A stretch of 64,000 nucleotides of DNA, taken from the NCBI RefSeq assembly GCF_000233695.2, contig NZ_CM001488.1, positions 1,742,203 through 1,806,202 on the forward strand, written 5' to 3'. This DNA comes from Desulfobacter postgatei 2ac9. GTDB taxonomy: Bacteria > Desulfobacterota > Desulfobacteria > Desulfobacterales > Desulfobacteraceae. This document shows, one piece after another, positions 1-64,000 of this stretch (position 1 is the stretch's first letter; every line of letters begins with the position of its first letter). A model generated the notes under the pieces. It was not told the DNA's origin, searched no databases, and saw only the letters and a list, made by a program, of their open reading frames with translations. The position numbers were made by a program, and so were the translations under genes.

Positions 1-586
1 GGGCTGCTGCAATCAAAAAAGGCATGGGCAGGTTGAAGACGGATAAAAAGTAAACTGCAGCCATCAATGCTCCTGCCGTGATTCCGGCGATGGTCCATTT
101 TTGTTCAAACCGGCCGGATATGTAAATGGTGATAAGCAGCAGGGAATAGAAAACCGCCAGAAGCGCTTTTTCCTTTAAGTCATTTCCCACCTGGGGGCCG
201 ACTATCTCCACACGCCGGATATCAGGTTCAAGGGAGGTTGCACCCTTCAATCCTTTTGACACGGTGTCAGACAACTGATTGCCCAGGGCGTCGGCATCAC
301 TGGAGGTGCGGATCAGGTATTCATGTTCCTCCTGTTCGCCAAATCCCTGGACAGATACATCTTTAAGGCCAATTCCGCCCAATCCTTTGCGGATGTCGGA
401 AACATCAACTTTCTGGGGAAATTTTACCTGTACCAGGGTCCCGCCGGCAAAATCTATTCCGTAATTGAGGCCATTATGAATAATCAGGGAGACGATACTT
501 GCCAGAATCAGGATCAGGGAAAAAATAAAAACGATTTTCCGCATTCCCATAAAATCGATATGGGTACCCGGCTTGATAAACTGCAT
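1..586 (-). CDS. secF: Protein translocase subunit SecF (partial, C-terminus outside window)
   Basis: SecF works with SecD in the inner membrane, using the proton gradient to support SecYEG-dependent export. The reading frame opens at an ATG at 586 with AAGGAA upstream as ribosome binding site and runs off the left edge, so about 195 N-terminal residues are present. Visible are the first membrane helix after MGMRKIVF, the SecD/F signature NYGIDFAGGTLVQVKF, and the beginning of the following membrane segments after the periplasmic domain. It starts 13 bases after the secD stop, in the usual yajC-secD-secF order, so co-transcription is likely. Identification is by family signature and context; the C-terminal half cannot be judged. 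Confidence 0.95.
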   Translation of the reverse strand, partial: MQFIKPGTHIDFMGMRKIVFIFSLILILASIVSLIIHNGLNYGIDFAGGTLVQVKFPQKVDVSDIRKGLGGIGLKDVSVQGFGEQEEHEYLIRTSSDADALGNQLSDTVSKGLKGATSLEPDIRRVEIVGPQVGNDLKEKALLAVFYSLLLITIYISGRFEQKWTIAGITAGALMAAVYFLSVFNLPMPFLIAAA

Positions 587-599
587 GATGATAGGTTCC

Positions 600-2180
600 T
601 TATATGCTCAATGTGTCAGATTGTTTGTTTGCAAGAATCAGATCGTGGATGCTCTTGGACAGGATCAGAGCAGTAAACAGACTGGCCACGATACCAAGAG
701 CCAGGGTTATGGCAAAACCCTTGATCTGACCTGTGCCGAACTGGAACAGAACAGCAGCTGCGATCAACGTGGTGACATTGGCGTCCATGATGGTCAGCGT
801 GGCGCGGTCATATCCGCTATTCACAGCAGCCTTGGGAGACCGGCCGGCCAGAAGTTCCTCCCGGATACGCTCAAAGATAATAACATTGGCATCGACTGCC
901 ATACCAATGGTCAGGATGATACCGGCAATACCCGGCAAGGTCAGAGTGGCACCGAAAATTGCCAGTCCGCCACCGATCAGAAGGATATTCACAACCAGGG
1001 CAATGTCGGCGACCAGGCCTGCCCCTTTGTAATAAATGGGCATGAAAAGAACAACCAGGGCACCGCCAATCAGCATGGAGGTCAGACCCATGCGCACGGA
1101 GTCTCTACCCAGGGTGGGGCCAACTGTTCGTTCCTCAATGATTTTAACCGGCGCAGGCAAAGACCCGGCCCGCAGCGCAATGGCAAGGTCAGTGGCTTCT
1201 TCAATGGTAAAATGCCCTGTGATCACAGCTTTTCCGCCGGAAATACGGTCCTGGATATTGGGTGCGGAGTATACATTTTTATCCAGGACAATGGCCAACC
1301 GCTTGTTAATATTGGCACCGGTGATCCCTTCAAAAATTCTGGCACCTTTACGACTGAATTCAATACCCACCTGGGGCTGCTGGAACTGGTCAAACTCCAC
1401 CCGGGCATTGGTTAAATGGCTGCCGTCAAGCTCCACATGTTTTTTGATCAGGAATGGCGTTCTGGACTGGTGGCCTGTATCGGCGTTTTTTTTCACCTGG
1501 TAAAGAATTTCATCCCCAACAGGTGGCTTGCCGGCTAACGCGGCATTGATATCTCCCTGTTCATCCACAAGCTGGAATGTGAGCTGGGCAGTTTTTCCAA
1601 TCAGACCTTTGGCGCGTTGCGGATCACTGATGCCCGGCAGCTGCAGGAGAATTCTGTTGCCGCTCTGAATTCTGATATCCGGTTCGCTGACGCCAAATTC
1701 GTCAATACGGTTTCGAATGGTTTCCAGTGCCTGCTCCGTAGCCATTTTTTTGATGGAATCCGCCTCCTTGTCAGGTAGACGAAGGGTAAAGATAATCCCG
1801 CCGTCAATATTTTTAACCGAAGGAATCTCAAGGCCTGCATATTCATCAGACAACAGGTTTTCCACAGCGGATCTGTTTTCCGCCCCTGATATTTGGGCGA
1901 TTATTTTATGATCAGGTCCCTTGTCAATGCCCATATGCTGTATTTTTTCGTTTTTCAGGTCCAGTTTGAGCTGGCTGATGGTGCGGTCAAGCTCGGCCTT
2001 AACCGCTTCTTCACTTTGTACCTCAAGGACCAGGTGCATACCGCCCTGCAAGTCAAGGCCAAGGTTGATTTTTTTATGGGGCCAGGTATTGGTGAATGTG
2101 GGAAGCAGGCATACAATTGCGGCAACAATGACCCCCAGAATCAATACGCGCTTTATGGTAAAGAAATTCAATCTCATCAC
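600..2180 (-). CDS. secD: Protein translocase subunit SecD
   Basis: SecD is an inner-membrane component that assists late steps of Sec export with SecF and YajC. The 526-residue protein has an N-terminal membrane helix (about residues 8-28) followed by the signature INLGLDLQGGMHLVLEV. A large periplasmic region follows with RIDEFGVSEPDI and ILLQLPGI (P1 head). Five more helices fill the C-terminal 170 residues, including GMAVDANVIIFERIREE, the conserved acidic and basic helix. The length is normal for delta-proteobacterial SecD. The start is MMRLNFF; either Met could initiate. It lies 15 bases after yajC and 13 before secF, so the three form one transcription unit. Confidence 0.97.
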   Translation of the reverse strand: MMRLNFFTIKRVLILGVIVAAIVCLLPTFTNTWPHKKINLGLDLQGGMHLVLEVQSEEAVKAELDRTISQLKLDLKNEKIQHMGIDKGPDHKIIAQISGAENRSAVENLLSDEYAGLEIPSVKNIDGGIIFTLRLPDKEADSIKKMATEQALETIRNRIDEFGVSEPDIRIQSGNRILLQLPGISDPQRAKGLIGKTAQLTFQLVDEQGDINAALAGKPPVGDEILYQVKKNADTGHQSRTPFLIKKHVELDGSHLTNARVEFDQFQQPQVGIEFSRKGARIFEGITGANINKRLAIVLDKNVYSAPNIQDRISGGKAVITGHFTIEEATDLAIALRAGSLPAPVKIIEERTVGPTLGRDSVRMGLTSMLIGGALVVLFMPIYYKGAGLVADIALVVNILLIGGGLAIFGATLTLPGIAGIILTIGMAVDANVIIFERIREELLAGRSPKAAVNSGYDRATLTIMDANVTTLIAAAVLFQFGTGQIKGFAITLALGIVASLFTALILSKSIHDLILANKQSDTLSI

Positions 2181-2195
2181 TCCTGAAGGATTTGG

Positions 2196-2543
2196 TTAAT
2201 TATTTTCTTTGGGTTTTGTCGCGGCTTCATTATCTGAGATCAGTGCGGCAATGTTTGCCCTGGCAACTTTTATTTTAACTTTTTCGGCAATCTCAAGACC
2301 GAGGGTGGTGTCGTCCATAGAGACAATTGTGCCGAAAATTCCGCCGGACGTTACAACCCGGTTGCCTTTTTTAAGATTGTCGATCATTGCCTTATGTTCT
2401 TTGGCTTTTTTTTGCTGGGGTCTGATGAGCAGGAAGTAAAAAATGGCGAACAGAATAATAATGGGTAAAAAACCGGCCAGTCCTCCGGCCTGTCCGGCCT
2501 GTCCACCGGCGGTGCCCATGGCGTATGCAGTGCTAATCAACAT
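2196..2543 (-). CDS. yajC: Preprotein translocase accessory subunit YajC
   Basis: YajC is a small single-span membrane protein that associates with SecDF. The 115-residue product has a Gly/Ala-rich N-terminus, one hydrophobic helix (LPIIILFAIFYFLLIRPQQ), then the family motif RPQQKKAKEHKAMIDNLKKG and a small beta-rich cytoplasmic domain (VVTSGGIFGTIVSMDD). An AGGAGG-like site lies just upstream of the ATG at 2543. It is the first gene of the yajC-secD-secF group; the next gene upstream, the LysM-like protein, ends 50 bases away, so it may belong to the same transcript. Confidence 0.96.
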   Translation of the reverse strand: MLISTAYAMGTAGGQAGQAGGLAGFLPIIILFAIFYFLLIRPQQKKAKEHKAMIDNLKKGNRVVTSGGIFGTIVSMDDTTLGLEIAEKVKIKVARANIAALISDNEAATKPKENN

Positions 2544-2593
2544 GTTCCTCCTTCTTCAATTAGGGTAAATTAAATTTTTAGTGTCTATGTAAT

Positions 2594-3409
2594 CTAATGC
2601 ACCGGTATCCAGATATTGCTTCCATCAAACCGGAGTCTGTCAACATTGTTGAAATCAATTTGTTCAAGCAGGGCAAATATCTCATCCATATTGTAGATAA
2701 CCACCTTGCTTAAGGGCTCTATAATATTTATATCCGCGGTTACCTTTTTTTCCTTTAGATTATAAATAATCACCATGGCTTCCGAGAATTTTAAAATTCT
2801 GCCGACACCCGAACTCATGCCTGAACTTTTGGGTTCATCAGCGGTTTCTCCCAGTCGAATACCTTTACGGGCATAGTAGTCTTTAAGCATCCTGAAGTGG
2901 ATGTTCCAAATATTGTCGCCCGACTGGACCACGTAAACCCCGTAGGTAGTCAAGCCCCGGGGTTTTTGGGCACCGGATTCGTCAAGTTCCTTTTCAAACA
3001 CCCTGCCTTTTCCGGCAAATGCCTGTTCTATCACGTTTTCCATGGAAACCGTATTTCCTCCCACGGTAAAGGATTCATTTGACTTGACAATCAGATCCAC
3101 ACTGTCATTGACACCCAGATCCTTTTTGCGGTATTCCATCAGGTCCTTTGTAATACTTTTTTTTGCAAGTTCATTATAATCAATGACCGCGGGCTTGCTT
3201 ATCTGTTTGACCACTGCGCCCGGCAAGAAATCTGTTTTTGGGGGCCCGGACTTATCCTGGGTGACTTCGGAATCTTCTCCTTGTGTCCGCTCATTATTGC
3301 CGGACTGCCTGTCCATAACAATCCAGACCACTATAAGGACCGATGCAATAACCACGGCAAGGGCGATGATCGGCATCATTGGGCGTTGTTTTTGTTTGTA
3401 ACTACCCAC
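2594..3409 (-). CDS. Membrane-anchored protein with a LysM-like C-terminal region, function unknown
   Basis: The 271-residue protein begins with a basic stretch and one hydrophobic helix (about residues 11-32, MPIIALAVVIASVLIVVWIV), so it is predicted to be an inner-membrane protein with most of its mass in the periplasm. A polar Gly/Glu/Ser-rich linker follows. Near residues 150-165 the text YGVYVVQSGDNIWNIHF resembles the start of a LysM peptidoglycan-binding module (VxxGDxxWxI), and the end, DGSNIWIPVH, resembles a LysM end, but about 90 residues lie between them. It sits between rng and yajC on the same strand. A cell-envelope role is inferred from the anchor and LysM likeness; no enzymatic motif is visible. 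Confidence 0.6.
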   Translation of the reverse strand: MGSYKQKQRPMMPIIALAVVIASVLIVVWIVMDRQSGNNERTQGEDSEVTQDKSGPPKTDFLPGAVVKQISKPAVIDYNELAKKSITKDLMEYRKKDLGVNDSVDLIVKSNESFTVGGNTVSMENVIEQAFAGKGRVFEKELDESGAQKPRGLTTYGVYVVQSGDNIWNIHFRMLKDYYARKGIRLGETADEPKSSGMSSGVGRILKFSEAMVIIYNLKEKKVTADINIIEPLSKVVIYNMDEIFALLEQIDFNNVDRLRFDGSNIWIPVH

Positions 3410-3491
3410 AACCCCTCCTTTCTAAAGTCACCTAAGGTTGTTTCAGATACAATAAAAAGTCAGACATTGTCAAGTTGACCTGACTTACAAA

Positions 3492-4949
3492 TCAAGTAAT
3501 GCTGCTTTGGCCTGATACCATGGTCCGGTCTATGTCGATATTTATGACGACCTGACGTTTTGTTTCAAGCTCAAGAAGTTCTTCCCTTTTGGTATTGAGC
3601 ATGTAGTAGGCCACATCTTCGGGAACCCGGCAGATAAATTTTTGATCCGGTTCCGCTTTCAGAGTTTTTAGCGCTAATTGTCGCAGCAGCGCCAGTGCCT
3701 GGATTTCAACAGAAGGCGTCATACCCCGGCCGTTGCAATGTTTGCAGGTGTCATAGGCCCCGTAGGTGATGGAGTGACGGATCCTTTGCCTGGACATTTC
3801 AAGGAGTCCGAACGCGGTGATTCCCCCTACCTTGGTTTTGGCCTTATCGGTTTTTAAATATTTTTTCATGGTTTTGGTGATATCTGCCTTGTGGCGGCGT
3901 TCTTTCATGTCAATGAAATCCACCACAATGAGCCCGCCCATATCCCGCAGCCTCAACTGCCGCGCCACTTCTTCGGCCGCTTCAAGATTGGTGTGAAAGG
4001 CTGTCTCTTCAATGCTGTTCTTTTTTGTAGATTTGCCGGAGTTAACGTCAATGGAAACCAGTGCTTCGGTCTGTTCGATCACCAGAAAACCACCGGATTT
4101 AAGGGGCACCTCTCTTTTATAAATGGAAGATATCTGCTCCTCAAGCTGGTATTTTGTAAAAATAGGTTTTTCACTTTTAAACAGCCGGACAATATTTTTC
4201 TGTTTGGGTGCAATCATCTCAATGAAGTTCAGAACTTCTTTGTAGGTGTCGGGATTGTCAATAAGGATCTCTGTGATATCTGTTGTAAAGTAGTCCCTTA
4301 AAGAACGTACGGCCAGACTTTGTTCCTTATAAAGAAGACAGGGTGCCTGATTTTCCATGGCCAGTTTGTCGATGTTTTTCCATACGCGCATCAAATATCG
4401 AAGGTCTGATGTCAGAAGGGTTTTGGTGGCGCCCTTGCCTGCGGTTCTTACAATCATTCCGAATCCTTCAGGAATTGTCAGATCCTTGAGAATACCAACC
4501 AGCCGCTTTCGTTCATCTTCCTCAACAATTTTACGGGAAACCCCCCTGGTGTTGTTGCCCGGCATAAGTACGCCAAAGCGCCCGGGAAGCGAAATATAGG
4601 TGGTGAGCATGGCCCCTTTGAGATTAATTGGGTCTTTGGCGACCTGGACAATCATTTCCTGGCCTTTTTTAATTAAGTTGAACAGGGATCTGTCATTTTT
4701 TTCGATTTCCTGGAAATAGTCCGGGTGTATTTCATTTTTCTGCAAAAATCCATTTTTCCCTGCGCCGTAATCCACGAACACGGCCTGCAGACTAGGTTCC
4801 ACCCGGGTGACGATACCTTTATATATATTACCTTTGGTTGCCGCTTTGGCGGTTGTTTCAATGTGAAATTGATCCAGTTTGTTGTCAAAAACCATGGCTA
4901 TACGGTTTTCTTCCGGATCCACTGCATTAATTAGAATTTTTCTGGTCAT
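3492..4949 (-). CDS. rng: Ribonuclease G/E family endoribonuclease
   Basis: This is a single-strand-specific endoribonuclease of the RNase E/G family, acting on rRNA precursors and mRNA in the cytoplasm. The 485-residue protein has an S1-like domain (about residues 36-118, NIYKGIVTRVEPSLQAVFVDYG) and the catalytic DNase-I-like region with the magnesium-binding aspartates D301 (SIDVNSGKS) and D344 (IVVDFIDM). A zinc-link CKHC follows at about 402-405. The length fits RNase G: there is no long RNase E degradosome tail. The start MTRKILINAVDPEENRIAMV is typical. It lies 119 bases after mltF and 82 before the LysM-like gene. Confidence 0.95.
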   Translation of the reverse strand: MTRKILINAVDPEENRIAMVFDNKLDQFHIETTAKAATKGNIYKGIVTRVEPSLQAVFVDYGAGKNGFLQKNEIHPDYFQEIEKNDRSLFNLIKKGQEMIVQVAKDPINLKGAMLTTYISLPGRFGVLMPGNNTRGVSRKIVEEDERKRLVGILKDLTIPEGFGMIVRTAGKGATKTLLTSDLRYLMRVWKNIDKLAMENQAPCLLYKEQSLAVRSLRDYFTTDITEILIDNPDTYKEVLNFIEMIAPKQKNIVRLFKSEKPIFTKYQLEEQISSIYKREVPLKSGGFLVIEQTEALVSIDVNSGKSTKKNSIEETAFHTNLEAAEEVARQLRLRDMGGLIVVDFIDMKERRHKADITKTMKKYLKTDKAKTKVGGITAFGLLEMSRQRIRHSITYGAYDTCKHCNGRGMTPSVEIQALALLRQLALKTLKAEPDQKFICRVPEDVAYYMLNTKREELLELETKRQVVINIDIDRTMVSGQSSIT

Positions 4950-5068
4950 TCATGATCTCATTTATCATTATAATCGTTTAAATTTGATATGTATCTGCAA
5001 TGTATTTAAATGAAATATTTTAAGCGCACTGCAGATGGATATGTCTTAAAGCGGGCCATATCTTTTTA

Positions 5069-6460
5069 TTATAGGGTTATGGCCGCTTTTTTTTGTTTGA
5101 GAATATCAAAATATGTCTGGATACGCTCCACATAAAGAACCGGTTCCCAGCCCCGGGCATATCCGTATTTTGTTTGGTTATAGTATTTTGCTTTGCACAA
5201 TAGAGGAAGCGCTGCCTCCAGTGCTTTCCAGGTATTGGGGTCGTCCCCTTTTTGCTTTGCCAGGCCCATGGCGTCTTTGACGTGGCCATATCCGATATTA
5301 TAACTTGCCAGAGCAAACAAAAGCCGCTGGGATTCATCTTTAATATAGTTAAATCGTTTGTACATCAATGCCAGGTATTTGATCCCTGCGCGGATGCTTT
5401 GTTGAGGGTCATGGCGATTTTTGATGCCCATTTCCTTTGCGGTGTTTTCAGTGACCTGCATCAGTCCGCGAACATTGGTAAAACTCTTTGCATCCGGGTC
5501 AAATTGGGATTCCTGGTAGACAACGGCTGCTATCAGGTGCCAGTCAAAGCCGTGTTTGGCGGATTCTTCCTTGATTACGTCTTTATATTCAGGCAGCCGT
5601 TTTTTTATACGCTCATGAAATTTTTTCAGTTCATAGGCGTCAAAATTGTCCATATTACCATAATATTTGGTTGTGATGCGTTTCAGGATACCCGTGTTGT
5701 TGGCATAAAGAAAGAATTTGTTGATCTGTTTAAGCATCTCACTGTCATTTTTCCGGACCGCCCAGGCCAGAGATTCACGTTCCTGGATGGGAATGCCGAT
5801 GTGTATATCCGGAAAAAAACGTCGGCAGAGCAGGGCGATATTGGAATCGGCAATGGTGAATTTAATCTCCCTGTTATGGACCATGCCGATGAGCTCTTCG
5901 GTGGGAATGTTATTATGGAGTACGTATTTTAGATTGACGCCCGAAGCTTTTATTTCTGCCACTCTGTCATGATAGGCTGTTCCCCGCCGGACATGAAAAA
6001 TTTTAGATTCCATATCTTTAATGTCCTTGGGGCCAAAGATGAGATTGTGGTGAATCATATGCTGCTGTATGGTCATGTAAGGGATGGAAAAATCGGCTTC
6101 TTCCAGGCGGGGGGCAGTAATGGGAAGTCCTGCGGCAATAAAATCGCCTTTGCCCTGTTTAAGATACGCGAACATGTTGTTCCAGCCGGGTGTTATGACA
6201 TCAAGCTCAACATTCATGAATTTGGCAAACTCCAGGGCCAGGTCATATTCAAATCCCGCGGGTTTGTTATTGTACAGATAATAGGTGTTTATGGCCTTGC
6301 TGGTAATCAGACGCAACTTGCCGTTTTTGCGTATTTTTTCAACGGTAGTCAGGGTGCTGCCGACTTCCTGGTGGTGTATGAGCACACAAAATCGTACAAG
6401 CCCTAAAGTTACAATAAGGAGGGACAGAAATATAAAATATTTAGTTAAAAATGCTTTCAT
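5069..6460 (-). CDS. mltF: Membrane-bound lytic murein transglycosylase F
   Basis: MltF cleaves peptidoglycan glycan strands to form 1,6-anhydromuramic ends. The 463-residue protein has an N-terminal hydrophobic segment (residues 8-27), a solute-binding-protein-like domain of the bac_3 type (about 45-270) and a C-terminal SLT domain. The catalytic Glu is E317 in AAVVYQESQFDP, followed by GLMQVTENTA and YNIGYGHV. The two-domain layout and length match MltF. There is no clear lipobox Cys, so anchoring is probably by the N-terminal helix. Its ATG overlaps the parC stop codon by one base (TAATG), which suggests translational coupling to the topoisomerase genes. Confidence 0.93.
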   Translation of the reverse strand: MKAFLTKYFIFLSLLIVTLGLVRFCVLIHHQEVGSTLTTVEKIRKNGKLRLITSKAINTYYLYNNKPAGFEYDLALEFAKFMNVELDVITPGWNNMFAYLKQGKGDFIAAGLPITAPRLEEADFSIPYMTIQQHMIHHNLIFGPKDIKDMESKIFHVRRGTAYHDRVAEIKASGVNLKYVLHNNIPTEELIGMVHNREIKFTIADSNIALLCRRFFPDIHIGIPIQERESLAWAVRKNDSEMLKQINKFFLYANNTGILKRITTKYYGNMDNFDAYELKKFHERIKKRLPEYKDVIKEESAKHGFDWHLIAAVVYQESQFDPDAKSFTNVRGLMQVTENTAKEMGIKNRHDPQQSIRAGIKYLALMYKRFNYIKDESQRLLFALASYNIGYGHVKDAMGLAKQKGDDPNTWKALEAALPLLCKAKYYNQTKYGYARGWEPVLYVERIQTYFDILKQKKAAITL

Positions 6461-8742
6461 TAATCAGTATCATCTGTCGCCGGCCGCGTGGGGATAATTT
6501 CAAGGTCATCAACATTTCTATATCCACGGGGAAGCAGCTTTCCCCGTCGCCCCCTTGTGCTTGTGTAATCCTGCTGGTTGCCTGGTGTCAGCCGCAAGAG
6601 ATGTTTACCCGAATATATAACAAGGTTTGAACTTAAGGGCAATATTTTTAGAAACTTAAGCTTTTCAGGGTGATTTTTGCTTTTGCCGGAAACCGGAATA
6701 TGAATTATTTTATTTCCCTTGCCTTTTTTCAGGTGCGGCAGCTGGTTGACCGGGAATATCAGCATTCTGCCGCCGGTGGTGATTGCGGCAACGCTGTCGG
6801 AATTCACATCCGGGATGGGGAGTGGGGCTATGGGCAGATCATTTTCGGATAAAGTGATCACTGCCTTTCCGTTTTTGAAATTGGTAAAAAAATCACTGAA
6901 TTTGATGATATAGCCATAACCATTGTCAGCACCGTTGATAAACAGGTCTTCATCTTCGCCGGTAATCATATAGCAGATGCTGGTATCCTGGGCAAGGGTG
7001 AGATGGCCTGTGACGGGTTCCCCGTTTCCCCTGGCCGAGGGAAGGGCATGGGAGAACAGGGTATATGCCCGGCCCGAAGTGTCGATGAGCACAATGGGTT
7101 TGTCGGATCGGGTGCGCAGATGGCACAGCAGATGATCTCCGGTCCTGAATTTTACATTGGCAGGATCTATATCGTGGCCCTTTGCTGTTCGTATCCATCC
7201 ATTGGCGGAGAGGATGATAGTTACAGGCTCCACTTCGATAACATCCGTAACCGAGAATGCTTCGGCGTCCTTTCGTTCTTTGATGGGAGAGCTGCGCTTG
7301 TCCCCATAGTTTTTGGCATCTTCTTCAATTTCTTTGATCATAAACGCCTTAAATGCATCAGGCGAGTTCAAAAGATTGTCCAGGTGCGCCTTTTCCCTGG
7401 AGAGTTCGGCCATCTCGTCGGTGATTTTGATCTCTTCCATTCGGGCAAGCTGGCGTAGCCGGATTTCCAAAATGGCCTTGATCTGGATTTCGGACAGCTT
7501 AAAGGCGTTCGTCAGTTCCTTGGCCGGATTATCTGCCCTGCGTATGATTTCGATCACCTGGTCAAGGTTGAGGTAAACGGTTTTAAATCCGTCCAGGATA
7601 TGTAGTCGGCTGACAATTTTTTCCAGACGAAATCGAAATTTTTTTTCAATGGTTGCTTTTCTGAACTCAAGCCATTCGTCCAGGATTGTTTTTAAATTTT
7701 TTACCCCTGGCCGGCCGTCAAGGCCGATCATGTTCATGTTGACCGGAAAGGATTTCTCAAGATCCGTGGTGGCAAAAAGATGGTCTGCCAGGACGTTAAG
7801 ATCCACACGGTTTGATCGTGGCATCACCACTAACCGTGTGGGGTTCTCGTGGTCGGATTCATCCCGCAGATCCGACACCATGGGCAGTTTTTTTGCACTG
7901 ATCTGGGCTGCGATCTGCTCGTAAATTTTTTCAGTGGAGGCATGATAGGGAAGGGCGGTGAACACCAGCTCCCCATCCTCTATGATATAACGGGCCCGCA
8001 TTTTTACACGCCCCATGCCTTTCTCATAGATATCGCCAATTTCTTTTGCAGGGGTTATGATTTCCGCCTGTGTGGGAAAATCAGGGCCTTTGATGAATTT
8101 ACATAACTCTTGGGTGTCGGCATTTTCGTTTTCAATGAGACAAATCAAAGCCTTTGCCACTTCCCTTAAATTATGCGGCGGAATGGAGGTGGCCATGCCC
8201 ACGGCGATCCCGGTTGTGCCGTTGAGCAGGATATTGGGCAGACGGGCCGGCATCAGGGAGGGTTCTTCCAGGGTCCCGTCAAAATTGGGAACCCAGCCCA
8301 CCGTGCCCTGTTCCAGTTCATCCAAAAGAATTTTTGCATATCGGGACAGCCTTGATTCAGTATACCTCATGGCTGCAAAGGATTTGGGGTCATTGGGATC
8401 ACCCCAGTTGCCCTGTCCGTCCACCAGGGGGTATCTTAAAGAAAACGGCTGGGCCATCAGGACCATGGCCTCGTAGCAGGCGGTATCCCCGTGGGGGTGA
8501 AATTTACCCAGGACATCGCCCACGGTTCTGGCTGATTTTTTGAATTTGGCCGTGGAGGAAAGTCCTAACTGGCTCATGGAGTATATGATTCGGCGCTGGA
8601 CAGGTTTGAGCCCGTCACCGATATGGGGAAGGGCTCGGTCCAGAATGACATACATGGAATAGTTCAGATATGCGTTTTGGGTAAACTCCTGGAAGGGCAT
8701 TCGTTCAAATTCTTCAACACTGGAAATCGGGGTCTGGGGCAT
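6460..8742 (-). CDS. parC: DNA topoisomerase IV subunit A
   Basis: ParC is the DNA-cleaving subunit of topoisomerase IV, which decatenates daughter chromosomes. The 760-residue protein has the DNA gyrase/topo IV A core with the active-site tyrosine Y127 ([11 protein letters not shown]) and the quinolone-resistance region [15 protein letters not shown]. At the usual first QRDR position it carries Thr87 rather than Ser, with Glu91. The C-terminal beta-pinwheel is degenerate, as expected for ParC, and there is no clear GyrA box (QRRGGKG). That supports ParC rather than GyrA. It starts 5 bases after parE. Confidence 0.93.
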
Positions 8743-8747
8743 TCGTA

Positions 8748-10787
8748 TTAAATCTCTTTGATTATTCCATGGGTTTCAATCCAGTGTTTCCGGTCCCTGG
8801 CCCTTTTTTTGCTCAAAAGCATATCCATGACCTGGAACACATCCTCTTTTTCTGATGTCCGGAAATCATCTGTTTTCGGGGAATCAGGGGACCTTTGGCT
8901 TTCAGGTGAGGCTGATGGCGATTCATCGTTTTCCCGGGCCGAGTCACTTTTTTGTTCTCCGGCACCGGGTTCATTGGTGATTGTCAGCTGGACTAGACGC
9001 CGGGAGTCCGGGGCAATGGTGGTCTCTCGAAGCTGAGACGGGTTCATTTCCCCTAACCCCTTGAAACGCTGGATATTTATTTTTGATGGTTTTTTTCTGC
9101 GGCTCAGGCGTTTGATGATGGCGCTTCTTTCTGAATCATCAAGGGCGTAAAATACCTCTTTTCCCATGTCGATCCGGTAAAGGGGCGGCATGGCCACAAA
9201 CACATGGCCTTGTCGGACCACTTCCGGAAAGTGCTTTAGAAAAAGTGCGCACAACAGGGTTGCAATGTGCAGGCCGTCTGAGTCGGCATCGGCCAGGATA
9301 CATAATTTGTTATAGCGCAGTTTGGAGATATCCTTTGATCCGGGGATTACGCCGAGTACCTGGGAGATATCCTGAATTTCCTTGGATTCAAGGATGGCGG
9401 AAGAAGTTAAATCCCAGGTGTTCAAAATTTTTCCCCGCAGGGGCATGATGGCCTGGAAACGTCTGTCCCTGGCCTGCTTGGCCGAACCGCCGGCAGAGTC
9501 TCCCTCCACAAAGAAAAGCTCCCGCTGTCTTTGGTCATCACTGGAGCAGTCCGACAGTTTGGCCGGCAAGGAGGCCCCGCTGGTCCGGGTTTTCAAGGAG
9601 ACTTTTTTGCGTTTTCTTTCACGGCGTCTGGCGTTTTCAATGGCTGCCAGGGCAAGGGCTTCGCCTAACGCCACGTTTTGGTTCAGCCACAGGCTGAAAG
9701 CGTCCCGGACTTGAAGATTAACCAGGCTTGCACAGTGGCGTGAAGAGAGGCGTTCTTTGGTCTGACTTGAAAATTGGGCTTCCACAAGTTTGATGGACAG
9801 TACATATCCCACATTCTGCCAGATATCCTCGGGGGTAAGAAACACGCCTTTGGGCAGAAGGTTTCGAAATTTGCAGAACTCTTTGACTGACTCCAGCAAG
9901 CCTGATCTGAATCCGTTGACATGGGTGCCCCCAAGTTTTGTGGGAATGAGGTTGACATAGCTTTCCTCAAGGTCAAGAGGGTCTTCCAGCCCCCAGTTCA
10001 CCGCCCATACGGCCTGGAATTCATCATTGTCGGCAGATCCTGTGAACGGTTCCGGGAAAATGGTCTCGGCGCTGCTGATCCTCTCTTGAAGATATTGATC
10101 CAGGCCCTGGTCGTAATACCAGGTGTCGGTTTCACCGGTTTGTTCAAGGGTAAAGGTGGTGGTCAGGCCCTGGCACAGAACGGCCTTGGATTTAAGCGCT
10201 GCCCGGATGGCGTCCCGGTTGAATTGATCCGTATCAAAATAGGCCGGGTTCGGCTTAAATCCCAGCGTGGTTCCGGAGTTGGCGGCTGTGCCGGTCTCTT
10301 CCAGGTCTTTTGTTTTAGTGCCGTTTTGAAATTCAATCGTGTACTGTTTGCTGTTCCGGCAAATCTCAATGTGAAGATGAATGGATAAGGCATTGACCAC
10401 AGAGACGCCGACCCCATGAAGCCCGCCTGAAAACGCATAATCCTTGTTTGAAAATTTGGCGCCTGCATGCAGCTTGGTCATGATCAGTTCAACACCGGAA
10501 ATACCTTCCTCCGGGTGGATGTCCACGGGCATTCCCCGGCCGTTGTCCGATACAATGATCCTGTCGTCCTGGGTCAGGGTGACATCAATGCGTGTGGCAA
10601 AGCCTGCAATGGCCTCATCCACACTGTTGTCAATAACCTCAAAGGCCAGGTGGTCCGGGCTTGACGTGTCCGTGTACATGCCGGGTCTGCGCTTGACCGG
10701 ATCAAGGCCCTTGAGCACCTCTATGGATCGGGCGTCATACCTTTGGTCTGAGGTCTTATCCTGTGTTCTGTTATCAAATAAGTTCAT
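8748..10787 (-). CDS. parE: DNA topoisomerase IV subunit B
   Basis: ParE is the ATPase subunit of topoisomerase IV. I place the start at the ATG at 10787 ([10 protein letters not shown]); the frame stays open upstream to a TTG at 10823, which is less likely. GHKL ATPase motifs are visible ([34 protein letters not shown]), then the TOPRIM signature [20 protein letters not shown] with PLRGKILN, and the magnesium-binding DADSDG. Near the C-terminus an acidic, Ser/Pro-rich stretch of about 40 residues ([20 protein letters not shown] onward) interrupts the usual join between LVQLT and the [16 protein letters not shown] tail. It forms a parE-parC pair, divergent from the adenylate cyclase gene. Confidence 0.94.
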
Positions 10788-10948
10788 AAAGTGTTTCTGG
10801 TATGATATACAATATTGAAGCAATATTGAAGATTGTAACGAAAAATTAAATCAAACTTATATTATATATCAAATTCCAATTAAAATATAGTCCGGCATGA
10901 CATAAAAACGTTTGAAACCACCTGGAAGATGGGGATTGGTACAGCAGT

Positions 10949-13900
10949 ATGGACGACTCTAATCCTGGATTTGATCGTCAGACCTTTGATGATTACTGGA
11001 AGGGCCTTGATGAACAACAGCGTAAGAATTTGCTCCTTCGGGCACCACAATGGCCTGTCTATCTTGGCCTTCTGCCTATTTTAAGCAGTGTTTTTTCGAC
11101 CCATTACCCTCTAAGAGAAGCGGGAAGAAAAAGTTTGACCGCAATGACTTTTGTCATTCGGAAGAATATTGAAACTCCGCTGGTTGATAAACCGTTAAGA
11201 GAGGCTCAGGCCGACGCCTTTCAGGGCGCGGCCCTGATTTACCGCAAAATCTTTGTGCAAATGTCATTTTCAGATAAAAGCACCCTTATCCAGGCGCTTA
11301 TGAATATTGGCAGCATCGGTGCTTTTTTTGCATTTAAGGCTATTTACCTGGAACGGGTTTCCCCTGACGTCATAAAAAAATGTATCAAGGACCTGGATGA
11401 CCGGCTTCGGTTGACTTTTGCCGACCAGTATCTGCAGGCAGACCCTGCCATTCGCCTGCGTTTTGCAAGCCTGTTTCGCTATGTGCTTGCCGGTGTCAAA
11501 CAGCGCCGGGCTGTAACCTGGTACTATGCCGACCTGTTTGACCGGGGACGGGATGTTGATCCTTGTTTGAACAATATCGACGCCTCGTTGCGGGACCCTT
11601 CCCTCATAGAGGACAATGAACTTTTGTCCCCGGATCCCCAAGATCGGATTGCCGGCCTTAAGGCCATTTCAATGATGCGATCAAGGGTGCCTTTACGGAT
11701 TTTCAAAAAAGTGTTGACCCGGGAAACGGTAAAAAAGGTCAGGATGGCTGTGTACAGTCTGATTGAAAATTCGTCCTTTGGGCAGTACCCGGAGTTGTTC
11801 GAGCCTGTGTTTGAGCAGTTTAAAAATGCCAGGACAAATGAGGCTGTCTGCGCCTTTAAAGCCCTTGTTTTGACCGGCAGGCACCCTTTTCATAAGCTTA
11901 TGGAGATGGTTCGGGAAACCTACCCTTCCATTATTCCCATCATCCATATGGAAATTTCAGAGCTGTCCAGACTCTCATTTTTTGCGTTCCAGGACATTGC
12001 CCTGAACAAGGATGTCTATCAGGGTGAAAATTATGATATCAACCTGGCATGTATTTTCGGCATGATTAAAAAACGTCCGGAACGGGTGGTCAGGATTTTA
12101 AAGGAGAATATAGAAATTTGCGGCTCGGACCGGATCAGGAAAGAAGTGGACAGGCTCATGGTAAAAACCCAGAACCTGTTGCTCAAGGAACGTAAGAGCA
12201 TTGCCGCTCAATTCAAGGATATCCAGACGGAACTGCCTGAAAAAAAGTCCATAGCCACCTTTTTTAAATCCATACTCAAAGATCCGGTCCAAAAGAAACT
12301 GAATGATTTAAAGCAGCGGATTGTCCCCCAGGATCTGGATTTTCACAAGGCGGTTATCCGGGACCAGGATTGGTCCGGAATGGATTTGACCCGATCCGTT
12401 CTTAATCTAACCCATGCACAGATTGTGGATACGTTGTTAACCGGTGTTCATGTGTCCGTCGGTATATGCCGCAATACCTTGTTTTACAATATGAATCTGG
12501 ATGGGGCCATATTTGATTTGACCTGCTTTGATAATGCCATTTTTGTCAATGTGTCCGCCCAAAATACAAAATTCAGTCAGTGCAGTTTTCAGAATGCCTC
12601 TTTTTATAATTGCAATTTAAACGGGGCAGACATGAGCGATGCCCTGTTTATTGGGGCTGTAATGTCAAAATGCTCATTTAATGAAACCAACCTGACCTGT
12701 GCTGTTTTTGCACACGCACGACTATCCGGTCTTTCCTTTACCAATGCCTGCCTTCACATGGCGGATTTTACCCATGCCGGGGCCCGGTTCTGCCGGTTTG
12801 CATCACATGCGGCCGTGGATCTGCGTAGCCGGGGTCTCAATTATAATGACAGGGAATACCAACTCAGCTTCAATGACCTGCCAAGAATTGATCCCAGGGT
12901 GGCCAATGAAATAAATATGCTCATTTTTTGTGAATTTGTTCATTTCGGGCAGGCAAAATTTTTCAAACAGAATAAATTGAGTCTTCTGGCGGCCTTTGAT
13001 GTTTTTAAACCGGAGCAGGCGGATTTTTTTCAGCTTTTACCTTTACTGATCCATGAAAATATTGCCATGCCGGAAACCAGCAAGCTCCTGCCATCAACGC
13101 CTTGTGGTGTAACGGATTATCTGCCGTCAAGGGAGACTGAACGGGTTGGCCGGCACTATCTGGGCGGTGCCAATGTCCTGGTCCGCCGGCATCCGGATCC
13201 CCGGATCCTTGGGGTGTATTCCATGGGAAGTGTTGGGTCTTTGGCCCAAACTGCTGAGTCTGACATTGATTACTGGATTTGTATAGATGAAAAACAGTTG
13301 GGCCGTCAGGCAACCGATCTTTTGCGCCGGAAGCTTGATGCCCTGGAAAGCATGGCCCTGGAGCGGTTTAAAATTCAGGTCACCTTTTTTCTTGTGGATA
13401 TTTTCAAGGCCCGGGATAATGATTTCGGCGGTTCCTCCCAGGAAAGTTCAGGCTCTGCCCAGGCCCGGCTGCTCAAGGAGGAGTTTTACCGGACCATGAT
13501 CCATGTGGCAGGCAGACTGCCCTTGTGGACGGCGCTTCCCACCAGCATCAGCAGCAATTATTATAATCTGATTTTTGACTGCATCAATCGTTTGCCCGGT
13601 ACTAAACGGTATATTGACCTGGGTGATATTCATGCCGTACCCCTTAATGAATATTTTGGCGCGTCTGTCTGGCAGATGTTTAAATGGCTGAAAAGTCCTT
13701 TTAAATCAGTTATTAAGATGGCCTTACTCGAAAAGTACATGAATACCTATGGCCGGGAACCCATGCTGTGCAATGAGTATAAAAATGAATGGATGAATTC
13801 AGGGACCCATCTGAAGCCTGGACAGAACGATTCCTATATTATTTTGATCAATACCATGATTCAGTTTTATATGAAGTCAGGGGACACACATTCCATCAAG

Positions 13901-14827
13901 CTTTTGCTCACCTGTTTTTTTCTCAAACTGGGGATTACAAAACAATCGGAGCTGGACTTCAGTGTTTTTGGCCTGCGACGCAATCTTTTGGAGAGGTGCC
14001 TGCGGGAATGGGGCTGGACCCTGGAAACGGTGTTTGAGGTCGGCCGGTTCAGATCTTGGCCTTATACCGCCATTCACCGCCTTTCCTTAACCATTGAACA
14101 GTATATGATGACACGGTACACGGACCTTAAAAGCCGCTTCAGGGATGATCCCGGCGGGCTGGCTATTTCCGAGCAGGACCGTATGGTCCTTGAGCGTAAG
14201 GTGGATATCCAGTTCCAGGACAAGCCGGGTAAAATTAAAAAACTGCTTTTAATTTCAGGTGGTGACCGTCATTTTTCAAGGCTTTATCTCAGATACCTGG
14301 ACACGCCCGGGAAAAGATATGGCCAGTGGAAATTGATCCATAAACCATCTATCCAGGCCCAGATGGATGAAGAAACGATCCTCACGGCAAGTTCTGTGGA
14401 AGAGATCGGGGCCTGGCTGATTCACAACCACCTTTATACGGACCATACTTTTTTGACCATGGCGCCTAATCCCACGGAAGTTTCCCACGACAGCATTGAA
14501 AAACTTTACAGGGCCATGCATGATTTTTTTACCCCTGAACTATCAAAACCGGTTAGCTTTGATGCATTGAGGAAGATGCCGTCCATTACCCGTCTGTTTG
14601 TTTCCGTCAATTTTTATGCGGAAAAACCCAGCGGCAGAATTTCAGATTTTACACTGGTCTACCTGAATTCCTGGGAGGAGATGTTTTTGCGCGCAGCAAG
14701 GCTTAGCGTGCCGGCTGCGGATCTTGAACCGGTGAAAAAACAGATCTGCATGGGGCTTGGTCTAAAGCAGCTGCCCGAAAAGACTGTTTTCCATATCCCA
14801 AGACGGGGGTCTTCAATGATGTTTTGA
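10949..14827 (+). CDS. Large class I adenylate cyclase with pentapeptide repeats
   Basis: This 1292-residue protein is predicted to make cyclic AMP from ATP. Residues 1 to about 480 are helical and HEAT-like, without a recognised catalytic motif. About residues 480-620 are pentapeptide repeats of the A(D/N)Lxx type (LNGADMSDALFIGAVMSKCS). The C-terminal part (about 690-1290) matches class I adenylate cyclase: YLGGANVLVRRHPDPRILGV, then the nucleotidyltransferase signature GSVGSLAQTAESDIDYWICI with the paired metal-binding Asp residues. Enterobacterial CyaA has about 850 residues and no pentapeptide region, so the N-terminal extension is the odd part. It is a single gene, convergent with the LOG gene. 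The Shine-Dalgarno sequence is weak. Confidence 0.85.
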   Translation: MDDSNPGFDRQTFDDYWKGLDEQQRKNLLLRAPQWPVYLGLLPILSSVFSTHYPLREAGRKSLTAMTFVIRKNIETPLVDKPLREAQADAFQGAALIYRKIFVQMSFSDKSTLIQALMNIGSIGAFFAFKAIYLERVSPDVIKKCIKDLDDRLRLTFADQYLQADPAIRLRFASLFRYVLAGVKQRRAVTWYYADLFDRGRDVDPCLNNIDASLRDPSLIEDNELLSPDPQDRIAGLKAISMMRSRVPLRIFKKVLTRETVKKVRMAVYSLIENSSFGQYPELFEPVFEQFKNARTNEAVCAFKALVLTGRHPFHKLMEMVRETYPSIIPIIHMEISELSRLSFFAFQDIALNKDVYQGENYDINLACIFGMIKKRPERVVRILKENIEICGSDRIRKEVDRLMVKTQNLLLKERKSIAAQFKDIQTELPEKKSIATFFKSILKDPVQKKLNDLKQRIVPQDLDFHKAVIRDQDWSGMDLTRSVLNLTHAQIVDTLLTGVHVSVGICRNTLFYNMNLDGAIFDLTCFDNAIFVNVSAQNTKFSQCSFQNASFYNCNLNGADMSDALFIGAVMSKCSFNETNLTCAVFAHARLSGLSFTNACLHMADFTHAGARFCRFASHAAVDLRSRGLNYNDREYQLSFNDLPRIDPRVANEINMLIFCEFVHFGQAKFFKQNKLSLLAAFDVFKPEQADFFQLLPLLIHENIAMPETSKLLPSTPCGVTDYLPSRETERVGRHYLGGANVLVRRHPDPRILGVYSMGSVGSLAQTAESDIDYWICIDEKQLGRQATDLLRRKLDALESMALERFKIQVTFFLVDIFKARDNDFGGSSQESSGSAQARLLKEEFYRTMIHVAGRLPLWTALPTSISSNYYNLIFDCINRLPGTKRYIDLGDIHAVPLNEYFGASVWQMFKWLKSPFKSVIKMALLEKYMNTYGREPMLCNEYKNEWMNSGTHLKPGQNDSYIILINTMIQFYMKSGDTHSIKLLLTCFFLKLGITKQSELDFSVFGLRRNLLERCLREWGWTLETVFEVGRFRSWPYTAIHRLSLTIEQYMMTRYTDLKSRFRDDPGGLAISEQDRMVLERKVDIQFQDKPGKIKKLLLISGGDRHFSRLYLRYLDTPGKRYGQWKLIHKPSIQAQMDEETILTASSVEEIGAWLIHNHLYTDHTFLTMAPNPTEVSHDSIEKLYRAMHDFFTPELSKPVSFDALRKMPSITRLFVSVNFYAEKPSGRISDFTLVYLNSWEEMFLRAARLSVPAADLEPVKKQICMGLGLKQLPEKTVFHIPRRGSSMMF

Positions 14828-14859
14828 CTTTGGTTGCAACAAGGTGGGTGCCCCCCAGG

Positions 14860-15531
14860 TTAAGACCGGTTGTAAAAGTTATTTACTATTTTAAGGGCCT
14901 GTTCCGGGGTGTCAACCAATGAAAACAGTTCCATATCCTTGGCAGAGATTAATCCGGTTGCGGCAAGTGACTTTTTAATCCAGTCCACAAGTCCGGCCCA
15001 GAATTCTTTGTTCATTAAAATGACAGGCATTTTTCGGATGCGCCGGGTCTGGACCAGCGTCAGGGTCTCAAACATTTCATCCATTGTGCCAAGTCCTCCG
15101 GGCATAATGATATAGGCTTGGGCATATTTTACAAACATGACTTTTCGGATAAAAAAGTAATTAAAGTCCAAAGACCGGGTCATATAGGCATTGCTCTTTT
15201 CTTCAAAGGGCAGGGTGATTTTTAACCCTACGGACTCCCCGTTCTGCTCTAAGGCCCCCATGTTTGCCGCTTCCATTATTCCCGGCCCCCCTCCTGTAAT
15301 GACCGCATAACCGCCGGCTGCAAAACAGGCTGCCGTCTTCCTTGCGGTTTCATAATCGGGATGCCCCTTGGCTGTTCTTGAGGAGCCGAAAATAGATATG
15401 GCAGGTCCTAAATCATGAAGTTCATCTATACCTTCAACAAATTCGCCCATAATTTTAAACAGGCGCCATGATTCACCGGACTTGAAATCATCAATGGGGT
15501 ACTCAATGGGATGGGGCGTTCTCATGTTCAA
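14860..15531 (-). CDS. LOG family protein (TIGR00730 type Rossmann-fold nucleotide hydrolase)
   Basis: LOG family enzymes cleave nucleoside 5'-monophosphates to free base and ribose 5-phosphate; cytokinin-activating enzymes are the best known members. The 223-residue protein carries the nucleotide-binding motif VITGGGPGIMEAANMGA and the signature MPGGLGTMDEMFETLTLVQ, the PGGxGTxxE motif with the catalytic Glu. The N-terminal extension and the length suit the larger bacterial LOG subgroup. The actual substrate in this organism cannot be told from sequence. It is convergent with the adenylate cyclase gene, with only 32 bases between the stops. Confidence 0.9.
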   Translation of the reverse strand: MNMRTPHPIEYPIDDFKSGESWRLFKIMGEFVEGIDELHDLGPAISIFGSSRTAKGHPDYETARKTAACFAAGGYAVITGGGPGIMEAANMGALEQNGESVGLKITLPFEEKSNAYMTRSLDFNYFFIRKVMFVKYAQAYIIMPGGLGTMDEMFETLTLVQTRRIRKMPVILMNKEFWAGLVDWIKKSLAATGLISAKDMELFSLVDTPEQALKIVNNFYNRS

Positions 15532-15792
15532 CTCCTTACTAAAACGGTTCCGAATGCAAGTTCAGATCAACCAACTCAACTGGCTAAAATATAATAAATG
15601 TGGTATATACTATCCAATTTGGGGTAACTGATCAAGTTGTTCGGTTAACACTTTAAATTTATTGTTTTTTAATAACAGCCATGGGCTGACCTGACATATC
15701 AACTGCCAGGCATAGCCCACAACAAAGTTGGAAAGATCTGAGTAACTTACCCAGACTTTCTTATAAAACAAAAAAAAGATAAATTATTTGGA

Positions 15793-16095
15793 ATGACTAT
15801 AAATTTGGATTTTCAATATTCAGTATTCCGGCAGACAACGGTTGTCAATGCATTAGGAATGCATGCGCGGCCTGCGGCAGTAATTGCCGGGATGGCCCAG
15901 GACGCAGGTGGTAACATCTGGTTGTCAGATGGAAAAAGCATTGTGGATGCCGCAAGCATTATTGAAATGATATCCCTGTGTGCGGTGACAGGGACAAAGG
16001 TGTCCATTTTTGCAGAAAAAGAAGAAGATTCAGCCCTGGCAGATAAGATTAAAAATTTTTTTGATGTTGGATTCGGGGAAAATGAAAATAAATAG
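15793..16095 (+). CDS. HPr family phosphocarrier protein
   Basis: HPr relays phosphate from enzyme I. In delta-proteobacteria without sugar permeases it is usually thought to serve regulation. The 100-residue protein has the active-site histidine at His24 in ALGMHARPAA, and a Ser49 in DGKSIVDAASI at the place of the regulatory serine of Gram-positive HPr. The 10-residue N-terminal extension before the usual start and the Asp/Ala-rich segment DAASIIEMISLCA are slightly unusual. The 3' end overlaps the ptsI start by 14 bases, indicating translational coupling. No EII genes are nearby. The upstream gap of 260 bases (15532-15792) is AT-rich and probably holds the promoter, but I see no clear site. 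Confidence 0.92.
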   Translation: MTINLDFQYSVFRQTTVVNALGMHARPAAVIAGMAQDAGGNIWLSDGKSIVDAASIIEMISLCAVTGTKVSIFAEKEEDSALADKIKNFFDVGFGENENK

Positions 16096-17857
16096 AACCG
16101 TTAAGGATCAAATCATTCTCAGGGGGATCAGCGGTTCTCCCGGTATCTGTATTGGAAAGGCGTATCTTGTTGACCGGGAGGGTGTTAATCTTATTAAGCG
16201 TTATCCTGTAAGCCCGGATATGCTCCCCAATGAAATAGACCGGTTTAAAAATGCAGTGGATAAAGCCAAAAAAGATCATGCCAAGGCCATTGATGCTTTA
16301 GGGGATGATTTAAGTGAAAATCTCAATATCCTTGAAACCCATATGGTTTTGTTCAAGGATAAAATGCTTTACGGCAAAACCATTGAGACCATTACCAATG
16401 ACCAGATCAATGCGGAGTGGGCACTTCGCCGGGTGTCCAGGCGTATCAGCCGGATGTTTGATCAAATCAATGATCCGTATCTTCGGGCCAGGGGAAATGA
16501 TATTATCCAGGTCTCGGACAAGATAATGAATTATCTGGTGGGGGAGGCTGACCTCCGGATCAGCGAAATCAACAAACGCGTCATCATTGTCGCCCACGAC
16601 CTTTCTCCCGCAGATACCAGTCAGATCCAGCTTGAACATATCAAGGGATTTGTAACGGACAGGGGCGGTAAGGACTCCCATACCAGTATCGTGGCAAAAT
16701 CCCTGAAAATTCCGTCGGTTATAGGGCTCGGTAATGTTACGGCAAATATCAATAATGATGAGATCCTTATCGTAGACGGTTCCGCCGGGATTGTTATCAT
16801 TAATCCGGATGAAGATACCCTGTTCCGGTATGAAGATAAGATGGCACGGTTTGAAGCCTACCGGGCCGATATTGAACGGGATAGCCATCTGCCCGCAATC
16901 ACTGCCGACGGGATACCCATTAATCTTCTTGCCAATATAGAGCTTGTCGAAGAGGTGGTCTCTGCCAAGGATAATAAAGCGGCCGGCATCGGACTGTTTA
17001 GAACGGAATTTTTATGTCTGGACTTAAACAGACTTCCCACCGAGGACCAAATGCTTCAAAAATACAAGGAGTTGGTGGAACTAATGCAGCCGGCGCCGGT
17101 GACCATCCGGACCCTGGATATTAACGGGGACAAATTTAATCCTTATATAGATCCGGTGGAAGAGGCCAACCCCGCATTAGGTTTGAGAGCCGTCAGGTTT
17201 TGTCTGGAAAATGAAGCTGTTTTTATCGCCCAGATCAAAGCCATTTTGCGGGCCGCGGCTTTTGGTAATATCAAACTGCTGATTCCGATGATTTCCTGTG
17301 TTGAGGAAATTATTGGCGTAAAATCATGTATTGACAAGGCGGTGATTGAACTTGAGTCCGAAGACAGAATATTTAATAAGGATATTCCGTTGGGTATTAT
17401 GATTGAGGTGCCTTCCGCCGTGATGATGGCCCGGGAACTTGCCGGATACGTTGATTTTTTCAGTATCGGCACCAATGATTTGATTCAGTACTCCATGGCC
17501 ATTGACCGGCGTAATAGCAGGGTGGCACACCTTTACCAGGCGTTAAACCCTGCGGTGCTGAAAATGATCCGTCTCATTGTGGATGCGGCAACCGAAAAGG
17601 ATATTGAGCTGGTTATGTGCGGTGAAATGGCAGGTGACCCCATTAATATCCCTGTGCTTCTTGGTTTGGGCCTGACCAATTTGTCAATGAATGCCGGTGC
17701 CATCCCTGTCATAAAGAAAATGATTCGGTCCATGAATGTCTCTAAAGCACGGAAGGATGTCCAGATCATCCTCGGTTTTCAAACGGTACGGGAAATTGTC
17801 GATTATATTCAAAGGGAATACAGAGAACTTCTGCCCTACAAGGATAACGAGGAATAA
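16082..17857 (+). CDS. ptsI: Phosphoenolpyruvate-protein phosphotransferase (enzyme I)
   Basis: Enzyme I autophosphorylates from phosphoenolpyruvate and passes the phosphate to HPr. I choose the ATG at 16082 (MKINRTVKDQ) because GGGGAAA precedes it at good distance and homologous text begins at IILRGISGSPGICIGKAYLV; upstream in-frame Met codons lie inside the HPr gene. The protein then has 591 residues. The phosphorylated histidine is H200 in DRGGKDSHTSIVAKS. The PEP-binding barrel shows GIGLFRTEFL, LDINGDKF, GTNDLIQYSMAIDR and the catalytic Cys in ELVMCGEMAGD. It is coupled to HPr upstream and followed 3 bases later by smpB. Confidence 0.95.
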   Translation: MKINRTVKDQIILRGISGSPGICIGKAYLVDREGVNLIKRYPVSPDMLPNEIDRFKNAVDKAKKDHAKAIDALGDDLSENLNILETHMVLFKDKMLYGKTIETITNDQINAEWALRRVSRRISRMFDQINDPYLRARGNDIIQVSDKIMNYLVGEADLRISEINKRVIIVAHDLSPADTSQIQLEHIKGFVTDRGGKDSHTSIVAKSLKIPSVIGLGNVTANINNDEILIVDGSAGIVIINPDEDTLFRYEDKMARFEAYRADIERDSHLPAITADGIPINLLANIELVEEVVSAKDNKAAGIGLFRTEFLCLDLNRLPTEDQMLQKYKELVELMQPAPVTIRTLDINGDKFNPYIDPVEEANPALGLRAVRFCLENEAVFIAQIKAILRAAAFGNIKLLIPMISCVEEIIGVKSCIDKAVIELESEDRIFNKDIPLGIMIEVPSAVMMARELAGYVDFFSIGTNDLIQYSMAIDRRNSRVAHLYQALNPAVLKMIRLIVDAATEKDIELVMCGEMAGDPINIPVLLGLGLTNLSMNAGAIPVIKKMIRSMNVSKARKDVQIILGFQTVREIVDYIQREYRELLPYKDNEE

Positions 17858-17860
17858 GCC

Positions 17861-18322
17861 ATGAACGAAAAATATACCAAACTGATTGCCACCAATAAAA
17901 AAGCCCGGCACAATTACCACATTGATGATGAATATGAAGCCGGCATTGTGTTGGTGGGCTCAGAAGTCAAAGCCATCAGAGAGGGCAGGGTCAGTTTCAA
18001 GGACTCTTACGCAGATATTAAACGCGGAGAAGTTTTTTTACGCCAACTTCATATTTCTCCCTATGAGTTCTCATACAATGCCAACCATGAAGCCATGCGG
18101 ACCCGGAAACTTTTATTGCACAGTTATGAAATTAGAAAACTTGTCGGAAAAATAAAAGAACAGGGATATACCCTGGTGCCGTTAAAAATATATTTTAAAA
18201 ATGATAAAATAAAAATTCTCCTTGGCCTTGGTAAAGGCAAAAAGCTTTACGACAAAAGGGAATCCATCAAGCAGCGGGATGTGAAACGGGATATGGATCG
18301 TGACATAAAAAAATATTCCTGA
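17861..18322 (+). CDS. smpB: SsrA-binding protein SmpB
   Basis: SmpB binds tmRNA and brings it to stalled ribosomes for trans-translation. The 153-residue protein shows the family text NKKARHNYHIDDEYEAGIVL, GSEVKAIREGRVSFKDSYAD and the basic C-terminal tail KGKKLYDKRESIKQRDVKRD. Length and ends are normal. It starts 3 bases after ptsI, so it is part of the HPr-EI transcript, and it lies 70 bases before its RNA partner ssrA, which has its own promoter-like sequence. Confidence 0.97.
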   Translation: MNEKYTKLIATNKKARHNYHIDDEYEAGIVLVGSEVKAIREGRVSFKDSYADIKRGEVFLRQLHISPYEFSYNANHEAMRTRKLLLHSYEIRKLVGKIKEQGYTLVPLKIYFKNDKIKILLGLGKGKKLYDKRESIKQRDVKRDMDRDIKKYS

Positions 18323-18333
18323 TTATAAAATTG

Positions 18334-18361
18334 TTGACTTCAACCCTTTTAGTACTATATT
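18334..18361 (+). promoter_or_regulatory. Likely sigma-70 promoter of ssrA
   Basis: TTGACT at 18334-18339 and TATATT at 18356-18361 are separated by 16 bases, close to the -35/-10 consensus. A start about 6-8 bases downstream would give a precursor with a leader of about 20-25 bases before the mature tmRNA 5' end, as is normal for RNase P-processed tmRNA. Confidence 0.55.
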
Positions 18362-18391
18362 AGATAGAGTTCTTTAGATCTTTTACAATTT

Positions 18392-18745
18392 GGGGGCGTA
18401 ATGGTTTCGACGGAGATTTTGACGTCCAAGGTAGCATGTCGAGTGTTTGTCAACTCGTAAACTTGGCAAGTTTAAATATAATCGCAGACGATTATAACTA
18501 CGCTGTAGCCGCTTAAGGCGGCTTCCGTCCTCCTGACATCCTTCTTGCAGATTCAGATCAGGGCGTCGACTTTGCAAGACCGCTTTTGGAATTTCCTGGG
18601 TTCCCGAAGTTGAATTTTTCAGGATATACCGGATTGGATCCCTCCTGAAGGAGCCTTCCCGGCTAATTATAAAGTTCAGGATAAGCATGTAGAAGCCTGG
18701 ATTGATTGTTTTCGGACGCGGGTTCAACTCCCGCCGCCTCCACCA
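18392..18745 (+). ncRNA. ssrA: Transfer-messenger RNA (tmRNA)
   Basis: tmRNA rescues stalled ribosomes together with SmpB and tags the nascent protein for degradation. The 5' end GGGGGCGTAATGGTTTCGAC and the 3' end CGCCTCCACCA form the tRNA-like acceptor stem with encoded CCA; the T-arm GGTTCAACTCC is present. The tag frame runs at 18484-18516 and reads ADDYNYAVAA followed by TAA, a tag of delta-proteobacterial type. It is a one-piece tmRNA of about 354 bases directly after smpB and followed by a terminator. Confidence 0.97.
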
Positions 18746-18760
18746 CTAATATTTAAACAA

Positions 18761-18803
18761 ACCGATCCTGTTGCCGAGTCCGGCACGCAGGGTCGGTTTT
18801 TTT
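18761..18803 (+). terminator. Rho-independent terminator after ssrA
   Basis: ACCGATCCTG at 18761-18770 pairs with CAGGGTCGGT at 18788-18797 (one G-T pair), and a run of seven T follows. The inner loop also contains a small GCCG/CGGC stem. Confidence 0.85.
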
Positions 18804-18859
18804 ATTTTTATAAATTAGCGACTTACGCCGAATAGCGCGTTCTGCTAAATGTTCTGCAT

Positions 18860-19051
18860 TCACTCCCTTTTCGGGAAATCTTGTTCAACTCTCTTCTCTG
18901 TTGCCGTTATCTTCTCCGTTTTCTCAGCTTCTGTTTCCGCCCCAAGTCCAGCGGTATTGGGGTTGGCTGAAGCCTGCTCCTGCTCGGCCATTTCCGCCTG
19001 ATACTGCCGAAACGCTTCGGCAATTCCGTCAAACAAATCATTAATATCCAT
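18860..19051 (-). CDS. Small acidic protein of unknown function (63 residues)
   Basis: A short reading frame with a good ribosome binding site (AGGAGA, 5 bases before the ATG at 19051). The product starts MDINDLFDGIAEAFRQYQAE, which looks like an amphipathic helix, and continues as an acidic, Ala/Glu/Thr-rich, probably disordered tail ending EQDFPKRE. I recognise no family. It faces ssrA and marks the start of the accessory island. The ribosome binding site and helix pattern argue that it is real. Confidence 0.45.
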   Translation of the reverse strand: MDINDLFDGIAEAFRQYQAEMAEQEQASANPNTAGLGAETEAEKTEKITATEKRVEQDFPKRE

Positions 19052-19355
19052 CAGATTCTCCTGTGTTCGGGTTTCTCTGCACCTTACATACCGGAGAAAC
19101 AGAGAACCTGTCGGGCAATTGAAATATTTTCTTTGAACACATCCTTCCGAACAGTACTGGGAAGGTAAGAAATTCGGCCAAACTCGGTTACATCGGGAAG
19201 GAAAACTTGATTTTTTCAGTTCATCATATATCTTTAACCCTGTTTAACCTAATGTAGCCGGATTGTACCCCTATGGATGCCTTCCGGTTAAACAACTTGA
19301 CGAGCCGCCACACATTAAAAAATGGCACGGCTCTCAAAGAATGATGGAGTCGAAA
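19052..19355. other. Intergenic region, 304 bases, no gene seen
   Basis: This gap separates the small acidic protein from the divergent HTH gene. It should contain both promoters, but I see no convincing -35/-10 pair, repeat or RNA structure. Confidence 0.4.
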
Positions 19356-19565
19356 ATGGAAGACAGATGGTTGTCCGTGGATGAAATTGGTGACTATCTC
19401 GGGATCAAGCGAGATACCGTCTATAAATGGATAAGCGAAAAAGGCATGCCAGCCCATAAGATCGGCCGTCTTTGGAAATTCAAGAAAGATGAAGTGGACC
19501 AATGGGTACGGTCAGGCGGTGCGGCTGCAGGCAATGAACAAGATGATGCAAACAAAGCCGAATAA
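19356..19565 (+). CDS. Excisionase/MerR-type helix-turn-helix DNA-binding protein
   Basis: A 69-residue protein with the HTH_17 excisionase-like pattern WLSVDEIGDYLGIKRDTVYK, then a wing-like segment MPAHKIGRLWKFKKDEVDQW. I place the start at the ATG at 19356 because GGAG lies 6 bases upstream; an ATG at 19341 is the alternative. Such proteins often stand at the head of type I restriction-modification operons or mobile islands. Here it is 19 bases before the hsdM remnant. It probably regulated the restriction operon or island excision; that is inference from context. Confidence 0.8.
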   Translation: MEDRWLSVDEIGDYLGIKRDTVYKWISEKGMPAHKIGRLWKFKKDEVDQWVRSGGAAAGNEQDDANKAE

Positions 19566-19584
19566 CGCAATCAGGAGTTTATAG

Positions 19585-20334
19585 ATGACAAGTAACCAAC
19601 AACGCGCGGCACTGCAGCGCCAGATCTGGCAGATCGCCAATGATGTTCGAGGCGCAGTGGATGGCTGGGATTTTAAGCAATATGTACTCGGCACCCTGTT
19701 TTACCGCTTTATCAGTGAAAACTTTTCCAGCTACATCGAAGCCGACGATGACAGCATCAACTATGCCGAGCTTTCAGATGACATTATCACCCCGGACATA
19801 AAAGGGTTGTTTGCCGATTTCGACACCAGCAGCAACCGCCTCGGCAACACAGTTACCGACAAGAACACCCGTCTGGCTGCTGTAATCAAGGGGTTGGCCG
19901 GACTGGACTTCGGTGATTTTCAAGGCAACCATATTGACCTGTTTGGCGATGAAAAACCCTTTGATGCCATCGTCTCCAACCCGCCCTATTCAGTGAAGTG
20001 GATAGGCGCAGACGACCCGACGCTGATTAACGATGACCGCTTTGCACCCGCCGGTGTACTCGCCCCCAAATCCAAGGCCGACTTTGCCTTTGTGCTGCAC
20101 GCGCTCAGTTATCTTTCCAGTAAAGAGCAGGTGGATCACTTTGCCCAATCCATAGATAACGACCGGATAGCTGCCAACGACTACAATCTTTCCGTCAGCA
20201 GCTATGTGGAAGCCAAAGACAACCCCGAGGTGATTGATATTGCAAAGCTCAATGTCGAGCTGAAAACCACCGTTGCCAAGATTGACCGGCTACGCTCGGA
20301 CATTGATACCATTGTTGCGGAGATTGAGGGATGA
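19585..20334 (+). pseudogene. hsdM: Type I restriction-modification methyltransferase subunit HsdM, internally deleted
   Basis: HsdM normally has about 520 residues and methylates adenine with HsdS. This open frame has only 249 residues but keeps the true N-terminus ([20 protein letters not shown]), the N6-adenine catalytic motif IV NPPY (residues 132-135) and the true C-terminus ([14 protein letters not shown] to AEIEG). Compared with EcoR124I-type HsdM as I remember it, three blocks are missing, near residues 70-73, 119-123 and 179-184. They include the AdoMet motif DPAAGSGSLLL. It should therefore be inactive as a methyltransferase. All joins stay in frame. No hsdS or hsdR is present; GxxExxY, Fic and BRO genes, which often ride in such operons, follow directly. 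Confidence 0.85.
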
Positions 20335-20726
20335 AACCACGAATGCACACGAATAGACACGAATTACTTCTGAAGGATGAGGTGTTTCAGGTTGTGGGCT
20401 GTGCCATGGAAGTATTGAATACACTGGGTCATGGCTTGCTGGAAAAACCGTATGAAAATGCTCTGGTGGTTGAGTTTCAACAACAAGGAATTCCTTTTGC
20501 TCAACAACCTCGATTTCCCGTTACATATAAATCGGTGAACGTCGGTGAGTATATCCCCGACTTGATTGTTTTCGATAAAATCATCGTGGACACAAAAGCG
20601 ATTGAAAAGATCGGCAACAATGAGAAAGCTCAAATTATAAACTACTTAAAAATCACTGGCCTGAGAGTCGGCCTGGTACTGAACTTTAAGCATGCCAAAC
20701 TGGAATGGGAGAGAATTGTTTTATGA
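20331..20726 (+). CDS. GxxExxY family protein
   Basis: GxxExxY proteins are small and resemble PD-(D/E)XK nucleases; their role is not established. The 131-residue product has the naming motif in [18 protein letters not shown] and the later nuclease-like segments [18 protein letters not shown] and [17 protein letters not shown]. The ATG overlaps the hsdM stop (ATGA). The first 11 residues ([11 protein letters not shown]) are encoded by a copy of the repeat that also lies downstream, so the natural N-terminus may be the later segment LLLKDEVF. Activity cannot be judged from sequence. Confidence 0.82.
20334..20365. repeat. Half copy of a palindromic intergenic repeat (AACCACGAATG family), copy 1
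   Basis: This copy reads AAACCACGAATGCACACGAA followed by TAGACACGAAT. It covers the hsdM stop and the first codons of the GxxExxY gene. It matches the left arm of copy 2 and lacks the right arm. Confidence 0.75.
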
Positions 20727-20800
20727 AACCACGAATGGACACCAATAAACACGAATTAATAAAAATTAATATTAGTGAAAATTCGTGTTCATTCGTGGTT
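20725..20800. repeat. Full palindromic intergenic repeat (AACCACGAATG family), copy 2
   Basis: The left arm begins AACCACGAATGGACACCAAT and the right arm ends with AATTCGTGTTCATTCGTGGTT read over 20780-20800, so the two form a long imperfect hairpin. It fills the whole space between the GxxExxY stop and the Fic start region. Related repeats are widespread in environmental bacteria. Confidence 0.8.
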
Positions 20801-20817
20801 ACAAAACGGGGTGAAAT

Positions 20818-21423
20818 ATGATTTTAGAAAATAAACTGGGCATCACCAATCAGGTTGAACTGGCTAAAGTCGAAGAAAAAATAAGCAAACAAAAAGCCCG
20901 CCAGCTTTTTGATACGGGCGACATTGATCGGGTAAAGGTCGGAACCTTTGAAGGACTGGCCTTCATTCATAGCTATCTGTTTGGGGAGATTTATCATTTT
21001 GCGGGAAAAATCCGCGAGGTGAATATTGCCAAGGGCAATTTTCGTTTTGCACCGGTGATGTATTTGGAAGCATCCCTGAACCACATCGATTCCATGCCGC
21101 AGAGCAACGTGGATGAAATCATCGAAAAATATGTCGAGATGAACATCGCCCACCCCTTTCGGGAAGGCAACGGCCGCGCCACACGCATCTGGCTGGATCT
21201 TATGTTGAAAAAAGAGATCCGAAAGGTCATCGACTGGAACCAGGTCGATAAAGAGGAATACCTGTCCGCCATGGAGCGCAGCCCGGTAAAAGATGTGGAA
21301 ATCAAGGTGCTGCTGAAAAGTGCGCTGACCGACCGGATCGATGACCGCGCCCTGTTCATGAAAGGCATCGACGTCAGCTATTTCTATGAAGGCTATAGCG
21401 AATTTAAAACCGAGGAGCTGTAG
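20818..21423 (+). CDS. Fic family protein adenylyltransferase (class III-like)
   Basis: Fic enzymes transfer AMP, or other phosphate groups, to target proteins. The 201-residue protein has the full active-site motif HPFREGNGR at residues 112-120 (catalytic H112), followed by [13 protein letters not shown], very like the small Neisseria-type Fic proteins. The C-terminal helix carries SYFYEG at 187-192, which fits the (S/T)xxxE(G/N) inhibitory motif of class III Fic proteins, so the enzyme would be self-inhibited and need no antitoxin. It lies among restriction-operon leftovers and between two copies of the palindromic repeat. The frame is complete and probably functional. Confidence 0.92.
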
Positions 21424-21434
21424 CATGAGAATGG

Positions 21435-21492
21435 AACCACGAATGCATACCAATTAAAACCCATTCGTGAAAATTCCTCTTCATTCGTGGTT
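21435..21492. repeat. Palindromic intergenic repeat (AACCACGAATG family), copy 3
   Basis: The copy starts AACCACGAATGCATACCAAT and ends CATTCGTGGTT. The middle is more diverged than in copy 2 but the ends still pair. It fills the gap between fic and the truncated BRO-N gene. Confidence 0.75.
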
Positions 21493-21512
21493 AAAAAGTG
21501 TGAGGGCAAAGC

Positions 21513-21795
21513 ATGAGCAAAAAAGAGGCGATACAAGTTTTTGAAGACCGCAAGGTTCGTACCTTGTGGGATGATGATACGGAAGAATGGTATTTTTCCA
21601 TTGTTGATGTGGTGGCCGTATTAACGGACAGCGTGAACCCGACAGCGTATTGGCGTAAACTCAAAGAACGCCTGAAAAAAGAGGGCAATCAAACCGTGAC
21701 AGATTGTCACGGTTTCAAAATGCAGGCGGCTGACGGCAAAATGCGAAAAACCGATTGCGCCGATACCGAGCAGCTTTTCCGCCTGATCCAATCCA
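21513..21795 (+). pseudogene. BRO-N/antirepressor-like protein, 3'-truncated
   Basis: The first 94 residues (MSKKEAIQVFEDRKVRTLWD onward, with WYFSIVDVVAVLTDSVNP and DTEQLFRLIQS) match BRO-N domain proteins common in prophages and restriction loci. After LIQST, near 21795, the match stops and the frame runs on without likeness to 22073 through sequence that belongs to an inserted element. Homologues continue with IPSPKAEPFK-type text, which is absent. The gene was therefore cut, most likely by the IS3-type insertion whose end lies just downstream. A good Shine-Dalgarno (GAGGGCAA) precedes the ATG. Confidence 0.75.
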
Positions 21796-21851
21796 CGGTG
21801 TGTGTCAAGCAAGTTGTCGCCTTTTTTTCAAACGAAGTTCCAAGCTCTACC

Positions 21852-21917
21852 GCACAATTCTCTCATGGCCTCCGACGAGCAATTGGGGGCCCATTCTCGG
21901 CCATGAGAGAATTGTGC
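21852..21917. repeat. Perfect 19-base inverted repeat with 28-base spacer
   Basis: GCACAATTCTCTCATGGCC at 21852-21870 is the exact reverse complement of 21899-21917. It lies between the break in the BRO-N gene and the transposase remnant. It could be a hairpin belonging to the inserted element or a separate small element. Confidence 0.75.
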
Positions 21918-21940
21918 TATACCGTGCCATACTCAAACGG

Positions 21941-22363
21941 TTATGCAGCTTGCTTATCAGCCGTCTTTTCAGCTTTTTGCTGTTTAAATTTTTTCAAAGT
22001 AACCGTTGTTCCAGGTTCCCAATTCCTTGTCCTTCCAGACCATCTTTCAGGATGTTTCGATTTGGCTTTCTGATAAATTTGATGTCTGTTGGCAAGAACG
22101 GCTACATCATTGCCATTGTGCCGGTCAGCGGGGGTGACAAATCCAATACCGCTGTGCAAATGGACGTTATTGTACCAATATGTGAAGGTATGGACCCATT
22201 CCCTGGCTTCCAGCATCGCATCAAATGGCTTGGCCGGATATTCAGGCCGGTATTTCAGGGTTTTGAATAATGATTGAGAAAAAGGATTATCATTACTGAT
22301 AGAAGGGCGGCTAAAGGATGGTATCACGCCCAAATCCTGAAGTTTGGCCAGCTGATCATTATA
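21941..22363 (-). mobile_element. IS3-family transposase (OrfB) C-terminal remnant
   Basis: The minus-strand frame encodes the end of an IS3-type integrase-core transposase: LGVIPSFSRPSISNDNPFSQ, SLFKTLKYRPEYPAKPFDAM, WYNNVHLHSGIGFVTPADRH, then a basic tail. The DDE glutamate would be in the NDNPFSQSLFKTLK region, where homologues have NPFSE; here it is Gln, so even this part is mutated. The frame begins abruptly next to the stop of the TudS-like gene, so the 5' two thirds are missing. It is a dead fragment. Confidence 0.82.
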
Positions 22364-22948
22364 TCAGCGGTTTCTAAAAATCAACTCCAGCGATTGTAAA
22401 TCAGACACGAACCAATCGGATCTGCAATCCCGGATGCCTAAAAAGGGAACATCAATCTGTATTCGGGACAACTCCTGAAAAAGGGCTTGCATAAAAATAC
22501 CTGATTGCCCTGAGAGCTTACGCCTGGTGGCCCCGTTATAGTGCACTGCACATCCCGGGCTCTCAGGATTTCCGCCTAAAACAGCGACTACTTTGTTCCC
22601 GCTGTCAATATATTCTTTCACCCGGCCACCAACAATACCTGCCAAATCTGCACAGCAACGCCGACCAGAGTCCGTATCCAAAACATCCAGGATGGATTGA
22701 CCCGGCTTTCTTTTTCGGCCAAATCCCAGGCAGATCATTTCCGGACAGGGAATTTGAACCATACCGACATGATATTTCATGCAAAGGTTTATCACCTCAA
22801 AATTCATCGCTTTAAAACTGGCAGCACCAATATCTCGGGAATTCTGATTCAGAATACACTCAATCAGAAATACCATTCTTTTGCCCCGCTTATCAGAGGG
22901 ACGGCACAAATAATTTTTCAACGTCCTTAAGGGCTCTGTTATTTTCAT
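22364..22948 (-). CDS. TudS/DUF523-related putative desulfidase
   Basis: The 194-residue protein has an early cysteine (FLIECILNQNSRDIGAASF), the central motif VQIPCPEMICLGFGRKRKPG and a late motif AVLGGNPESPGCAVH. The CPE motif and three conserved cysteines resemble TudS-related proteins, in which cysteines hold an iron-sulfur cluster used in desulfuration. Assignment is from memory of the motif and is tentative. AGGTGA lies 7 bases upstream of the ATG. It sits 30 bases after a broken DUF4091 gene, and its stop touches the IS3 remnant (RNR-stop), so a few C-terminal residues may have been lost. Confidence 0.5.
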   Translation of the reverse strand: MKITEPLRTLKNYLCRPSDKRGKRMVFLIECILNQNSRDIGAASFKAMNFEVINLCMKYHVGMVQIPCPEMICLGFGRKRKPGQSILDVLDTDSGRRCCADLAGIVGGRVKEYIDSGNKVVAVLGGNPESPGCAVHYNGATRRKLSGQSGIFMQALFQELSRIQIDVPFLGIRDCRSDWFVSDLQSLELIFRNR

Positions 22949-22978
22949 TTCATTATCACCTGGCTTGAATGGGAAAAA

Positions 22979-25849
22979 TTATAACGGAGAGAAATCATTA
23001 CATTCAGGTGTATTACTTTTTATTTCAGGTGAAGGGGTTACATATTCCAATCTTATGGGCCTTCCTTTTTTTGATCGGATATTTCCCCAGTCATACCATG
23101 ACCGCCTGTAAGCTGGTGCCAGATCAGATATCTTCCCTGCCAGTTTAGACCGAAATCGCGATACAAAAGCAGGATCGACGATACCATGGTTATCTTTGAC
23201 CATCTTATCATAAATCTGTTTTAACTCCTGCCGTGAAACACCAAACAAATCACAGAAAATAGTGCAGTATTCAATTAATTGCTGCCCTGCCATAAACGCT
23301 TTTAACCTGAGAGAAGGCATCGGCCCTTCAGGGCCAGGATAAAAAATCGCATTCTGATCAGCTTTTTTCCAACTTCTTTGGTTCCCATTGTCTGCCACGG
23401 CAATACCCCGTCAGCGCCTTTAAACCAGGCGGATAAGCACCACAAAAGGGTCATTGCATTGGATTGGTCTATCCTGTTTGCTGAACCGTATTCTGCAAAC
23501 CTGACCGGTCCGTTCAAAACCTGTCTGTCATGTATCATTCTCGTTTTCTGTTGATTATTGCCCCCTATATATTCCATATCCGTGATACCCCAAAGAATAT
23601 TTCGTCCAAATTCACTGTAGGAGATATCTGCCCTGAAGCACATTTTCAAACGGGGATCGCGCTTCTTTGACAGGGCGTCTTTCCATAGTTTGCCATACCA
23701 CCTTAAGGCCCAAAAATCCTGAGTATTAACAGGCTCATCAAAGTGCCACGGAGCTGACGAAGAATCGTTTTTTCCCCGATAGGTAATTTTATTGTTCAGA
23801 TAAAGTTGAAAAATCGTGTCAAACCATCTCTGTTCCCTGAAATGATCAGCAAACGCCTGGAAATCGTCTTTCAGTTTTTCACCATATTCGATACCGAACG
23901 CCTCATCTGCCCAGTAAGAGGGTTTAAAATGCTGAAAAACACTAACCGGCCAGTTTTCGTTAAAAGGCAGATAAAACACATCCACCGGTTCATTGGCCCG
24001 CTTCATATCTTTAAATGCTGAACCATCCAGCAATGGTCCGATTCTTTGATCCCATTTTTCCCAGTCAAACACTCCATCTTTCACATCCGGTGCAAATGCA
24101 GGCTTCCCAGTCCAAATATAAGGCAGCCGGTTCAGACATGTTCTGTGCTCATGTGCCAGTTTGTAATAGTCGTAGCTTTTATAAGGATCTGCAGTACCGT
24201 ATGCATTCATTTCCGGCACAAAAGACAGCTTATCCGGCAATGTAAAATTGTAGACCTCCAGTTCTACATCAAACACCATAGTTTCTTCACCGTTCCAAAT
24301 TGACAGCTTTCCATATTTTATCCCAGCCGGTATCATGAGGTACAAAAAGCTCACAAACAAAAGACCCATTCTTTTGCAGATTGAATTCCTGTCCTTTTAA
24401 AGGGACCAAAGGGTCCGGAACCGGGCAGGGCGCCTTTCCATTCTTTGGATACACGTAAACGGCTTTAAGCACCTTGGTCTTAAGCCCAGGAAAAGCAGGA
24501 AAAATAAGCTCCGCTTTTGTTCTATCAATCTGCTTTTTCGCATTGACCTGGAAGCAGACCGTTTCATTTCGGGCTGACTGAAGTTTTATCTTTTTTTTTG
24601 TCCTATTGAATAAATGGTTAGCCCACTGGTACCCTTTCGGCCTTGGGGTAATGGGCTCACCGGTTACAGGATTTATTTTGTCCAACAGATCAACAATCGC
24701 ATACGTCTCATTCCCTTGATCTGAATTAATCCGCTTGTTTGAGATTGAGCCATATTGCAACTCTTCCATAATAGAATTGTTTTTTAAAAAGGCAGTCTTA
24801 ATCATAACTACAGAGGCGTCACCTTCATTCCCCGCACTATCCACGCCACGAATAACTAACTCAATCTGCTTTCCCGGTGGCAAATTAAGATCTTGAATAT
24901 GCATCAAAACGGTTTCACCAACCAGCCCGGCCATGGGAATCAGATACCGGGGCATTTCTTTGACCGCCCCGCCAATTTTATACATAACATTAAATCCAAG
25001 CGTTTTCCCCCCACCCTTGTCCGTCGGAGTTACCCATTCCACCAAGGCTTCCCCGGGCGGCAGTCCTTCATTGGAATAGCCCAAAATAGATACCCGGTCC
25101 GGTCGAATATGATCCTCACCATTTGTCCAGATTTTCATCCACGGTTTTTTATTGAAATGTTCACTGCTGTAAACATACCGATTAGGAAAGAGGGAGTAGG
25201 AAAACTGCTGATTTTTCCACTGCCATTCAGATCCAACCTCATCAGCCGCGCAGAAGCCGTAACTAAGCCCGGCAACCCTTGCCGCAACCACATCAGGGGA
25301 AACGGCAATCTCCTGCCACCCATTGCTATCCGGCCGGGAGGCATTGGCAAAGCCCCATAACGTATGCCCGTGACCAAAGACCACATCCATAAGGCTGCTG
25401 CCGGGATAAGCCCAGTCTTGAACTTTATACCCGGCCTGATTAAAGCAGGAAGCCCCCGGCAACGGAAGATACCGAAATAAAAATCCCTCCTCCCACCTAC
25501 CGGCAACACTGGATACCCCAGTCCTGAGAATAGCCGCGCTTTTGGACGCAGAGGTATTAAAATACAACACCGCACCCGTAATAATTTTGCCCCTCAGATC
25601 TTTAGGGTCAATGTCAAAGAGTACAAACTCCTGCTGCCCCTTCAGCTTTACTTTCCAAGAACCACCACAATTGCCGTTTTTCTCCCTCCCCACAGATGAA
25701 ATACCTGTATCCCTTGTCACCTCAAACCGTTTTCCCTTACCTTCGGGCGGCCAGTTGGTATCGCACCGGGAGTCATTTAAAATACCTGAAAATAAAAAAA
25801 GCAGACCCACCATCAGGACCTGCTTTTTAAACGACATATTACGCCTCAT
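22979..25849 (-). pseudogene. Secreted DUF4091 (glycoside-hydrolase-like) protein, copy 1, two frameshifts
   Basis: Three consecutive minus-strand frames together encode one secreted protein of about 940 residues. They are 25849-24287 (signal peptide, beta-rich N-domain, FN3-like module), about 24330-23350 (DUF4091 domain with KLSFVPEMNAYGT, YLPFNENWPV and EPVNTQDFWALRWYG) and 23398-22979 (C-terminus). The breaks are near 24330 (HDT then PAGIKYG) and 23350 (GTKE then SWKKADQ). DUF4091 proteins are thought to be carbohydrate-active. The second copy at 31268-34184 is paralogous along the whole length. The gene starts 17 bases after a GT4 gene; ATG at 25837 with GAGG upstream may be the true start. 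Confidence 0.8.
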
Positions 25850-25866
25850 GCTTCAAACCAAAGGAG

Positions 25867-26946
25867 TCAATATTTTCTTGCAACCCTTTTCCATACTTGC
25901 ATATATGCCCCCACCATTTGATCAATGGAAAACCGGCTTTGGATAATTCTCCTGGAGGCTTTTCCATGGGCCGTTCTTTTTTCTTTATTAAGGCAATAAT
26001 CAAGCATAATCTCAGAAAGATGTTCCCAGTCCCCGACTTCAAATAGTCGGCCGTTAATGCCGTCCTGGACAAGCTCTATGTTTCCTCCCACCTTGGTTGC
26101 AGCAACCGGCAACCCGGTAGCCATAGCCTCCAGAATCGTATTAGAAATGCCTTCATTGATGGACGGCAGGACAAACAAATCCATCTTTCTTAAAAGGTCA
26201 GGAATATCCCGCCTGTTCCCCAAAAAAATAGTTCCCTCTCCTGATGCCTGTTCAAGTCTTTTTCTTTCCGGCCCGTCTCCAATCACATACAACTGGGTCT
26301 CTGGAATCTGTTTTCTGAGTGCCGCAAATCCTTTGAACAATGTTAAATGATCTTTAATGGGGTCCAGTCTCCCAACTACGCAGACGGCAACCCCGTTATT
26401 ATCTCCCTTACTTTTACGGGGGCTGTACTCCTCATCATCCACCCCGTTATAAATTTGGGTCACCCGCTGCCTGACGCCTATATCCTCCTTAAGCCAGGAC
26501 ACCATCTGCTGGGAAACGCATGTATATTCACGAATCAGAAAAGACAATACCCGCCGTATCCATACCCGTTTTCGGTTCAAGCCATCCGGATCCGCCATCC
26601 CCCATCCATGCTCCCCATGGACAACCGCCCGGATCCCTGCAAGACGGGCTGCAATCACACCATCAAGCCCTGCCCAGTTTCGGGTGTGAACCACATCCGG
26701 ATCAAGGGATTTCAGCAAACCGGATAACCGGAAAAGAAAACCAATGGAATTGCCATCTGGTTTTTCCATCGATATCACCCGGGTTCCGGCGGGCAGTAAT
26801 TCTTGAGATCGACCTGTCTGCGTAGTGCAAACAATAATATGTTCAACTTCGTGGTGAGTGGCCTGTACCAGGGTGGCAATACCCTTTTCCATCCCACCGG
26901 TTGAAAAGGAGAAGAGCAGATGAACAATCCGAAATTTTTGTTTCAT
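25867..26946 (-). CDS. GT4 glycosyltransferase, PEP-CTERM/XrtA system type
   Basis: A 359-residue GT-B glycosyltransferase. N-terminal LLFSFSTGGMEKGIATLVQ and HTRNWAGLDGVIAARLAGI match the XrtA-associated sugar transferase group (TIGR03088-like). The donor-binding region shows VVGRLDPIKDHLTLFKGFA, YVIGDGPERKRLEQ and the E-x7-E motif PSINEGISNTILEAMATGLP. It has no signal or membrane helix and should act at the cytoplasmic face on a lipid-linked intermediate. It is separated from the main polysaccharide cluster by 9 kb of damaged sequence and is still intact. Confidence 0.88.
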   Translation of the reverse strand: MKQKFRIVHLLFSFSTGGMEKGIATLVQATHHEVEHIIVCTTQTGRSQELLPAGTRVISMEKPDGNSIGFLFRLSGLLKSLDPDVVHTRNWAGLDGVIAARLAGIRAVVHGEHGWGMADPDGLNRKRVWIRRVLSFLIREYTCVSQQMVSWLKEDIGVRQRVTQIYNGVDDEEYSPRKSKGDNNGVAVCVVGRLDPIKDHLTLFKGFAALRKQIPETQLYVIGDGPERKRLEQASGEGTIFLGNRRDIPDLLRKMDLFVLPSINEGISNTILEAMATGLPVAATKVGGNIELVQDGINGRLFEVGDWEHLSEIMLDYCLNKEKRTAHGKASRRIIQSRFSIDQMVGAYMQVWKRVARKY

Positions 26947-26968
26947 TTTTAAATGTTCGTTGCGAATA

Positions 26969-27006
26969 TTGACATTGTATGCATTAATTCATATGACAGT
27001 ATGCAT
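26969..27006 (+). promoter_or_regulatory. Promoter and probable operator of the VapB-like antitoxin gene
   Basis: TTGACA at 26969-26974 and TATGAC at 26992-26997 are 17 bases apart. GTATGCAT occurs twice, at 26977-26984 and 26999-27006, 22 bases centre to centre, i.e. two helical turns. ATGCAT is itself palindromic. This arrangement suits autoregulation by a dimeric antitoxin. Confidence 0.55.
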
Positions 27007-27020
27007 CAGGAGGAATCACC

Positions 27021-27197
27021 ATGAGAACAACACTTGACTTGCCGGAAGATTTGCTCATTGAAGCAATGAAAGTTACCGAAATTAAAACAAAAACTAAAGT
27101 AATAATCACAGCACTCGAAGAGTTAATTCGCAAATCGAAAATTTCAGAAATTAAGCAGTATAAAGGTGCTATAGACTTGAATACAGAATGGCTGTAG
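27021..27197 (+). CDS. VapB-type antitoxin, orphan (58 residues)
   Basis: The product starts MRTTLDLPEDLLIEAMKVTE and continues IKTKTKVIITALEELIRKSK, the pattern of the short VapB/DUF2191 antitoxins with an N-terminal ribbon-helix-helix. An ideal AGGAGG lies 7 bases before the ATG. VapB partners are normally followed at once by a PIN-domain toxin, but no such gene follows; the next 290 bases hold a long palindrome and then a pseudogene. It is therefore an antitoxin whose toxin has been lost, or it acts in trans on a toxin elsewhere. Confidence 0.75.
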   Translation: MRTTLDLPEDLLIEAMKVTEIKTKTKVIITALEELIRKSKISEIKQYKGAIDLNTEWL

Positions 27198-27314
27198 TAT
27201 TTATAGCGTAGACAACCATTTTAACATGATAAAGAATGTGGTCGGATTTGAATTATACGGACCTTAACTGGGGTGTCTAAAAATCCAGAAGAAACATATG
27301 GGTTAATTTTTGCA

Positions 27315-27447
27315 GGGCTTGGTCATAACATCGGCCACAGCGTAGGTTGGGTTGAACGAAGTGAAACCCAACAACTTATCGGCGTTGGGTTTCGTTCCTC
27401 AACCCAACCTACCAAAAATTCGGATGGCCTAAAATATGACCAAGCCC
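27315..27447. repeat. Nested 133-base palindrome (outer arms plus GTAGGTTGGGTT family core)
   Basis: The outer arms GGGCTTGGTCATA (27315-27327) and TATGACCAAGCCC (27435-27447) are exact inverse complements. Inside, GTAGGTTGGGTTGAACGAAG (27342 onward) pairs with the segment ending AACCCAACCTAC at 27412; the loop includes AACAACTTATCGGCG. The inner part belongs to a widespread proteobacterial intergenic repeat type. Confidence 0.8.
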
Positions 27448-27489
27448 ATTTTGCAGAAGCAGGGCATAGACCAGGTGAGCCCATGGCTG

Positions 27490-28096
27490 TTATTTGGAAC
27501 CGAAATGTTTTTTCAATATAACCGGATTGAATTCATAGGCACCAATATCCATTGCCTGGACAACCGACCGTTTCCAACCGCCTCCGCGGGGAAGCGGCAT
27601 ATATTCCACCGGCAAAGGGAGATGTGAAATGCCATTGTTGATCAGGGCCGACCCTAAATAGGGGAAATAAGGTATTTTAAATCCAATCATAAATCCTGGA
27701 TTGTCTCCACTGATGCCCAGATATTTCTCTTGCGGGGACTGAATATCTTTTGACAACCAGTTATGAAGGCCTTTAAGGGTACCCCGGTAATTCCACAGTT
27801 TGCCCTGCCCGATAAACGCATTGTTTCTCAGATCAATCTTGCAGTCTGAATACTGAACATCAATGTACCGGGTTACCGGGTGTTTTCCGATAACCGTGTT
27901 ATTAAATTTTTACCAAATATCCCGGTTCAAATCTGTCAAATGGAACAGATCCGATCCGTTCCAACGCCTTACCCGGACCTACCTCATAAATCCGGGCACA
28001 GGCGTCCCTGTCTGCCCAAAACGTCAAAGCCCATATAAGAAATAAAAATATGCGCTTCAAATTCAATCCATTATCCTTCAAACCACAGAGGTACAC
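27490..28096 (-). pseudogene. Secreted beta-helix protein remnant with large internal deletion
   Basis: On the minus strand the first 60 codons (about 28096-27905) encode a signal peptide and YEVGPGKALERIGSVPFDRF, homologous to the N-terminus of the intact beta-helix protein at 34181-35506. At about 27905 the text jumps to NNTVIGKHP, which corresponds to about residue 300 of the intact protein, and continues to the normal C-terminus (MDIGAYEFNP). About 250 codons are missing and the join is out of frame, so the gene is dead. It is the partner of DUF4091 copy 1 in an old duplication. Confidence 0.8.
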
Positions 28097-28154
28097 CAGG
28101 TTTTCCGCCTGTTTTTTCTATTCGCTCGCAGAGCCGCAAAGACACCAAGAGAAG
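28081..28154. repeat. ACCACAGAGG / CTTGGTGTCTTTGCGG type intergenic repeat
   Basis: The sequence begins AACCACAGAGGTACACCAGG and ends GCAAAGACACCAAGAGAAG. It resembles a common imperfect hairpin family built from (cac)agag and ctctg(t/c)g motifs. It overlaps the 5' end of the beta-helix remnant and the 3' end of the neighbouring small gene, whose last residues (CLCGSASE) it encodes. Confidence 0.45.
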
Positions 28155-28453
28155 AGATCGGTCAGGACAAAAGTTTCGATCACCCAGTGGTTTAGATGTG
28201 TGCGGTGGTGAACGTAAGTCCGCCTCAGCAAATAAGGCTTTTTTCCGCTGACCAGATCGGTATGCCGATCGACATAATATTCAGCGACTTCTTTGGAGTC
28301 CTGCCCGGGCAAAGACCAGTCAACATCTTTTTCCCAGTCTGCATTGTATAACGCCCGCACCTGATCCGGGCTATCCCTGAATGCTTCCAGACCCAAGACT
28401 TCTCCGGAAACTACCAGAAGCACCCATATAACATAGAAACCGATTCGTGACAT
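28118..28453 (-). CDS. Small secreted protein of unknown function, C-terminus probably replaced by a repeat
   Basis: A 111-residue frame begins MSRIGFYVIWVLLVVSGEVL, a likely signal peptide, then FRDSPDQVRALYNADWEKDV and a Tyr/His-rich second half (RRTYVHHRTHLNHWVIETF). I recognise no family. The final residues are encoded inside an intergenic repeat, so the original end has probably been lost. It lies 2 bases after yafQ on the same strand and may be co-transcribed, but no functional link is evident. Confidence 0.35.
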   Translation of the reverse strand: MSRIGFYVIWVLLVVSGEVLGLEAFRDSPDQVRALYNADWEKDVDWSLPGQDSKEVAEYYVDRHTDLVSGKKPYLLRRTYVHHRTHLNHWVIETFVLTDLFSWCLCGSASE

Positions 28454-28455
28454 CG

Positions 28456-28725
28456 CTATGTGAAAAGTTCGGAATGTGTTCCTAACCGAGCAGGCCTGAG
28501 TTCAAAGTCGATAATTGCATAAATGAGAAGCCAGTCCGGCTCTATATGGCATTCCCTGAAATCATGCCAAGACCCTTTGAGTTTATGATCTTGGTATTCT
28601 GGAGGCAGAGGCTCGGGGATAGATAGTATTTCTAAAATTTTTTCCAGTTTTTTTATATTTCGATCCTGTGCAACAGCCTTCTTCAGGTCTTTTCTGAACC
28701 TGTTTGTAGGTCGAATCGGTAACAT
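28456..28725 (-). CDS. yafQ: YafQ family mRNA-cleaving toxin
   Basis: YafQ is a ribosome-dependent endoribonuclease of the RelE superfamily. The 89-residue protein has the residues known from E. coli YafQ at a constant offset of minus three: H47, H60, D64, W65 and H84 (DHKLKGSW, CHIEPDWLLIY, GTHSELF). The whole catalytic set is present, so it should be active. The start ATG overlaps the dinJ stop by one base, the usual antitoxin-first order. Confidence 0.9.
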   Translation of the reverse strand: MLPIRPTNRFRKDLKKAVAQDRNIKKLEKILEILSIPEPLPPEYQDHKLKGSWHDFRECHIEPDWLLIYAIIDFELRPARLGTHSELFT

Positions 28726-28982
28726 TAGTTGATAATATCATCAAACATATCTGTTACATTGTTGTATTTTTTCCCAACCCCTTTTCTGGCTTCATCCATG
28801 GCCTGTATGCTATCCTCATTAAAAATACGTAAATCAAATGGCAGGCCTTTATGGGTTATAATCTGTCTATAGAAAAGTTCATGAGCTGCGGATATTGACA
28901 GTCCTAACCCTTTAATGATGCGCTCAGCCTCTGCTTTAATTTCGGGTGTTATGCGTGTATGCGTCATTGCGGTTTTAGCCAT
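28725..28982 (-). CDS. dinJ: RelB/DinJ family antitoxin
   Basis: The 85-residue product (MAKTAMTHTRITPEIKAEAE, RIIKGLGLSISAAHELFYRQ) has the ribbon-helix-helix N-terminus and the helix ITHKGLPFDLRIFNED typical of DinJ, which binds YafQ and represses their shared operon. It directly precedes yafQ. A perfect 21-base palindrome 17 bases upstream of the start is the probable autoregulatory operator. Confidence 0.9.
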   Translation of the reverse strand: MAKTAMTHTRITPEIKAEAERIIKGLGLSISAAHELFYRQIITHKGLPFDLRIFNEDSIQAMDEARKGVGKKYNNVTDMFDDIIN

Positions 28983-28998
28983 AGTTTAATCTCCTAAG

Positions 28999-29019
28999 TG
29001 TATATCATAATGATATACA
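28999..29019. promoter_or_regulatory. Perfect 21-base palindrome, probable DinJ operator
   Basis: TGTATATCAT, one central A, then ATGATATACA: the two arms are exact inverse complements. It lies between the dinJ start (28982) and its presumed promoter, the position expected for an antitoxin-bound operator. Confidence 0.75.
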
Positions 29020-29187
29020 GCATGACTCTATTTGTCAATCAATCACTGTTGTTTCCAGCAATTCTAAATTTGAGTTATCTGTGAATTATTGATGATATTC
29101 CGATAATATTTTGGCCTTGATCATGGTTTGGTCCAAAGCAAAAAAAATATAGCATAGAAGATAGTTGTTTTGCTATAGCAACCGACT

Positions 29188-29739
29188 ATGAAAAAAAGAT
29201 TGCAAACCACCGAAGATTTATCAATGTTCGAGATCGTCATGGAAAATAATCCGCTTGACAGTCAGCGTGAGATTGTTGAGAAATTAGGCATTCCCCGATC
29301 AACGCTACGGCATTGGTTAAAACGAAAGAATGCCATAGACGCTGCACCTGAGGTAATAGAATTTTTTGAAAGTCCAGTCGGTACGGCGTTTCTTCATCGA
29401 CTGGTTTTAGGGGTTCATTTTTCATTTTCTTTATGCAGCCCATGCGGAATCCGACCGATATGTCTTTACCTCGAATTGACGGGCCTGAATCACTTTGTTG
29501 CCTCCTCCTATGGCTCTCAGCAAAAGGTCTCTGTGGCTATGGAAGATGAAGCTAGCGCATTTGCCGTTCAAGAAGAAGTCTGGCTGTCTGAAGGGATGTG
29601 ATCAGCTTTCACTCATTTGTTTCAGAGATCAAAATTTGTACTATTGATTCAGGCAGATATAATCCTGCACCCAGAAGTATTTGAACCCTCCGCATTAATC
29701 AATTCCTCTCGGCGTTGGGCTAAGCTGTTGCCAAGGTAA
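29188..29739 (+). pseudogene. Transposase-like DUF6399-type protein, decayed
   Basis: The first 137 residues (TTEDLSMFEIVMENNPLDSQ, IPRSTLRHWLKRKNAIDAAP, ELTGLNHFVASSYGSQQKVS) resemble a transposase-like family I remember as carrying DUF6399, with an N-terminal HTH. The frame stops at 29601 after VWLSEGM, where homologues continue with the catalytic part. Farther on, 29662-29739 still encodes LHPEVFEPSALINSSRRWAK then a stop, which looks like a distal piece of the same gene. Most of the middle is missing. It is nonfunctional. Confidence 0.6.
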
Positions 29740-29749
29740 AAGATATCCT

Positions 29750-30622
29750 TTACGATGTTTTAAGCTGGTTTATTTTATATTTGAAATATTTTTCGGTCCA
29801 CAGGTTCAAGCTATGTTGTTCAACAGGTCTTATGAAAGCTCTGACATCTTCTGCTGCTGCTTTCCAGTCAATTGTGTCCGTTTTTGTTATCAATTCGTTT
29901 TTCAGCCATTTGCTATCAACCTTTTTGCCTTGATTTTTCCAAGGCCCCCATTGATCCAAAGCGCTTTCCAGGTGACGCAGGTTGGGTGGAACGTGTTTTT
30001 TGATGTACCAGTTGAAATCATACCAGTCTCTGCCTTTGACGTATGGCCGGCAAAGAATGGCATGCAGTTTAAGGGCAAAATTGCTGGATAAATCCTGGTT
30101 GCAGATTTCAAAGTCCAAAGGAAAATCCAGGTACGTATACTCGAAAATGGAGTGGTCCGGCGGGTTGACATCAATTTCGAATTTGATTTTTTGTATCCTT
30201 TGTGGTCGGTCCCTTGAAAATTTCAGGTTAAGCTGCAGGCCGGTGGAATCATTTTTCAGCAAAGCCTTTTTGATCCGCTGGTCCATCCGACTTTTATCCA
30301 GAACGTCTACTGTCAAACCGAATTCTTTGAAGCAGGCCACCATGCCGTCCAGATAGGCTGACCATTCAAACCCGGAATCAGGATGCTTTAATATAAAATC
30401 AAGGTCTTCAGAAAACCTGGGCATCCCATGCAGGATTCTCAGGCTGGTGCCACCTTGAAAAGCGGCACTTTCAAAAAAGCCGGTTCTCCAAAGACCGTAA
30501 AGTGCGATTTCCTGAAGGATTTCTTTTACAGCATACTGTTTTTGAAGCGGATCTTCTGTCTTGTATTCTTCCAGTTTCTCTTTTATCAGGTCAATCAAAG
30601 CCCAATTCCCTGTGCATTGCAT
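29750..30622 (-). CDS. abiEii: AbiEii/AbiGii family nucleotidyltransferase toxin
   Basis: AbiEii is the toxin of the AbiE abortive-infection and toxin-antitoxin system and belongs to the DNA polymerase beta-like nucleotidyltransferases. The 290-residue protein has FQGGTSLRILHGMPRFSEDL at residues 56-75, containing the GGTxL and SxDLDF motifs (SEDLDF 71-76), and later FALKLHAILCRPYVKGRDWY and DFNWYI, typical of the family. The chosen ATG lies inside the end of abiEi (32-base overlap); a TTG eight codons later, with AGGG upstream, is an alternative. All main motifs are present, so it is probably active. Confidence 0.88.
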   Translation of the reverse strand: MQCTGNWALIDLIKEKLEEYKTEDPLQKQYAVKEILQEIALYGLWRTGFFESAAFQGGTSLRILHGMPRFSEDLDFILKHPDSGFEWSAYLDGMVACFKEFGLTVDVLDKSRMDQRIKKALLKNDSTGLQLNLKFSRDRPQRIQKIKFEIDVNPPDHSIFEYTYLDFPLDFEICNQDLSSNFALKLHAILCRPYVKGRDWYDFNWYIKKHVPPNLRHLESALDQWGPWKNQGKKVDSKWLKNELITKTDTIDWKAAAEDVRAFIRPVEQHSLNLWTEKYFKYKINQLKTS

Positions 30623-31244
30623 CTAAAAACCGCTGCACCCGCTGATGTTTGTATACTAATTTGAGTATCTGTATCTCTTTCGGACTGACAGCAGATAACA
30701 AATCAGGATCAATTCTGATTCCTTCTATAAGCCACGCCATCCCATTCCATGACAATTTTCTCAGGCAGACCAAGTCCATTAATGCCCGGAGCGGCCCTGC
30801 AATCAACATGGTTTGTTTGTTTTCTTGATATCTTTTCACCTGTTCCAAAAAATGAAGCCGGTGAACAGGAAGCGGATGAAAAGTGAATAATCCATTTTTT
30901 TTATCATGGACTTGTTTTGATTTCCTTCCCGGAACCACACTTTTTATTATATACACCGATTCCGGAATCCAGCCGTGATAGGCAAGGGCCGTCTCAAGTG
31001 AGATATAGCTTCCAGGACTTAACATCTGGGCAAGGTGGAAAGGATGGCAGGGGAAATCCCTGAAACGATCGTTGAGCAGGTATAATCCGCGATGGAGCCT
31101 GAACAACTCTTTTTTTTTTATTGCGCGGTTCACCAGGTTGTAGCGGCTCTGTTTTGTGCCGTTCAACAGCCGATTCAGCTGTGAAACCGATATAACCCGG
31201 TTAGCCAGATTGTTGTCAATGATAATTTGCACTATATTTTTCAT
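30591..31244 (-). CDS. abiEi: AbiEi family antitoxin with winged helix-turn-helix
   Basis: AbiEi represses its own operon and counters AbiEii. From the ATG at 31244 (MKNIVQIIID) the protein has 217 residues. The N-terminal 60 residues are a winged HTH (ISVSQLNRLLNGTKQSRYNL, RLHRGLYLL) and the rest is the AbiEi antitoxin domain (PGSYISLETALAYHGWIPES, IAGPLRALMDLV). An upstream in-frame ATG at 31271 falls within a long palindrome that is likely the operator, so the inner start is preferred. Its 3' end overlaps abiEii. Confidence 0.85.
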   Translation of the reverse strand: MKNIVQIIIDNNLANRVISVSQLNRLLNGTKQSRYNLVNRAIKKKELFRLHRGLYLLNDRFRDFPCHPFHLAQMLSPGSYISLETALAYHGWIPESVYIIKSVVPGRKSKQVHDKKNGLFTFHPLPVHRLHFLEQVKRYQENKQTMLIAGPLRALMDLVCLRKLSWNGMAWLIEGIRIDPDLLSAVSPKEIQILKLVYKHQRVQRFLDAMHRELGFD

Positions 31245-31250
31245 GAGCGA

Positions 31251-31295
31251 TAAAATACCATAAACTTTCATTTTTTGAAAGTTTGTGGTATTTTA
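31251..31295. promoter_or_regulatory. 20-base inverted repeat, probable AbiEi operator
   Basis: TAAAATACCATAAACTTTCA (31251-31270), a TTTTT loop (31271-31275), and a right arm (31276-31295) complementary at 19 of 20 positions. It lies 6 bases upstream of the preferred abiEi start and covers the 3' end of DUF4091 copy 2. AbiEi proteins are known to bind inverted repeats in their promoters. A terminator role is also possible for either strand. Confidence 0.65.
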
Positions 31296-34184
31296 TTCAT
31301 ATTCTGCCCAGGCGTTTCCCAGCTCACCCAGGACCGCCTGTATACCGGGGTTTTGTCGGCAATCATTTTTCCCAAAAACTGCCGTGCCTGCCCCAGTGCC
31401 GTCACCCGGCTTTCCACGTTTTCCCCATTTTTTCCCGCCTGGCCGGCCGCCTGGACCAGCTGTACGTACCACTGTTTCAAATCCCAGCGGTCCATATCAT
31501 ACAGCACGCCTGCCATGGTCAGGTATTCAATCATCTGCTGGGCTGCGGTGAATGACTTGAGCCGCATCGACGGATACGGCCCGTCCGGCCCCGGATAAAA
31601 CAATGTGGTCTGTTCCGCCCGCTGCCGGCTCTCCGGCGTGCCGATGGTGTTCCAGGGCAGCGCCCCGAAGGCCCCCCGGAACCAGGCATCCATGCACCAG
31701 TCCACAATATCGGTGTTGGGTGCATCAATCCGGTTGGCACTGCCGTATTCGGCAAAATAAAACGGCCCGTGCAGTAGTTTCCTGTTTTCAGCAAACCGGC
31801 TGCGCTGATCGCTGGATCCCCCGTAATATTCGATATTGGTCACCCCCCCACAGCAGGTCCCGTGAAAACTGGGGATAGGAGATGTCCGCCCGGTACCACA
31901 GCCGGGCCGGGCCGTCAACCTTGCTCACTGCATCCTGCCATAACAGCCCGTACCAGCGCAGCGCCCAGAAATCCTGGGTGTTCACCGGTTCGTCAAACAG
32001 CCAGGGCGCTGCACTGGTATGGCCATGCTCCCGGTAAGAGATCTTGTTGTTCAGATAAAATTGAAAAACAGGCTGATCCCACTGCTGCTCATTCACATGG
32101 CGGGCAAACGCGGCAAACGCCCGGGACAGGGCCCGGGCATACTCAGCTGTAAACGCCTCATCAGCCCAGTATGACGGGGTGAAGTGATCATACAGGTTCA
32201 CCGGCCAGTTCTCATTGAAAGGCAGGTACAACACATCCACCGGCTCATGGGCCCGGGGCAGGTCCGCAAACGCGGACCCGTCCAGCAGCGGCACCACCTC
32301 CCGGTCCCACCGGGTCCAGTCAAAGTTGCTGTCCGCCCGGATATCCGGTGCAAACGAAGTGCTGCCCTTCCAGTTGTAGGGCAGGGGATTGATGCAGGTC
32401 CGGTGCCTGTGGGCAAGCCTGTAGTAATCATAGCCCTCAAAAAGATTCACCATGCCGTAGGCGTTCATTTCCGGCACAAAAGAAAGCTTGTCCGGCAGAG
32501 TGAAATCCCAGATATCGAGGGCCACATCGATCTCCAGGACCTCACCGCCCGCCTGGACCGTCAGTTTGCCCTGTTGCATCCCCGGTGCAGCCCCATGGGG
32601 TACATACACGTCACAGATCAGAGACACAGAGACAGATTCTGCTGCCTTGCCATCACCGGATTCTGATCCGGCAAAGAAAATACAGATGCCAGCGGCACCA
32701 CTTGGTCCGGCAGATGCCGGGCAGGCCCTTTTTCAGACCCATCAACCGCCACGTATTCACACGCATGGATCCACGTAACCAGTCCGGCATCCGCGGCAAA
32801 CCCATACCGGATCTCAGCCCCTGTGGCAGTCCTTGCCACATTCACTTGGAAAAAACGGTTTCATTTCCCGCCCCATGCAGCCGGACCTGTTTTTTTTATC
32901 CCCACGGAACAAATGGTTCCCGTTGCGTTACCTCGGCTCCTGACCGGGAATCATCTCCCCGCTCACCGGATCGACCTTGTCCAGCAGGTCCAGCACAGCG
33001 ATTTCCAGCCCCCCCACCGTCAAGGCCCCGGCCCGGGCGGCCAACGGCTCGGCAGGCACAACCGTTTGATCAAATATCTTTCCTTTCGGTGCCGTAACGA
33101 TCTCCAGGTCCCTGGCTTCTCCGACATTTTCCGCGCTATCCACCGGCTGCACTTGAATGACGGCCGCCTTCCCCGGCCCAAACCCCAGATCCAGGAGTAC
33201 CATAACAACCTGCTCCCCTGCATCTCCAGCCATGGGAATCAGATACCGGGGAACCGGCACAAAGACCTCCCCTGCCTTATATCCCACATGAAACCCCAGG
33301 GTTTTTCCACCACCCCGATCTTCCGGGGTCACCCAGCTGACCCGGAGCTGCCCCGGCTTCAGTCCGGCATTATCATAAGACAGATCCTGCGGCGGTTCCG
33401 GCGGGAGATCATCTTCCCCCTCAACCACTACCTCCAGCCAGGGTGTCCGATTTTTTTTCTCTGAGCTGTAAACATACCGGTTGGGAAACAACTGCCGGTG
33501 AAACCCCTGATCATCACATGACCAGGTGGTGCCCACCTCATCCCACAGACAGAACCCCTAACCCAGCCCGGCTGCTCTCGCCGCCACAATATCCGGGTCC
33601 ACGGCAACAGCCTGCCACCCCTCTGCATCCGGGGCTGCTGCATCGACAAATTTCCATCGGGTATGTCCGCTGCCGAACACCACATCCATCAGATGGCTGT
33701 CGGCAAAAGCCCAGTCCTGCTTTTTATAGGCTGCCTGGGCAAAGCAGGCACTGCCGGCCTGGGGAAAATACCAGAACGAACTGCCCTCCTGCCAGGCACC
33801 AGCCACAGAGGAGACCCTGACCCGCATCAACGGCGCATTCCGGGTTGATGCCGAACAAACATGCAGTGTTGCCTTCCTGATAAACCGGCCTTTGAGCTGC
33901 GCAGGATCAATGTCCCACAGAATATATTCCTGGGAGCCTTTGAGTTTGATTTTCCTTGCCCCGCCTGTGTTAGCATGGATCTCTTTTTCAATGGAGGATA
34001 TCCCGGTATCTCGGATTACCGGAATGGAAAGGAACTGCCCTGTGTCAGAGGACTCTGTCTCTCCAGCTGGGGCCTGAACCGCCGTGAAACACAAGAAGCC
34101 GGCTGCAACAAAAGCAAATACTGCACTAACCATCCGGTTCAGGTTTGCATTCACAAAGGACACACCCGGCAGTGGGGTTTTCAA
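31268..34184 (-). pseudogene. Secreted DUF4091 (glycoside-hydrolase-like) protein, copy 2, one nonsense and several frameshifts
   Basis: This is the paralogue of the gene at 22979-25849. The N-terminal piece (34184-33558) ends at an in-frame TAG where copy 1 has Tyr (GLSYGF versus GLG-stop-GF), and the same frame then continues (FPNRYVYSSE, VSWVTPEDRGGGKTLGF) to 32928. Between 32930 and 32600 at least two or three frame changes occur (HLFRGDKKN, HGAGNETV, NVARTATGAEIR). The DUF4091 core (32627-31850) is intact up to a G7 run near 31850, where one G too many shifts DLLWG away from TNIEYYGG. The ATG overlaps the beta-helix stop (ATGA), so the pair was translationally coupled. The 3' end runs into the abiE operator. 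Confidence 0.82.
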
Positions 34185-35506
34185 TCTTTAATCCTGGCCT
34201 TCGCGCTGTATTCATACGCCCCGATATCCATGCCCAGAAAAACCGGTCTTTTTACCTTACCACCAGATAGCTTCGGCATATATTTCACCGGCAGCGGGGT
34301 GTTGCCCATGCCTGCGTTAACAACACTTGAGCCGGGTAACGGCAGATACCAGTATTGTTTTTCCATACCCATGAGAAAACCGGGATTCATGCCTTTGATT
34401 CCCAGAAAAATCCAGTCTGGAAGGACGATCCCGCTGGAAAACCAGTTGTTTGATCCGTTTATAGTCCCAACATTGTTCCAAAGGGTGCCGGTTCCCATGA
34501 AAATATTGTTTCTCATATCTACCCGGCAGTCGGCATATTGCACATCAATGTACCTGGCCCTGGGGTGCCGGCCGATAATGGTGTTGTTGAAAAGATACAG
34601 GGTGCCGGACCTGCTGTGGCCGCCGTCACCGCCCCAGTGGATCATGTTGTAATTCTGTGCCCTGGTCCCCTGGATCAGCACATTCCCGTATACATAGGCA
34701 TCTGCTTTCTTATACCCCTTGTAATCCACCAGATCCAGCTGCCGGTTGTTGCCGTCCTCTATCCAGTTGTAACGGATCACCGTATCCATGCCCCGTTCCT
34801 TCAGGTTCTGCCCGTTGGCATATGGCTTGCCGAAATAGCACCCCTCCACCAGGGTTTTGGCCGCCCCCAGATACACGTTGTGCTCCTGATCGCTTGACGG
34901 ATCGGCATGGTTGCCGTTGTTCAGAATAATACTGTTTTTTATGGTCAGATGGCTCACATCAGGCGCATGCCAGGTCAGAATACCGTTTCCGCACGAATAG
35001 ATCAGGCAGTTGGCTATGGTGATATCCCTGCCCTTCATGATCCAAATACCGGCTGCATTGGCAGTGTAATTTATCTTTTCGTTGTTTACAATTGTCCATT
35101 CCGTGTTGTTGGCATGTCGCAGGGTCAGGTTGCGGATATGGATATGATCCGCAGTGGTGTCATATCCGATCCGGATCAGATACCTGCCGGGATTCCATTC
35201 TGCCCACTCCTGGAACACGACGGCATTTCTGCCGTCAATGACCGGCCGTCTGCCCTGATTGGGCACCCCCATGATGACAATGGGCTGTGCCCTTGTTCCG
35301 GACCTGCGCAGCACAATACGGGACCGGTAGGGTTCTTTTCTGTAATGTATCCGCACCTGGTCCCCGGGTCCCAGATCATCAAAGGGCACCTGGTTCAGTT
35401 CTTCATGCACCCGACCGGGTCCGACATCATATACTGCGGAAAACGCCGGAGCTGACAGCCACAAAAAAGCTGAAACAACAGCAGGAATCAATAAAAATGG
35501 CTTCAT
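34181..35506 (-). CDS. Secreted right-handed parallel beta-helix protein
   Basis: The 441-residue protein has a signal peptide (MKPFLLIPAVVSAFLWLSAP AFSA) and VYDVGPGRVHEELNQVPFDD, followed by repeated beta-helix rungs (IRNLTLRHANN, ITIANCLIYSCGNGI, LTIKNSIILNNGNH, VDMRNNIFMGTGT) and a C-terminal block ending MDIGAYEYSAK. Such folds are typical of polysaccharide lyases, epimerases and phage tail depolymerases. No specific catalytic site can be assigned. Location in an exopolysaccharide locus suggests that it binds or cleaves the polymer outside the cytoplasm. The gene is complete; its decayed paralogue is at 27490-28096. Confidence 0.82.
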   Translation of the reverse strand: MKPFLLIPAVVSAFLWLSAPAFSAVYDVGPGRVHEELNQVPFDDLGPGDQVRIHYRKEPYRSRIVLRRSGTRAQPIVIMGVPNQGRRPVIDGRNAVVFQEWAEWNPGRYLIRIGYDTTADHIHIRNLTLRHANNTEWTIVNNEKINYTANAAGIWIMKGRDITIANCLIYSCGNGILTWHAPDVSHLTIKNSIILNNGNHADPSSDQEHNVYLGAAKTLVEGCYFGKPYANGQNLKERGMDTVIRYNWIEDGNNRQLDLVDYKGYKKADAYVYGNVLIQGTRAQNYNMIHWGGDGGHSRSGTLYLFNNTIIGRHPRARYIDVQYADCRVDMRNNIFMGTGTLWNNVGTINGSNNWFSSGIVLPDWIFLGIKGMNPGFLMGMEKQYWYLPLPGSSVVNAGMGNTPLPVKYMPKLSGGKVKRPVFLGMDIGAYEYSAKARIKD

Positions 35507-35540
35507 GGCCCCTTGATTGTTGTATTACGGGAAAAGTCTT

Positions 35541-38500
35541 TCATGATGCGATTGTTTGAATGGATCGTTTTGACAACAAAACCTGCTGTCTTCCCAAAAG
35601 CACCTGATTGTGATCGATAGAAAGGGGTAGGGCAGTGTCATTAAAAACAATTATCTGGGTGGACAGGGAGGCCGGAACCTTTACCCGGGTATTGTCCCAG
35701 CCTTCAAACAACACCATGGTGCCTGAGCGGGATACGGAAAACTGAGCAGCACTGGATGAAAAAATAATGGAGTTGTTTCCGGGAAAATGGATAAGCTCGG
35801 CAGCAGCACCGCTGTGAACCGTAATATTGTTGATGCCGGAAGTGCCGTATATACAAACAGGGCTGCCCGGATTGACGGTTATATCCGGCACACTGTCCGA
35901 CAGTATCACCTGTTCGCAATCCGGTTCTGTTTCACCGCACACCGCTTCTGCCTCTGATTCCTGATAAGCATATGCCCCGATATCAGGTTTGCCATCATCG
36001 TTCCGCAATATACAGGAAAGCGGATGTTTGTAGCTGTGCCGGGGTGCAAGAGACTGCCCGGAAGCACTCACCCCCCAGTAATCTCCTGCATCGATCAGAG
36101 TGTGAGCCCCGACTTTCAAAGAATAATCAAAATCATCTATATCCTTGAGACCGGGGTCCTGTGTAGTCCAGATATTGCTTTGTTTGTCTGTGATGTTGAA
36201 TTCCGTATCAGGTCTTGCGCCGGCAGCATCCCACTTCAGGCCGCCTGCCCGGTCCACGATCAGGTTGTTTATCACCATAATATGTTCCGTATCGATATGT
36301 GCCCGGATAAAATAGGTAGCACCGCCTTTTTCATTGACAAAGGTATTGCCTGCCACATACAGATGCCGGGCATGAGGCCCGGTATTCCAGTCCCACCCGG
36401 ATCGCGGCCCCACTGTCAGCCGGTCTGCACCGCCGTTCCAGACCAGTTCATCCCCTTCCCGCACATCAACTGCCCCTGCCTCGGTATTGGCAACGGAACT
36501 CCAGGAGTACAGATAGCTGCCGTAACGGTACTGCCCATAGAAGGTCTCCCCGGTGGGTTGTCCGTTCCGGTAGATTTCGTAATGGGTGCTCCCCGGCGGG
36601 GTGGTGGTAGGATCCTGGTAATACACCCGCATTTTTGCCTCTCTGCCGTAATTTACAAAGGTGTCAACTGTTGCACCCTCTGCTTTCTGGACCAGGTTTC
36701 CGATAACATAGGATTCTCCTCCAGATGGAATGTCAATGGGATAGTTTGAGTTGTGCAGCACCCCTTCATCGGTTATCCGGTTATACTGGATCCGGTTGTA
36801 TTTCCCCCGGGTTTTTATGAGCTGCCCCCCTTTGGAATCATGGGTATAGCAATATTCCATTAAAAATTTGTTCACGGTCCCCACATAAATATTATGTTCC
36901 TGGCCTCCTCCCGTTCCGCCGCCGTAAATTTCCGTTCTGCGAAGGGTCACATCCAGGTTGGGGCAGTGACCAACCAGCAGGCCGTTATAGCTGTCATAAA
37001 TTTTGCAGTCCTCGATCAACAGGGAGGTGGCTACATCGGTATTGTGCATCCGAACAGCCGGTGAGTTTTTGGATGTGCCGTATACATCCGATATCTCCAG
37101 CCACTTCAGGGTCAGCCCGGCGGAACTGCCGTTGGTGGTGTTGCTCAAAAAGGCGTTTCGTCCTCCGATGCCGTTGGCCGGATAAATATGAGCCCGGAGT
37201 CCCAACCCCCCGGAGACCCCCACAATGGCCAGGTCATCCACGGCAATATATGGCAAGGCCGAGGTTTCTTCATATGCAGTACCGGCATCGATCTCGATGC
37301 ACTGGCCTTTCAGTCCGCTGCGATTTACATGATTAATTGCCTCTTCAAGGGTTTTGTATATGCGGTGCGGTCCAACACGAATCGCGCCAGATTGATGCTC
37401 GGAGAGAACAACCTGCACCGGGGCTGTCGCTGCCCGGGAAATGTTAAAATCGGCATCTTTGGTCCAGCCATACAAGGTTATATCTCCTCCTCCTGAAAGC
37501 TGCCATTTGTCAGGGGGAGATGAGACCCATCCCGGATCATCAGCAGAGGGTATGTCAGCAGATTCTGTAATCAGATATCCGGTGACTTCTGTATTGTCGG
37601 CTGCGGAAAAATTGGTTACATCCACCTGAAGAGAAGCAGATGCAGCGGGGATTTTGAAGTTCGAAATCTCCGGTGGAATGTCATCCACATTCAGGGTAAC
37701 GGTACGGCTCACAGGCGCGGAAATATTGCCGAACATGTCCATGGCATGGGCATATAAAGTCAACGGGCCGCTGCCGGATTTGGTGGTATAGGTTTCAGGC
37801 TTTTTATATGTCCATTGATCTGAATCCAGAGCCGGTGCTGAAACAGATTCTGTAACGGCAAATTTTACTGTCCATTGGTGGTCATCTTGTACTTTAAATT
37901 TTGTAATCGGGATCTGTTTTGAAAAACTGGTTAAAGGTATGTCAAAATCAACAATGGGTGCATTTGTGTCTTTTTTGTCATGGGACAATTTATAAATATA
38001 TACATCTCGATCAATTTTATCCACAAATATGTAAACATTATAAAATTCAATGTAGTTCCAGCGGCCATAAAAGTAGGGATATATATTTGCTGGCGTTATT
38101 TTGTTGTTCGGATGGGCTGGCACCTTTACCCAATGATGATTTTCCGAAAAATACAAGTAAACAGCTTCATTTCTATCTTTTGAACCCTCTTTTGCTCCGG
38201 CATATTGAACAATGACATCCTGGGTTGTATCATATACACCATAGTGTTCCTGATAGCCTGTAGATGTAATGAAATCCCAGTCTCCAGTTGGTGCAGTCCC
38301 TGTTTGCCCCTTGATGTATAATTTTTTAACCGGCGCATGCCCCTGGCTGTTGAAATTATCAGGATTAATTTCCCAGATACAATATTTTTCATCACTTTTG
38401 GATGAACTGCCATACAAGATAAGTTCGTCGCGTTTTGGGTTTATCACCAAAAAACCACCATTGCCGGCATGAGGGGTTCCATCTGCATCTCTTGCCGTCC

Positions 38501-39686
38501 AGGTTTTGGTGTTAAGATCCAGAGACCATAGTCGTGGCCCTGATTTTCCACCCCGGCGATACATCCAGACAATATCCCGTTTCCCGTCGATGGCCATAGT
38601 AGAGATATTGACAACACCCAGCTCATTGAGCCTGCTGTCAATTTCCCATTCTGTCCACATAGAGGTTTCAATATCAAAGATCCACGGGTGGTCATTTATG
38701 AAGCCTGTAGCAGAAGGGTGCCATGTAAAGGATATGGGGCAAATCATGGCATTCATAGTCTCTGAAAACACAAGATGACTGTATGAATGCACAGAACCTT
38801 TTTTGTCTTCCCAGGGATATCCGCCATGTTCCTGTAACGCATAATTATTTTGATAATGACTCATTCCCATATTTTTCCATATGAGATCGCCATCAATAAC
38901 AGTTTCCCCGAATTTTTCAGCCTTTGCCCAATCTGGTTCAGTTGATCCGGAGGAGCCTTTATCAGAAATACACTTGAAAAAGTCGAGAGATGATTTGCCA
39001 TCTCCCCACAATGAACGAGAAGGTGTCTTTGTTTTTACATCTCCCAGAATTCTTTTTCCTCTGATGTAATCATGGTTTGGCTGCCACCCAATAATTCCCA
39101 TGTTGGTCCATTCACCCCATGCCTGATGATCTTCTATAACAGTGTCGCCTATGTTGGGGGCGGTAGCCCAGTCAGGTTCATTTGGACCGGTTTTTGCGCT
39201 CCAATGTGAGTCCCAGACAGATGTTACCTTAAATTCATATAAAACGTCATTAATGTTAGCTGCTAACCGTGTACTCGGTGATATAGGTTTCCCTGATTCC
39301 CATTCATCCATTACCCCGCCGATAGTACCTGAATCTACACATTTCCACTTTAGTGTATCCAGATCAAAAGCAAGGATACCATTAAATCCGGTAGCGACAT
39401 GTCCCCCTCCATGCAGCAAAATTGCCCGATCCTGCTGACTGACAACCGCACCGGAATAATCGGTAATTTCTGTAATTCTGGAGTTATAAGGAGAATTGCA
39501 GGGAAAATCACCGGGCCAATTGGTATACGAAAACGTGTCACCACTGTCTTTTACCTTATACCAGTGCCCGGGCTCCAGTCTGGCAAGGTCTTCTTTTGAT
39601 TCAATTATGCCCTGGGAAAGGGCGGCAAATGCTGATCCTGTTCCCATGAAGACACTAATCAATATAATCAGTATGAATCGTTTCAT
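35541..39686 (-). CDS. Large secreted multidomain protein: beta-propeller-like, two Ig-like modules, parallel beta-helix
   Basis: The 1381-residue protein starts with a signal peptide (MKRFILIILISVFMGTGSAF). Residues about 30-600 look like a kelch/galactose-oxidase-type propeller (HGGGHVATGFNGILAFDLDT, HPWIFDIETSMWTEWEIDSR, LWSLDLNTKTWTARDADG). Two related Ig-like modules follow (about 600-790; ADNTEVTGYLITESADIPSA). A beta-helix occupies about 800-1230 (RVGPHRIYKTLEEAINHVNR, LLIEDCKIYDSYNGLLVGHC), ending KPDIGAYAY. The last 130 residues form a beta-rich domain (PGNNSIIFSSSAAQFSVSRS). No PEP-CTERM tail is present. It is likely exported and acts on the polysaccharide. It lies 34 bases upstream of the beta-helix gene at 34181-35506. 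Confidence 0.75.
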   Translation of the reverse strand: MKRFILIILISVFMGTGSAFAALSQGIIESKEDLARLEPGHWYKVKDSGDTFSYTNWPGDFPCNSPYNSRITEITDYSGAVVSQQDRAILLHGGGHVATGFNGILAFDLDTLKWKCVDSGTIGGVMDEWESGKPISPSTRLAANINDVLYEFKVTSVWDSHWSAKTGPNEPDWATAPNIGDTVIEDHQAWGEWTNMGIIGWQPNHDYIRGKRILGDVKTKTPSRSLWGDGKSSLDFFKCISDKGSSGSTEPDWAKAEKFGETVIDGDLIWKNMGMSHYQNNYALQEHGGYPWEDKKGSVHSYSHLVFSETMNAMICPISFTWHPSATGFINDHPWIFDIETSMWTEWEIDSRLNELGVVNISTMAIDGKRDIVWMYRRGGKSGPRLWSLDLNTKTWTARDADGTPHAGNGGFLVINPKRDELILYGSSSKSDEKYCIWEINPDNFNSQGHAPVKKLYIKGQTGTAPTGDWDFITSTGYQEHYGVYDTTQDVIVQYAGAKEGSKDRNEAVYLYFSENHHWVKVPAHPNNKITPANIYPYFYGRWNYIEFYNVYIFVDKIDRDVYIYKLSHDKKDTNAPIVDFDIPLTSFSKQIPITKFKVQDDHQWTVKFAVTESVSAPALDSDQWTYKKPETYTTKSGSGPLTLYAHAMDMFGNISAPVSRTVTLNVDDIPPEISNFKIPAASASLQVDVTNFSAADNTEVTGYLITESADIPSADDPGWVSSPPDKWQLSGGGDITLYGWTKDADFNISRAATAPVQVVLSEHQSGAIRVGPHRIYKTLEEAINHVNRSGLKGQCIEIDAGTAYEETSALPYIAVDDLAIVGVSGGLGLRAHIYPANGIGGRNAFLSNTTNGSSAGLTLKWLEISDVYGTSKNSPAVRMHNTDVATSLLIEDCKIYDSYNGLLVGHCPNLDVTLRRTEIYGGGTGGGQEHNIYVGTVNKFLMEYCYTHDSKGGQLIKTRGKYNRIQYNRITDEGVLHNSNYPIDIPSGGESYVIGNLVQKAEGATVDTFVNYGREAKMRVYYQDPTTTPPGSTHYEIYRNGQPTGETFYGQYRYGSYLYSWSSVANTEAGAVDVREGDELVWNGGADRLTVGPRSGWDWNTGPHARHLYVAGNTFVNEKGGATYFIRAHIDTEHIMVINNLIVDRAGGLKWDAAGARPDTEFNITDKQSNIWTTQDPGLKDIDDFDYSLKVGAHTLIDAGDYWGVSASGQSLAPRHSYKHPLSCILRNDDGKPDIGAYAYQESEAEAVCGETEPDCEQVILSDSVPDITVNPGSPVCIYGTSGINNITVHSGAAAELIHFPGNNSIIFSSSAAQFSVSRSGTMVLFEGWDNTRVKVPASLSTQIIVFNDTALPLSIDHNQVLLGRQQVLLSKRSIQTIAS

Positions 39687-39696
39687 ATAAAAAAAC

Positions 39697-41667
39697 TTAT
39701 ATTCCTTTGAATTTCTGATACCAGAGATTGAACATCATGATGGCCCACAACTGGGTGGACCAGTTCCGCATTCCTTTCTGATGTTCATTCCAGATTTTTT
39801 CCAGATAGGTGATATTCAAATATTGCTGGCTGGCATCGCCCCCAAGCACCAGATTCTTTGAATAGGTGTTCAGATCCTTCCTGAGCCATTCAAGAATGGG
39901 CACTCCGAACCCCATTTTTTTACGATACAGAATGTCATGCGGCAGGTGTTTTTTCAATGCTTTTTTAAAAATATGTTTTCCTTCCAGACCCTTTAACTTT
40001 AATCGGGACGGTATTTTTGCCGCATTTTCCATGAACACATGGTCCAGTATAGGGCAGCGCACTTCCAGGGACACGGCCATGGATGCCCGGTCCACTTTGG
40101 TAAGAATATCATCGCACAGATAGGTCTGGATATCCAGATACTGGATTCTGGACAGGTGATCAGGTGCCGGTGCATTGTCATAAATGGCACGGAAAAAATC
40201 TACAGTATGGTATCCTTTCAATTCTTTCATGGTCTCTGTATTGAAATAATCAGGTTTATCCATATCATGCACCGCACACATGGAAAAATAATACGCCTCC
40301 AGGGGATCTCTGGCCACATTGGACAAAAACGCTTTGCCCCGAAAGATCTGCGGCAGGTAATCCGCCTTTGGATACAGCTTCCCCAGAAACCCAAACAAGG
40401 GCTGCCGAAAAAGTTCCGGCACCATGTTGCGCACCAGGTTTTCCCGGGCATCCATGTAATATCTACGATACCCGGCAAAGTTCTCATCCCCCCCGTCTCC
40501 GGACAGGGAAACCGTCACCTTCTCTCTGGCCATTTTGGACACATAATAGGTGGGAACAGCTGAAGAATCGGCAAACGGTTCATCATAATGCCAGGCCAGT
40601 TTTTCGATAATGGGGATGGCTTCGGGGGTTACATGAAATTCATTGTGGCTGGTGTTGAACAAAGAGGCAACCTGTCTGGCATATTCTGCTTCATTGTAAG
40701 CAGCTTCACTGAAGGAGATGGAGTTGGTCACTACCGGTTCCGGACTGACCCCGGACATCAGCGCTACAATGGCGGAAGAATCCACCCCGCCGGATAAAAA
40801 CGCCCCCAGCGGCACCTCACTAATCATGCGCATTTGGGTTGATTCCGTCAGAATTTCCACCAGATTTTCCATGATCTTGTTTTCAGACGTATTCTGTTCA
40901 GGTTCAAAGCACAGATCCCAATAACGGGAAACGGTCATGCCGGTGTGATCAACCACGGCATAATGGGCTGCCGGCAGTTTTTTAATGGAATTGAAAATAG
41001 TTTTGGGTGCCGGCACATACAGCAAAGAAAAATAGTCGGACAAAGCGGTCAGATCAATGCTGCGGTCCATATCTTTGGCCGCAAGCACCGCTTTGATCTC
41101 TGAACCAAAAACAAACTGCTTGTCGTCATGGGCATAATACAACGGTTTTTTGCCCACCCGGTCCCGGGCCAGAAACAACTGCTGTTGGTTTTCATCCCAG
41201 ATGGCAAAGGCAAACATACCCCTGAGACGTTCCACTGATTTTGTGCCCCATTCTTCATAGGCATGGACAATGGTTTCTGTGTCTGAATTGGTCTGGAAGA
41301 CATGGCCTTTGGCCAGCAGCTCCTGTTTTATTTCCTGAAAATTATATATCTCTCCGTTAAAAGAAATCCATATGGTGCCGTCTTCATTGGAAAGGGGCTG
41401 CTGCCCGGTGGCCAGGTCGATAATGCTCAACCTTCTGTGGCCAAATCCAACACTTGTTTTGTTGTGGTTCCTGCCGCGGACATAACCATTGTTCAAAGTT
41501 CTGAGAGGAACCTGAGCGTTTTCACGTAAAGAAGCGTCAGCTGCCTTATTAATAAAATACCCTTCTTCATCCGGCCCCCTGTGGGCCAGCGACCGGTTCA
41601 TCCGGATCAGGGTTTCAATATCTGTTTTTCGTCCGTCAAAATGGACCAGACCGGTTATTCCGCACAA
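39697..41667 (-). CDS. Asparagine synthetase-type amidotransferase, exosortase A system-associated
   Basis: A 656-residue glutamine-dependent amidotransferase. The N-terminus MCGITGLVHFDGRKTDIETL keeps the catalytic Cys2, with SLAHRGPDEEGY and FNGEIYNF also present, so the glutaminase half is intact. The synthetase half has the ATP-binding SGGVDSSAIVALMS and SGDGGDENFAGYRRYY. Length and an internal insertion near residue 55-75 fit the XrtA-locus amidotransferase 1 family (TIGR03108-like). It may amidate a uronic or amino-acid carboxylate on the polymer. It overlaps the ligase gene upstream by 13 bases. Confidence 0.88.
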   Translation of the reverse strand: MCGITGLVHFDGRKTDIETLIRMNRSLAHRGPDEEGYFINKAADASLRENAQVPLRTLNNGYVRGRNHNKTSVGFGHRRLSIIDLATGQQPLSNEDGTIWISFNGEIYNFQEIKQELLAKGHVFQTNSDTETIVHAYEEWGTKSVERLRGMFAFAIWDENQQQLFLARDRVGKKPLYYAHDDKQFVFGSEIKAVLAAKDMDRSIDLTALSDYFSLLYVPAPKTIFNSIKKLPAAHYAVVDHTGMTVSRYWDLCFEPEQNTSENKIMENLVEILTESTQMRMISEVPLGAFLSGGVDSSAIVALMSGVSPEPVVTNSISFSEAAYNEAEYARQVASLFNTSHNEFHVTPEAIPIIEKLAWHYDEPFADSSAVPTYYVSKMAREKVTVSLSGDGGDENFAGYRRYYMDARENLVRNMVPELFRQPLFGFLGKLYPKADYLPQIFRGKAFLSNVARDPLEAYYFSMCAVHDMDKPDYFNTETMKELKGYHTVDFFRAIYDNAPAPDHLSRIQYLDIQTYLCDDILTKVDRASMAVSLEVRCPILDHVFMENAAKIPSRLKLKGLEGKHIFKKALKKHLPHDILYRKKMGFGVPILEWLRKDLNTYSKNLVLGGDASQQYLNITYLEKIWNEHQKGMRNWSTQLWAIMMFNLWYQKFKGI

Positions 41668-42977
41668 ATTGATTGCTCCTTTTTTATTCTTTCATACTCT
41701 TTCAGGCTGGCCAGCATAGCAAGACAGAATATCTGTACTTCCACTTTCAGATAATCCACAAAAATGCCGGATACGAAAATGGCTGTAAGACCGGCAGCCA
41801 TCATCATGACATACAAATAGATGGTAATATCTTCTTTGTTGAACGAAAGTATTATTCTAATCCCCCATACTGCTAATAACAAATAGAGAATTGCCCCGGG
41901 GATTCCCTGTTCCACAAGAGTGGTCAAAAAAGTATTATGGGAAGAGCGACCATACTGGCCAGGCCGTCCAGGTATGGCAGTCAGATATTCTTGGGGCAGA
42001 TAATAAGAGCTCAATACGGAGGTCCCTCTGTGCCCGTGCCCCATTACATTTGCTTTAAACATCTCCCACTGTGCTGAGGCTATGACAATTCTTGAATAAG
42101 CGCTGCCCTCGATTTCTTCTGTTTCTACCTGTATGGCGGTCGTTACTGTGTCCATACGGCCCCAGAATTTATCAGGAGTGAAATATACAAGCCCTGCTAT
42201 TGCTACCATGGCATATATAACAAATTTTTTTCTGAAAGCCTTGTGATTCAATAAAAACAATACCATACCTGCTGCCACTACACCAACTGCGGCTGACCGG
42301 CTGACAGTCTGGACAATCCCGTTGGCCATCAATACGGCTGCAATACAGATAGTTCCCTGGGAAAGCCGCCAAAAGAATGTGTTTTGAAATATGGTATTTT
42401 TTTTTAACAGCAGCAATGCCGCAAAAATTAATATAACCCCCAGGTGCATCCCCAAGGTATTTGAATCATTAATGCCCGGACCACCAAGCTTTTCCACCCG
42501 GCCCCCGACAGAATATCCTTTTATCAAATATCCCCAGTATAACCCACCAATAATATTGAATATAATAAACTGGTAAAACCTGGCATCACTGTCAACAATG
42601 GTATAAATCATACAGAATAAAACAATGTATTTTGTGAATAAAATTGTTGCATCCAGATGCATTTCAAATGAAAGGGCCCATGGCAGTTGTATCCACATCC
42701 AAATGGTATAGGCAATTAATATTTTAGCTGCCCCATTACTGAACCATGGTTTTTTCATGATCACCCTATTCCTGTTCACCCAGAGACTTATGAAGGTGAT
42801 AAGTGCTGCAAGTAAAGACCATCTGAGATTGGGAATATAGGCACCATACCAGTGGTGAGTCGGAGCGGCATACAGGACAAACAGATAGCACCCCAGACCC
42901 CAGACAGGATGCCGTGAAAAACTTAACCATGACAGGGTTGCAAATACAAGGACCCATGCTATTACGGTAGTAGGCAT
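41655..42977 (-). CDS. O-antigen ligase-like membrane protein, exosortase A system-associated
   Basis: A 440-residue protein with about ten membrane helices throughout and a periplasmic loop containing RSSHNTFLTTLVEQGIPGAI, the Wzy/WaaL-type motif. The start MPTTVIAWVLVFATLSWLSF and the segment YAAPTHHWYGAYIPNLRWSL match the XrtA-associated putative O-glycosylation ligase (TIGR03097-like). The likely role is polymerisation or transfer of the lipid-linked glycan on the outer face of the inner membrane. The GT4 gene ends immediately before its ATG, and it overlaps the amidotransferase downstream. Confidence 0.87.
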   Translation of the reverse strand: MPTTVIAWVLVFATLSWLSFSRHPVWGLGCYLFVLYAAPTHHWYGAYIPNLRWSLLAALITFISLWVNRNRVIMKKPWFSNGAAKILIAYTIWMWIQLPWALSFEMHLDATILFTKYIVLFCMIYTIVDSDARFYQFIIFNIIGGLYWGYLIKGYSVGGRVEKLGGPGINDSNTLGMHLGVILIFAALLLLKKNTIFQNTFFWRLSQGTICIAAVLMANGIVQTVSRSAAVGVVAAGMVLFLLNHKAFRKKFVIYAMVAIAGLVYFTPDKFWGRMDTVTTAIQVETEEIEGSAYSRIVIASAQWEMFKANVMGHGHRGTSVLSSYYLPQEYLTAIPGRPGQYGRSSHNTFLTTLVEQGIPGAILYLLLAVWGIRIILSFNKEDITIYLYVMMMAAGLTAIFVSGIFVDYLKVEVQIFCLAMLASLKEYERIKKEQSICAE

Positions 42978-44159
42978 TTATCTGGCCAGGACCTCATCGA
43001 AGACAAGGCTGCATTCTTCAGCAACCACATCCCAGGTACGGCTGGAAACTTCCTGCGATATGGCAGATCTATTCCAATTATTTGCCAATCCTTTTGCAAT
43101 CCCCCCGGCAATATCTTCATATCGTCTTTCCACAAGAATGCCCATGGATTCATTTTTGACAATTTCCGGAGCGCCGAAAACTTTCGTTGCTATCACAGGA
43201 GTTCCGCAGGCCAAAGATTCTGTTAAAACGTTTGGCCATCCTTCTTTGTCACTTGATAAACAAAACAGATCTGCTGCATTGTACCAGTCTATAAGCTGGT
43301 CATTGGGTATCTGTCCCATAAAAAAAATATCTGATTGGATTTTCAGGTGCTCAGCAAGTTTCTTCAGCCGCTGTTCTTCAGGGCCTGAGCCAATGATATA
43401 GAACTGTAAAGGTGTTTTTGATTTGATTAGCTGTGCAGCTGCTTTAATTGTCAAATCATGACCTTTTCGTGGGATAAGCGCCCCAATGGATAATAATATA
43501 TGTTTGTCATTATTGATTCCCAATTTCAGCCTTGCGGTTTTTTTATTTATTTGATGAAAATATTTTTTGTCTATACCATTGGGAATTACGGTTATCTTTT
43601 TTTCATCAGGACATATTTCAAGCATCATTTGTTTTAATGCCTCACAAACCGAAATGATATGAGACGATTTTGTCAATATTTCAGAAATTTGCGGCTTGAT
43701 AGTTGAATATGACATATACTGGTTGATATCAGAGCCCCTTGCAGATACGACCACTGGTAAATGCAAAAGTTCTCCCAATAATATACCTGCCTGACAGTCA
43801 GGATAGATAAAATGGCCGTCTATCAAATCAAACGCAGATTTTTTATGTAACTCCTGAACAAAATTTTTGATACCCCAGTATATAAGTTTCCCATGAATCG
43901 TCATGCTGGCCTTGGGGATCATAAAATATCTCGGATGATATACATTTATGCCATCCATGGTTTCATGAAAAGGGACCTGGGAATAATACTGATAAGGGCG
44001 CAAAAATTTTAAATCAGGGCAGTACGGTACAGGCGCAACAACTTCTATTTTACATGCTTTTTTTCGGGCATAGGCAAACATTCTTTTTTGTATAAATATA
44101 CCTAAATCAGGTTTTTTTGTGTTTGGAAACAAAGATGTCAGGATTAATATTTTGGGCAT
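42978..44159 (-). CDS. GT4 family glycosyltransferase
   Basis: A 393-residue GT-B glycosyltransferase. The N-terminal domain begins MPKILILTSLFPNTKKPDLG and includes DLIDGHFIYPDCQAGILLGE. The C-terminal domain has ILLSIGALIPRKGHDLTIKA, FYIGSGPEEQRLKKL and SDKEGWPNVLTESLACGTPV, which contains the E-x7-E nucleotide-sugar motif. Substrate is not predictable. It is cytoplasmic, with no signal or anchor. It is adjacent to the ligase (no gap) and 1 base from the deacetylase upstream, so it belongs to the same operon. The base composition is AT-richer than in flanking genes. Confidence 0.88.
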   Translation of the reverse strand: MPKILILTSLFPNTKKPDLGIFIQKRMFAYARKKACKIEVVAPVPYCPDLKFLRPYQYYSQVPFHETMDGINVYHPRYFMIPKASMTIHGKLIYWGIKNFVQELHKKSAFDLIDGHFIYPDCQAGILLGELLHLPVVVSARGSDINQYMSYSTIKPQISEILTKSSHIISVCEALKQMMLEICPDEKKITVIPNGIDKKYFHQINKKTARLKLGINNDKHILLSIGALIPRKGHDLTIKAAAQLIKSKTPLQFYIIGSGPEEQRLKKLAEHLKIQSDIFFMGQIPNDQLIDWYNAADLFCLSSDKEGWPNVLTESLACGTPVIATKVFGAPEIVKNESMGILVERRYEDIAGGIAKGLANNWNRSAISQEVSSRTWDVVAEECSLVFDEVLAR

Positions 44160-44160
44160 G

Positions 44161-45087
44161 TTACCTCTGTCCTGCTAACATTTTAAGTAATAGTCTTGTG
44201 GTAAATTTCACGGGATTTCTGTCCCAAGGCGTAAATCTTGGTAATTGATAAGGATCTGATATGGATGATGTCAAAGTTTCCGGGACAGTAGATACTGCAT
44301 ACTGATACCCTGCTTTTTTTACAATTTCGATTGTATGTTCAGTATAGTCAGCAACTGGTTTGCCATTGGGGTATGCAAATGTGCGAACAGGTGCCTGAAT
44401 CACGTTTTCTAAAAGAATTTTGCACCCAAAAATCTCCTTATGGGCATCCTGATAGGATAGTTTTGATAGAATCGGATGGCTGATCGTATGGCCTCCAATC
44501 TCCATACCTGCATCATAAAGGGTTTTTATATCATCTTCCCTCATCATAAGATTTTCCGGAGGGGGCACATTGAAGGCAGATAGCAAGTCTTTGGCTACTT
44601 TCCTGCGGTTTTTATCCGGTTTATATTTCACTTGCTCCAAAATCAAATCTAATGCCCTGCGTTTCATTTCTATTGTTGATAAATCAAAAGATCCCAAATC
44701 AAATTTTGACAAATCAAATTTTGTTTGTACCTGATTTTTTGTAATATTTGAAATAACCTCAAAAATACCATCATTCCACATCCATTGGCCATACAGAAAT
44801 CCTGAGCTTATAAAAAAGGTTGCTTTGACTTTGTGTTTGTTAAGAATGGGGAGGGCAACCATAGCGTTGTCTTTATATCCGTCATCGAAAGTTATCGATA
44901 ATATTCTGGAGGGTCCTCCTTTTCTTTTCAGATTACGCATGGCTTCATGCACTGGCAAAATTTTAAAATATTTTTTTAATAAGTTTAATAATTTGTCAAA
45001 ACGCTCTGCATACATGATATCATGCAAAAGTTTGTTTTTTTTGGGAAGAACCCTGTGAAAAGCCAATATGCATAATGTCTTTTTCAT
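44161..45087 (-). CDS. Polysaccharide deacetylase family protein (NodB fold)
   Basis: A 308-residue carbohydrate esterase family 4-type deacetylase. The catalytic motif TFDDGY spans residues 66-71, with the metal ligands H200 and H204 in GGHTISHPILS and the later FAYPNGKPVADYT. It likely removes acetyl groups from N-acetylhexosamine residues of the nascent polymer. It has no clear signal peptide, so a cytoplasmic or membrane-associated location is possible, as for other XrtA-locus deacetylases. An odd short internal repeat, FDLSKFDLGSFDLS (residues 124-137), sits between the motifs. Confidence 0.9.
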   Translation of the reverse strand: MKKTLCILAFHRVLPKKNKLLHDIMYAERFDKLLNLLKKYFKILPVHEAMRNLKRKGGPSRILSITFDDGYKDNAMVALPILNKHKVKATFFISSGFLYGQWMWNDGIFEVISNITKNQVQTKFDLSKFDLGSFDLSTIEMKRRALDLILEQVKYKPDKNRRKVAKDLLSAFNVPPPENLMMREDDIKTLYDAGMEIGGHTISHPILSKLSYQDAHKEIFGCKILLENVIQAPVRTFAYPNGKPVADYTEHTIEIVKKAGYQYAVSTVPETLTSSISDPYQLPRFTPWDRNPVKFTTRLLLKMLAGQR

Positions 45088-45101
45088 AACAGATCGTATT
45101 T

Positions 45102-45686
45102 TTATTTCTTTGGTGATTTTTTGTAAAGCTGGATTTCATGTAAAGTTTTTTGTGCAAGATGATGTTGACCCATGAGCAGATAGGTCTGATACTGATAGTT
45201 TAGAAGTACCGGCCAAAGTCCGTAATATCCACCTCCTCTGCCTTTCATGGCATTGCGAACAAAATTTAGTTGTGAAAGCACCCGTTCCAGTTTGCGGTTG
45301 CGGTCAGGATGATGATATTCGAGCAACCTTGCTTCCTGGAACTCTTCTATACCCCAGCACAAATGATGGCTGAATGCCCAATATTTGCCCACGCGGTTTA
45401 ACCATTTGTCTCTTAATACTTTAAATTGATCTGGTAATTTCCTGTGTTGATTGATAATTTCTCTTTCAGTTAACCTTACCTGACAATACTCAGGCAGATG
45501 TTGCCATCTTGACATCAGTGAGGTTATTTCTTGCATAGTAGCCTGCGATTTAATATTTTTATCTGCAAGACTCACCTGGGGTGAAACGATAATACCAGTT
45601 GCAATTATTATACAACTGTGCAACAAGATTGTGTTACACTTTCTGATTATAAAATGAAGTTTTCGGATAAAAAAAATCTCAGGCAA
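45102..45686 (-). CDS. Secreted or anchored protein of unknown function in the polysaccharide operon
   Basis: The 194-residue product has a basic N-terminus and a hydrophobic segment (about residues 20-38, LLHSCIIIATGIIVSPQVSL), so it is exported or membrane-anchored. The rest is helical, with the text HLPEYCQVRLTEREIINQHR, HHLCWGIEEFQEARLLEYHH and GLWPVLLNYQYQTYLLMGQH near the end, suggesting TPR-like helices. I do not recognise the family. It lies between deacetylase and sulfotransferase with short gaps (14 and 12 bases) and is probably part of polymer export or modification. Confidence 0.6.
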   Translation of the reverse strand: MPEIFFIRKLHFIIRKCNTILLHSCIIIATGIIVSPQVSLADKNIKSQATMQEITSLMSRWQHLPEYCQVRLTEREIINQHRKLPDQFKVLRDKWLNRVGKYWAFSHHLCWGIEEFQEARLLEYHHPDRNRKLERVLSQLNFVRNAMKGRGGGYYGLWPVLLNYQYQTYLLMGQHHLAQKTLHEIQLYKKSPKK

Positions 45687-45698
45687 AGCGAACTCCCT

Positions 45699-46506
45699 TT
45701 ATATATGAGGTGTTACGTCGTTTGTATGTGAAATCAATTGTTGATGCAGATTTTCACAAAGCGCTTTGATCTCAGGAATGATTTCTGGCGGGGTATTTTT
45801 ACGAACCGATGTTGCATAAACCGTATTTGTAATTTTTTTGTCCATATTTATTTTCAAAAATTGAAAGATTGATTCAAAACCAATCTCTGGATCTGCAACC
45901 AAATTTTCATATTTTGTTAAAATGACTTTTTGGTTGAAATCCAGTTTCTGCTGGAAAAATAAAACATTGCGTAAATACCATATCAAGGCCCGTGAAGATG
46001 CATCGTCAATCCCTTCTTTATAAAATTTTTTTATCAAATCAAGATTCTCTTGCGTGACGTTTTGCAGGCGCCATCCTGCTTTCTCAGGTTCAAAGAGCAT
46101 AATATACAGATATCTTTTATGTTCTGTGAAATTTCGCAAAGATGAGTTCACCACATCATTGAAGTGCCTGAATATCCAAATTCCTTTGGCGGTTGGAAAA
46201 TAGTCCAGAAGCGATATCAGGTTCTGGCTGTCAGATATTGCTTTGAACGCAACCACTTTGGCATTTGAACGGGCGATTAATTTGGCAATAAATTCTTTTT
46301 CTTTTAGCACATAATTTGAAAAAGCTTCTTCATCCTCTTCTAAAAAACACTCAGTATGAAAAGACCTGTTCAAAGTATTGATGAGTAAGTTTGTCCCTGA
46401 TCTTTGTTCGCCACATATGAATACCGGAACAGACTGATCAGTATTCGATTTTAGCCATTGAAACAGGCGTTTTTTATACTTAAATATTTTTTTTTTTTGT
46501 GAGCAT
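45699..46506 (-). CDS. Sulfotransferase family protein with a poly(A) frame break at its start
   Basis: The frame encodes VFICGEQRSGTNLLINTLNR (the PAPS-binding P-loop-like motif), GIWIFRHFNDVVNSSLRNFT (3'-phosphate-binding region) and VILTKYENLVADPEIGFESI, all typical of sulfotransferases that move sulfate from PAPS to a sugar or peptide. The likeliest start, the ATG at 46506 with AAGGA upstream, is followed by a run of 12 A and is out of frame by one base; with 11 A it reads directly into the protein (MLTKKKIFKYKKRLFQWLKS). Within the intact frame no ATG precedes the conserved region; the first in-frame candidate is a TTG at 46373, which lies after the P-loop. It may be phase-variable. Confidence 0.72.
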
Positions 46507-46669
46507 TTATTATCTTATCCTTATTTTTTTTAAAGGTATGTGATGGCCCAAAGACAGGATTATGAAGTGGATTAAACTCCTTACATACATTATTGGTAGC
46601 CTTTTCTACTTTTTTCATTTATCACTTTATTATTGCTTGTTTTGAGGTTATAATAATTCTTAAAAATGG

Positions 46670-47569
46670 TTACTGAGATTGATTCCAAAACCTCCAGGGT
46701 GTTAAAAATTTTCGAGAATAGGTTAAATAACGCAAACCTCCAGGCAAGAATATACTTTTAAAATGTAAGATTACTGCATCTCGATATTTTCCAGCCTTTA
46801 ATTGGCTTACCGACTTTGCATGATAGGCAGAACACATTTTCATTTTAATTTTTTTAATTATTTCATGAGGTGGTTTTTTTTCAAGCATCCGCAAAAAAAG
46901 GTCGAAATATGCTGCTTTATATTCTAAGGATTTTGACAATGATTCCGGAGTGTCATTGATCCGAAATGTTGGTTCATCAAGTATGGCAATATTTTTTTTT
47001 TCCATAGCAATTTTAAAAGCTATCCACGTCCATTCTGCAAAGGTATGATAATCTGTGAAAAAAACTGGAGTAAAGGAATCACTCCTAAACAAGGCACCGC
47101 AACTTGCCAACCAGTTAGATTCCAGTAAATTTTTTAAGGGATCTTTTTCAACATCCTCTAAATTGTTAAAAGCAAGCTTATCAATTTGTCCTCTATTTAC
47201 ATAACCATTGCAAACAACAAGATCAACTTGTGCGTTGTCTTCAATTAAAGTCAGTCTGGTATCCATGGCATTGGGCAAAAACTCATCATCATCATCTATT
47301 ATGGAAAAAAAAGGTGTTTTTACCATTTCTCTGCCTTTTAGAATAGCATTTGGCAAAGAGGGCTTTGCAACATAATTAAACGTAATATCTTTTTGAGATT
47401 TTAACCAAGAACACAATTCTTTGTCAAACCGATTACCATTAACAACTGCAATTATTTTTATATCTGAGGTAGAAGATTTTCTGACTGACTGAACACATCT
47501 TTTGACGCTGGTTACTCTTTTTTTTTCAGCTAAAGTCGGTATAATGACTGAAATTTTTTGACTACGCAT
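46670..47569 (-). CDS. GT2 family glycosyltransferase
   Basis: A 299-residue GT-A glycosyltransferase. The N-terminus KISVIIPTLAEKKRVTSVKR, the metal-binding acidic run FFSIIDDDDEFLPN and the acceptor-region text WLASCGALFRSDSF are typical for family 2. It has no membrane segments. It lies in the AT-rich central part of the locus with long A and T runs. The upstream gap is 19 bases; downstream are 163 bases of AT-rich sequence without a gene before the sulfotransferase. Confidence 0.85.
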   Translation of the reverse strand: MRSQKISVIIPTLAEKKRVTSVKRCVQSVRKSSTSDIKIIAVVNGNRFDKELCSWLKSQKDITFNYVAKPSLPNAILKGREMVKTPFFSIIDDDDEFLPNAMDTRLTLIEDNAQVDLVVCNGYVNRGQIDKLAFNNLEDVEKDPLKNLLESNWLASCGALFRSDSFTPVFFTDYHTFAEWTWIAFKIAMEKKNIAILDEPTFRINDTPESLSKSLEYKAAYFDLFLRMLEKKPPHEIIKKIKMKMCSAYHAKSVSQLKAGKYRDAVILHFKSIFLPGGLRYLTYSRKFLTPWRFWNQSQ

Positions 47570-47588
47570 ATATTGACCCTCCCATATT

Positions 47589-48524
47589 TTATTTTAGAGG
47601 AACACCTTGTAGAAATCGAAAAAAATGCTTGAATTTATAACTTTTTTTCAAAAATAGAGGGAAAAAATCTATGATGTCATTTCGAAATGGGCCTTCTGTT
47701 AGCTGCTTTCCATCAGACCAATACACATTACGTTTTTTCAAACTATATTCCCAGATACTTTTGTTTTTGTGGTAACGGTTTGGGAAGAGCGTCGTATTTT
47801 TATCAAGAATAGCCCCTATAATACTTGAATGGGTTCTATTCGTAACAATATCAGTTGCACCGGCATGCACCCTTAACCAATGGTTAAAATCTCTACAAAA
47901 AAAGGCTGGATCTATCCGTACCCCTTTTTTTTTAGTTAAAATTTTGTAATGGCCGGCTTCATTGTCTTGCCGAAAAGCATACAAATGATAACCCGGCTTG
48001 ACATTACCCACTCTTTTTAACACTTCTTCTTTTGTTAAGTAAAAGGCAGTATCCTTTTCGATATATATTTCCGAAAAAAAAGGCTGAAAATACTTGACTG
48101 CTAAATCATAAGAAGTTTTCTCTCTTGCAAAAAAATATTTTTCTTTTTCTGAAAACCTTTCCAGGATGGGAACCATTTTCTCAGAAATATAAATGTGATC
48201 TTTTTCTAAGGTACATGGTCCCTGTATAACAATTGAGGCTTTCGAACTCAGTGCATGAATTAAACAAGTCAAAACAGAACCTGAGCACCAATTATTGTAT
48301 CCTCCGCCACCATGAATATAGACGATATCTTCTTTTTTGGGAGAGTAATGACAAAATTCATCTTTGTTCATTCTTTTATAAGTCAGTCCAATTTCACTCG
48401 CCAAAAACTCAGCTCCCCAATAGATCAGGCAATCGCCGTAATTTCCACCGGGTTCCACAAAAATAAAATCGTAGTTAAAATATTTTTCAAAAATTGTTTT
48501 CAGGTTATTGTTTTCAGAATTCAT
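47589..48524 (-). CDS. Polysaccharide pyruvyl transferase family protein
   Basis: The 311-residue protein has the family motifs FVEPGGNYGDCLIYWGAEFL near the start, VYIHGGGGYNNW, SIVIQGPCTLE and near the end DIVTNRTHSSIIGAIL, which carries the Arg and His of the active site. Such enzymes attach a pyruvyl ketal from PEP to a sugar of the repeat unit, giving it negative charge. It is soluble. It is separated from the flippase by a MITE-like element, so the original spacing has been changed. Confidence 0.85.
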   Translation of the reverse strand: MNSENNNLKTIFEKYFNYDFIFVEPGGNYGDCLIYWGAEFLASEIGLTYKRMNKDEFCHYSPKKEDIVYIHGGGGYNNWCSGSVLTCLIHALSSKASIVIQGPCTLEKDHIYISEKMVPILERFSEKEKYFFAREKTSYDLAVKYFQPFFSEIYIEKDTAFYLTKEEVLKRVGNVKPGYHLYAFRQDNEAGHYKILTKKKGVRIDPAFFCRDFNHWLRVHAGATDIVTNRTHSSIIGAILDKNTTLFPNRYHKNKSIWEYSLKKRNVYWSDGKQLTEGPFRNDIIDFFPLFLKKSYKFKHFFRFLQGVPLK

Positions 48525-48560
48525 AAAATAACCTCATGCTTTTCTTTGGTTAAGTGAATT

Positions 48561-48726
48561 TGGGTGTAAATCAAGGCTGTTGGTTTGTGGCTCAGTATAC
48601 TATCGTCAGCTATTTTGTATGAAACTGAAATCAAAACAGCCAGCAGCAAGGATTGTATTCCCTGTAACGAAATGAATGACTATCGATCTCTGCTTGAATT
48701 GCTACAACGGTCTTGATTTACACCCA
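48561..48726. mobile_element. MITE-like element: 15-base perfect terminal inverted repeats, 7-base direct repeats
   Basis: TGGGTGTAAATCAAG at 48561-48575 and its exact inverse complement at 48712-48726 bound a 166-base element that encodes no transposase. GTGAATT stands directly outside both ends (48554-48560 and 48727-48733), as a target duplication would. The right end lies inside the flippase gene, whose last residues and stop codon it supplies. Confidence 0.85.
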
Positions 48727-50186
48727 GTGAATTTTTTAATAACTATATTAGTGATGTTTTTTTCAGGTCCTTCAGGAAATCTAAACAGAGTCCAAAACGA
48801 TATGATAAAAAATGTATAGGTGAATATCCCTGTCCCAATAACAAAGAGTAATAAAATGATACCATCTTTTTGTAAATAATTATTTAATATTGATTGACTG
48901 TAATAAACACAAATAAACATAAGGAGAGATGATAAAACAGGTCGAAAGTGAACGGATACCATTCTGCGGATAGAAATTTTCAGTTCGTAAAAAATTAATG
49001 CGTTTGATAACACAAACATTAATATCGTCGTTAATAGCACGGCAATTGCTGTTCCTTCCAATCCGAGCATAAAAGTCAACCAGAAAAGAGTTGGTATAAA
49101 GATAATCAATCGTAACAAACCTATCAGACTGGAAAGTTTGGGTTTTCCCATTGCAAGAAAAACGTACCCCGTATTGGAGTTTAGAGCCATCAGGGTACCA
49201 CCTATTGCAATATATTGAATGAGCGTTACTGATTCAAGCCATTTCTCACCAAGCACAACAGGTACCAATACTCCAGCAATAGAAGCTATTCCAACACCAG
49301 CCGGCACTACAATAAATGAGATGGATTCCATGACATTGAGATACATTTTTTTTAATTCTTCTTTATGATGCGATATTTTTGAATAGCCCGGATATGTCGC
49401 GCGATTGACATTGCTTGCCAGTTCGGTAGTCGGAAGGGTTGATATTTCCTTGGCGATTGTAAAAAGACCGGCTGCCTGGGGAGAGAGAATTTTGCCGATA
49501 ATGATTTCAGGAGAACGGGTATTAGCGAAATATAAAAAATTGTTGAACATCAGCCACTTTGAAAAATTAAACAACTCCCTCCATGCTGCAAAAGTGAACC
49601 TTGGGCGGAAACTGTGGAGTAAATAACTGTTAATGGTAGTACATCCTTGCCAGATAAGGGAACCGATAACCAGAGCCCAATAATTTCGCAGCCAGAATGC
49701 CATTCCAATGGTACAGAAAAAACTGATAATTTTTGGAAGCATTTGGTATGAAAATTCTTTGTCAAATGTAAGATTTTTTCGAAAATCAACTACACCAATA
49801 TTTCTCAGGCCATTGACGAGAAAGGAAAATGACAGTACAAACATAATCGGTTGCAGCTTCTGGTTGCCGTAAAAGTCTGCGAGCAGTCCTGAAAATCCCA
49901 TAACAACGGCGAAAGCCATAATCGCAAAACTGAAATTGAACGACCAGGCAGTATTATAGTGTTCTGCAGTTGCATTTTGTTTTTGAATAAGAACAGTATC
50001 AAAACCAAAACTCCCAAATATTTCGATAAATGCAAAAAATGCCATAATTATGGCAACCAGGCCAAATTCTTCCGGTGTGAGCAATCGCGCCAAAATGATG
50101 GTACTGATAAGCCCGATAATCCTGATACAGGCTCTAAGGGAAACCATCCATAAAACACTTTTGGCGACTTGGGTATTTAGAGACAT
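48702..50186 (-). CDS. Oligosaccharide flippase (Wzx/MOP family), C-terminus altered by a MITE-like insertion
   Basis: A 494-residue protein with about 12-14 membrane helices. The N-terminal pattern MSLNTQVAKSVLWMVSLRAC, TIILARLLTPEEFGLVAIIM and IQKQNATAEHYNTAWSFNF is typical of the polysaccharide transport proteins that flip lipid-linked oligosaccharides. The final eight residues TGCKSRPL and the stop are encoded by the terminal inverted repeat of the MITE-like element, so the native tail has been replaced; because the core is complete, activity is probably kept. 158 AT-rich bases lie upstream, possibly an internal promoter. Confidence 0.88.
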   Translation of the reverse strand: MSLNTQVAKSVLWMVSLRACIRIIGLISTIILARLLTPEEFGLVAIIMAFFAFIEIFGSFGFDTVLIQKQNATAEHYNTAWSFNFSFAIMAFAVVMGFSGLLADFYGNQKLQPIMFVLSFSFLVNGLRNIGVVDFRKNLTFDKEFSYQMLPKIISFFCTIGMAFWLRNYWALVIGSLIWQGCTTINSYLLHSFRPRFTFAAWRELFNFSKWLMFNNFLYFANTRSPEIIIGKILSPQAAGLFTIAKEISTLPTTELASNVNRATYPGYSKISHHKEELKKMYLNVMESISFIVVPAGVGIASIAGVLVPVVLGEKWLESVTLIQYIAIGGTLMALNSNTGYVFLAMGKPKLSSLIGLLRLIIFIPTLFWLTFMLGLEGTAIAVLLTTILMFVLSNALIFYELKISIRRMVSVHFRPVLSSLLMFICVYYSQSILNNYLQKDGIILLLFVIGTGIFTYTFFIISFWTLFRFPEGPEKNITNIVIKKFTGCKSRPL

Positions 50187-50344
50187 TGAGTGTTGCTTTT
50201 TTAGGTATTTGGGGTTATGGGTTTAAAAATTTAACGCTAAAGATAAAATCCTTGGCTTGTACTCTTTTTTTTTACATATCTGCCGGTCGAATCGGTAATT
50301 TTCGAATCCAGTATTGAACCCCTTCTGTTTTCAAAAATTGAAAA

Positions 50345-51616
50345 TTAGTTTTTGCCATCATAATTTTCAACACCATTTTCAAGCAGAGAATTTAATTCTT
50401 TTGTTCTGGCAGCTCTTGATAATTCAATTATTTTTTCCCTTTCTGGGAGGTGAAAATTCCCTGAAGTTATTTTTTTTATAAAACCGGGCAGTTTTTTTTT
50501 TATTTCTTCCTTTTCGTCTATCCTGACTATATCAAAACCACCGAGTGTTTTTAAAATGCCTGCAGTGTCTCCGGCTGGGTCTGTGAGAGCCAGAATCGGA
50601 CGTCCAGCTCCAAGATACTCATACACTTTTGCAGGGATCTGTATATTGCACACAGCTCCCTGAAGGACCAGAAGCACGTCTGCACCCAGCAATTCCTGAA
50701 TGGCATCTTTGTAAGGAATGGATTCATCTTCAAACTTCACAAGACCTTCAAGCTTTAAATGCGAAAACTTTTGTTTAAACTCATTTGAATACCCACTGGC
50801 CCGAAAAATAAAACATACTTTATCCGAATCTATGAGTCCTTCATCTCTTAATTCCGCAATCGCATGAAACAACTGGGTCGGATCCCGCTCATAACTGTAG
50901 ACAAGGCCGCTGTGAAGAATTGTCAATGGGCCATGCTTATCCTTTTTTTGGGGCGGAAAGATTTTGTCTTGAGGAAACAAGGTCTCATCAAACCCGTTGG
51001 GGATAACGGATATTTTTTGTGAAGATTTTTCTCCATATCGGTTTTTATAGACCTGGCAGGTGCCGGGTGTGGTGACTGTGATCGCAGCGGCATGTTCAAT
51101 AACCTGTTTTTCAATCCACCAATAGCATTTTCTTACAATAGGATTATCCGGATAATCCGACATTGCCATGGGATCGCGAAAATCCGCAACCCATGGGATC
51201 TTAAATAAGCGGGAGAGATGTAAACCGATGACGTGGGCAGAAGCAATGGGAAAGGTGGATATTATGGCAGTGGGGCGCCATTTACGGATAATCTGTATTC
51301 CTTTTACCGTGCCGGTCAATATCCATGACTGCCACCGGTCCGGCAGTGCCAGTGTCCGCAGATACCGGCCCCGCCATGCCAGGTGCCGGGCTGTGTCCAA
51401 AGCCGGTGCACGAATAACTTCGATAGTTTCCGGAATGGTGCTGGTATTTGAGGTGTTGACAGATTCGTAGGCCCCGGGGGTTACGGTCAAAATCTTTACA
51501 TCCCATCCCATTTCAGGCAGATAGCGGGCATAGGAAAGCATACGGTGCACCCCGCTGCCACCCTGAATGGGTGGAAAATGAAAGGCAATGATCAGCAGTC
51601 GTCTGGTTTGATTCAC
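50345..51616 (-). CDS. GT4 family glycosyltransferase
   Basis: A 423-residue GT-B protein. The start RRLLIIAFHFPPIQGGSGVH, the mid region WVADFRDPMAMSDYPDNP and VTTPGTCQVYKNRYGEKS, and the C-terminal VYEYLGAGRPILALTDPAGD place it in the GT4-like group often found in capsule and exopolysaccharide loci. It has no membrane segment. Its ATG overlaps the stop of the GNAT/FemAB-like gene (ATGA), which makes it the last gene of the tightly coupled block that begins at 61408. Confidence 0.85.
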   Translation of the reverse strand: MNQTRRLLIIAFHFPPIQGGSGVHRMLSYARYLPEMGWDVKILTVTPGAYESVNTSNTSTIPETIEVIRAPALDTARHLAWRGRYLRTLALPDRWQSWILTGTVKGIQIIRKWRPTAIISTFPIASAHVIGLHLSRLFKIPWVADFRDPMAMSDYPDNPIVRKCYWWIEKQVIEHAAAITVTTPGTCQVYKNRYGEKSSQKISVIPNGFDETLFPQDKIFPPQKKDKHGPLTILHSGLVYSYERDPTQLFHAIAELRDEGLIDSDKVCFIFRASGYSNEFKQKFSHLKLEGLVKFEDESIPYKDAIQELLGADVLLVLQGAVCNIQIPAKVYEYLGAGRPILALTDPAGDTAGILKTLGGFDIVRIDEKEEIKKKLPGFIKKITSGNFHLPEREKIIELSRAARTKELNSLLENGVENYDGKN

Positions 51617-52713
51617 GGGGCTGTCCTCATTTTTTTGAGTGTTCCAAAAATTTTTGACCGAACCTGGCTGGAATAAATTTCAAACCGGACATGCCGACGG
51701 GTTTGTCTGGTCCAGTGAAGCTTGTGGGGGTCCGGCTCCATCTGACCGGGAGTGCCTAAGAAATCGAATTCTTTTGCTCCGGAAGCAAACGCTTTTTCCA
51801 GGCATCCGTCTATAACCAGGGCGCCGGGTGACAGATCTTTGAAACGAGAGTCAAACCCGGTCTTCAATTGACCAATCCAGTCTCCCCAGTGGCAGCAGAG
51901 GCTGTAGGCAATCGGTTTGTTTTTATTCCAGAGCACATTGGCCATCAAAGCGTTTTTTTCAGCCAGAAAAGGCAGCAGCTGTGCATAATACCGGCCTTCC
52001 CGATTTGAAAAGGACACAGCAACACCAGATTCCGCTTTCCAGCTGTTGGCTTCCACAGCCACAAAAGCCTCCAGAAATTCAGAGGCCTGAGATGCAGCAG
52101 GATACCAGGCCATTTCCATCTCTTCCGTACTGGCCAGCATTTCATTTCTTTTTCGGTATTTATACCGAAATTTTCTGTTTTTGGATGCCAGCAAATCATC
52201 AAAAGTGCCTTTGAGCGTTAGATAAGGGGAGACATCCACAGGAAACTCCTGGAAACCCAAATCCTTTTCATGGCAGAGCTGTCTTAAAGATTCAGCCGTG
52301 GGTCCGTCATCGATGATGTTGGATATCATCAAAATGTGCCATTTGGGAGTGTCGGAGAAGAACGCTTCCAATAAAGCCCTGATACTGCTAAGGCAGACAC
52401 ATTCTAAATGATAGGTGACAAAATCGTATAAAAACACAATAGAAAAAGGCATTCCCAGTTTGAATCTTTTTTCCACTCTATAGGGAAGGAAACCAGCGGG
52501 TTTATCTGCATCAAAGTGAACAAACACCCGGGTATGGTCTATCTCTGTTTTTCCGCTTGAAAGCGATATTTTTACCCACCCGGGGTGAAGGGTGGGATTC
52601 AACCGCTTGTTTTCAATGAGCTCAATCCAATTTTTTTTCAGATTTTCCGGCAGAGCTGAGAATGGAAAACAATAGTTTTTGGAATCTATTTTATGTTTGC
52701 TGGTATCTTTCAT
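51613..52713 (-). CDS. GNAT/FemAB-like acyltransferase (BioF2-like domain)
   Basis: The 366-residue protein looks like a tandem GNAT fold as in FemAB enzymes: an early beta-rich half with HPGWVKISLSSGKTE, then KNRKFRYKYRKRNEMLASTE, WKAESGVAVSFSNREGRYYA and the closing DFLGTPGQMEPDPHKLHWTR, similar in shape to the FDFGRSTPGEGTFRFKKQWG text of the FemAB gene at the right end. FemAB-type proteins transfer amino acids or acyl groups onto amines. Here the donor is unknown. It stands between the ATP-grasp pair and a glycosyltransferase in the coupled block, which supports a role in amide-type decoration. Confidence 0.75.
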   Translation of the reverse strand: MKDTSKHKIDSKNYCFPFSALPENLKKNWIELIENKRLNPTLHPGWVKISLSSGKTEIDHTRVFVHFDADKPAGFLPYRVEKRFKLGMPFSIVFLYDFVTYHLECVCLSSIRALLEAFFSDTPKWHILMISNIIDDGPTAESLRQLCHEKDLGFQEFPVDVSPYLTLKGTFDDLLASKNRKFRYKYRKRNEMLASTEEMEMAWYPAASQASEFLEAFVAVEANSWKAESGVAVSFSNREGRYYAQLLPFLAEKNALMANVLWNKNKPIAYSLCCHWGDWIGQLKTGFDSRFKDLSPGALVIDGCLEKAFASGAKEFDFLGTPGQMEPDPHKLHWTRQTRRHVRFEIYSSQVRSKIFGTLKKMRTAP

Positions 52714-52726
52714 AACAGGTCAAATT

Positions 52727-53911
52727 TCATTGTTTGGTTTTGAATTTCAATCTTTTTATGATCCATGGATATCCCTTTTTAAATGTTTGCAGCATCAGGT
52801 TGTTAAATGCTGATAGAAGCGGATGGATATCGTTGTGACCATAATAGGGGAAATACGGATTTTTTCCCCAGGGGGACAAAGTCCGCTGCCTGACACAAGC
52901 CAGCAGGTAACACAACGGCTCTTTTTCCGTATCATACCAAACCACATTGTGGGAAAGGACGGGGGCAAACGTCTCGTGGGCCAGCCTCAAGGTGTAGCAA
53001 AATTCCATATACGGAAGGTTCAGACCGCCCTGAACTGTGACATCGACGCAGTATTCAGTACGACCCACCGTAGGTTCAATCAGCCACAGACGCCCGGTAT
53101 TGTCTCGTTTGAACTCCACGGCGACCGGCCCGCAAAGGGGAAGCCCCTTGAGAAACTGTAATGCATGCTGCCGGACCTGGTCGTCTTCAAAAAGCTCCAG
53201 TATCGTTCCCCTGCCAAGTCCTTTTGGGAAGGAACGTTGTTTTCTGCCGGTGATGTCGGCTAAAGGAAGACCTTTGTCCATAAAAAATGCGCAGAACTGA
53301 AGTCTGTCATCCTCTCCTTCCACACATTCCTGGGCCAGAAATGGCAGAGAATCCGGAAATTCTTTGACAAGATTGTACAGTTGGCTGAGGGTTGTAAGCT
53401 TTCTGGTTTTAAAGGCTGCAGGCGGCTGATCGGGCTTTACTATCAGCGGGAACTGCATCTCCTGGGCCTTTTTACAATCATCGAGAGAGGCAATAATCCG
53501 TGCCCTGGGATATGCCACACCGTTTTTTTCCGCATGGCGGCAGACCACGGATTTATAGGTAAAGGATGCCGTCAGTTCGGTGCAATCCGCCCAGCTGAGA
53601 AGGTAGTTTTTTGACAGCTTGTCCCAGTTTGCCGCAATTGCCCGTACGGTTTTGTCGCTGCAGGGAAACAGCACCACCCGATGATATGGAATATGTTTTC
53701 GCAATGCAATCAATGTATCCGGCAGATCTTCTGGGTTGACCCCCTGTCGTGCAAACATGGTCAGGTACCTCGACTTTGCTGCAGGGCCTTTGTCGCTTCT
53801 GTCCACCGCATAGACCTGTACCCCTTTTCGGGCAAGGGCGCGCGCCACTGCCAGGCCCTGTATGGTGAGGCCGACAACCAGGGCCGCAGAATCGGATTTT
53901 GGTTCAGGCAT
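52727..53911 (-). CDS. ATP-grasp carboxylate-amine ligase-like protein (second of a pair)
   Basis: The 394-residue protein has an N-terminal Rossmann-like pre-ATP-grasp domain (ALVVGLTIQGLAVARALARK, YAVDRSDKGPAAKSRYL) and a central ATP-grasp fold (QFPLIVKPDQPPAAF, LAQECVEGEDDRLQFC). The magnesium-binding strand is GRLWLIEPTVGRTEYCVDVT, where the usual ExN reads ExT, so the metal site is altered. Such enzymes activate a carboxylate as acyl phosphate and join it to an amine. It overlaps the first ATP-grasp gene by 8 bases. Substrates are unknown. Confidence 0.8.
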   Translation of the reverse strand: MPEPKSDSAALVVGLTIQGLAVARALARKGVQVYAVDRSDKGPAAKSRYLTMFARQGVNPEDLPDTLIALRKHIPYHRVVLFPCSDKTVRAIAANWDKLSKNYLLSWADCTELTASFTYKSVVCRHAEKNGVAYPRARIIASLDDCKKAQEMQFPLIVKPDQPPAAFKTRKLTTLSQLYNLVKEFPDSLPFLAQECVEGEDDRLQFCAFFMDKGLPLADITGRKQRSFPKGLGRGTILELFEDDQVRQHALQFLKGLPLCGPVAVEFKRDNTGRLWLIEPTVGRTEYCVDVTVQGGLNLPYMEFCYTLRLAHETFAPVLSHNVVWYDTEKEPLCYLLACVRQRTLSPWGKNPYFPYYGHNDIHPLLSAFNNLMLQTFKKGYPWIIKRLKFKTKQ

Positions 53912-55073
53912 GGGTTTTCCTTTTGAATAAAGTGTGCCACATCATGGTGATCAACTCCCGGGTATTGTGAAAAAACGGTCCCGGGTCTTTGAAGTCAAAC
54001 AGCGCGAATGTATTTGCGCGGGCAACGGACCCAATATATGACATCAGGCTGCAGCGGCCGTTGCGCACCGCACCGGTACTGCGGGAAAAACATACAAACA
54101 GGTCAGCATTGAAATGCAGCCACCGGACGGTTTCATTAACCTTTTTGTCCATATTAGTCGAAGGCGGCACGTTGTCCGTGAGAAAATCAAACATACCGGG
54201 CCGCATTTTTTCAGCCAGTGAATACTGGACCCAGGGCCGGGCATTGATTTCAATGATGTAAGGGGTGCGGGTATGAATATCAAACATGATTTCCGCTTCA
54301 CCCATGCCGTAAAAATCAAGGCTGTCCAGTATGCGCCGGGTGAAATTTTCAACCCCTGCGTCAGGGCGGGCTACCATATAGGTGCCGCCGGCGCATTGTT
54401 CTGGAAAAGACCGCAGTTTTTCGGCCACGGTTATCAGCGTCTGTCCATCTTTTCGACGGACAAAGCCGGCAGCATACTGTTTTACATCCGGAAACAGAAG
54501 GGACTGGCTCAGGGCAGGTGTAACATCAAGGGCTTTAAACTTTTTCAGCCAGGCCTGTAAATCCGCCATGTCTCTAATCTCAACCGCCTTAGGGAGACCT
54601 TTTGATGTTTCATGCTGGGTCAGTTCCGGGCGGAGCAGTAAAGGGAAAATTGGATCAGGCGTAATTTTTCCCGATGCATCGACCGTATAATCTACCGGTG
54701 CGGTTATGCTGTTTTGCCGGCACCAGGCAAGGAATCTGTTTTTATCCAGACAGATGTTCAAAACTTTCTGGTCCGGATGCAGTAGGTCGGAAAAAATTGT
54801 TTCCAGGCGGTTGCGATGGGCGGCAATGAATCTGAGCCACCTGTCACTGTCTGCGATGCAAAAAGCGGTTGATTTTCCAACGGTACGTTCAAGCTTTGCC
54901 AGTATGTATTCAGGGTCTGATTTTTGAAAGATCAGTTTTTCAGCCAACCTGGATTTGCCGGCAATACCCTCTGTGTCAGATGCCAGAATGACACGCCATC
55001 CTGCACGGGCTGCAACACGCGTCAAAGCCAGTGCAGACAAGGTGTTTCCCAGAACGACAAGGCAATCAGGCAC
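53904..55073 (-). CDS. ATP-grasp carboxylate-amine ligase-like protein (first of a pair)
   Basis: A 389-residue ATP-grasp protein, distantly related to its neighbour: a pre-ATP-grasp domain (CLVVLGNTLSALALTRVAAR, LASDTEGIAGKSRLAEK), then PLLLRPELTQHETSKG, GMGEAEIMFDIHTRTPYIIE and the canonical metal-binding ExN in IIEINARPWVQYSLAE. Unlike the second protein, it keeps the normal metal-site residues, so it is the more certain catalyst. It overlaps the decarboxylase gene by 8 bases upstream and the other ATP-grasp gene by 8 downstream, a strong sign that the proteins work together. Confidence 0.82.
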   Translation of the reverse strand: MPDCLVVLGNTLSALALTRVAARAGWRVILASDTEGIAGKSRLAEKLIFQKSDPEYILAKLERTVGKSTAFCIADSDRWLRFIAAHRNRLETIFSDLLHPDQKVLNICLDKNRFLAWCRQNSITAPVDYTVDASGKITPDPIFPLLLRPELTQHETSKGLPKAVEIRDMADLQAWLKKFKALDVTPALSQSLLFPDVKQYAAGFVRRKDGQTLITVAEKLRSFPEQCAGGTYMVARPDAGVENFTRRILDSLDFYGMGEAEIMFDIHTRTPYIIEINARPWVQYSLAEKMRPGMFDFLTDNVPPSTNMDKKVNETVRWLHFNADLFVCFSRSTGAVRNGRCSLMSYIGSVARANTFALFDFKDPGPFFHNTRELITMMWHTLFKRKTHA

Positions 55074-56517
55074 AGTTGACTCCGAACGGCATCAGTGTAT
55101 CCAGTTGTACAATATCTGAAAATGATTCCCGGCGCCGGATTTCTTCTACCATATTGCCATCTACCATTACAGCGGCAGGCCGTGGGAGCGAAAAATTGGT
55201 CTGGTTGGGTATGAAATATGCGCCGGCATCCATTACGGCAACAAGATCACCGGCCTGCAGAGCAGGGAACGGTTTGCAGCGTGCCACAATATCTCCTGGA
55301 TGACACAACGGGCCATAAATATCGAACCGGCTGGTGTAAGGTTCCTTCATTTTGTTTGCCGGAAAAATCTGATGGGTTTCATACCCTAACGGCATGGTAA
55401 TGTTTTTGCCGCCATCCAGGATCAGTTTCGGGATAGACTGTCGGGTCTGTTTGACCGTTATCACCCGCAATAGCAGCGTCTGCGCACTGCTGGTGATCGC
55501 CCGCCCCGGTTCAAAAAAGATGTGGGGCGGGTGTTTTTCAAAGTCCGGATATATCTGTCTGAATTTTTCACCGATTTTCCGGGCATACTCATCTGGTTTG
55601 GGGCAATCGTCAGGGTGCGGCATTCTCGGGGCATAACCAAGATCCGGCATTCTCAGGTCCCACTCGTCAGGGGTACGGACGGTTGGAACACCGAAACCGC
55701 CACCAAAATCATAGGTATTTATTCTGATGTTCAGTTCTTTATCAAGTTTCAGCCCGAACTCAAGTACTTCGGTGATCGCCGTCAAATAGATATCTGGATC
55801 TTTGATACCTGTTCCCAAATGTAAATGCAGGGCACAGGGATTCAGGTGTGTGTTCTGTTTTAATTTTTTGAAGGTTTCCAGGGATTCATTTGTGGCAATA
55901 TTGGTGCCGAACTGTCCCTGCCATCCCACGGATGTCACCAGTCGAAGGCCCACATCCGGTTTCCGGCCGTGTTTTTGTGCCGCATCAACCAGCCAGGGGA
56001 TCTCTTCTCTCCCGTCAATATTGATGAGCCTCACGCCTTGAGACACGGCAAGATCAATACAGTCTTTCCCTTTGCCTGGCCCGTTTACGATAATCCGTTC
56101 CGGCGGTACGCCCAGTTTCAAGGCAAGCCAGAGTTCAAAATGAGAAATCACCTCTGCAAAGGTGCCCATCCGATGCAGGGCGGTCAATACGCCCGGCAGG
56201 GGATTGGTTTTGTAAGACGTTGCCAGTTCTACAGCCGGCAGATGCTCCCGGAATGCCCCGACAAAGGTATCATAATTTTTTTTCAAGCGGCTTTTATCTA
56301 CAACATGAAGCGGGGTACCATAGTCCTGTGCCAGGGTTATGGTGCTGATGTCTTGAACACAAAGGTGGCCTTCTTCGGAGATATGACTGCCCCATAAATC
56401 AGGCGGCAGGCCTTGAAACGTCTCTGGTAATCCATTACGCCGGTGCTGATCCTGTTGCAGAAGACGTCTGATAACGGTTCTTTTTACAGCTGTTTTTGTA
56501 AATTCAAGAAGTTTCAA
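55066..56517 (-). CDS. PLP-dependent fold-III decarboxylase (diaminopimelate/ornithine decarboxylase family)
   Basis: The 483-residue protein is an alanine-racemase-fold decarboxylase. The PLP lysine is K103 in ATSYKTNPLPGV. NTYDFGGGFGVP and FEPGRAITSSA bind the cofactor phosphate, and YGPLCHPGDIVA carries the catalytic C405; AGAYFIPNQTNFSLPRPAAV is the final motif. An N-terminal extension of about 50 residues is longer than in LysA. Members decarboxylate DAP, ornithine, lysine, arginine or related amino acids. The neighbours suggest that the amine or amino acid formed is used by the synthetase and ATP-grasp enzymes and not for lysine supply. It starts 4 bases after the synthetase homologue. 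Confidence 0.85.
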   Translation of the reverse strand: MKLLEFTKTAVKRTVIRRLLQQDQHRRNGLPETFQGLPPDLWGSHISEEGHLCVQDISTITLAQDYGTPLHVVDKSRLKKNYDTFVGAFREHLPAVELATSYKTNPLPGVLTALHRMGTFAEVISHFELWLALKLGVPPERIIVNGPGKGKDCIDLAVSQGVRLINIDGREEIPWLVDAAQKHGRKPDVGLRLVTSVGWQGQFGTNIATNESLETFKKLKQNTHLNPCALHLHLGTGIKDPDIYLTAITEVLEFGLKLDKELNIRINTYDFGGGFGVPTVRTPDEWDLRMPDLGYAPRMPHPDDCPKPDEYARKIGEKFRQIYPDFEKHPPHIFFEPGRAITSSAQTLLLRVITVKQTRQSIPKLILDGGKNITMPLGYETHQIFPANKMKEPYTSRFDIYGPLCHPGDIVARCKPFPALQAGDLVAVMDAGAYFIPNQTNFSLPRPAAVMVDGNMVEEIRRRESFSDIVQLDTLMPFGVNCA

Positions 56518-56521
56518 TTTG

Positions 56522-58387
56522 CTACAGCCTGTTGTGCTTTGTATGTTTCAACCAGAGTTCCAGTATCAGATATTCCCAGAGGGTATCTCCATAATAGGCG
56601 GTTGTCTGATCTTGTTTAAACGCCTGAAGAGTCTTATCCAGAAACTGCGGTTTGATGTATTGGTGGATTTCCGGAGTTCCGGAATACAGATGGTCCATCA
56701 GCAGTTCGGACAGCATTTTTTCGGTCCGGAACCAGTTGGAGATGGGCAGGCCCATGCCGTGTTTGGATTTGTGGATAATGGCATCCGGTAAAAATCCTGT
56801 CATGGCCTGTTTGAAGATATACCGGTTTTTGCCGTATTTCACCTTGAGATCCGGGGGAATGGTGGTGGTAAAATCCACGAGATCTCTGTCCAGGTAGGGA
56901 TACCGTACCTGGATGCCGGCAGCTTCCGCCATCTGGGTGACTTTTCTCAGGTCATTGTCTGTGATGGTGAATTTCATGTCCAGGTACAGGAGCCGGTCGG
57001 TGTCATGGGCCGGGGCTGCTTTGCGGTAATGCTGTCTGGCCAGGTCGATAAAGCAGTCGGTGTTGACCTGGTTCATGAAACCAGGGGTGAGGATCTCATG
57101 GTTATCGGTTTCCGCCAGCAGGTTGTAGGAGTAAAATCGGTCCGGGTTGGGAAAGTTGGCCCTGCGGATGTACCGGGAGGCTTTGTGGAATATGCCGGTT
57201 GCCGGCAGGATCTTCAGGGCCGGCTCCAGAACAAATCTGCGCAAAGGGGAGGGTATCTTGAAATACCGTTCAAAAACCAGGTTGGTCACATACCGTTCGT
57301 TTCCCCCGAAGATCTCATCTCCCCCGTCTCCGCCCAGCATGAAGTCAACCTTGTTTTCTTTTGCCATGAGGGCACAATAGTAAGCTGCTATCACAGAGGC
57401 ATTGCCAAAGGGTTCGTCATAGATGTCGGCCAGGGAGGTGATCAGGTTCACGGTGTCGGACGGGGTGACAAAATACCGGTGCTGTTCTGTGCCAAAGGCG
57501 TTGACCGCATGGTCGGCAAATGCCATTTCATTGTAGGCCGGGTCATCAAACCCGATGGAAAAGGTTTTGGCAGGCTTGCCGGACAGGTTGGTGTACATGC
57601 CGGCAATGGTGCTGGAATCGGTGCCGCCGGACAGAAAACAGCCGGTTTTTTCATAAGGGGACAGGGGCAGAAAAACATCGACCGCCTGCCGGACGTTATC
57701 AAAGATTTCTTTTTTCCACTGATTTTCTGTTTTGGATCCATCCGGGTGGTATTGGATATCATAGTGGGTGAATGCTTTAAAGGAAGTCGGGGTGATCCGG
57801 TGGCCCTGGCCGGGGGGCAGTTTGTGTATCTCTTTATAGATGGTCAAAGGCGTGCACGCTGCCTGGAAAAACAGGTAGTGGTAGATGGCTTCCGGATAGA
57901 TCTGCCGGGTCAGGGCCGGGTCCAGGCACAGGGTGCGAATCCGGCTGGCTGCCAGGTAGTCTGTATTTTTTTGGGAGTACACCACCGGCCGGATGCCAAA
58001 GGGGTCGGTTACCACAACCATTGTTTTTTCCCGGGTGTCCCAGAGGGCAAAGCCAAAGGGGCCCCGCAATCTGTCAATAAAGCCCGGGCCGAATTTCTGG
58101 TACAGCCCCCACAGGACAGCACCGATCTCCCGGGGATTTTTGTGATTGTCCAGAAGCAATACCAGCTGGGCAAGGTTGGTCAAGTCTGTGTCATAGGCAA
58201 CAGCCCCGGCTTCGCAATGCCAAAGCCCCTGGCCGGCAAACTCATCTGATGAAGCCAGAATGACATTGTCCTCAGCAAAGGCAATTGTTTTAAAACCGTT
58301 TTGTTCCAGTATGGGCGCCAGGTTCTGAATATCGGCGGATGGTTTTTTTGCCGCAAAAAAACCGCCTTTCGGGATATGGGGTATCAT
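56522..58387 (-). CDS. Asparagine synthetase homologue lacking the catalytic N-terminal Cys
   Basis: The 621-residue protein has the complete synthetase domain: ATP pyrophosphatase loop SGGTDSS at 253-259, FSIGFDDPAYNEMAFADHAV and MLGGDGGDEIFGGNERYVTN. The N-terminal domain has the AsnB fold pattern (FIDRLRGPFGFALWDTREKT, VTDPFGIRPVVYS) but begins MIPHIPKGGFFAAKK. There is no Cys2, no HRGPD and no FNGEIYN motif, so it cannot release ammonia from glutamine. Proteins of this kind, such as beta-lactam synthetases, form amides with an amine they bind directly. It overlaps the acyltransferase (ATGA) and precedes the decarboxylase by 4 bases. Confidence 0.85.
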   Translation of the reverse strand: MIPHIPKGGFFAAKKPSADIQNLAPILEQNGFKTIAFAEDNVILASSDEFAGQGLWHCEAGAVAYDTDLTNLAQLVLLLDNHKNPREIGAVLWGLYQKFGPGFIDRLRGPFGFALWDTREKTMVVVTDPFGIRPVVYSQKNTDYLAASRIRTLCLDPALTRQIYPEAIYHYLFFQAACTPLTIYKEIHKLPPGQGHRITPTSFKAFTHYDIQYHPDGSKTENQWKKEIFDNVRQAVDVFLPLSPYEKTGCFLSGGTDSSTIAGMYTNLSGKPAKTFSIGFDDPAYNEMAFADHAVNAFGTEQHRYFVTPSDTVNLITSLADIYDEPFGNASVIAAYYCALMAKENKVDFMLGGDGGDEIFGGNERYVTNLVFERYFKIPSPLRRFVLEPALKILPATGIFHKASRYIRRANFPNPDRFYSYNLLAETDNHEILTPGFMNQVNTDCFIDLARQHYRKAAPAHDTDRLLYLDMKFTITDNDLRKVTQMAEAAGIQVRYPYLDRDLVDFTTTIPPDLKVKYGKNRYIFKQAMTGFLPDAIIHKSKHGMGLPISNWFRTEKMLSELLMDHLYSGTPEIHQYIKPQFLDKTLQAFKQDQTTAYYGDTLWEYLILELWLKHTKHNRL

Positions 58388-59328
58388 GTGCTTGCCTTAA
58401 TGAATGTATGGTTCAACTTTGAAGCAATCATACTCAGTATTTTTGCCATAAGAATGATCGTTAACAGTGACAATAAGAAATCGATTATCCGGTTGTGGGT
58501 GGGTGTCATGAAAAAATACCCGTGGATCAAATAGATCTCCAGGATACATCCTGAAAAAAATACAGCCCCTTTGTCCACCCAGTCTCTGACAGTGATATCC
58601 CGACAGGCATAAATCAGAAAAATGGAGAAAAACAGGATAAAAAAGAAATTAAGGGTTTTTATATTGAATATGAAATTCACGGCTGTCATGGCTGTAAATA
58701 TTGCAATGGCGGTAATTCTGCTGATATTCGGTGGCAGCAGGATGGCATTTTTAGCGGCCCAAACGCCGATGATAAATCCACAGGCTGTCAGCCATAATGC
58801 ATGGCCGTAAATGATGTTGCAACTTAATAAAAAAGCGGCAGCAATAAATAACGCGGTAAAAACAGAGAAGGTTTTCTGATTCATTTTTTCCAGAAATGGA
58901 TAACACAGGTAAAAGATGAGCAGCAGGGTAAAAAACCACATTCTCTCACCAAAAGGACTGGGATCCGGTATTCTGAACCAGTTTAACAAACCGTTGAGCC
59001 CGGCGATGTTGACTATAGAATACCACGACCAGATGCCGGAACGTCCCTGAATCAAAAACAGTATAAGCAGTGCGAAATTGACCACCAGCAGGCTCATGCC
59101 AAGGCGTTCTATCTTTTTTTTCCAGTAGTTTTTCCAGCTGAAATCACCGGTGTATTTAAGGGCGGTAAAATATCCGGAAGAAAAGCTGAATATCAACAGG
59201 CCCACAGCTACAGGAACCCAGAGCAGACCATATTCTTTAAAAAAATGTCCAATCATCACCATGAATATGGAAAGCACCTTGAGCAGGTTGAAAATGCGGC
59301 TGGTGTTTTGATCAATCCGGGGTGACAT
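58384..59328 (-). CDS. Acyltransferase 3 family membrane protein
   Basis: A 314-residue protein with about ten membrane helices. It begins NTSRIFNLLKVLSIFMVMIG followed by HFFKE, the conserved His of the acyltransferase-3 family, and shows PFGERMWFFTLLLIFYLCYP and EIYLIHGYFF, also family features. Such enzymes O-acylate sugars (often acetyl or succinyl) on the cytoplasmic or periplasmic face. The gene overlaps the GT fusion upstream by 17 bases and the synthetase homologue downstream by 4, so it belongs to the coupled block. Confidence 0.85.
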   Translation of the reverse strand: MSPRIDQNTSRIFNLLKVLSIFMVMIGHFFKEYGLLWVPVAVGLLIFSFSSGYFTALKYTGDFSWKNYWKKKIERLGMSLLVVNFALLILFLIQGRSGIWSWYSIVNIAGLNGLLNWFRIPDPSPFGERMWFFTLLLIFYLCYPFLEKMNQKTFSVFTALFIAAAFLLSCNIIYGHALWLTACGFIIGVWAAKNAILLPPNISRITAIAIFTAMTAVNFIFNIKTLNFFFILFFSIFLIYACRDITVRDWVDKGAVFFSGCILEIYLIHGYFFMTPTHNRIIDFLLSLLTIILMAKILSMIASKLNHTFIKAST

Positions 59329-61408
59329 TGTTGTTTGTCCTTTTGGGCAACATGGAATAGATGGTTTTGTATACTGCAGTGGTGATCTGCCAGGTTTTGT
59401 GGTTCATCACATGGTTGATGCCGTTTTTGCCAAGGGTTTCCATCAGGGCTGGGTTTTCCAGTAATGCCTGGATGGCGGCGGAAAGGGCGGCAGCATCGCC
59501 GGCCGTGAACAGCATGCCTGTTTTTTTGTCTGCAATCAGTTCCCTGTGTCCGCCGATGTCGCTGGCAATTACTGCCTTGCCCATGGCCATGGCTTCAAGG
59601 GGTTTTAGGGGGGTGACAAGCTCTGTCAGGCGTACGGAATATCTGGGATAAACCAGAATGTCGATCAGGGCGTACACGCCTTTGATACGGTGGTGGGGGA
59701 TCCTGCCGGGCATCAGCACCTGGCTGCCGATGTTGTACCGGGTTACATCCTGTTTGAGCCGGGCTTCCATTTCACCACCGCCCACCAGGAGCAATACCAG
59801 GTCCGGATGGGCGGGTGCCATGTCGGCAAAGGCTTTTATCAGCAGGTCAAGGCCCTCGTACCGGTAGAATGAACCGATAAACCCGATAACCTTTTTGTCG
59901 GACAGCTGCCATGTGTCGATCAGGTCCTGATCCGGCAGGCACGGGGTGAAGTTTTTGGGATGGATGCCGTTGAATACCGGGGTCATCTTTCGATTGTCAA
60001 TGCCCCTGCCGGCCAGGTCCTTTCGTATGCCTTCGCAGAGGACCGCCACATGGTCCACGTGCCGGCAGACCCATGTTTCCAGATATTTTACCAGCTTGTA
60101 TTTGGCTGATTGTTTTTTATAGGTGGCCTGGTCCACGCCCGCATCTTCCCAGAAGGCCCGGATCTCGTACACCACGGGCAGGCCGAACCATTTCCCTGCA
60201 ATCCATGCCGGAATGGCATTCAACACAGGGGAATGGGCATGAAGCACGGTCGGTTTTTCGATGGTGATGACCCGGGCCAGTTTGAACAGAACCATTGCCA
60301 TCTGGACAAGTTCTCCAAGAACAGGACGGGCTTTGCACGGGTTTTTTCCGGTGCGGTAAAAATCAAATCCCTCAATGGTCTCTTTTTTGGCGCAGGGCTG
60401 CTTCCAATCTTCCTCATGTTTGGGAGAGGTGAGGATCACCGGGGAATACCCCATATTTTTCTGGGCGTTGAAAATGCTCTGGCTTCGGGAGGCATATCCG
60501 TCCAGAAGGGGAAAACTGTGGTTCAGGATATGTAAAGTTTTCATGGGTGTGAGCTGTGAGGGTTGATGGTTAACGTTCCGTTTTTTTTTATAATTCGGGG
60601 GAAAGAAAAAGTAGTGGTGTTTTGAAAAATAGTAGCACAGCCCTTTGATGTGATTGAAAAAGGCGGTGTTGAATTTTAAACCCCTGGATATTTCCTGGGT
60701 GTGGTGAATGACACAGACTTCGTGAAGATACATGATGGCATGACCGGATTTCCAGATCCTGAGGCAGTAGTCCACATCTTCCGGGGAGTAGAAAATGTTT
60801 TCATCCAGCAGTCCGGTCTGGTCTGTCACACTTTTTTTCAACAGCCAGAAGGCGGAGATGGCATAATCAACGGGTATGGGGGTTTGGGATGCCGCTTTCA
60901 GGCGTTCGGTCGCCTCCATTTTCTTTAAAAAGAAATACCGGTAGATTTTACGTCCCATGGTGGGGAACCGGTCGGTAGATTTTTGCAGCCTGCCGTCTGA
61001 ATACACGATTTTGGGGACTGCCAGTCCGGCATGGTTGTCTTTTTCAAGGAAGGCCGCAAGGGCCTCGATGGTTCCCGGAATAACCTCGACATCAGAGTCC
61101 ATGATGCAGATGTAGCGGCTGTCCGCCTGTTTCAGGCCCAGATTCCTGGAATAGGTGGTGCCCATGTTGCGGTCCAGAAGGAAAAGGGTGACAGCGGACG
61201 GGAGTTTTTTTTTCAATTTCTGCAGGATATCCGGGGTGGCATCTGTAGACCCGTTGTCCGTGATATAGATATGGTAGTGAAAATCTGTCTGTGCCAGGGC
61301 CGACAACAGGGAATCCAGACATTTTTCGATATAGGCCCGGGAGTTCCAGGTCAGGATGATGAATGATATGTCGGTTGACGGGTTTTTCATGGATATGGTG
61401 TCACTCAT
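59312..61408 (-). CDS. Fused GT2-GT4 glycosyltransferase; C-terminal half XrtA-associated (Daro_2409 type)
   Basis: A 698-residue bifunctional protein. Residues 1 to about 285 are GT2 (FIILTWNSRAYIEKCLDSLL, YICIMDSDVEVIPGTIEA, FYSPEDVDYCLRIWKSGHA). From residue 289 (MKTLHILNHSFPLLDGYASR) a complete GT4 follows, with HAHSPVLNAIPAWIAGKWFG, VIGFIGSFYRYEGLDLLIKA and TPLKPLEAMAMGKAVIASDI, similar to the exosortase A-associated glycosyltransferase of the Daro_2409 family (TIGR04063-like), which normally stands alone. No Shine-Dalgarno precedes the inner ATG, so a true fusion is likely. It is the first gene of the coupled block. Confidence 0.85.
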   Translation of the reverse strand: MSDTISMKNPSTDISFIILTWNSRAYIEKCLDSLLSALAQTDFHYHIYITDNGSTDATPDILQKLKKKLPSAVTLFLLDRNMGTTYSRNLGLKQADSRYICIMDSDVEVIPGTIEALAAFLEKDNHAGLAVPKIVYSDGRLQKSTDRFPTMGRKIYRYFFLKKMEATERLKAASQTPIPVDYAISAFWLLKKSVTDQTGLLDENIFYSPEDVDYCLRIWKSGHAIMYLHEVCVIHHTQEISRGLKFNTAFFNHIKGLCYYFSKHHYFFFPPNYKKKRNVNHQPSQLTPMKTLHILNHSFPLLDGYASRSQSIFNAQKNMGYSPVILTSPKHEEDWKQPCAKKETIEGFDFYRTGKNPCKARPVLGELVQMAMVLFKLARVITIEKPTVLHAHSPVLNAIPAWIAGKWFGLPVVYEIRAFWEDAGVDQATYKKQSAKYKLVKYLETWVCRHVDHVAVLCEGIRKDLAGRGIDNRKMTPVFNGIHPKNFTPCLPDQDLIDTWQLSDKKVIGFIGSFYRYEGLDLLIKAFADMAPAHPDLVLLLVGGGEMEARLKQDVTRYNIGSQVLMPGRIPHHRIKGVYALIDILVYPRYSVRLTELVTPLKPLEAMAMGKAVIASDIGGHRELIADKKTGMLFTAGDAAALSAAIQALLENPALMETLGKNGINHVMNHKTWQITTAVYKTIYSMLPKRTNNNVTPD

Positions 61409-61554
61409 TTTACAATCCTGCCGGAGAAAAGAATGCGGCTGGCCAAAAAACGGGCAGCCGGGGCATCCAGAATATTCCAGGAAAAAAGCCTGTGCAAAAT
61501 CCCGGCATTTTTTGGGGCAAACTCCTGGTGGTAAGCAAGTTTGTTATTAGGTTT
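61405..61554 (-). pseudogene. C-terminal remnant of an unidentified polysaccharide-locus gene
   Basis: From about 61554 the minus strand reads KPNNKLAYHQEFAPKNAGIL then HRLFSWNILDAPAARFLASR and ILFSGRIVK-stop, with the stop overlapping the start of the GT fusion (ATGA) as in the rest of the operon. No start codon precedes it; an in-frame TAA stands at 61557. It looks like the end of a former gene that continued upstream and was broken. The stretch from there to the IS1380 end (61555-61715) has another short piece, PKRDMSHKKMQGYTAVTIGK, of unknown origin. Confidence 0.4.
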
Positions 61555-61715
61555 TTACTGGTCAAACAGATGAAAACAGAAGCGACCTTTTTTGTGACCG
61601 GAACGGCATCAACAGCATCAAAATTTTTTATGTGAGCTAACAGGTGGTCTTTCCGATGGTAACGGCAGTATAACCTTGCATTTTCTTATGGCTCATGTCG
61701 CGTTTTGGGGTCTTA

Positions 61716-63438
61716 CCTGGATTCCCGGCATAAAATTTGCTTAGCCAACCCTTGCGCTCTGATACATAAAAATCTGCTGAGGCTTGGCCTCTGCAAACCC
61801 TGACCCAAGATCATATTTGATGACTTATTGGCCAGCAATCTTAGCTAATCCATTTTTTTACTGAACTATACTTGATTACCCATGGTCAAATCACGCCAGA
61901 TAGGCACAGTTCACCATTAGCGCTCTGCGCATAACTTCTCCATCCCGATTTTTTACCCAATAATGTGCTTATCCTGGAGAACAACGTAACCGGTACAATA
62001 CGTTCTCAGCCAATTGGGCAAACGGGTTGATCTTACCAAATGAAATGCTCCACCGCCGACCACTATATATTAAACGGCCAGCCATATACATTAAATCCTG
62101 CATAACTGTTCTTAACCTCCTTCGTGAGACTTTTTTTCTACGGTTGATCGGAAGATTGTTCTCATCCTGCTCCTCAAGGCTAATTTGGCCTATGATTCTA
62201 AGAATGTTATACGCCAAAAGAGCAAGATGGAGAATCAGGCTGTTGCTGCTAAAACGGCAACTGGGGAAGCGTTCTAACCCAAGATCACTTTTGATTTCTG
62301 AATGAAATTGTTCACTGGTTCCATGATCATGGTATAAATTGATGACCTCTTGGGGGCTCAGCCCGGCGATGGTAACCCAATAGGTCTCGACTTCAATTGT
62401 GGGAAAAAGCAGGGGCTCCCCTTTTTCTTCATATCGTTCAGTCACTTTGAAGACAATCGGACGTGGCAATGCCCGCCCTTTTGGGTCAACAGTTGTTTGC
62501 CCGACCCACACACTTTTGTGTCCACAGCGAATCAATCTAACGCTTTCAGTATTCTGGGCCAGGATAAGCCAACCATCCAAAGATTCTTTACGTAAATTGC
62601 GCTTAACCAAGACATCAACACCTTCGCATGTTTTTATTACTTCAAAATTATCCTGACTGTCATTTCCTGAATCAAGACGGATAAGAAGAGGTTCCTGGGT
62701 AATCTGCCTGGTTAATTTTAATATTTCTTGAATGAATTCCGGGGTGTTTTTTTGACAATGCTGGCTGCCTTCTCTAAGCTCTACATTGATTAAGTATCCT
62801 TCAGTTCCTAAATATCCGAACATTGGTGCATAGCCATCACAGCCTTTGTATGTCCTGGAAACTCCCTCTTTTTCGTTTTTGAATTGTCAAAAGGGCTAAC
62901 GTCCAGATCTAAGGGAATATAATTGCCGACACTCGTCTGAACCGGTGAAATGGCGGGTGCTTTGCCTCGAATCATTTCAACTGAAGCCTCCTTGATAAGT
63001 TCATTGGCAGATTCCCCGATCAGGTCAATGCGTTCACGCAATGTTGATTGAGAAGGACAATTGCTGATTCCCAGAGATTGTGTAAAGAAAAATGGATCCT
63101 GCCTGAAAATTTCAATAGCGATATAGTCTGGCTTACCAACACAAATAAGTCCCAACATGGACGAAAGGATCTCTCCATGAGAAATATTAGGATCAACACA
63201 ATGTACATCCGGTAAATTTTTGAACCGCTGGGCAAAATTAATCGACTTAAGCAATGCACCTACAGGGAGCAATCCGCTTTGACTGACAAGGTTTTCATTT
63301 CCATGTTTTACATTGATAGTGGTCGGCATCGGTCTTCACCTCCGAAGTGAATGTTTTTTTAATGCCATTGTATTAATTTTATATTAAAATTTCAATATGT
63401 TATAATTAAAAAAGCAATCTTTATGCCGCTAACTCAGG
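61716..63438 (-). mobile_element. IS1380-family insertion sequence (about 1.72 kb)
   Basis: The ends are imperfect inverted repeats. The left end starts CCTGGATTCCCGGCATAAA at 61716, and the right end read inward from 63438 starts CCTGAGTTAGCGGCATAAA; both continue to a matching TTGC. The element carries one transposase gene on the minus strand, split by a frame change. Length and content fit the IS1380 family. I see no exact short target duplication at the ends, so the insertion may be old or one flank rearranged. It separates the FemAB gene from the glycan operon. Confidence 0.88.
61969..63329 (-). CDS. IS1380-family transposase, two frames joined by a possible -1 shift
   Basis: The first frame (63329-62808) gives MPTTINVKHGNENLVSQSGL to LDLDVSPFDNSKTKKRE. 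The second (ending 61969) includes DGYAPMFGYLGTEGYLINVE, LREGSQHCQKNTPEFIQEIL, LIRLDSGNDSQDNFEVIKTC and NLYHDHGTSEQFHSEIKSDL, all typical of IS1380 DDE transposases. A -1 shift on the sequence ACG AAA AAG AGG (near 62873) reads NSKTKKEGVSRTYKGCDGYA, exactly the family text. This may be programmed slippage or a lost base. Confidence 0.85.
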
Positions 63439-63493
63439 TATGTCTTTGCGATGGAAAAACCGAAGCATTTCTATACCATTATTTATTTTTCAC

Positions 63494-64000
63494 TTATAGT
63501 GTAACGTATCTTCTTGTCATATTTCCAAATGCTTTGGAAAAAGATAACGGCATTTTCTGAATAACGGATTCGGCTAAAGGTCTTATTCTGACGTGATTTG
63601 GTGTTAGGGGCTCTGGGGCCGCTCTGTTAAAACGGCCCATAAGGAATTCTGTAGCGCTAAAATCAGCCCAATGAAGGCCTTCCGGTTCTGCTCCCCATTG
63701 TTTTTTAAAACGAAATGTCCCTTCTCCTGGTGTGGAACGACCAAAATCAAATTCAGGATAGCCCTTATCTGCGGCAAATTTTAAAAAGGACCAGTAAAGC
63801 ATCATATTGGGATTGCTCGTATTAAACCGGCGTAAAGAGGATGCCCAAGGGATGGAAACAACTTTGGGATGACACAGTATAATTCCGGCAGCAGCCGGTT
63901 GGCCGTCCGGCATATATACGACCGAGACATGTGCTCTGTTTGCATATGCTTTTAAAATGGAGAAGATCCATTCCCTGCTGTGAACAGGAGACCCCAAGTC
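63494..64000 (-). CDS. FemAB family protein, XrtA/PEP-CTERM system-associated (partial, N-terminus outside window)
   Basis: The last 168 residues of a GNAT-fold FemAB-like protein. DLGSPVHSREWIFSILKAYA, PDGQPAAAGIILCHPKVVSI, SSLRRFNTSNPNMMLYWSFL and FDFGRSTPGEGTFRFKKQWG are the conserved text of FemAB proteins found in exosortase A loci. It probably transfers an amino acid or acyl group during polymer or lipid modification. The C-terminus (RRYVTL) is complete, 55 bases before the IS1380 end, so the IS lies between genes. The reading frame is open to the right edge and clearly begins outside. Confidence 0.88.
   Translation of the reverse strand, partial: DLGSPVHSREWIFSILKAYANRAHVSVVYMPDGQPAAAGIILCHPKVVSIPWASSLRRFNTSNPNMMLYWSFLKFAADKGYPEFDFGRSTPGEGTFRFKKQWGAEPEGLHWADFSATEFLMGRFNRAAPEPLTPNHVRIRPLAESVIQKMPLSFSKAFGNMTRRYVTL

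Follow-up and report, generated by a model that had tools for sequence, protein, structure and literature searches.

A recurring decarboxylase, Cys-less synthetase and ATP-grasp gene core with a predicted role in exopolysaccharide amidation

A fold-III PLP decarboxylase, an asparagine synthetase (AsnB) homologue without Cys2 and an ATP-grasp ligase (ATP-grasp 1) form a recurring gene core, and several copies of this core lie in XrtA-type exopolysaccharide loci. One copy is found in the window, i.e., the whole stretch of 64,000 nucleotides of Desulfobacter postgatei 2ac9 DNA analyzed here. The synthetase, a Cys-less relative of the known WbpS-type uronamide synthetases, is predicted to link an organic amine or amino acid to a uronic acid of the polysaccharide, a group that the decarboxylase and the ATP-grasp protein would supply or extend; we did not find such a polymer decoration described. 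Our literature search covered titles and abstracts, largely of openly available papers, and did not find this gene set. The available text of Haft 2006 (PMC1569441) holds none of the five family terms, and the available parts of PMC9850573 and PMC4784049 hold nothing on the module genes apart from a deacetylase needed for Thauera flocs. The core offers testable chemistry for genes that are otherwise automatically annotated as asparagine synthetase, diaminopimelate decarboxylase and carbamoyl-phosphate-synthase-like, in a kind of locus linked to floc and biofilm formation.

Gene array and surrounding locus

The core is part of seven minus-strand open reading frames at 50345-59328, exactly the interval of the original prediction, whose claim of seven genes in one direction with overlaps or gaps of at most 13 bases is borne out by the coordinates and junction lengths. 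The array starts with an acyltransferase 3 (AT3) family protein (58384-59328; Pfam Acyl_transf_3), followed by the three core genes: the predicted AsnB-like, glutaminase-dead amide synthetase of 621 aa (56522-58387; Asn_synthase and GATase_7), the fold-III PLP decarboxylase of 483 aa (55066-56517; Orn_Arg_deC_N and Orn_DAP_Arg_deC) and ATP-grasp ligase 1 of 389 aa (53904-55073; motif EINARPWVQY). Then come an ATP-grasp-like protein 2 of 394 aa (52727-53911), a predicted GNAT/FemAB-like acyl- or aminoacyl-transferase of 366 aa (51613-52713; PF13480 Acetyltransf_6) and a GT4 glycosyltransferase (50345-51616; Pfam Glyco_trans_4_4). The successive junctions measure -4, +4, -8, -8, +13 and -4 bases. 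A GT2-GT4 fusion gene (59312-61408, minus strand), whose C-terminal half scores over the cut-off of the XrtA-system glycosyltransferase model TIGR04063, overlaps the AT3 gene by 17 bases, and the transcription unit therefore probably starts further upstream.

The surroundings had been described as an XrtA-type locus, and this is supported, as an exosortase is accompanied by XrtA-system markers over cut-off (TIGR03006, TIGR03013, TIGR04063 and TIGR02602). The exosortase itself scores 199.9 against the XrtA model TIGR03109 (cut-off 208) and higher in bits against XrtW and XrtD, also below cut-off. Further minus-strand genes encode a MOP/Wzx-type flippase (48702-50186; NF007773 215.2 bits, cut-off 273), a Wzy-type polymerase/ligase (41655-42977; Wzy_C), a polysaccharide deacetylase (44161-45087), related (about 40%) to proteins found close to the core in L069 and L098, and a Cys2-bearing AsnB paralogue (39697-41667). 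This paralogue is of the WbpS/TIGR03108 type, at 798.9 bits slightly below the cut-off of 816.9, and is a predicted uronamide former. Uronic-acid precursor genes for a UDP-GlcNAc 2-epimerase and a nucleotide-sugar dehydrogenase, each over cut-off, are found in the same locus; among the 71 loci searched, dehydrogenase relatives are close in one and weak in two. Of five TPR proteins from related loci, the product of a small gene at 45102-45686 matches the one in L238 (E 9e-10) and gives nothing convincing against the other four.

The three core enzymes

The synthetase had been labelled Cys-less, and its residue 2 is indeed Ile, not Cys; because an in-frame stop codon lies four codons upstream of the start, a hidden Cys-bearing start is ruled out. 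The predicted dead glutaminase is likewise supported by the loss of all glutaminase motifs: Cys2, RLSIID, NGE and SDxE are missing, i.e., the whole site is gone, and with the Cys2, Arg, NGE and SDxE residues all lost the enzyme is not of the glutamine-hydrolysing type. The ATP-site motifs SGGTDSS and GDGGDE are intact, and the DNDLRKV motif is a signature of the Cys-less clade. Scores of 229.6 against TIGR01536 (asparagine synthetase; cut-off 267.1) and 287.1 against TIGR03108 (WbpS type; cut-off 816.9) both stay below the cut-offs. Structure prediction, which had been suggested as a check, gave an AsnB fold for the synthetase and an ATP-grasp fold for ATP-grasp 1. The predicted synthetase is closest to TsnB9, AsnB and the beta-lactam and carbapenam synthetases, and its AsnB fold, kept ATP/PPi loop and dead glutaminase are those of the amine-using beta-lactam synthetase type.

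In the alignment, none of the 13 Cys-less sequences retains the glutaminase site, and all 19 sequences of the other type retain Cys2. RLSIID and NGE are both absent in 29 further Cys-less sequences from a survey not started from the decarboxylase, where the N-terminal columns are unaligned and Cys2 is thus read in the 13 and 19 sequences only. The Cys-less type forms one clade in the tree (42 versus 19 sequences, support 0.998). It occurs in at least 54 of 369 surveyed genomes of one class, a lower bound since at most three candidates were scored per genome, and an assay of one Cys-less enzyme would therefore inform many genomes.

Among these 54 genomes, 53 were searched against 27 controls (hand-picked survey genomes without a match, several small ones being omitted) and had neither a close-clade decarboxylase (0/53) nor ATP-grasp 1 (0/53). 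The amine of the Cys-less synthetase therefore need not come from that decarboxylase, and the idea that Cys-less AsnB always requires it is unsupported. The same 53 genomes fit a different reading, which we regard as unlikely, where the Cys-less enzyme makes uronamides with ammonia only, or fed by a partner, and works with the Cys2 paralogue of the same locus, and the decarboxylase and ATP-grasp belong to a separate branch, e.g., an aminoacyl or peptide side chain. The presence of both paralogue types together in the window, L195, L196, L241 and L242, and on a single contig in G352, G359 and G364, also favors it. However, position 2 of the aligned Cys-less sequences holds no conserved substitute nucleophile, and ATP-grasp 1 accompanies Cys-less AsnB in all 11 genomes that combine this synthetase with a close-clade decarboxylase and in none of the 53 where that decarboxylase is absent.

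The residues that define fold-III PLP decarboxylases (the PLP Lys, GGG, EPGR and the catalytic Cys) are present in the window protein as SYKTN, GGGFG, EPGR and GPLC. His follows the catalytic Cys (GPLCHPGD), where DapDC has Glu, and the score against the LysA model TIGR01048 (225.3) lies under the cut-off of 297.9. With a better LysA candidate elsewhere in the genome (293.7), these features show that the gene is not the housekeeping LysA; the original prediction had stated that it would be overturned if the gene were LysA. Relatives carried by Nitratidesulfovibrio vulgaris plasmids bear the annotation diaminopimelate decarboxylase, and the genome's best LysA candidate is itself slightly under cut-off, both of which would suit genes of housekeeping lysine or polyamine synthesis lying in the exopolysaccharide locus by chance. 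We find this very unlikely, as that candidate outscores the window gene, His replaces Glu, and none of the 33 DapDC-like genes has an ATP-grasp neighbor. Among 36 non-DapDC decarboxylases, 16 have an ATP-grasp gene no more than 500 bp away, compared with 0 of 33 DapDC-like ones, where four of the 16 ATP-grasps were profile seeds (L071, L072, L073 and L103, the last from the same genome as seed L045) and 12 were not, one decarboxylase (L081) is partial, and three short and seven Cys-lacking decarboxylases, none with an ATP-grasp, had been set apart. The loci are unequal in length and many end at contig ends; in the close clade alone, such an ATP-grasp is found in only 4 of 15 loci.

The XrtA-associated decarboxylase model TIGR03099 gives the window protein 112.8, under the cut-off of 478.45. 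Both decarboxylase kinds occur in G351, G352, G357, G359 and G366. A protein scoring above the TIGR03099 cut-off is present in 23 of the 53 genomes with Cys-less AsnB and no close-clade decarboxylase (G465 has two further partial pieces beyond this count), and in 1 of 15 controls, which were hand-picked survey genomes without a match, several small ones left out (p 0.012, a value that ignores kinship). Among the 12 genomes that combine a close-clade decarboxylase with Cys-less AsnB, 5 also have such a protein, and the window genome does not. This association is plainly open to confounding by a common XrtA context.

Neither ATP-grasp protein has a Pfam match at E<=0.001, and their NCBIfam matches (PRK12767/PRK06849, best 1.9e-11 and 7.7e-7) are weak and far under the cut-offs. 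A confident predicted model of ATP-grasp 1 (pLDDT 91.0) settles its family assignment: its closest match in the PDB, at 15% identity, is an L-amino acid ligase of the ATP-grasp type, PurK and PylC are also similar, and the ATP-grasp fold comes with the metal-binding E-x-N (EIN), as in the amino acid ligases BL00235 and PylC. ATP-grasp 2 and ATP-grasp 1 are distantly related (26% over 261 residues, E 1.9e-4).

Co-occurrence in other genomes

A genome scan with a single decarboxylase sequence as query found no relative; a three-row alignment as query found 79 loci. The conserved co-occurrence expected by the original prediction was found for the core trio, which recurs in unrelated genomes. ATP-grasp 1 is present in 14 of 16 close-clade decarboxylase genomes and Cys-less AsnB in 11 of 16, versus 0 of 5 for each in outgroup genomes with a more distant decarboxylase. 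Alignment rows came from six of the 14 ATP-grasp 1 genomes (G359, G360, G361, G362, G363, G365) and four of the 11 synthetase genomes (G356, G359, G364, G365); without them, the close-clade counts are 8/10 and 7/12. AsnB and ATP-grasp 1 share a contig in 9 of 11 genomes, at most 1.8 kb apart in seven. Since all 11 genomes with the complete trio are Proteobacteria contigs, the trio spans two phyla when the window is included. ATP-grasp 1 without Cys-less AsnB occurs in three of the 16 close-clade genomes (G360, G361, G363), one of which holds the L070 ATP-grasp, itself an alignment row and 20% identical to the window's. The whole core is found in the culturable Cognatazoarcus halotolerans, and in the culturable N. 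vulgaris a related decarboxylase is accompanied by genes for an ATP-grasp protein, a GNAT protein and an acyltransferase.

A search with ATP-grasp 1 through 59 related genomes, 18 of them congeneric, gave only weak paralogues outside its own genome, and the 18 same-genus genomes gave no real orthologue (best E 3.5e-9, 23% identity). A plasmid search with ATP-grasp 1 returned paralogues from Priestia, in one record with no annotated decarboxylase or AsnB adjoining, and these were rejected.

The other genes follow the core less closely. Profile search placed AT3 near the decarboxylase in L092 only, which is a row of the two-row profile and has no Pfam match; AT3 is also found in N. vulgaris, by Pfam. 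GNAT-like proteins occur in a minority of decarboxylase loci (L075, L088, L091, L085, L190) and near Cys-less AsnB without decarboxylase (L240, L244, L245, L252, L254). A second ATP-grasp is limited to L069, L092 and L049, the last of which is without the decarboxylase; the AT3, GNAT and second-ATP-grasp profiles are small and of low sensitivity. Genes related to the GT4 (34-42% identity) are found close to the core in L068, L069, L074 and L098. AT3, ATP-grasp 2 and GNAT are thus accessory, with no tie to the core in the majority of loci observed, and the idea of a single conserved seven-gene unit was rejected. That the five families form one unit is likewise not supported, with 53 of 369 genomes having the Cys-less synthetase without the close-clade decarboxylase or ATP-grasp 1. 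The FemAB label is weak for the window's GNAT protein, which matches PF13480 alone; two relatives (L288 and L085) also match PF02388 FemAB.

Proposed function and comparison with known systems

In our judgment there is an even chance that the locus makes an exosortase-associated exopolysaccharide with a uronic acid, to which the module amide-links an amine or amino acid. The Cys2-bearing paralogue would make ordinary uronamides from glutamine ammonia, and the Cys-less synthetase would adenylate the same kind of carboxylate and take another amine. The decarboxylase might supply this amine by acting on a free amino acid or on an amino acid after its ligation, the latter order being that of rhizoferrin and butirosin synthesis. 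The ATP-grasp enzyme would form the other amide bond, and the GNAT/FemAB-like and AT3 proteins could add optional further groups. We infer both the substrates and the step order.

Alternatively, the decarboxylase and ATP-grasp pair could make a carrier-bound or free small molecule in the style of butirosin BtrJ/BtrK or the siderophore enzyme FslC, with no polysaccharide decoration. The window decarboxylase scores to the FslC and DokD profiles and has BtrK as PDB match, and in L046 a gene adjoining the pair resembles, by eye, a transporter/peptidase fusion, yet there are also two glycosyltransferase-like genes no more than 8 kb away. This reading appears quite improbable, as the core genes of the window, L062, L069, L098, L187 and L288 are surrounded by glycosyltransferases, Wzx or Wzy, an exosortase or a polysaccharide deacetylase, and no carrier protein was noticed next to them.

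The uronic acid amidation proposal can tentatively be widened, at a likelihood clearly short of even: a widespread glutaminase-dead clade of WbpS relatives may form N-substituted uronamides by attaching organic amines or amino acids to the uronic acids of polysaccharides linked to exosortases, and in one branch a new pair of fold-III decarboxylase and ATP-grasp enzyme would make the attached group. As a bolder, speculative extension, which we consider very improbable, the amine-bearing sugar might be the nucleophile for exosortase attachment of PEP-CTERM proteins.

Beta-lactam synthetase, carbapenam synthetase and lasso-peptide cyclases have a dead glutaminase and use an amine instead of glutamine ammonia, closing a ring within one substrate in natural-product clusters. 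The two synthetases share the AsnB fold with the window enzyme, which in contrast to all three groups lies in an exopolysaccharide locus. Butirosin BtrJ/BtrK and rhizoferrin FslC likewise combine a fold-III decarboxylase with an ATP-dependent ligase, acting on acyl-carrier or siderophore substrates. The TIGR03099 decarboxylase is also a fold-III PLP decarboxylase of XrtA loci, set apart by the score given above.

In the available text of the reports, WbpS/TIGR03108-type proteins make uronamides (PMC7468200, PMC6025236). WbpS, WbqG and TIGR03108 (eps_aminotran_1) resemble the Cys-less enzyme in the AsnB fold, the polysaccharide locus and a uronic acid carboxylate as likely target, whereas the Cys-less enzyme lacks the whole glutaminase site and stays far from the TIGR03108 cut-off. 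In Campylobacter jejuni, an ATP-grasp domain joins ethanolamine-P or serinol-P to GlcA as an amide, according to the available part of PMC11800379. Cj1435-Cj1438 thus also combine an amine (a phosphate there) with an ATP-dependent ligase that amidates a surface-polysaccharide uronic acid, but by that partial description the amidating domain is a TupA-like ATP-grasp and no AsnB homologue is mentioned. For the Zoogloea/Aquincola floc clusters, the accessible text reports two asparagine synthetases (asnB, asnH) in a conserved exopolysaccharide cluster (PMC9012009) and two AsnB genes required for flocs (PMC7662799), and like the window these clusters hold two AsnB genes in one exopolysaccharide cluster.

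A seven-gene run in an exopolysaccharide locus

The seven genes of the original prediction are all present as open reading frames on the minus strand at 50345-59328. From 5' to 3' they encode an acyltransferase 3, a Cys-less asparagine synthetase (AsnB) homologue, a PLP decarboxylase, two ATP-grasp proteins (ATP-grasp 1 and 2), a GNAT protein and a GT4 glycosyltransferase, and their spacing is as tight as proposed (junctions of -4, +4, -8, -8, +13 and -4 bases). A GT2-GT4 fusion gene overlaps the acyltransferase 3 gene by 17 bases, which places the probable start of the transcription unit further upstream. The second half of this fusion passes the cut-off for TIGR04063, a glycosyltransferase of XrtA systems. 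Other neighbours encode a flippase, a Wzy_C protein, a polysaccharide deacetylase, further glycosyltransferases and a second AsnB paralogue of the Cys2 type (39697-41667). Outside the window, the same genome encodes an exosortase over the TIGR02602 cut-off (XrtA model score 199.9, cut-off 208), a TIGR03006 deacetylase, a TIGR03013 glycosyltransferase and a UDP-GlcNAc 2-epimerase, all over their cut-offs, and a nucleotide-sugar dehydrogenase over that of TIGR03026. The locus is an XrtA-type exopolysaccharide (EPS) locus, and we infer that it can probably make UDP-HexNAc-uronic acid.

An IS1380-family transposase split into two overlapping frames (61969-63329) separates the GT2-GT4 gene from an XrtA FemAB-type gene (TIGR03019-like, 63494 onward past the window end), and a mobile element has thus entered the locus. 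Beside the EPS locus, an AbiEii toxin gene (PF08843) and an AbiEi-like partner with a match below cut-off (29750-31271) are likely a type IV toxin-antitoxin pair. The same-strand frames at 31268, 31788, 32928 and 33558 (31268-34184) resemble, by eye, fragments of at least one broken gene. The window also holds a tmRNA gene (18392-18745, tag ADDYNYAVAA).

Synthetase, decarboxylase and ATP-grasp proteins

The 621-aa synthetase lacks Cys2, as originally described: position 2 holds Ile, and the reading frame has a stop 4 codons upstream of the start, which rules out a hidden Cys-bearing start. Its remaining glutaminase motifs are lost and the ATP-site motifs SGGTDSS and GDGGDE are intact. Cys2, RLSIID, NGE and SDxE are absent in all 13 aligned relatives of the Cys-less type, while Cys2 is kept in 19 of 19 aligned sequences of the other AsnB type and NGE in 18 (NGA in locus L155). 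The Cys2 column of the 13 Cys-less sequences holds Thr, Ser, Pro, Leu or Lys, and there is therefore no conserved substitute nucleophile. Cys-less synthetases carry the signature D[NSD]D[LIF]xKV and form a clade separate from the Cys2 type (42 vs 19 sequences, support 0.998). The AlphaFold2 model has a pLDDT of 87.7, with low values at residues 1-7 and 69-82, and its structural matches include TsnB9 hydroxyamidotransferase, AsnB and the beta-lactam and carbapenam synthetases. Judged from motifs and model, the protein should form amides by adenylation on an AsnB fold but be unable to use glutamine.

The decarboxylase retains the PLP lysine, GGG, EPGR and the catalytic Cys. That it is simply the housekeeping LysA, or diaminopimelate decarboxylase (DapDC), is contradicted by its LysA profile score of 225.3 bits (cut-off 297.9), compared with 293.7 bits, itself just below cut-off, for a candidate elsewhere in the genome, and by replacement of the DapDC Glu by His. 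Against TIGR03099, a separate XrtA-associated decarboxylase family, it scores 112.8 bits (cut-off 478.45). In DapDC and ornithine decarboxylase structures, the residue after the catalytic Cys recognises the far end of the substrate. It is Glu in DapDC-like relatives, and in the close clade of window-like decarboxylases (support 0.952) it is His in 15 of 16 full sequences and Tyr in one; because of this replacement, the substrate is probably not diaminopimelate. Two more fold-III decarboxylase homologues occur in the window's genome (G000:C1:1712759-1713883 and 2355163-2356230). Another group, from Gemmatimonadota and Myxococcota (L093, L094, L096, L097, L130), has no catalytic Cys (GxxPSPMD), and no ATP-grasp gene was found near it in the fetched stretches.

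The ATP-grasp 1 model is confident (pLDDT 91.0). Its best PDB match is an L-amino acid ligase (15% identity), and PurK, biotin carboxylases and PylC are among the best 50. The protein contains EINARPWVQY, and E[IV]N[AP]RPWxQY is kept in six of seven aligned sequences (L070 deviates). ATP-grasp 2 is distantly related to ATP-grasp 1 (26% over 261 residues, E 1.9e-4) and has weak profile matches.

Co-occurrence across genomes

When genome contigs were scanned with a decarboxylase alignment of three rows, 79 loci emerged, and 16 of their genomes carry a decarboxylase of the close clade (L061-L074, L081, L098). Their contigs are from Proteobacteria, plus one each titled Acidobacteria, Gemmatimonadetes and Gemmataceae. 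In whole-genome searches, ATP-grasp 1 (at least 400 bits) was found in 14 and the Cys-less synthetase (at least 600 bits) in 11 of the 16, compared with none of five genomes with more distant decarboxylases (L075-L079) for either (Fisher p = 0.001 and 0.012, respectively, on full counts with kinship ignored). Six of the 14 ATP-grasp 1 genomes and four of the 11 synthetase genomes had contributed rows to the search alignments; without the genomes supplying rows, the counts are 8/10 and 7/12. Synthetase and ATP-grasp 1 are encoded on one contig in nine of 11 genomes and lie at most 1.8 kb apart in seven. The synthetase gene lies immediately 5' of the decarboxylase gene in L066, L069 and L074, as in the window. 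A single contig covering L062 and L187 carries the decarboxylase, an exosortase, both AsnB types, ATP-grasp 1 and a GT4 relative, and the locus of Cognatazoarcus halotolerans HKLI-1 (L069) includes a PEP-CTERM protein and a second ATP-grasp.

More broadly, of 36 decarboxylases without the DapDC Glu, 16 have an ATP-grasp gene no more than 500 bp away (close clade 4/15, others 12/21); of the 33 that have the Glu, none does. A Nitratidesulfovibrio vulgaris RCH1 plasmid carries, roughly 6.5 kb away from an exosortase gene, a row of genes for acyltransferase 3, an HGSNAT-like protein, ATP-grasp, a decarboxylase (34% identity), GNAT/FemAB, a PaaK-like protein and PrsK. The decarboxylase and ATP-grasp pair also occurs in cyanobacteria (Leptolyngbya/Adonisia; L080, L089, L105), where a decarboxylase with GPICHMGD is followed by an ATP-grasp gene after 17-206 bases. 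In genome G055, of the window's order, a Cys2 AsnB gene is in a row with a tandem pair of ATP-grasp genes and a GNAT gene, without a decarboxylase (L049:6439-11202).

A survey seeded with the synthetase (threshold 550 bits) covered 369 genomes of the class of genome G359 and found it in at least 54, G359 included. The 53 others had neither a close decarboxylase (best 286 bits) nor ATP-grasp 1 (best 88 bits), and neither was found in 27 hand-picked controls (best 275 and 133 bits). In 20 loci fetched from these 53 genomes, a close relative (at least 300 bits) of the window's TIGR04063 glycosyltransferase was present in nine and a second AsnB in the Cys2-type score range in 11, with an end fragment in L238 as an extra, uncounted case. 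One ligase tested in these loci exceeded the TIGR03097 cut-off, and one decarboxylase that of TIGR03099. Across genomes, the TIGR03099 cut-off was exceeded in 23 of these 53, in 5 of 12 with the core (decarboxylase, synthetase and ATP-grasp 1) and in 1 of 15 controls. On these results, the Cys-less synthetase appears to serve loci of this kind more generally, with the decarboxylase and ATP-grasp 1 as one partner set. The predicted co-occurrence thus holds for the recurring core trio, but not for all families as one closed module: ATP-grasp 2, acyltransferase 3 and GNAT are only accessory, and the synthetase also occurs without its partners.

In floc-forming Zoogloea resiniphila and Aquincola, two asparagine synthetase genes are reported from an EPS cluster described as highly conserved, and the same paper reports that RpoN1 controls floc formation in Azoarcus halotolerans (PMC9012009), an older name of the species of L069 (NCBI taxonomy). 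For asnB or asnH, a requirement in floc formation is cited from another study (PMC7662799). A Rubrivivax cluster syntenic with Thauera MZ1T has three asparagine synthase genes, one named without 'glutamine hydrolyzing' (PMC3684757).

Proposed chemistry and known parallels

Amide decoration, as originally proposed, is partly supported, since the glutaminase-dead synthetase, the non-DapDC decarboxylase and ATP-grasp 1 recur, though not as a closed module. WbpS and WbqG, which are tied to uronamide synthesis, fall in TIGR03108 (eps_aminotran_1), and loss of the uronamide followed deletion of the P. gingivalis gene (PMC7468200); for an H. pullorum wbpS mutant, the authors judge the result consistent with a uronamide role (PMC6025236). 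The window's Cys2 paralogue scores 798.9 bits against TIGR03108 (cut-off 816.9). The Cys-less paralogue, minus the glutamine half only, should perform the same carboxylate chemistry with a different amine, for which the decarboxylase would be a natural source, acting either before or after ligation. This would resemble beta-lactam synthetase, which uses another amine in place of the glutamine nitrogen. The number of ligases, two or three, suggests at least two amide bonds, which might belong to an aminoacyl side chain.

N-substituted uronamides are already known on surface polysaccharides, as GlcA in the C. jejuni capsule is amidated with serinol-P or ethanolamine-P (PMC11800379). There, a TupA-like ATP-grasp domain is described as performing the amidation, whereas for the window we propose that an AsnB-fold synthetase would act on the uronic acid. 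Collectively, the gene content suggests that the module may be a variation on a known theme, the amide-decorated uronic-acid polysaccharides.
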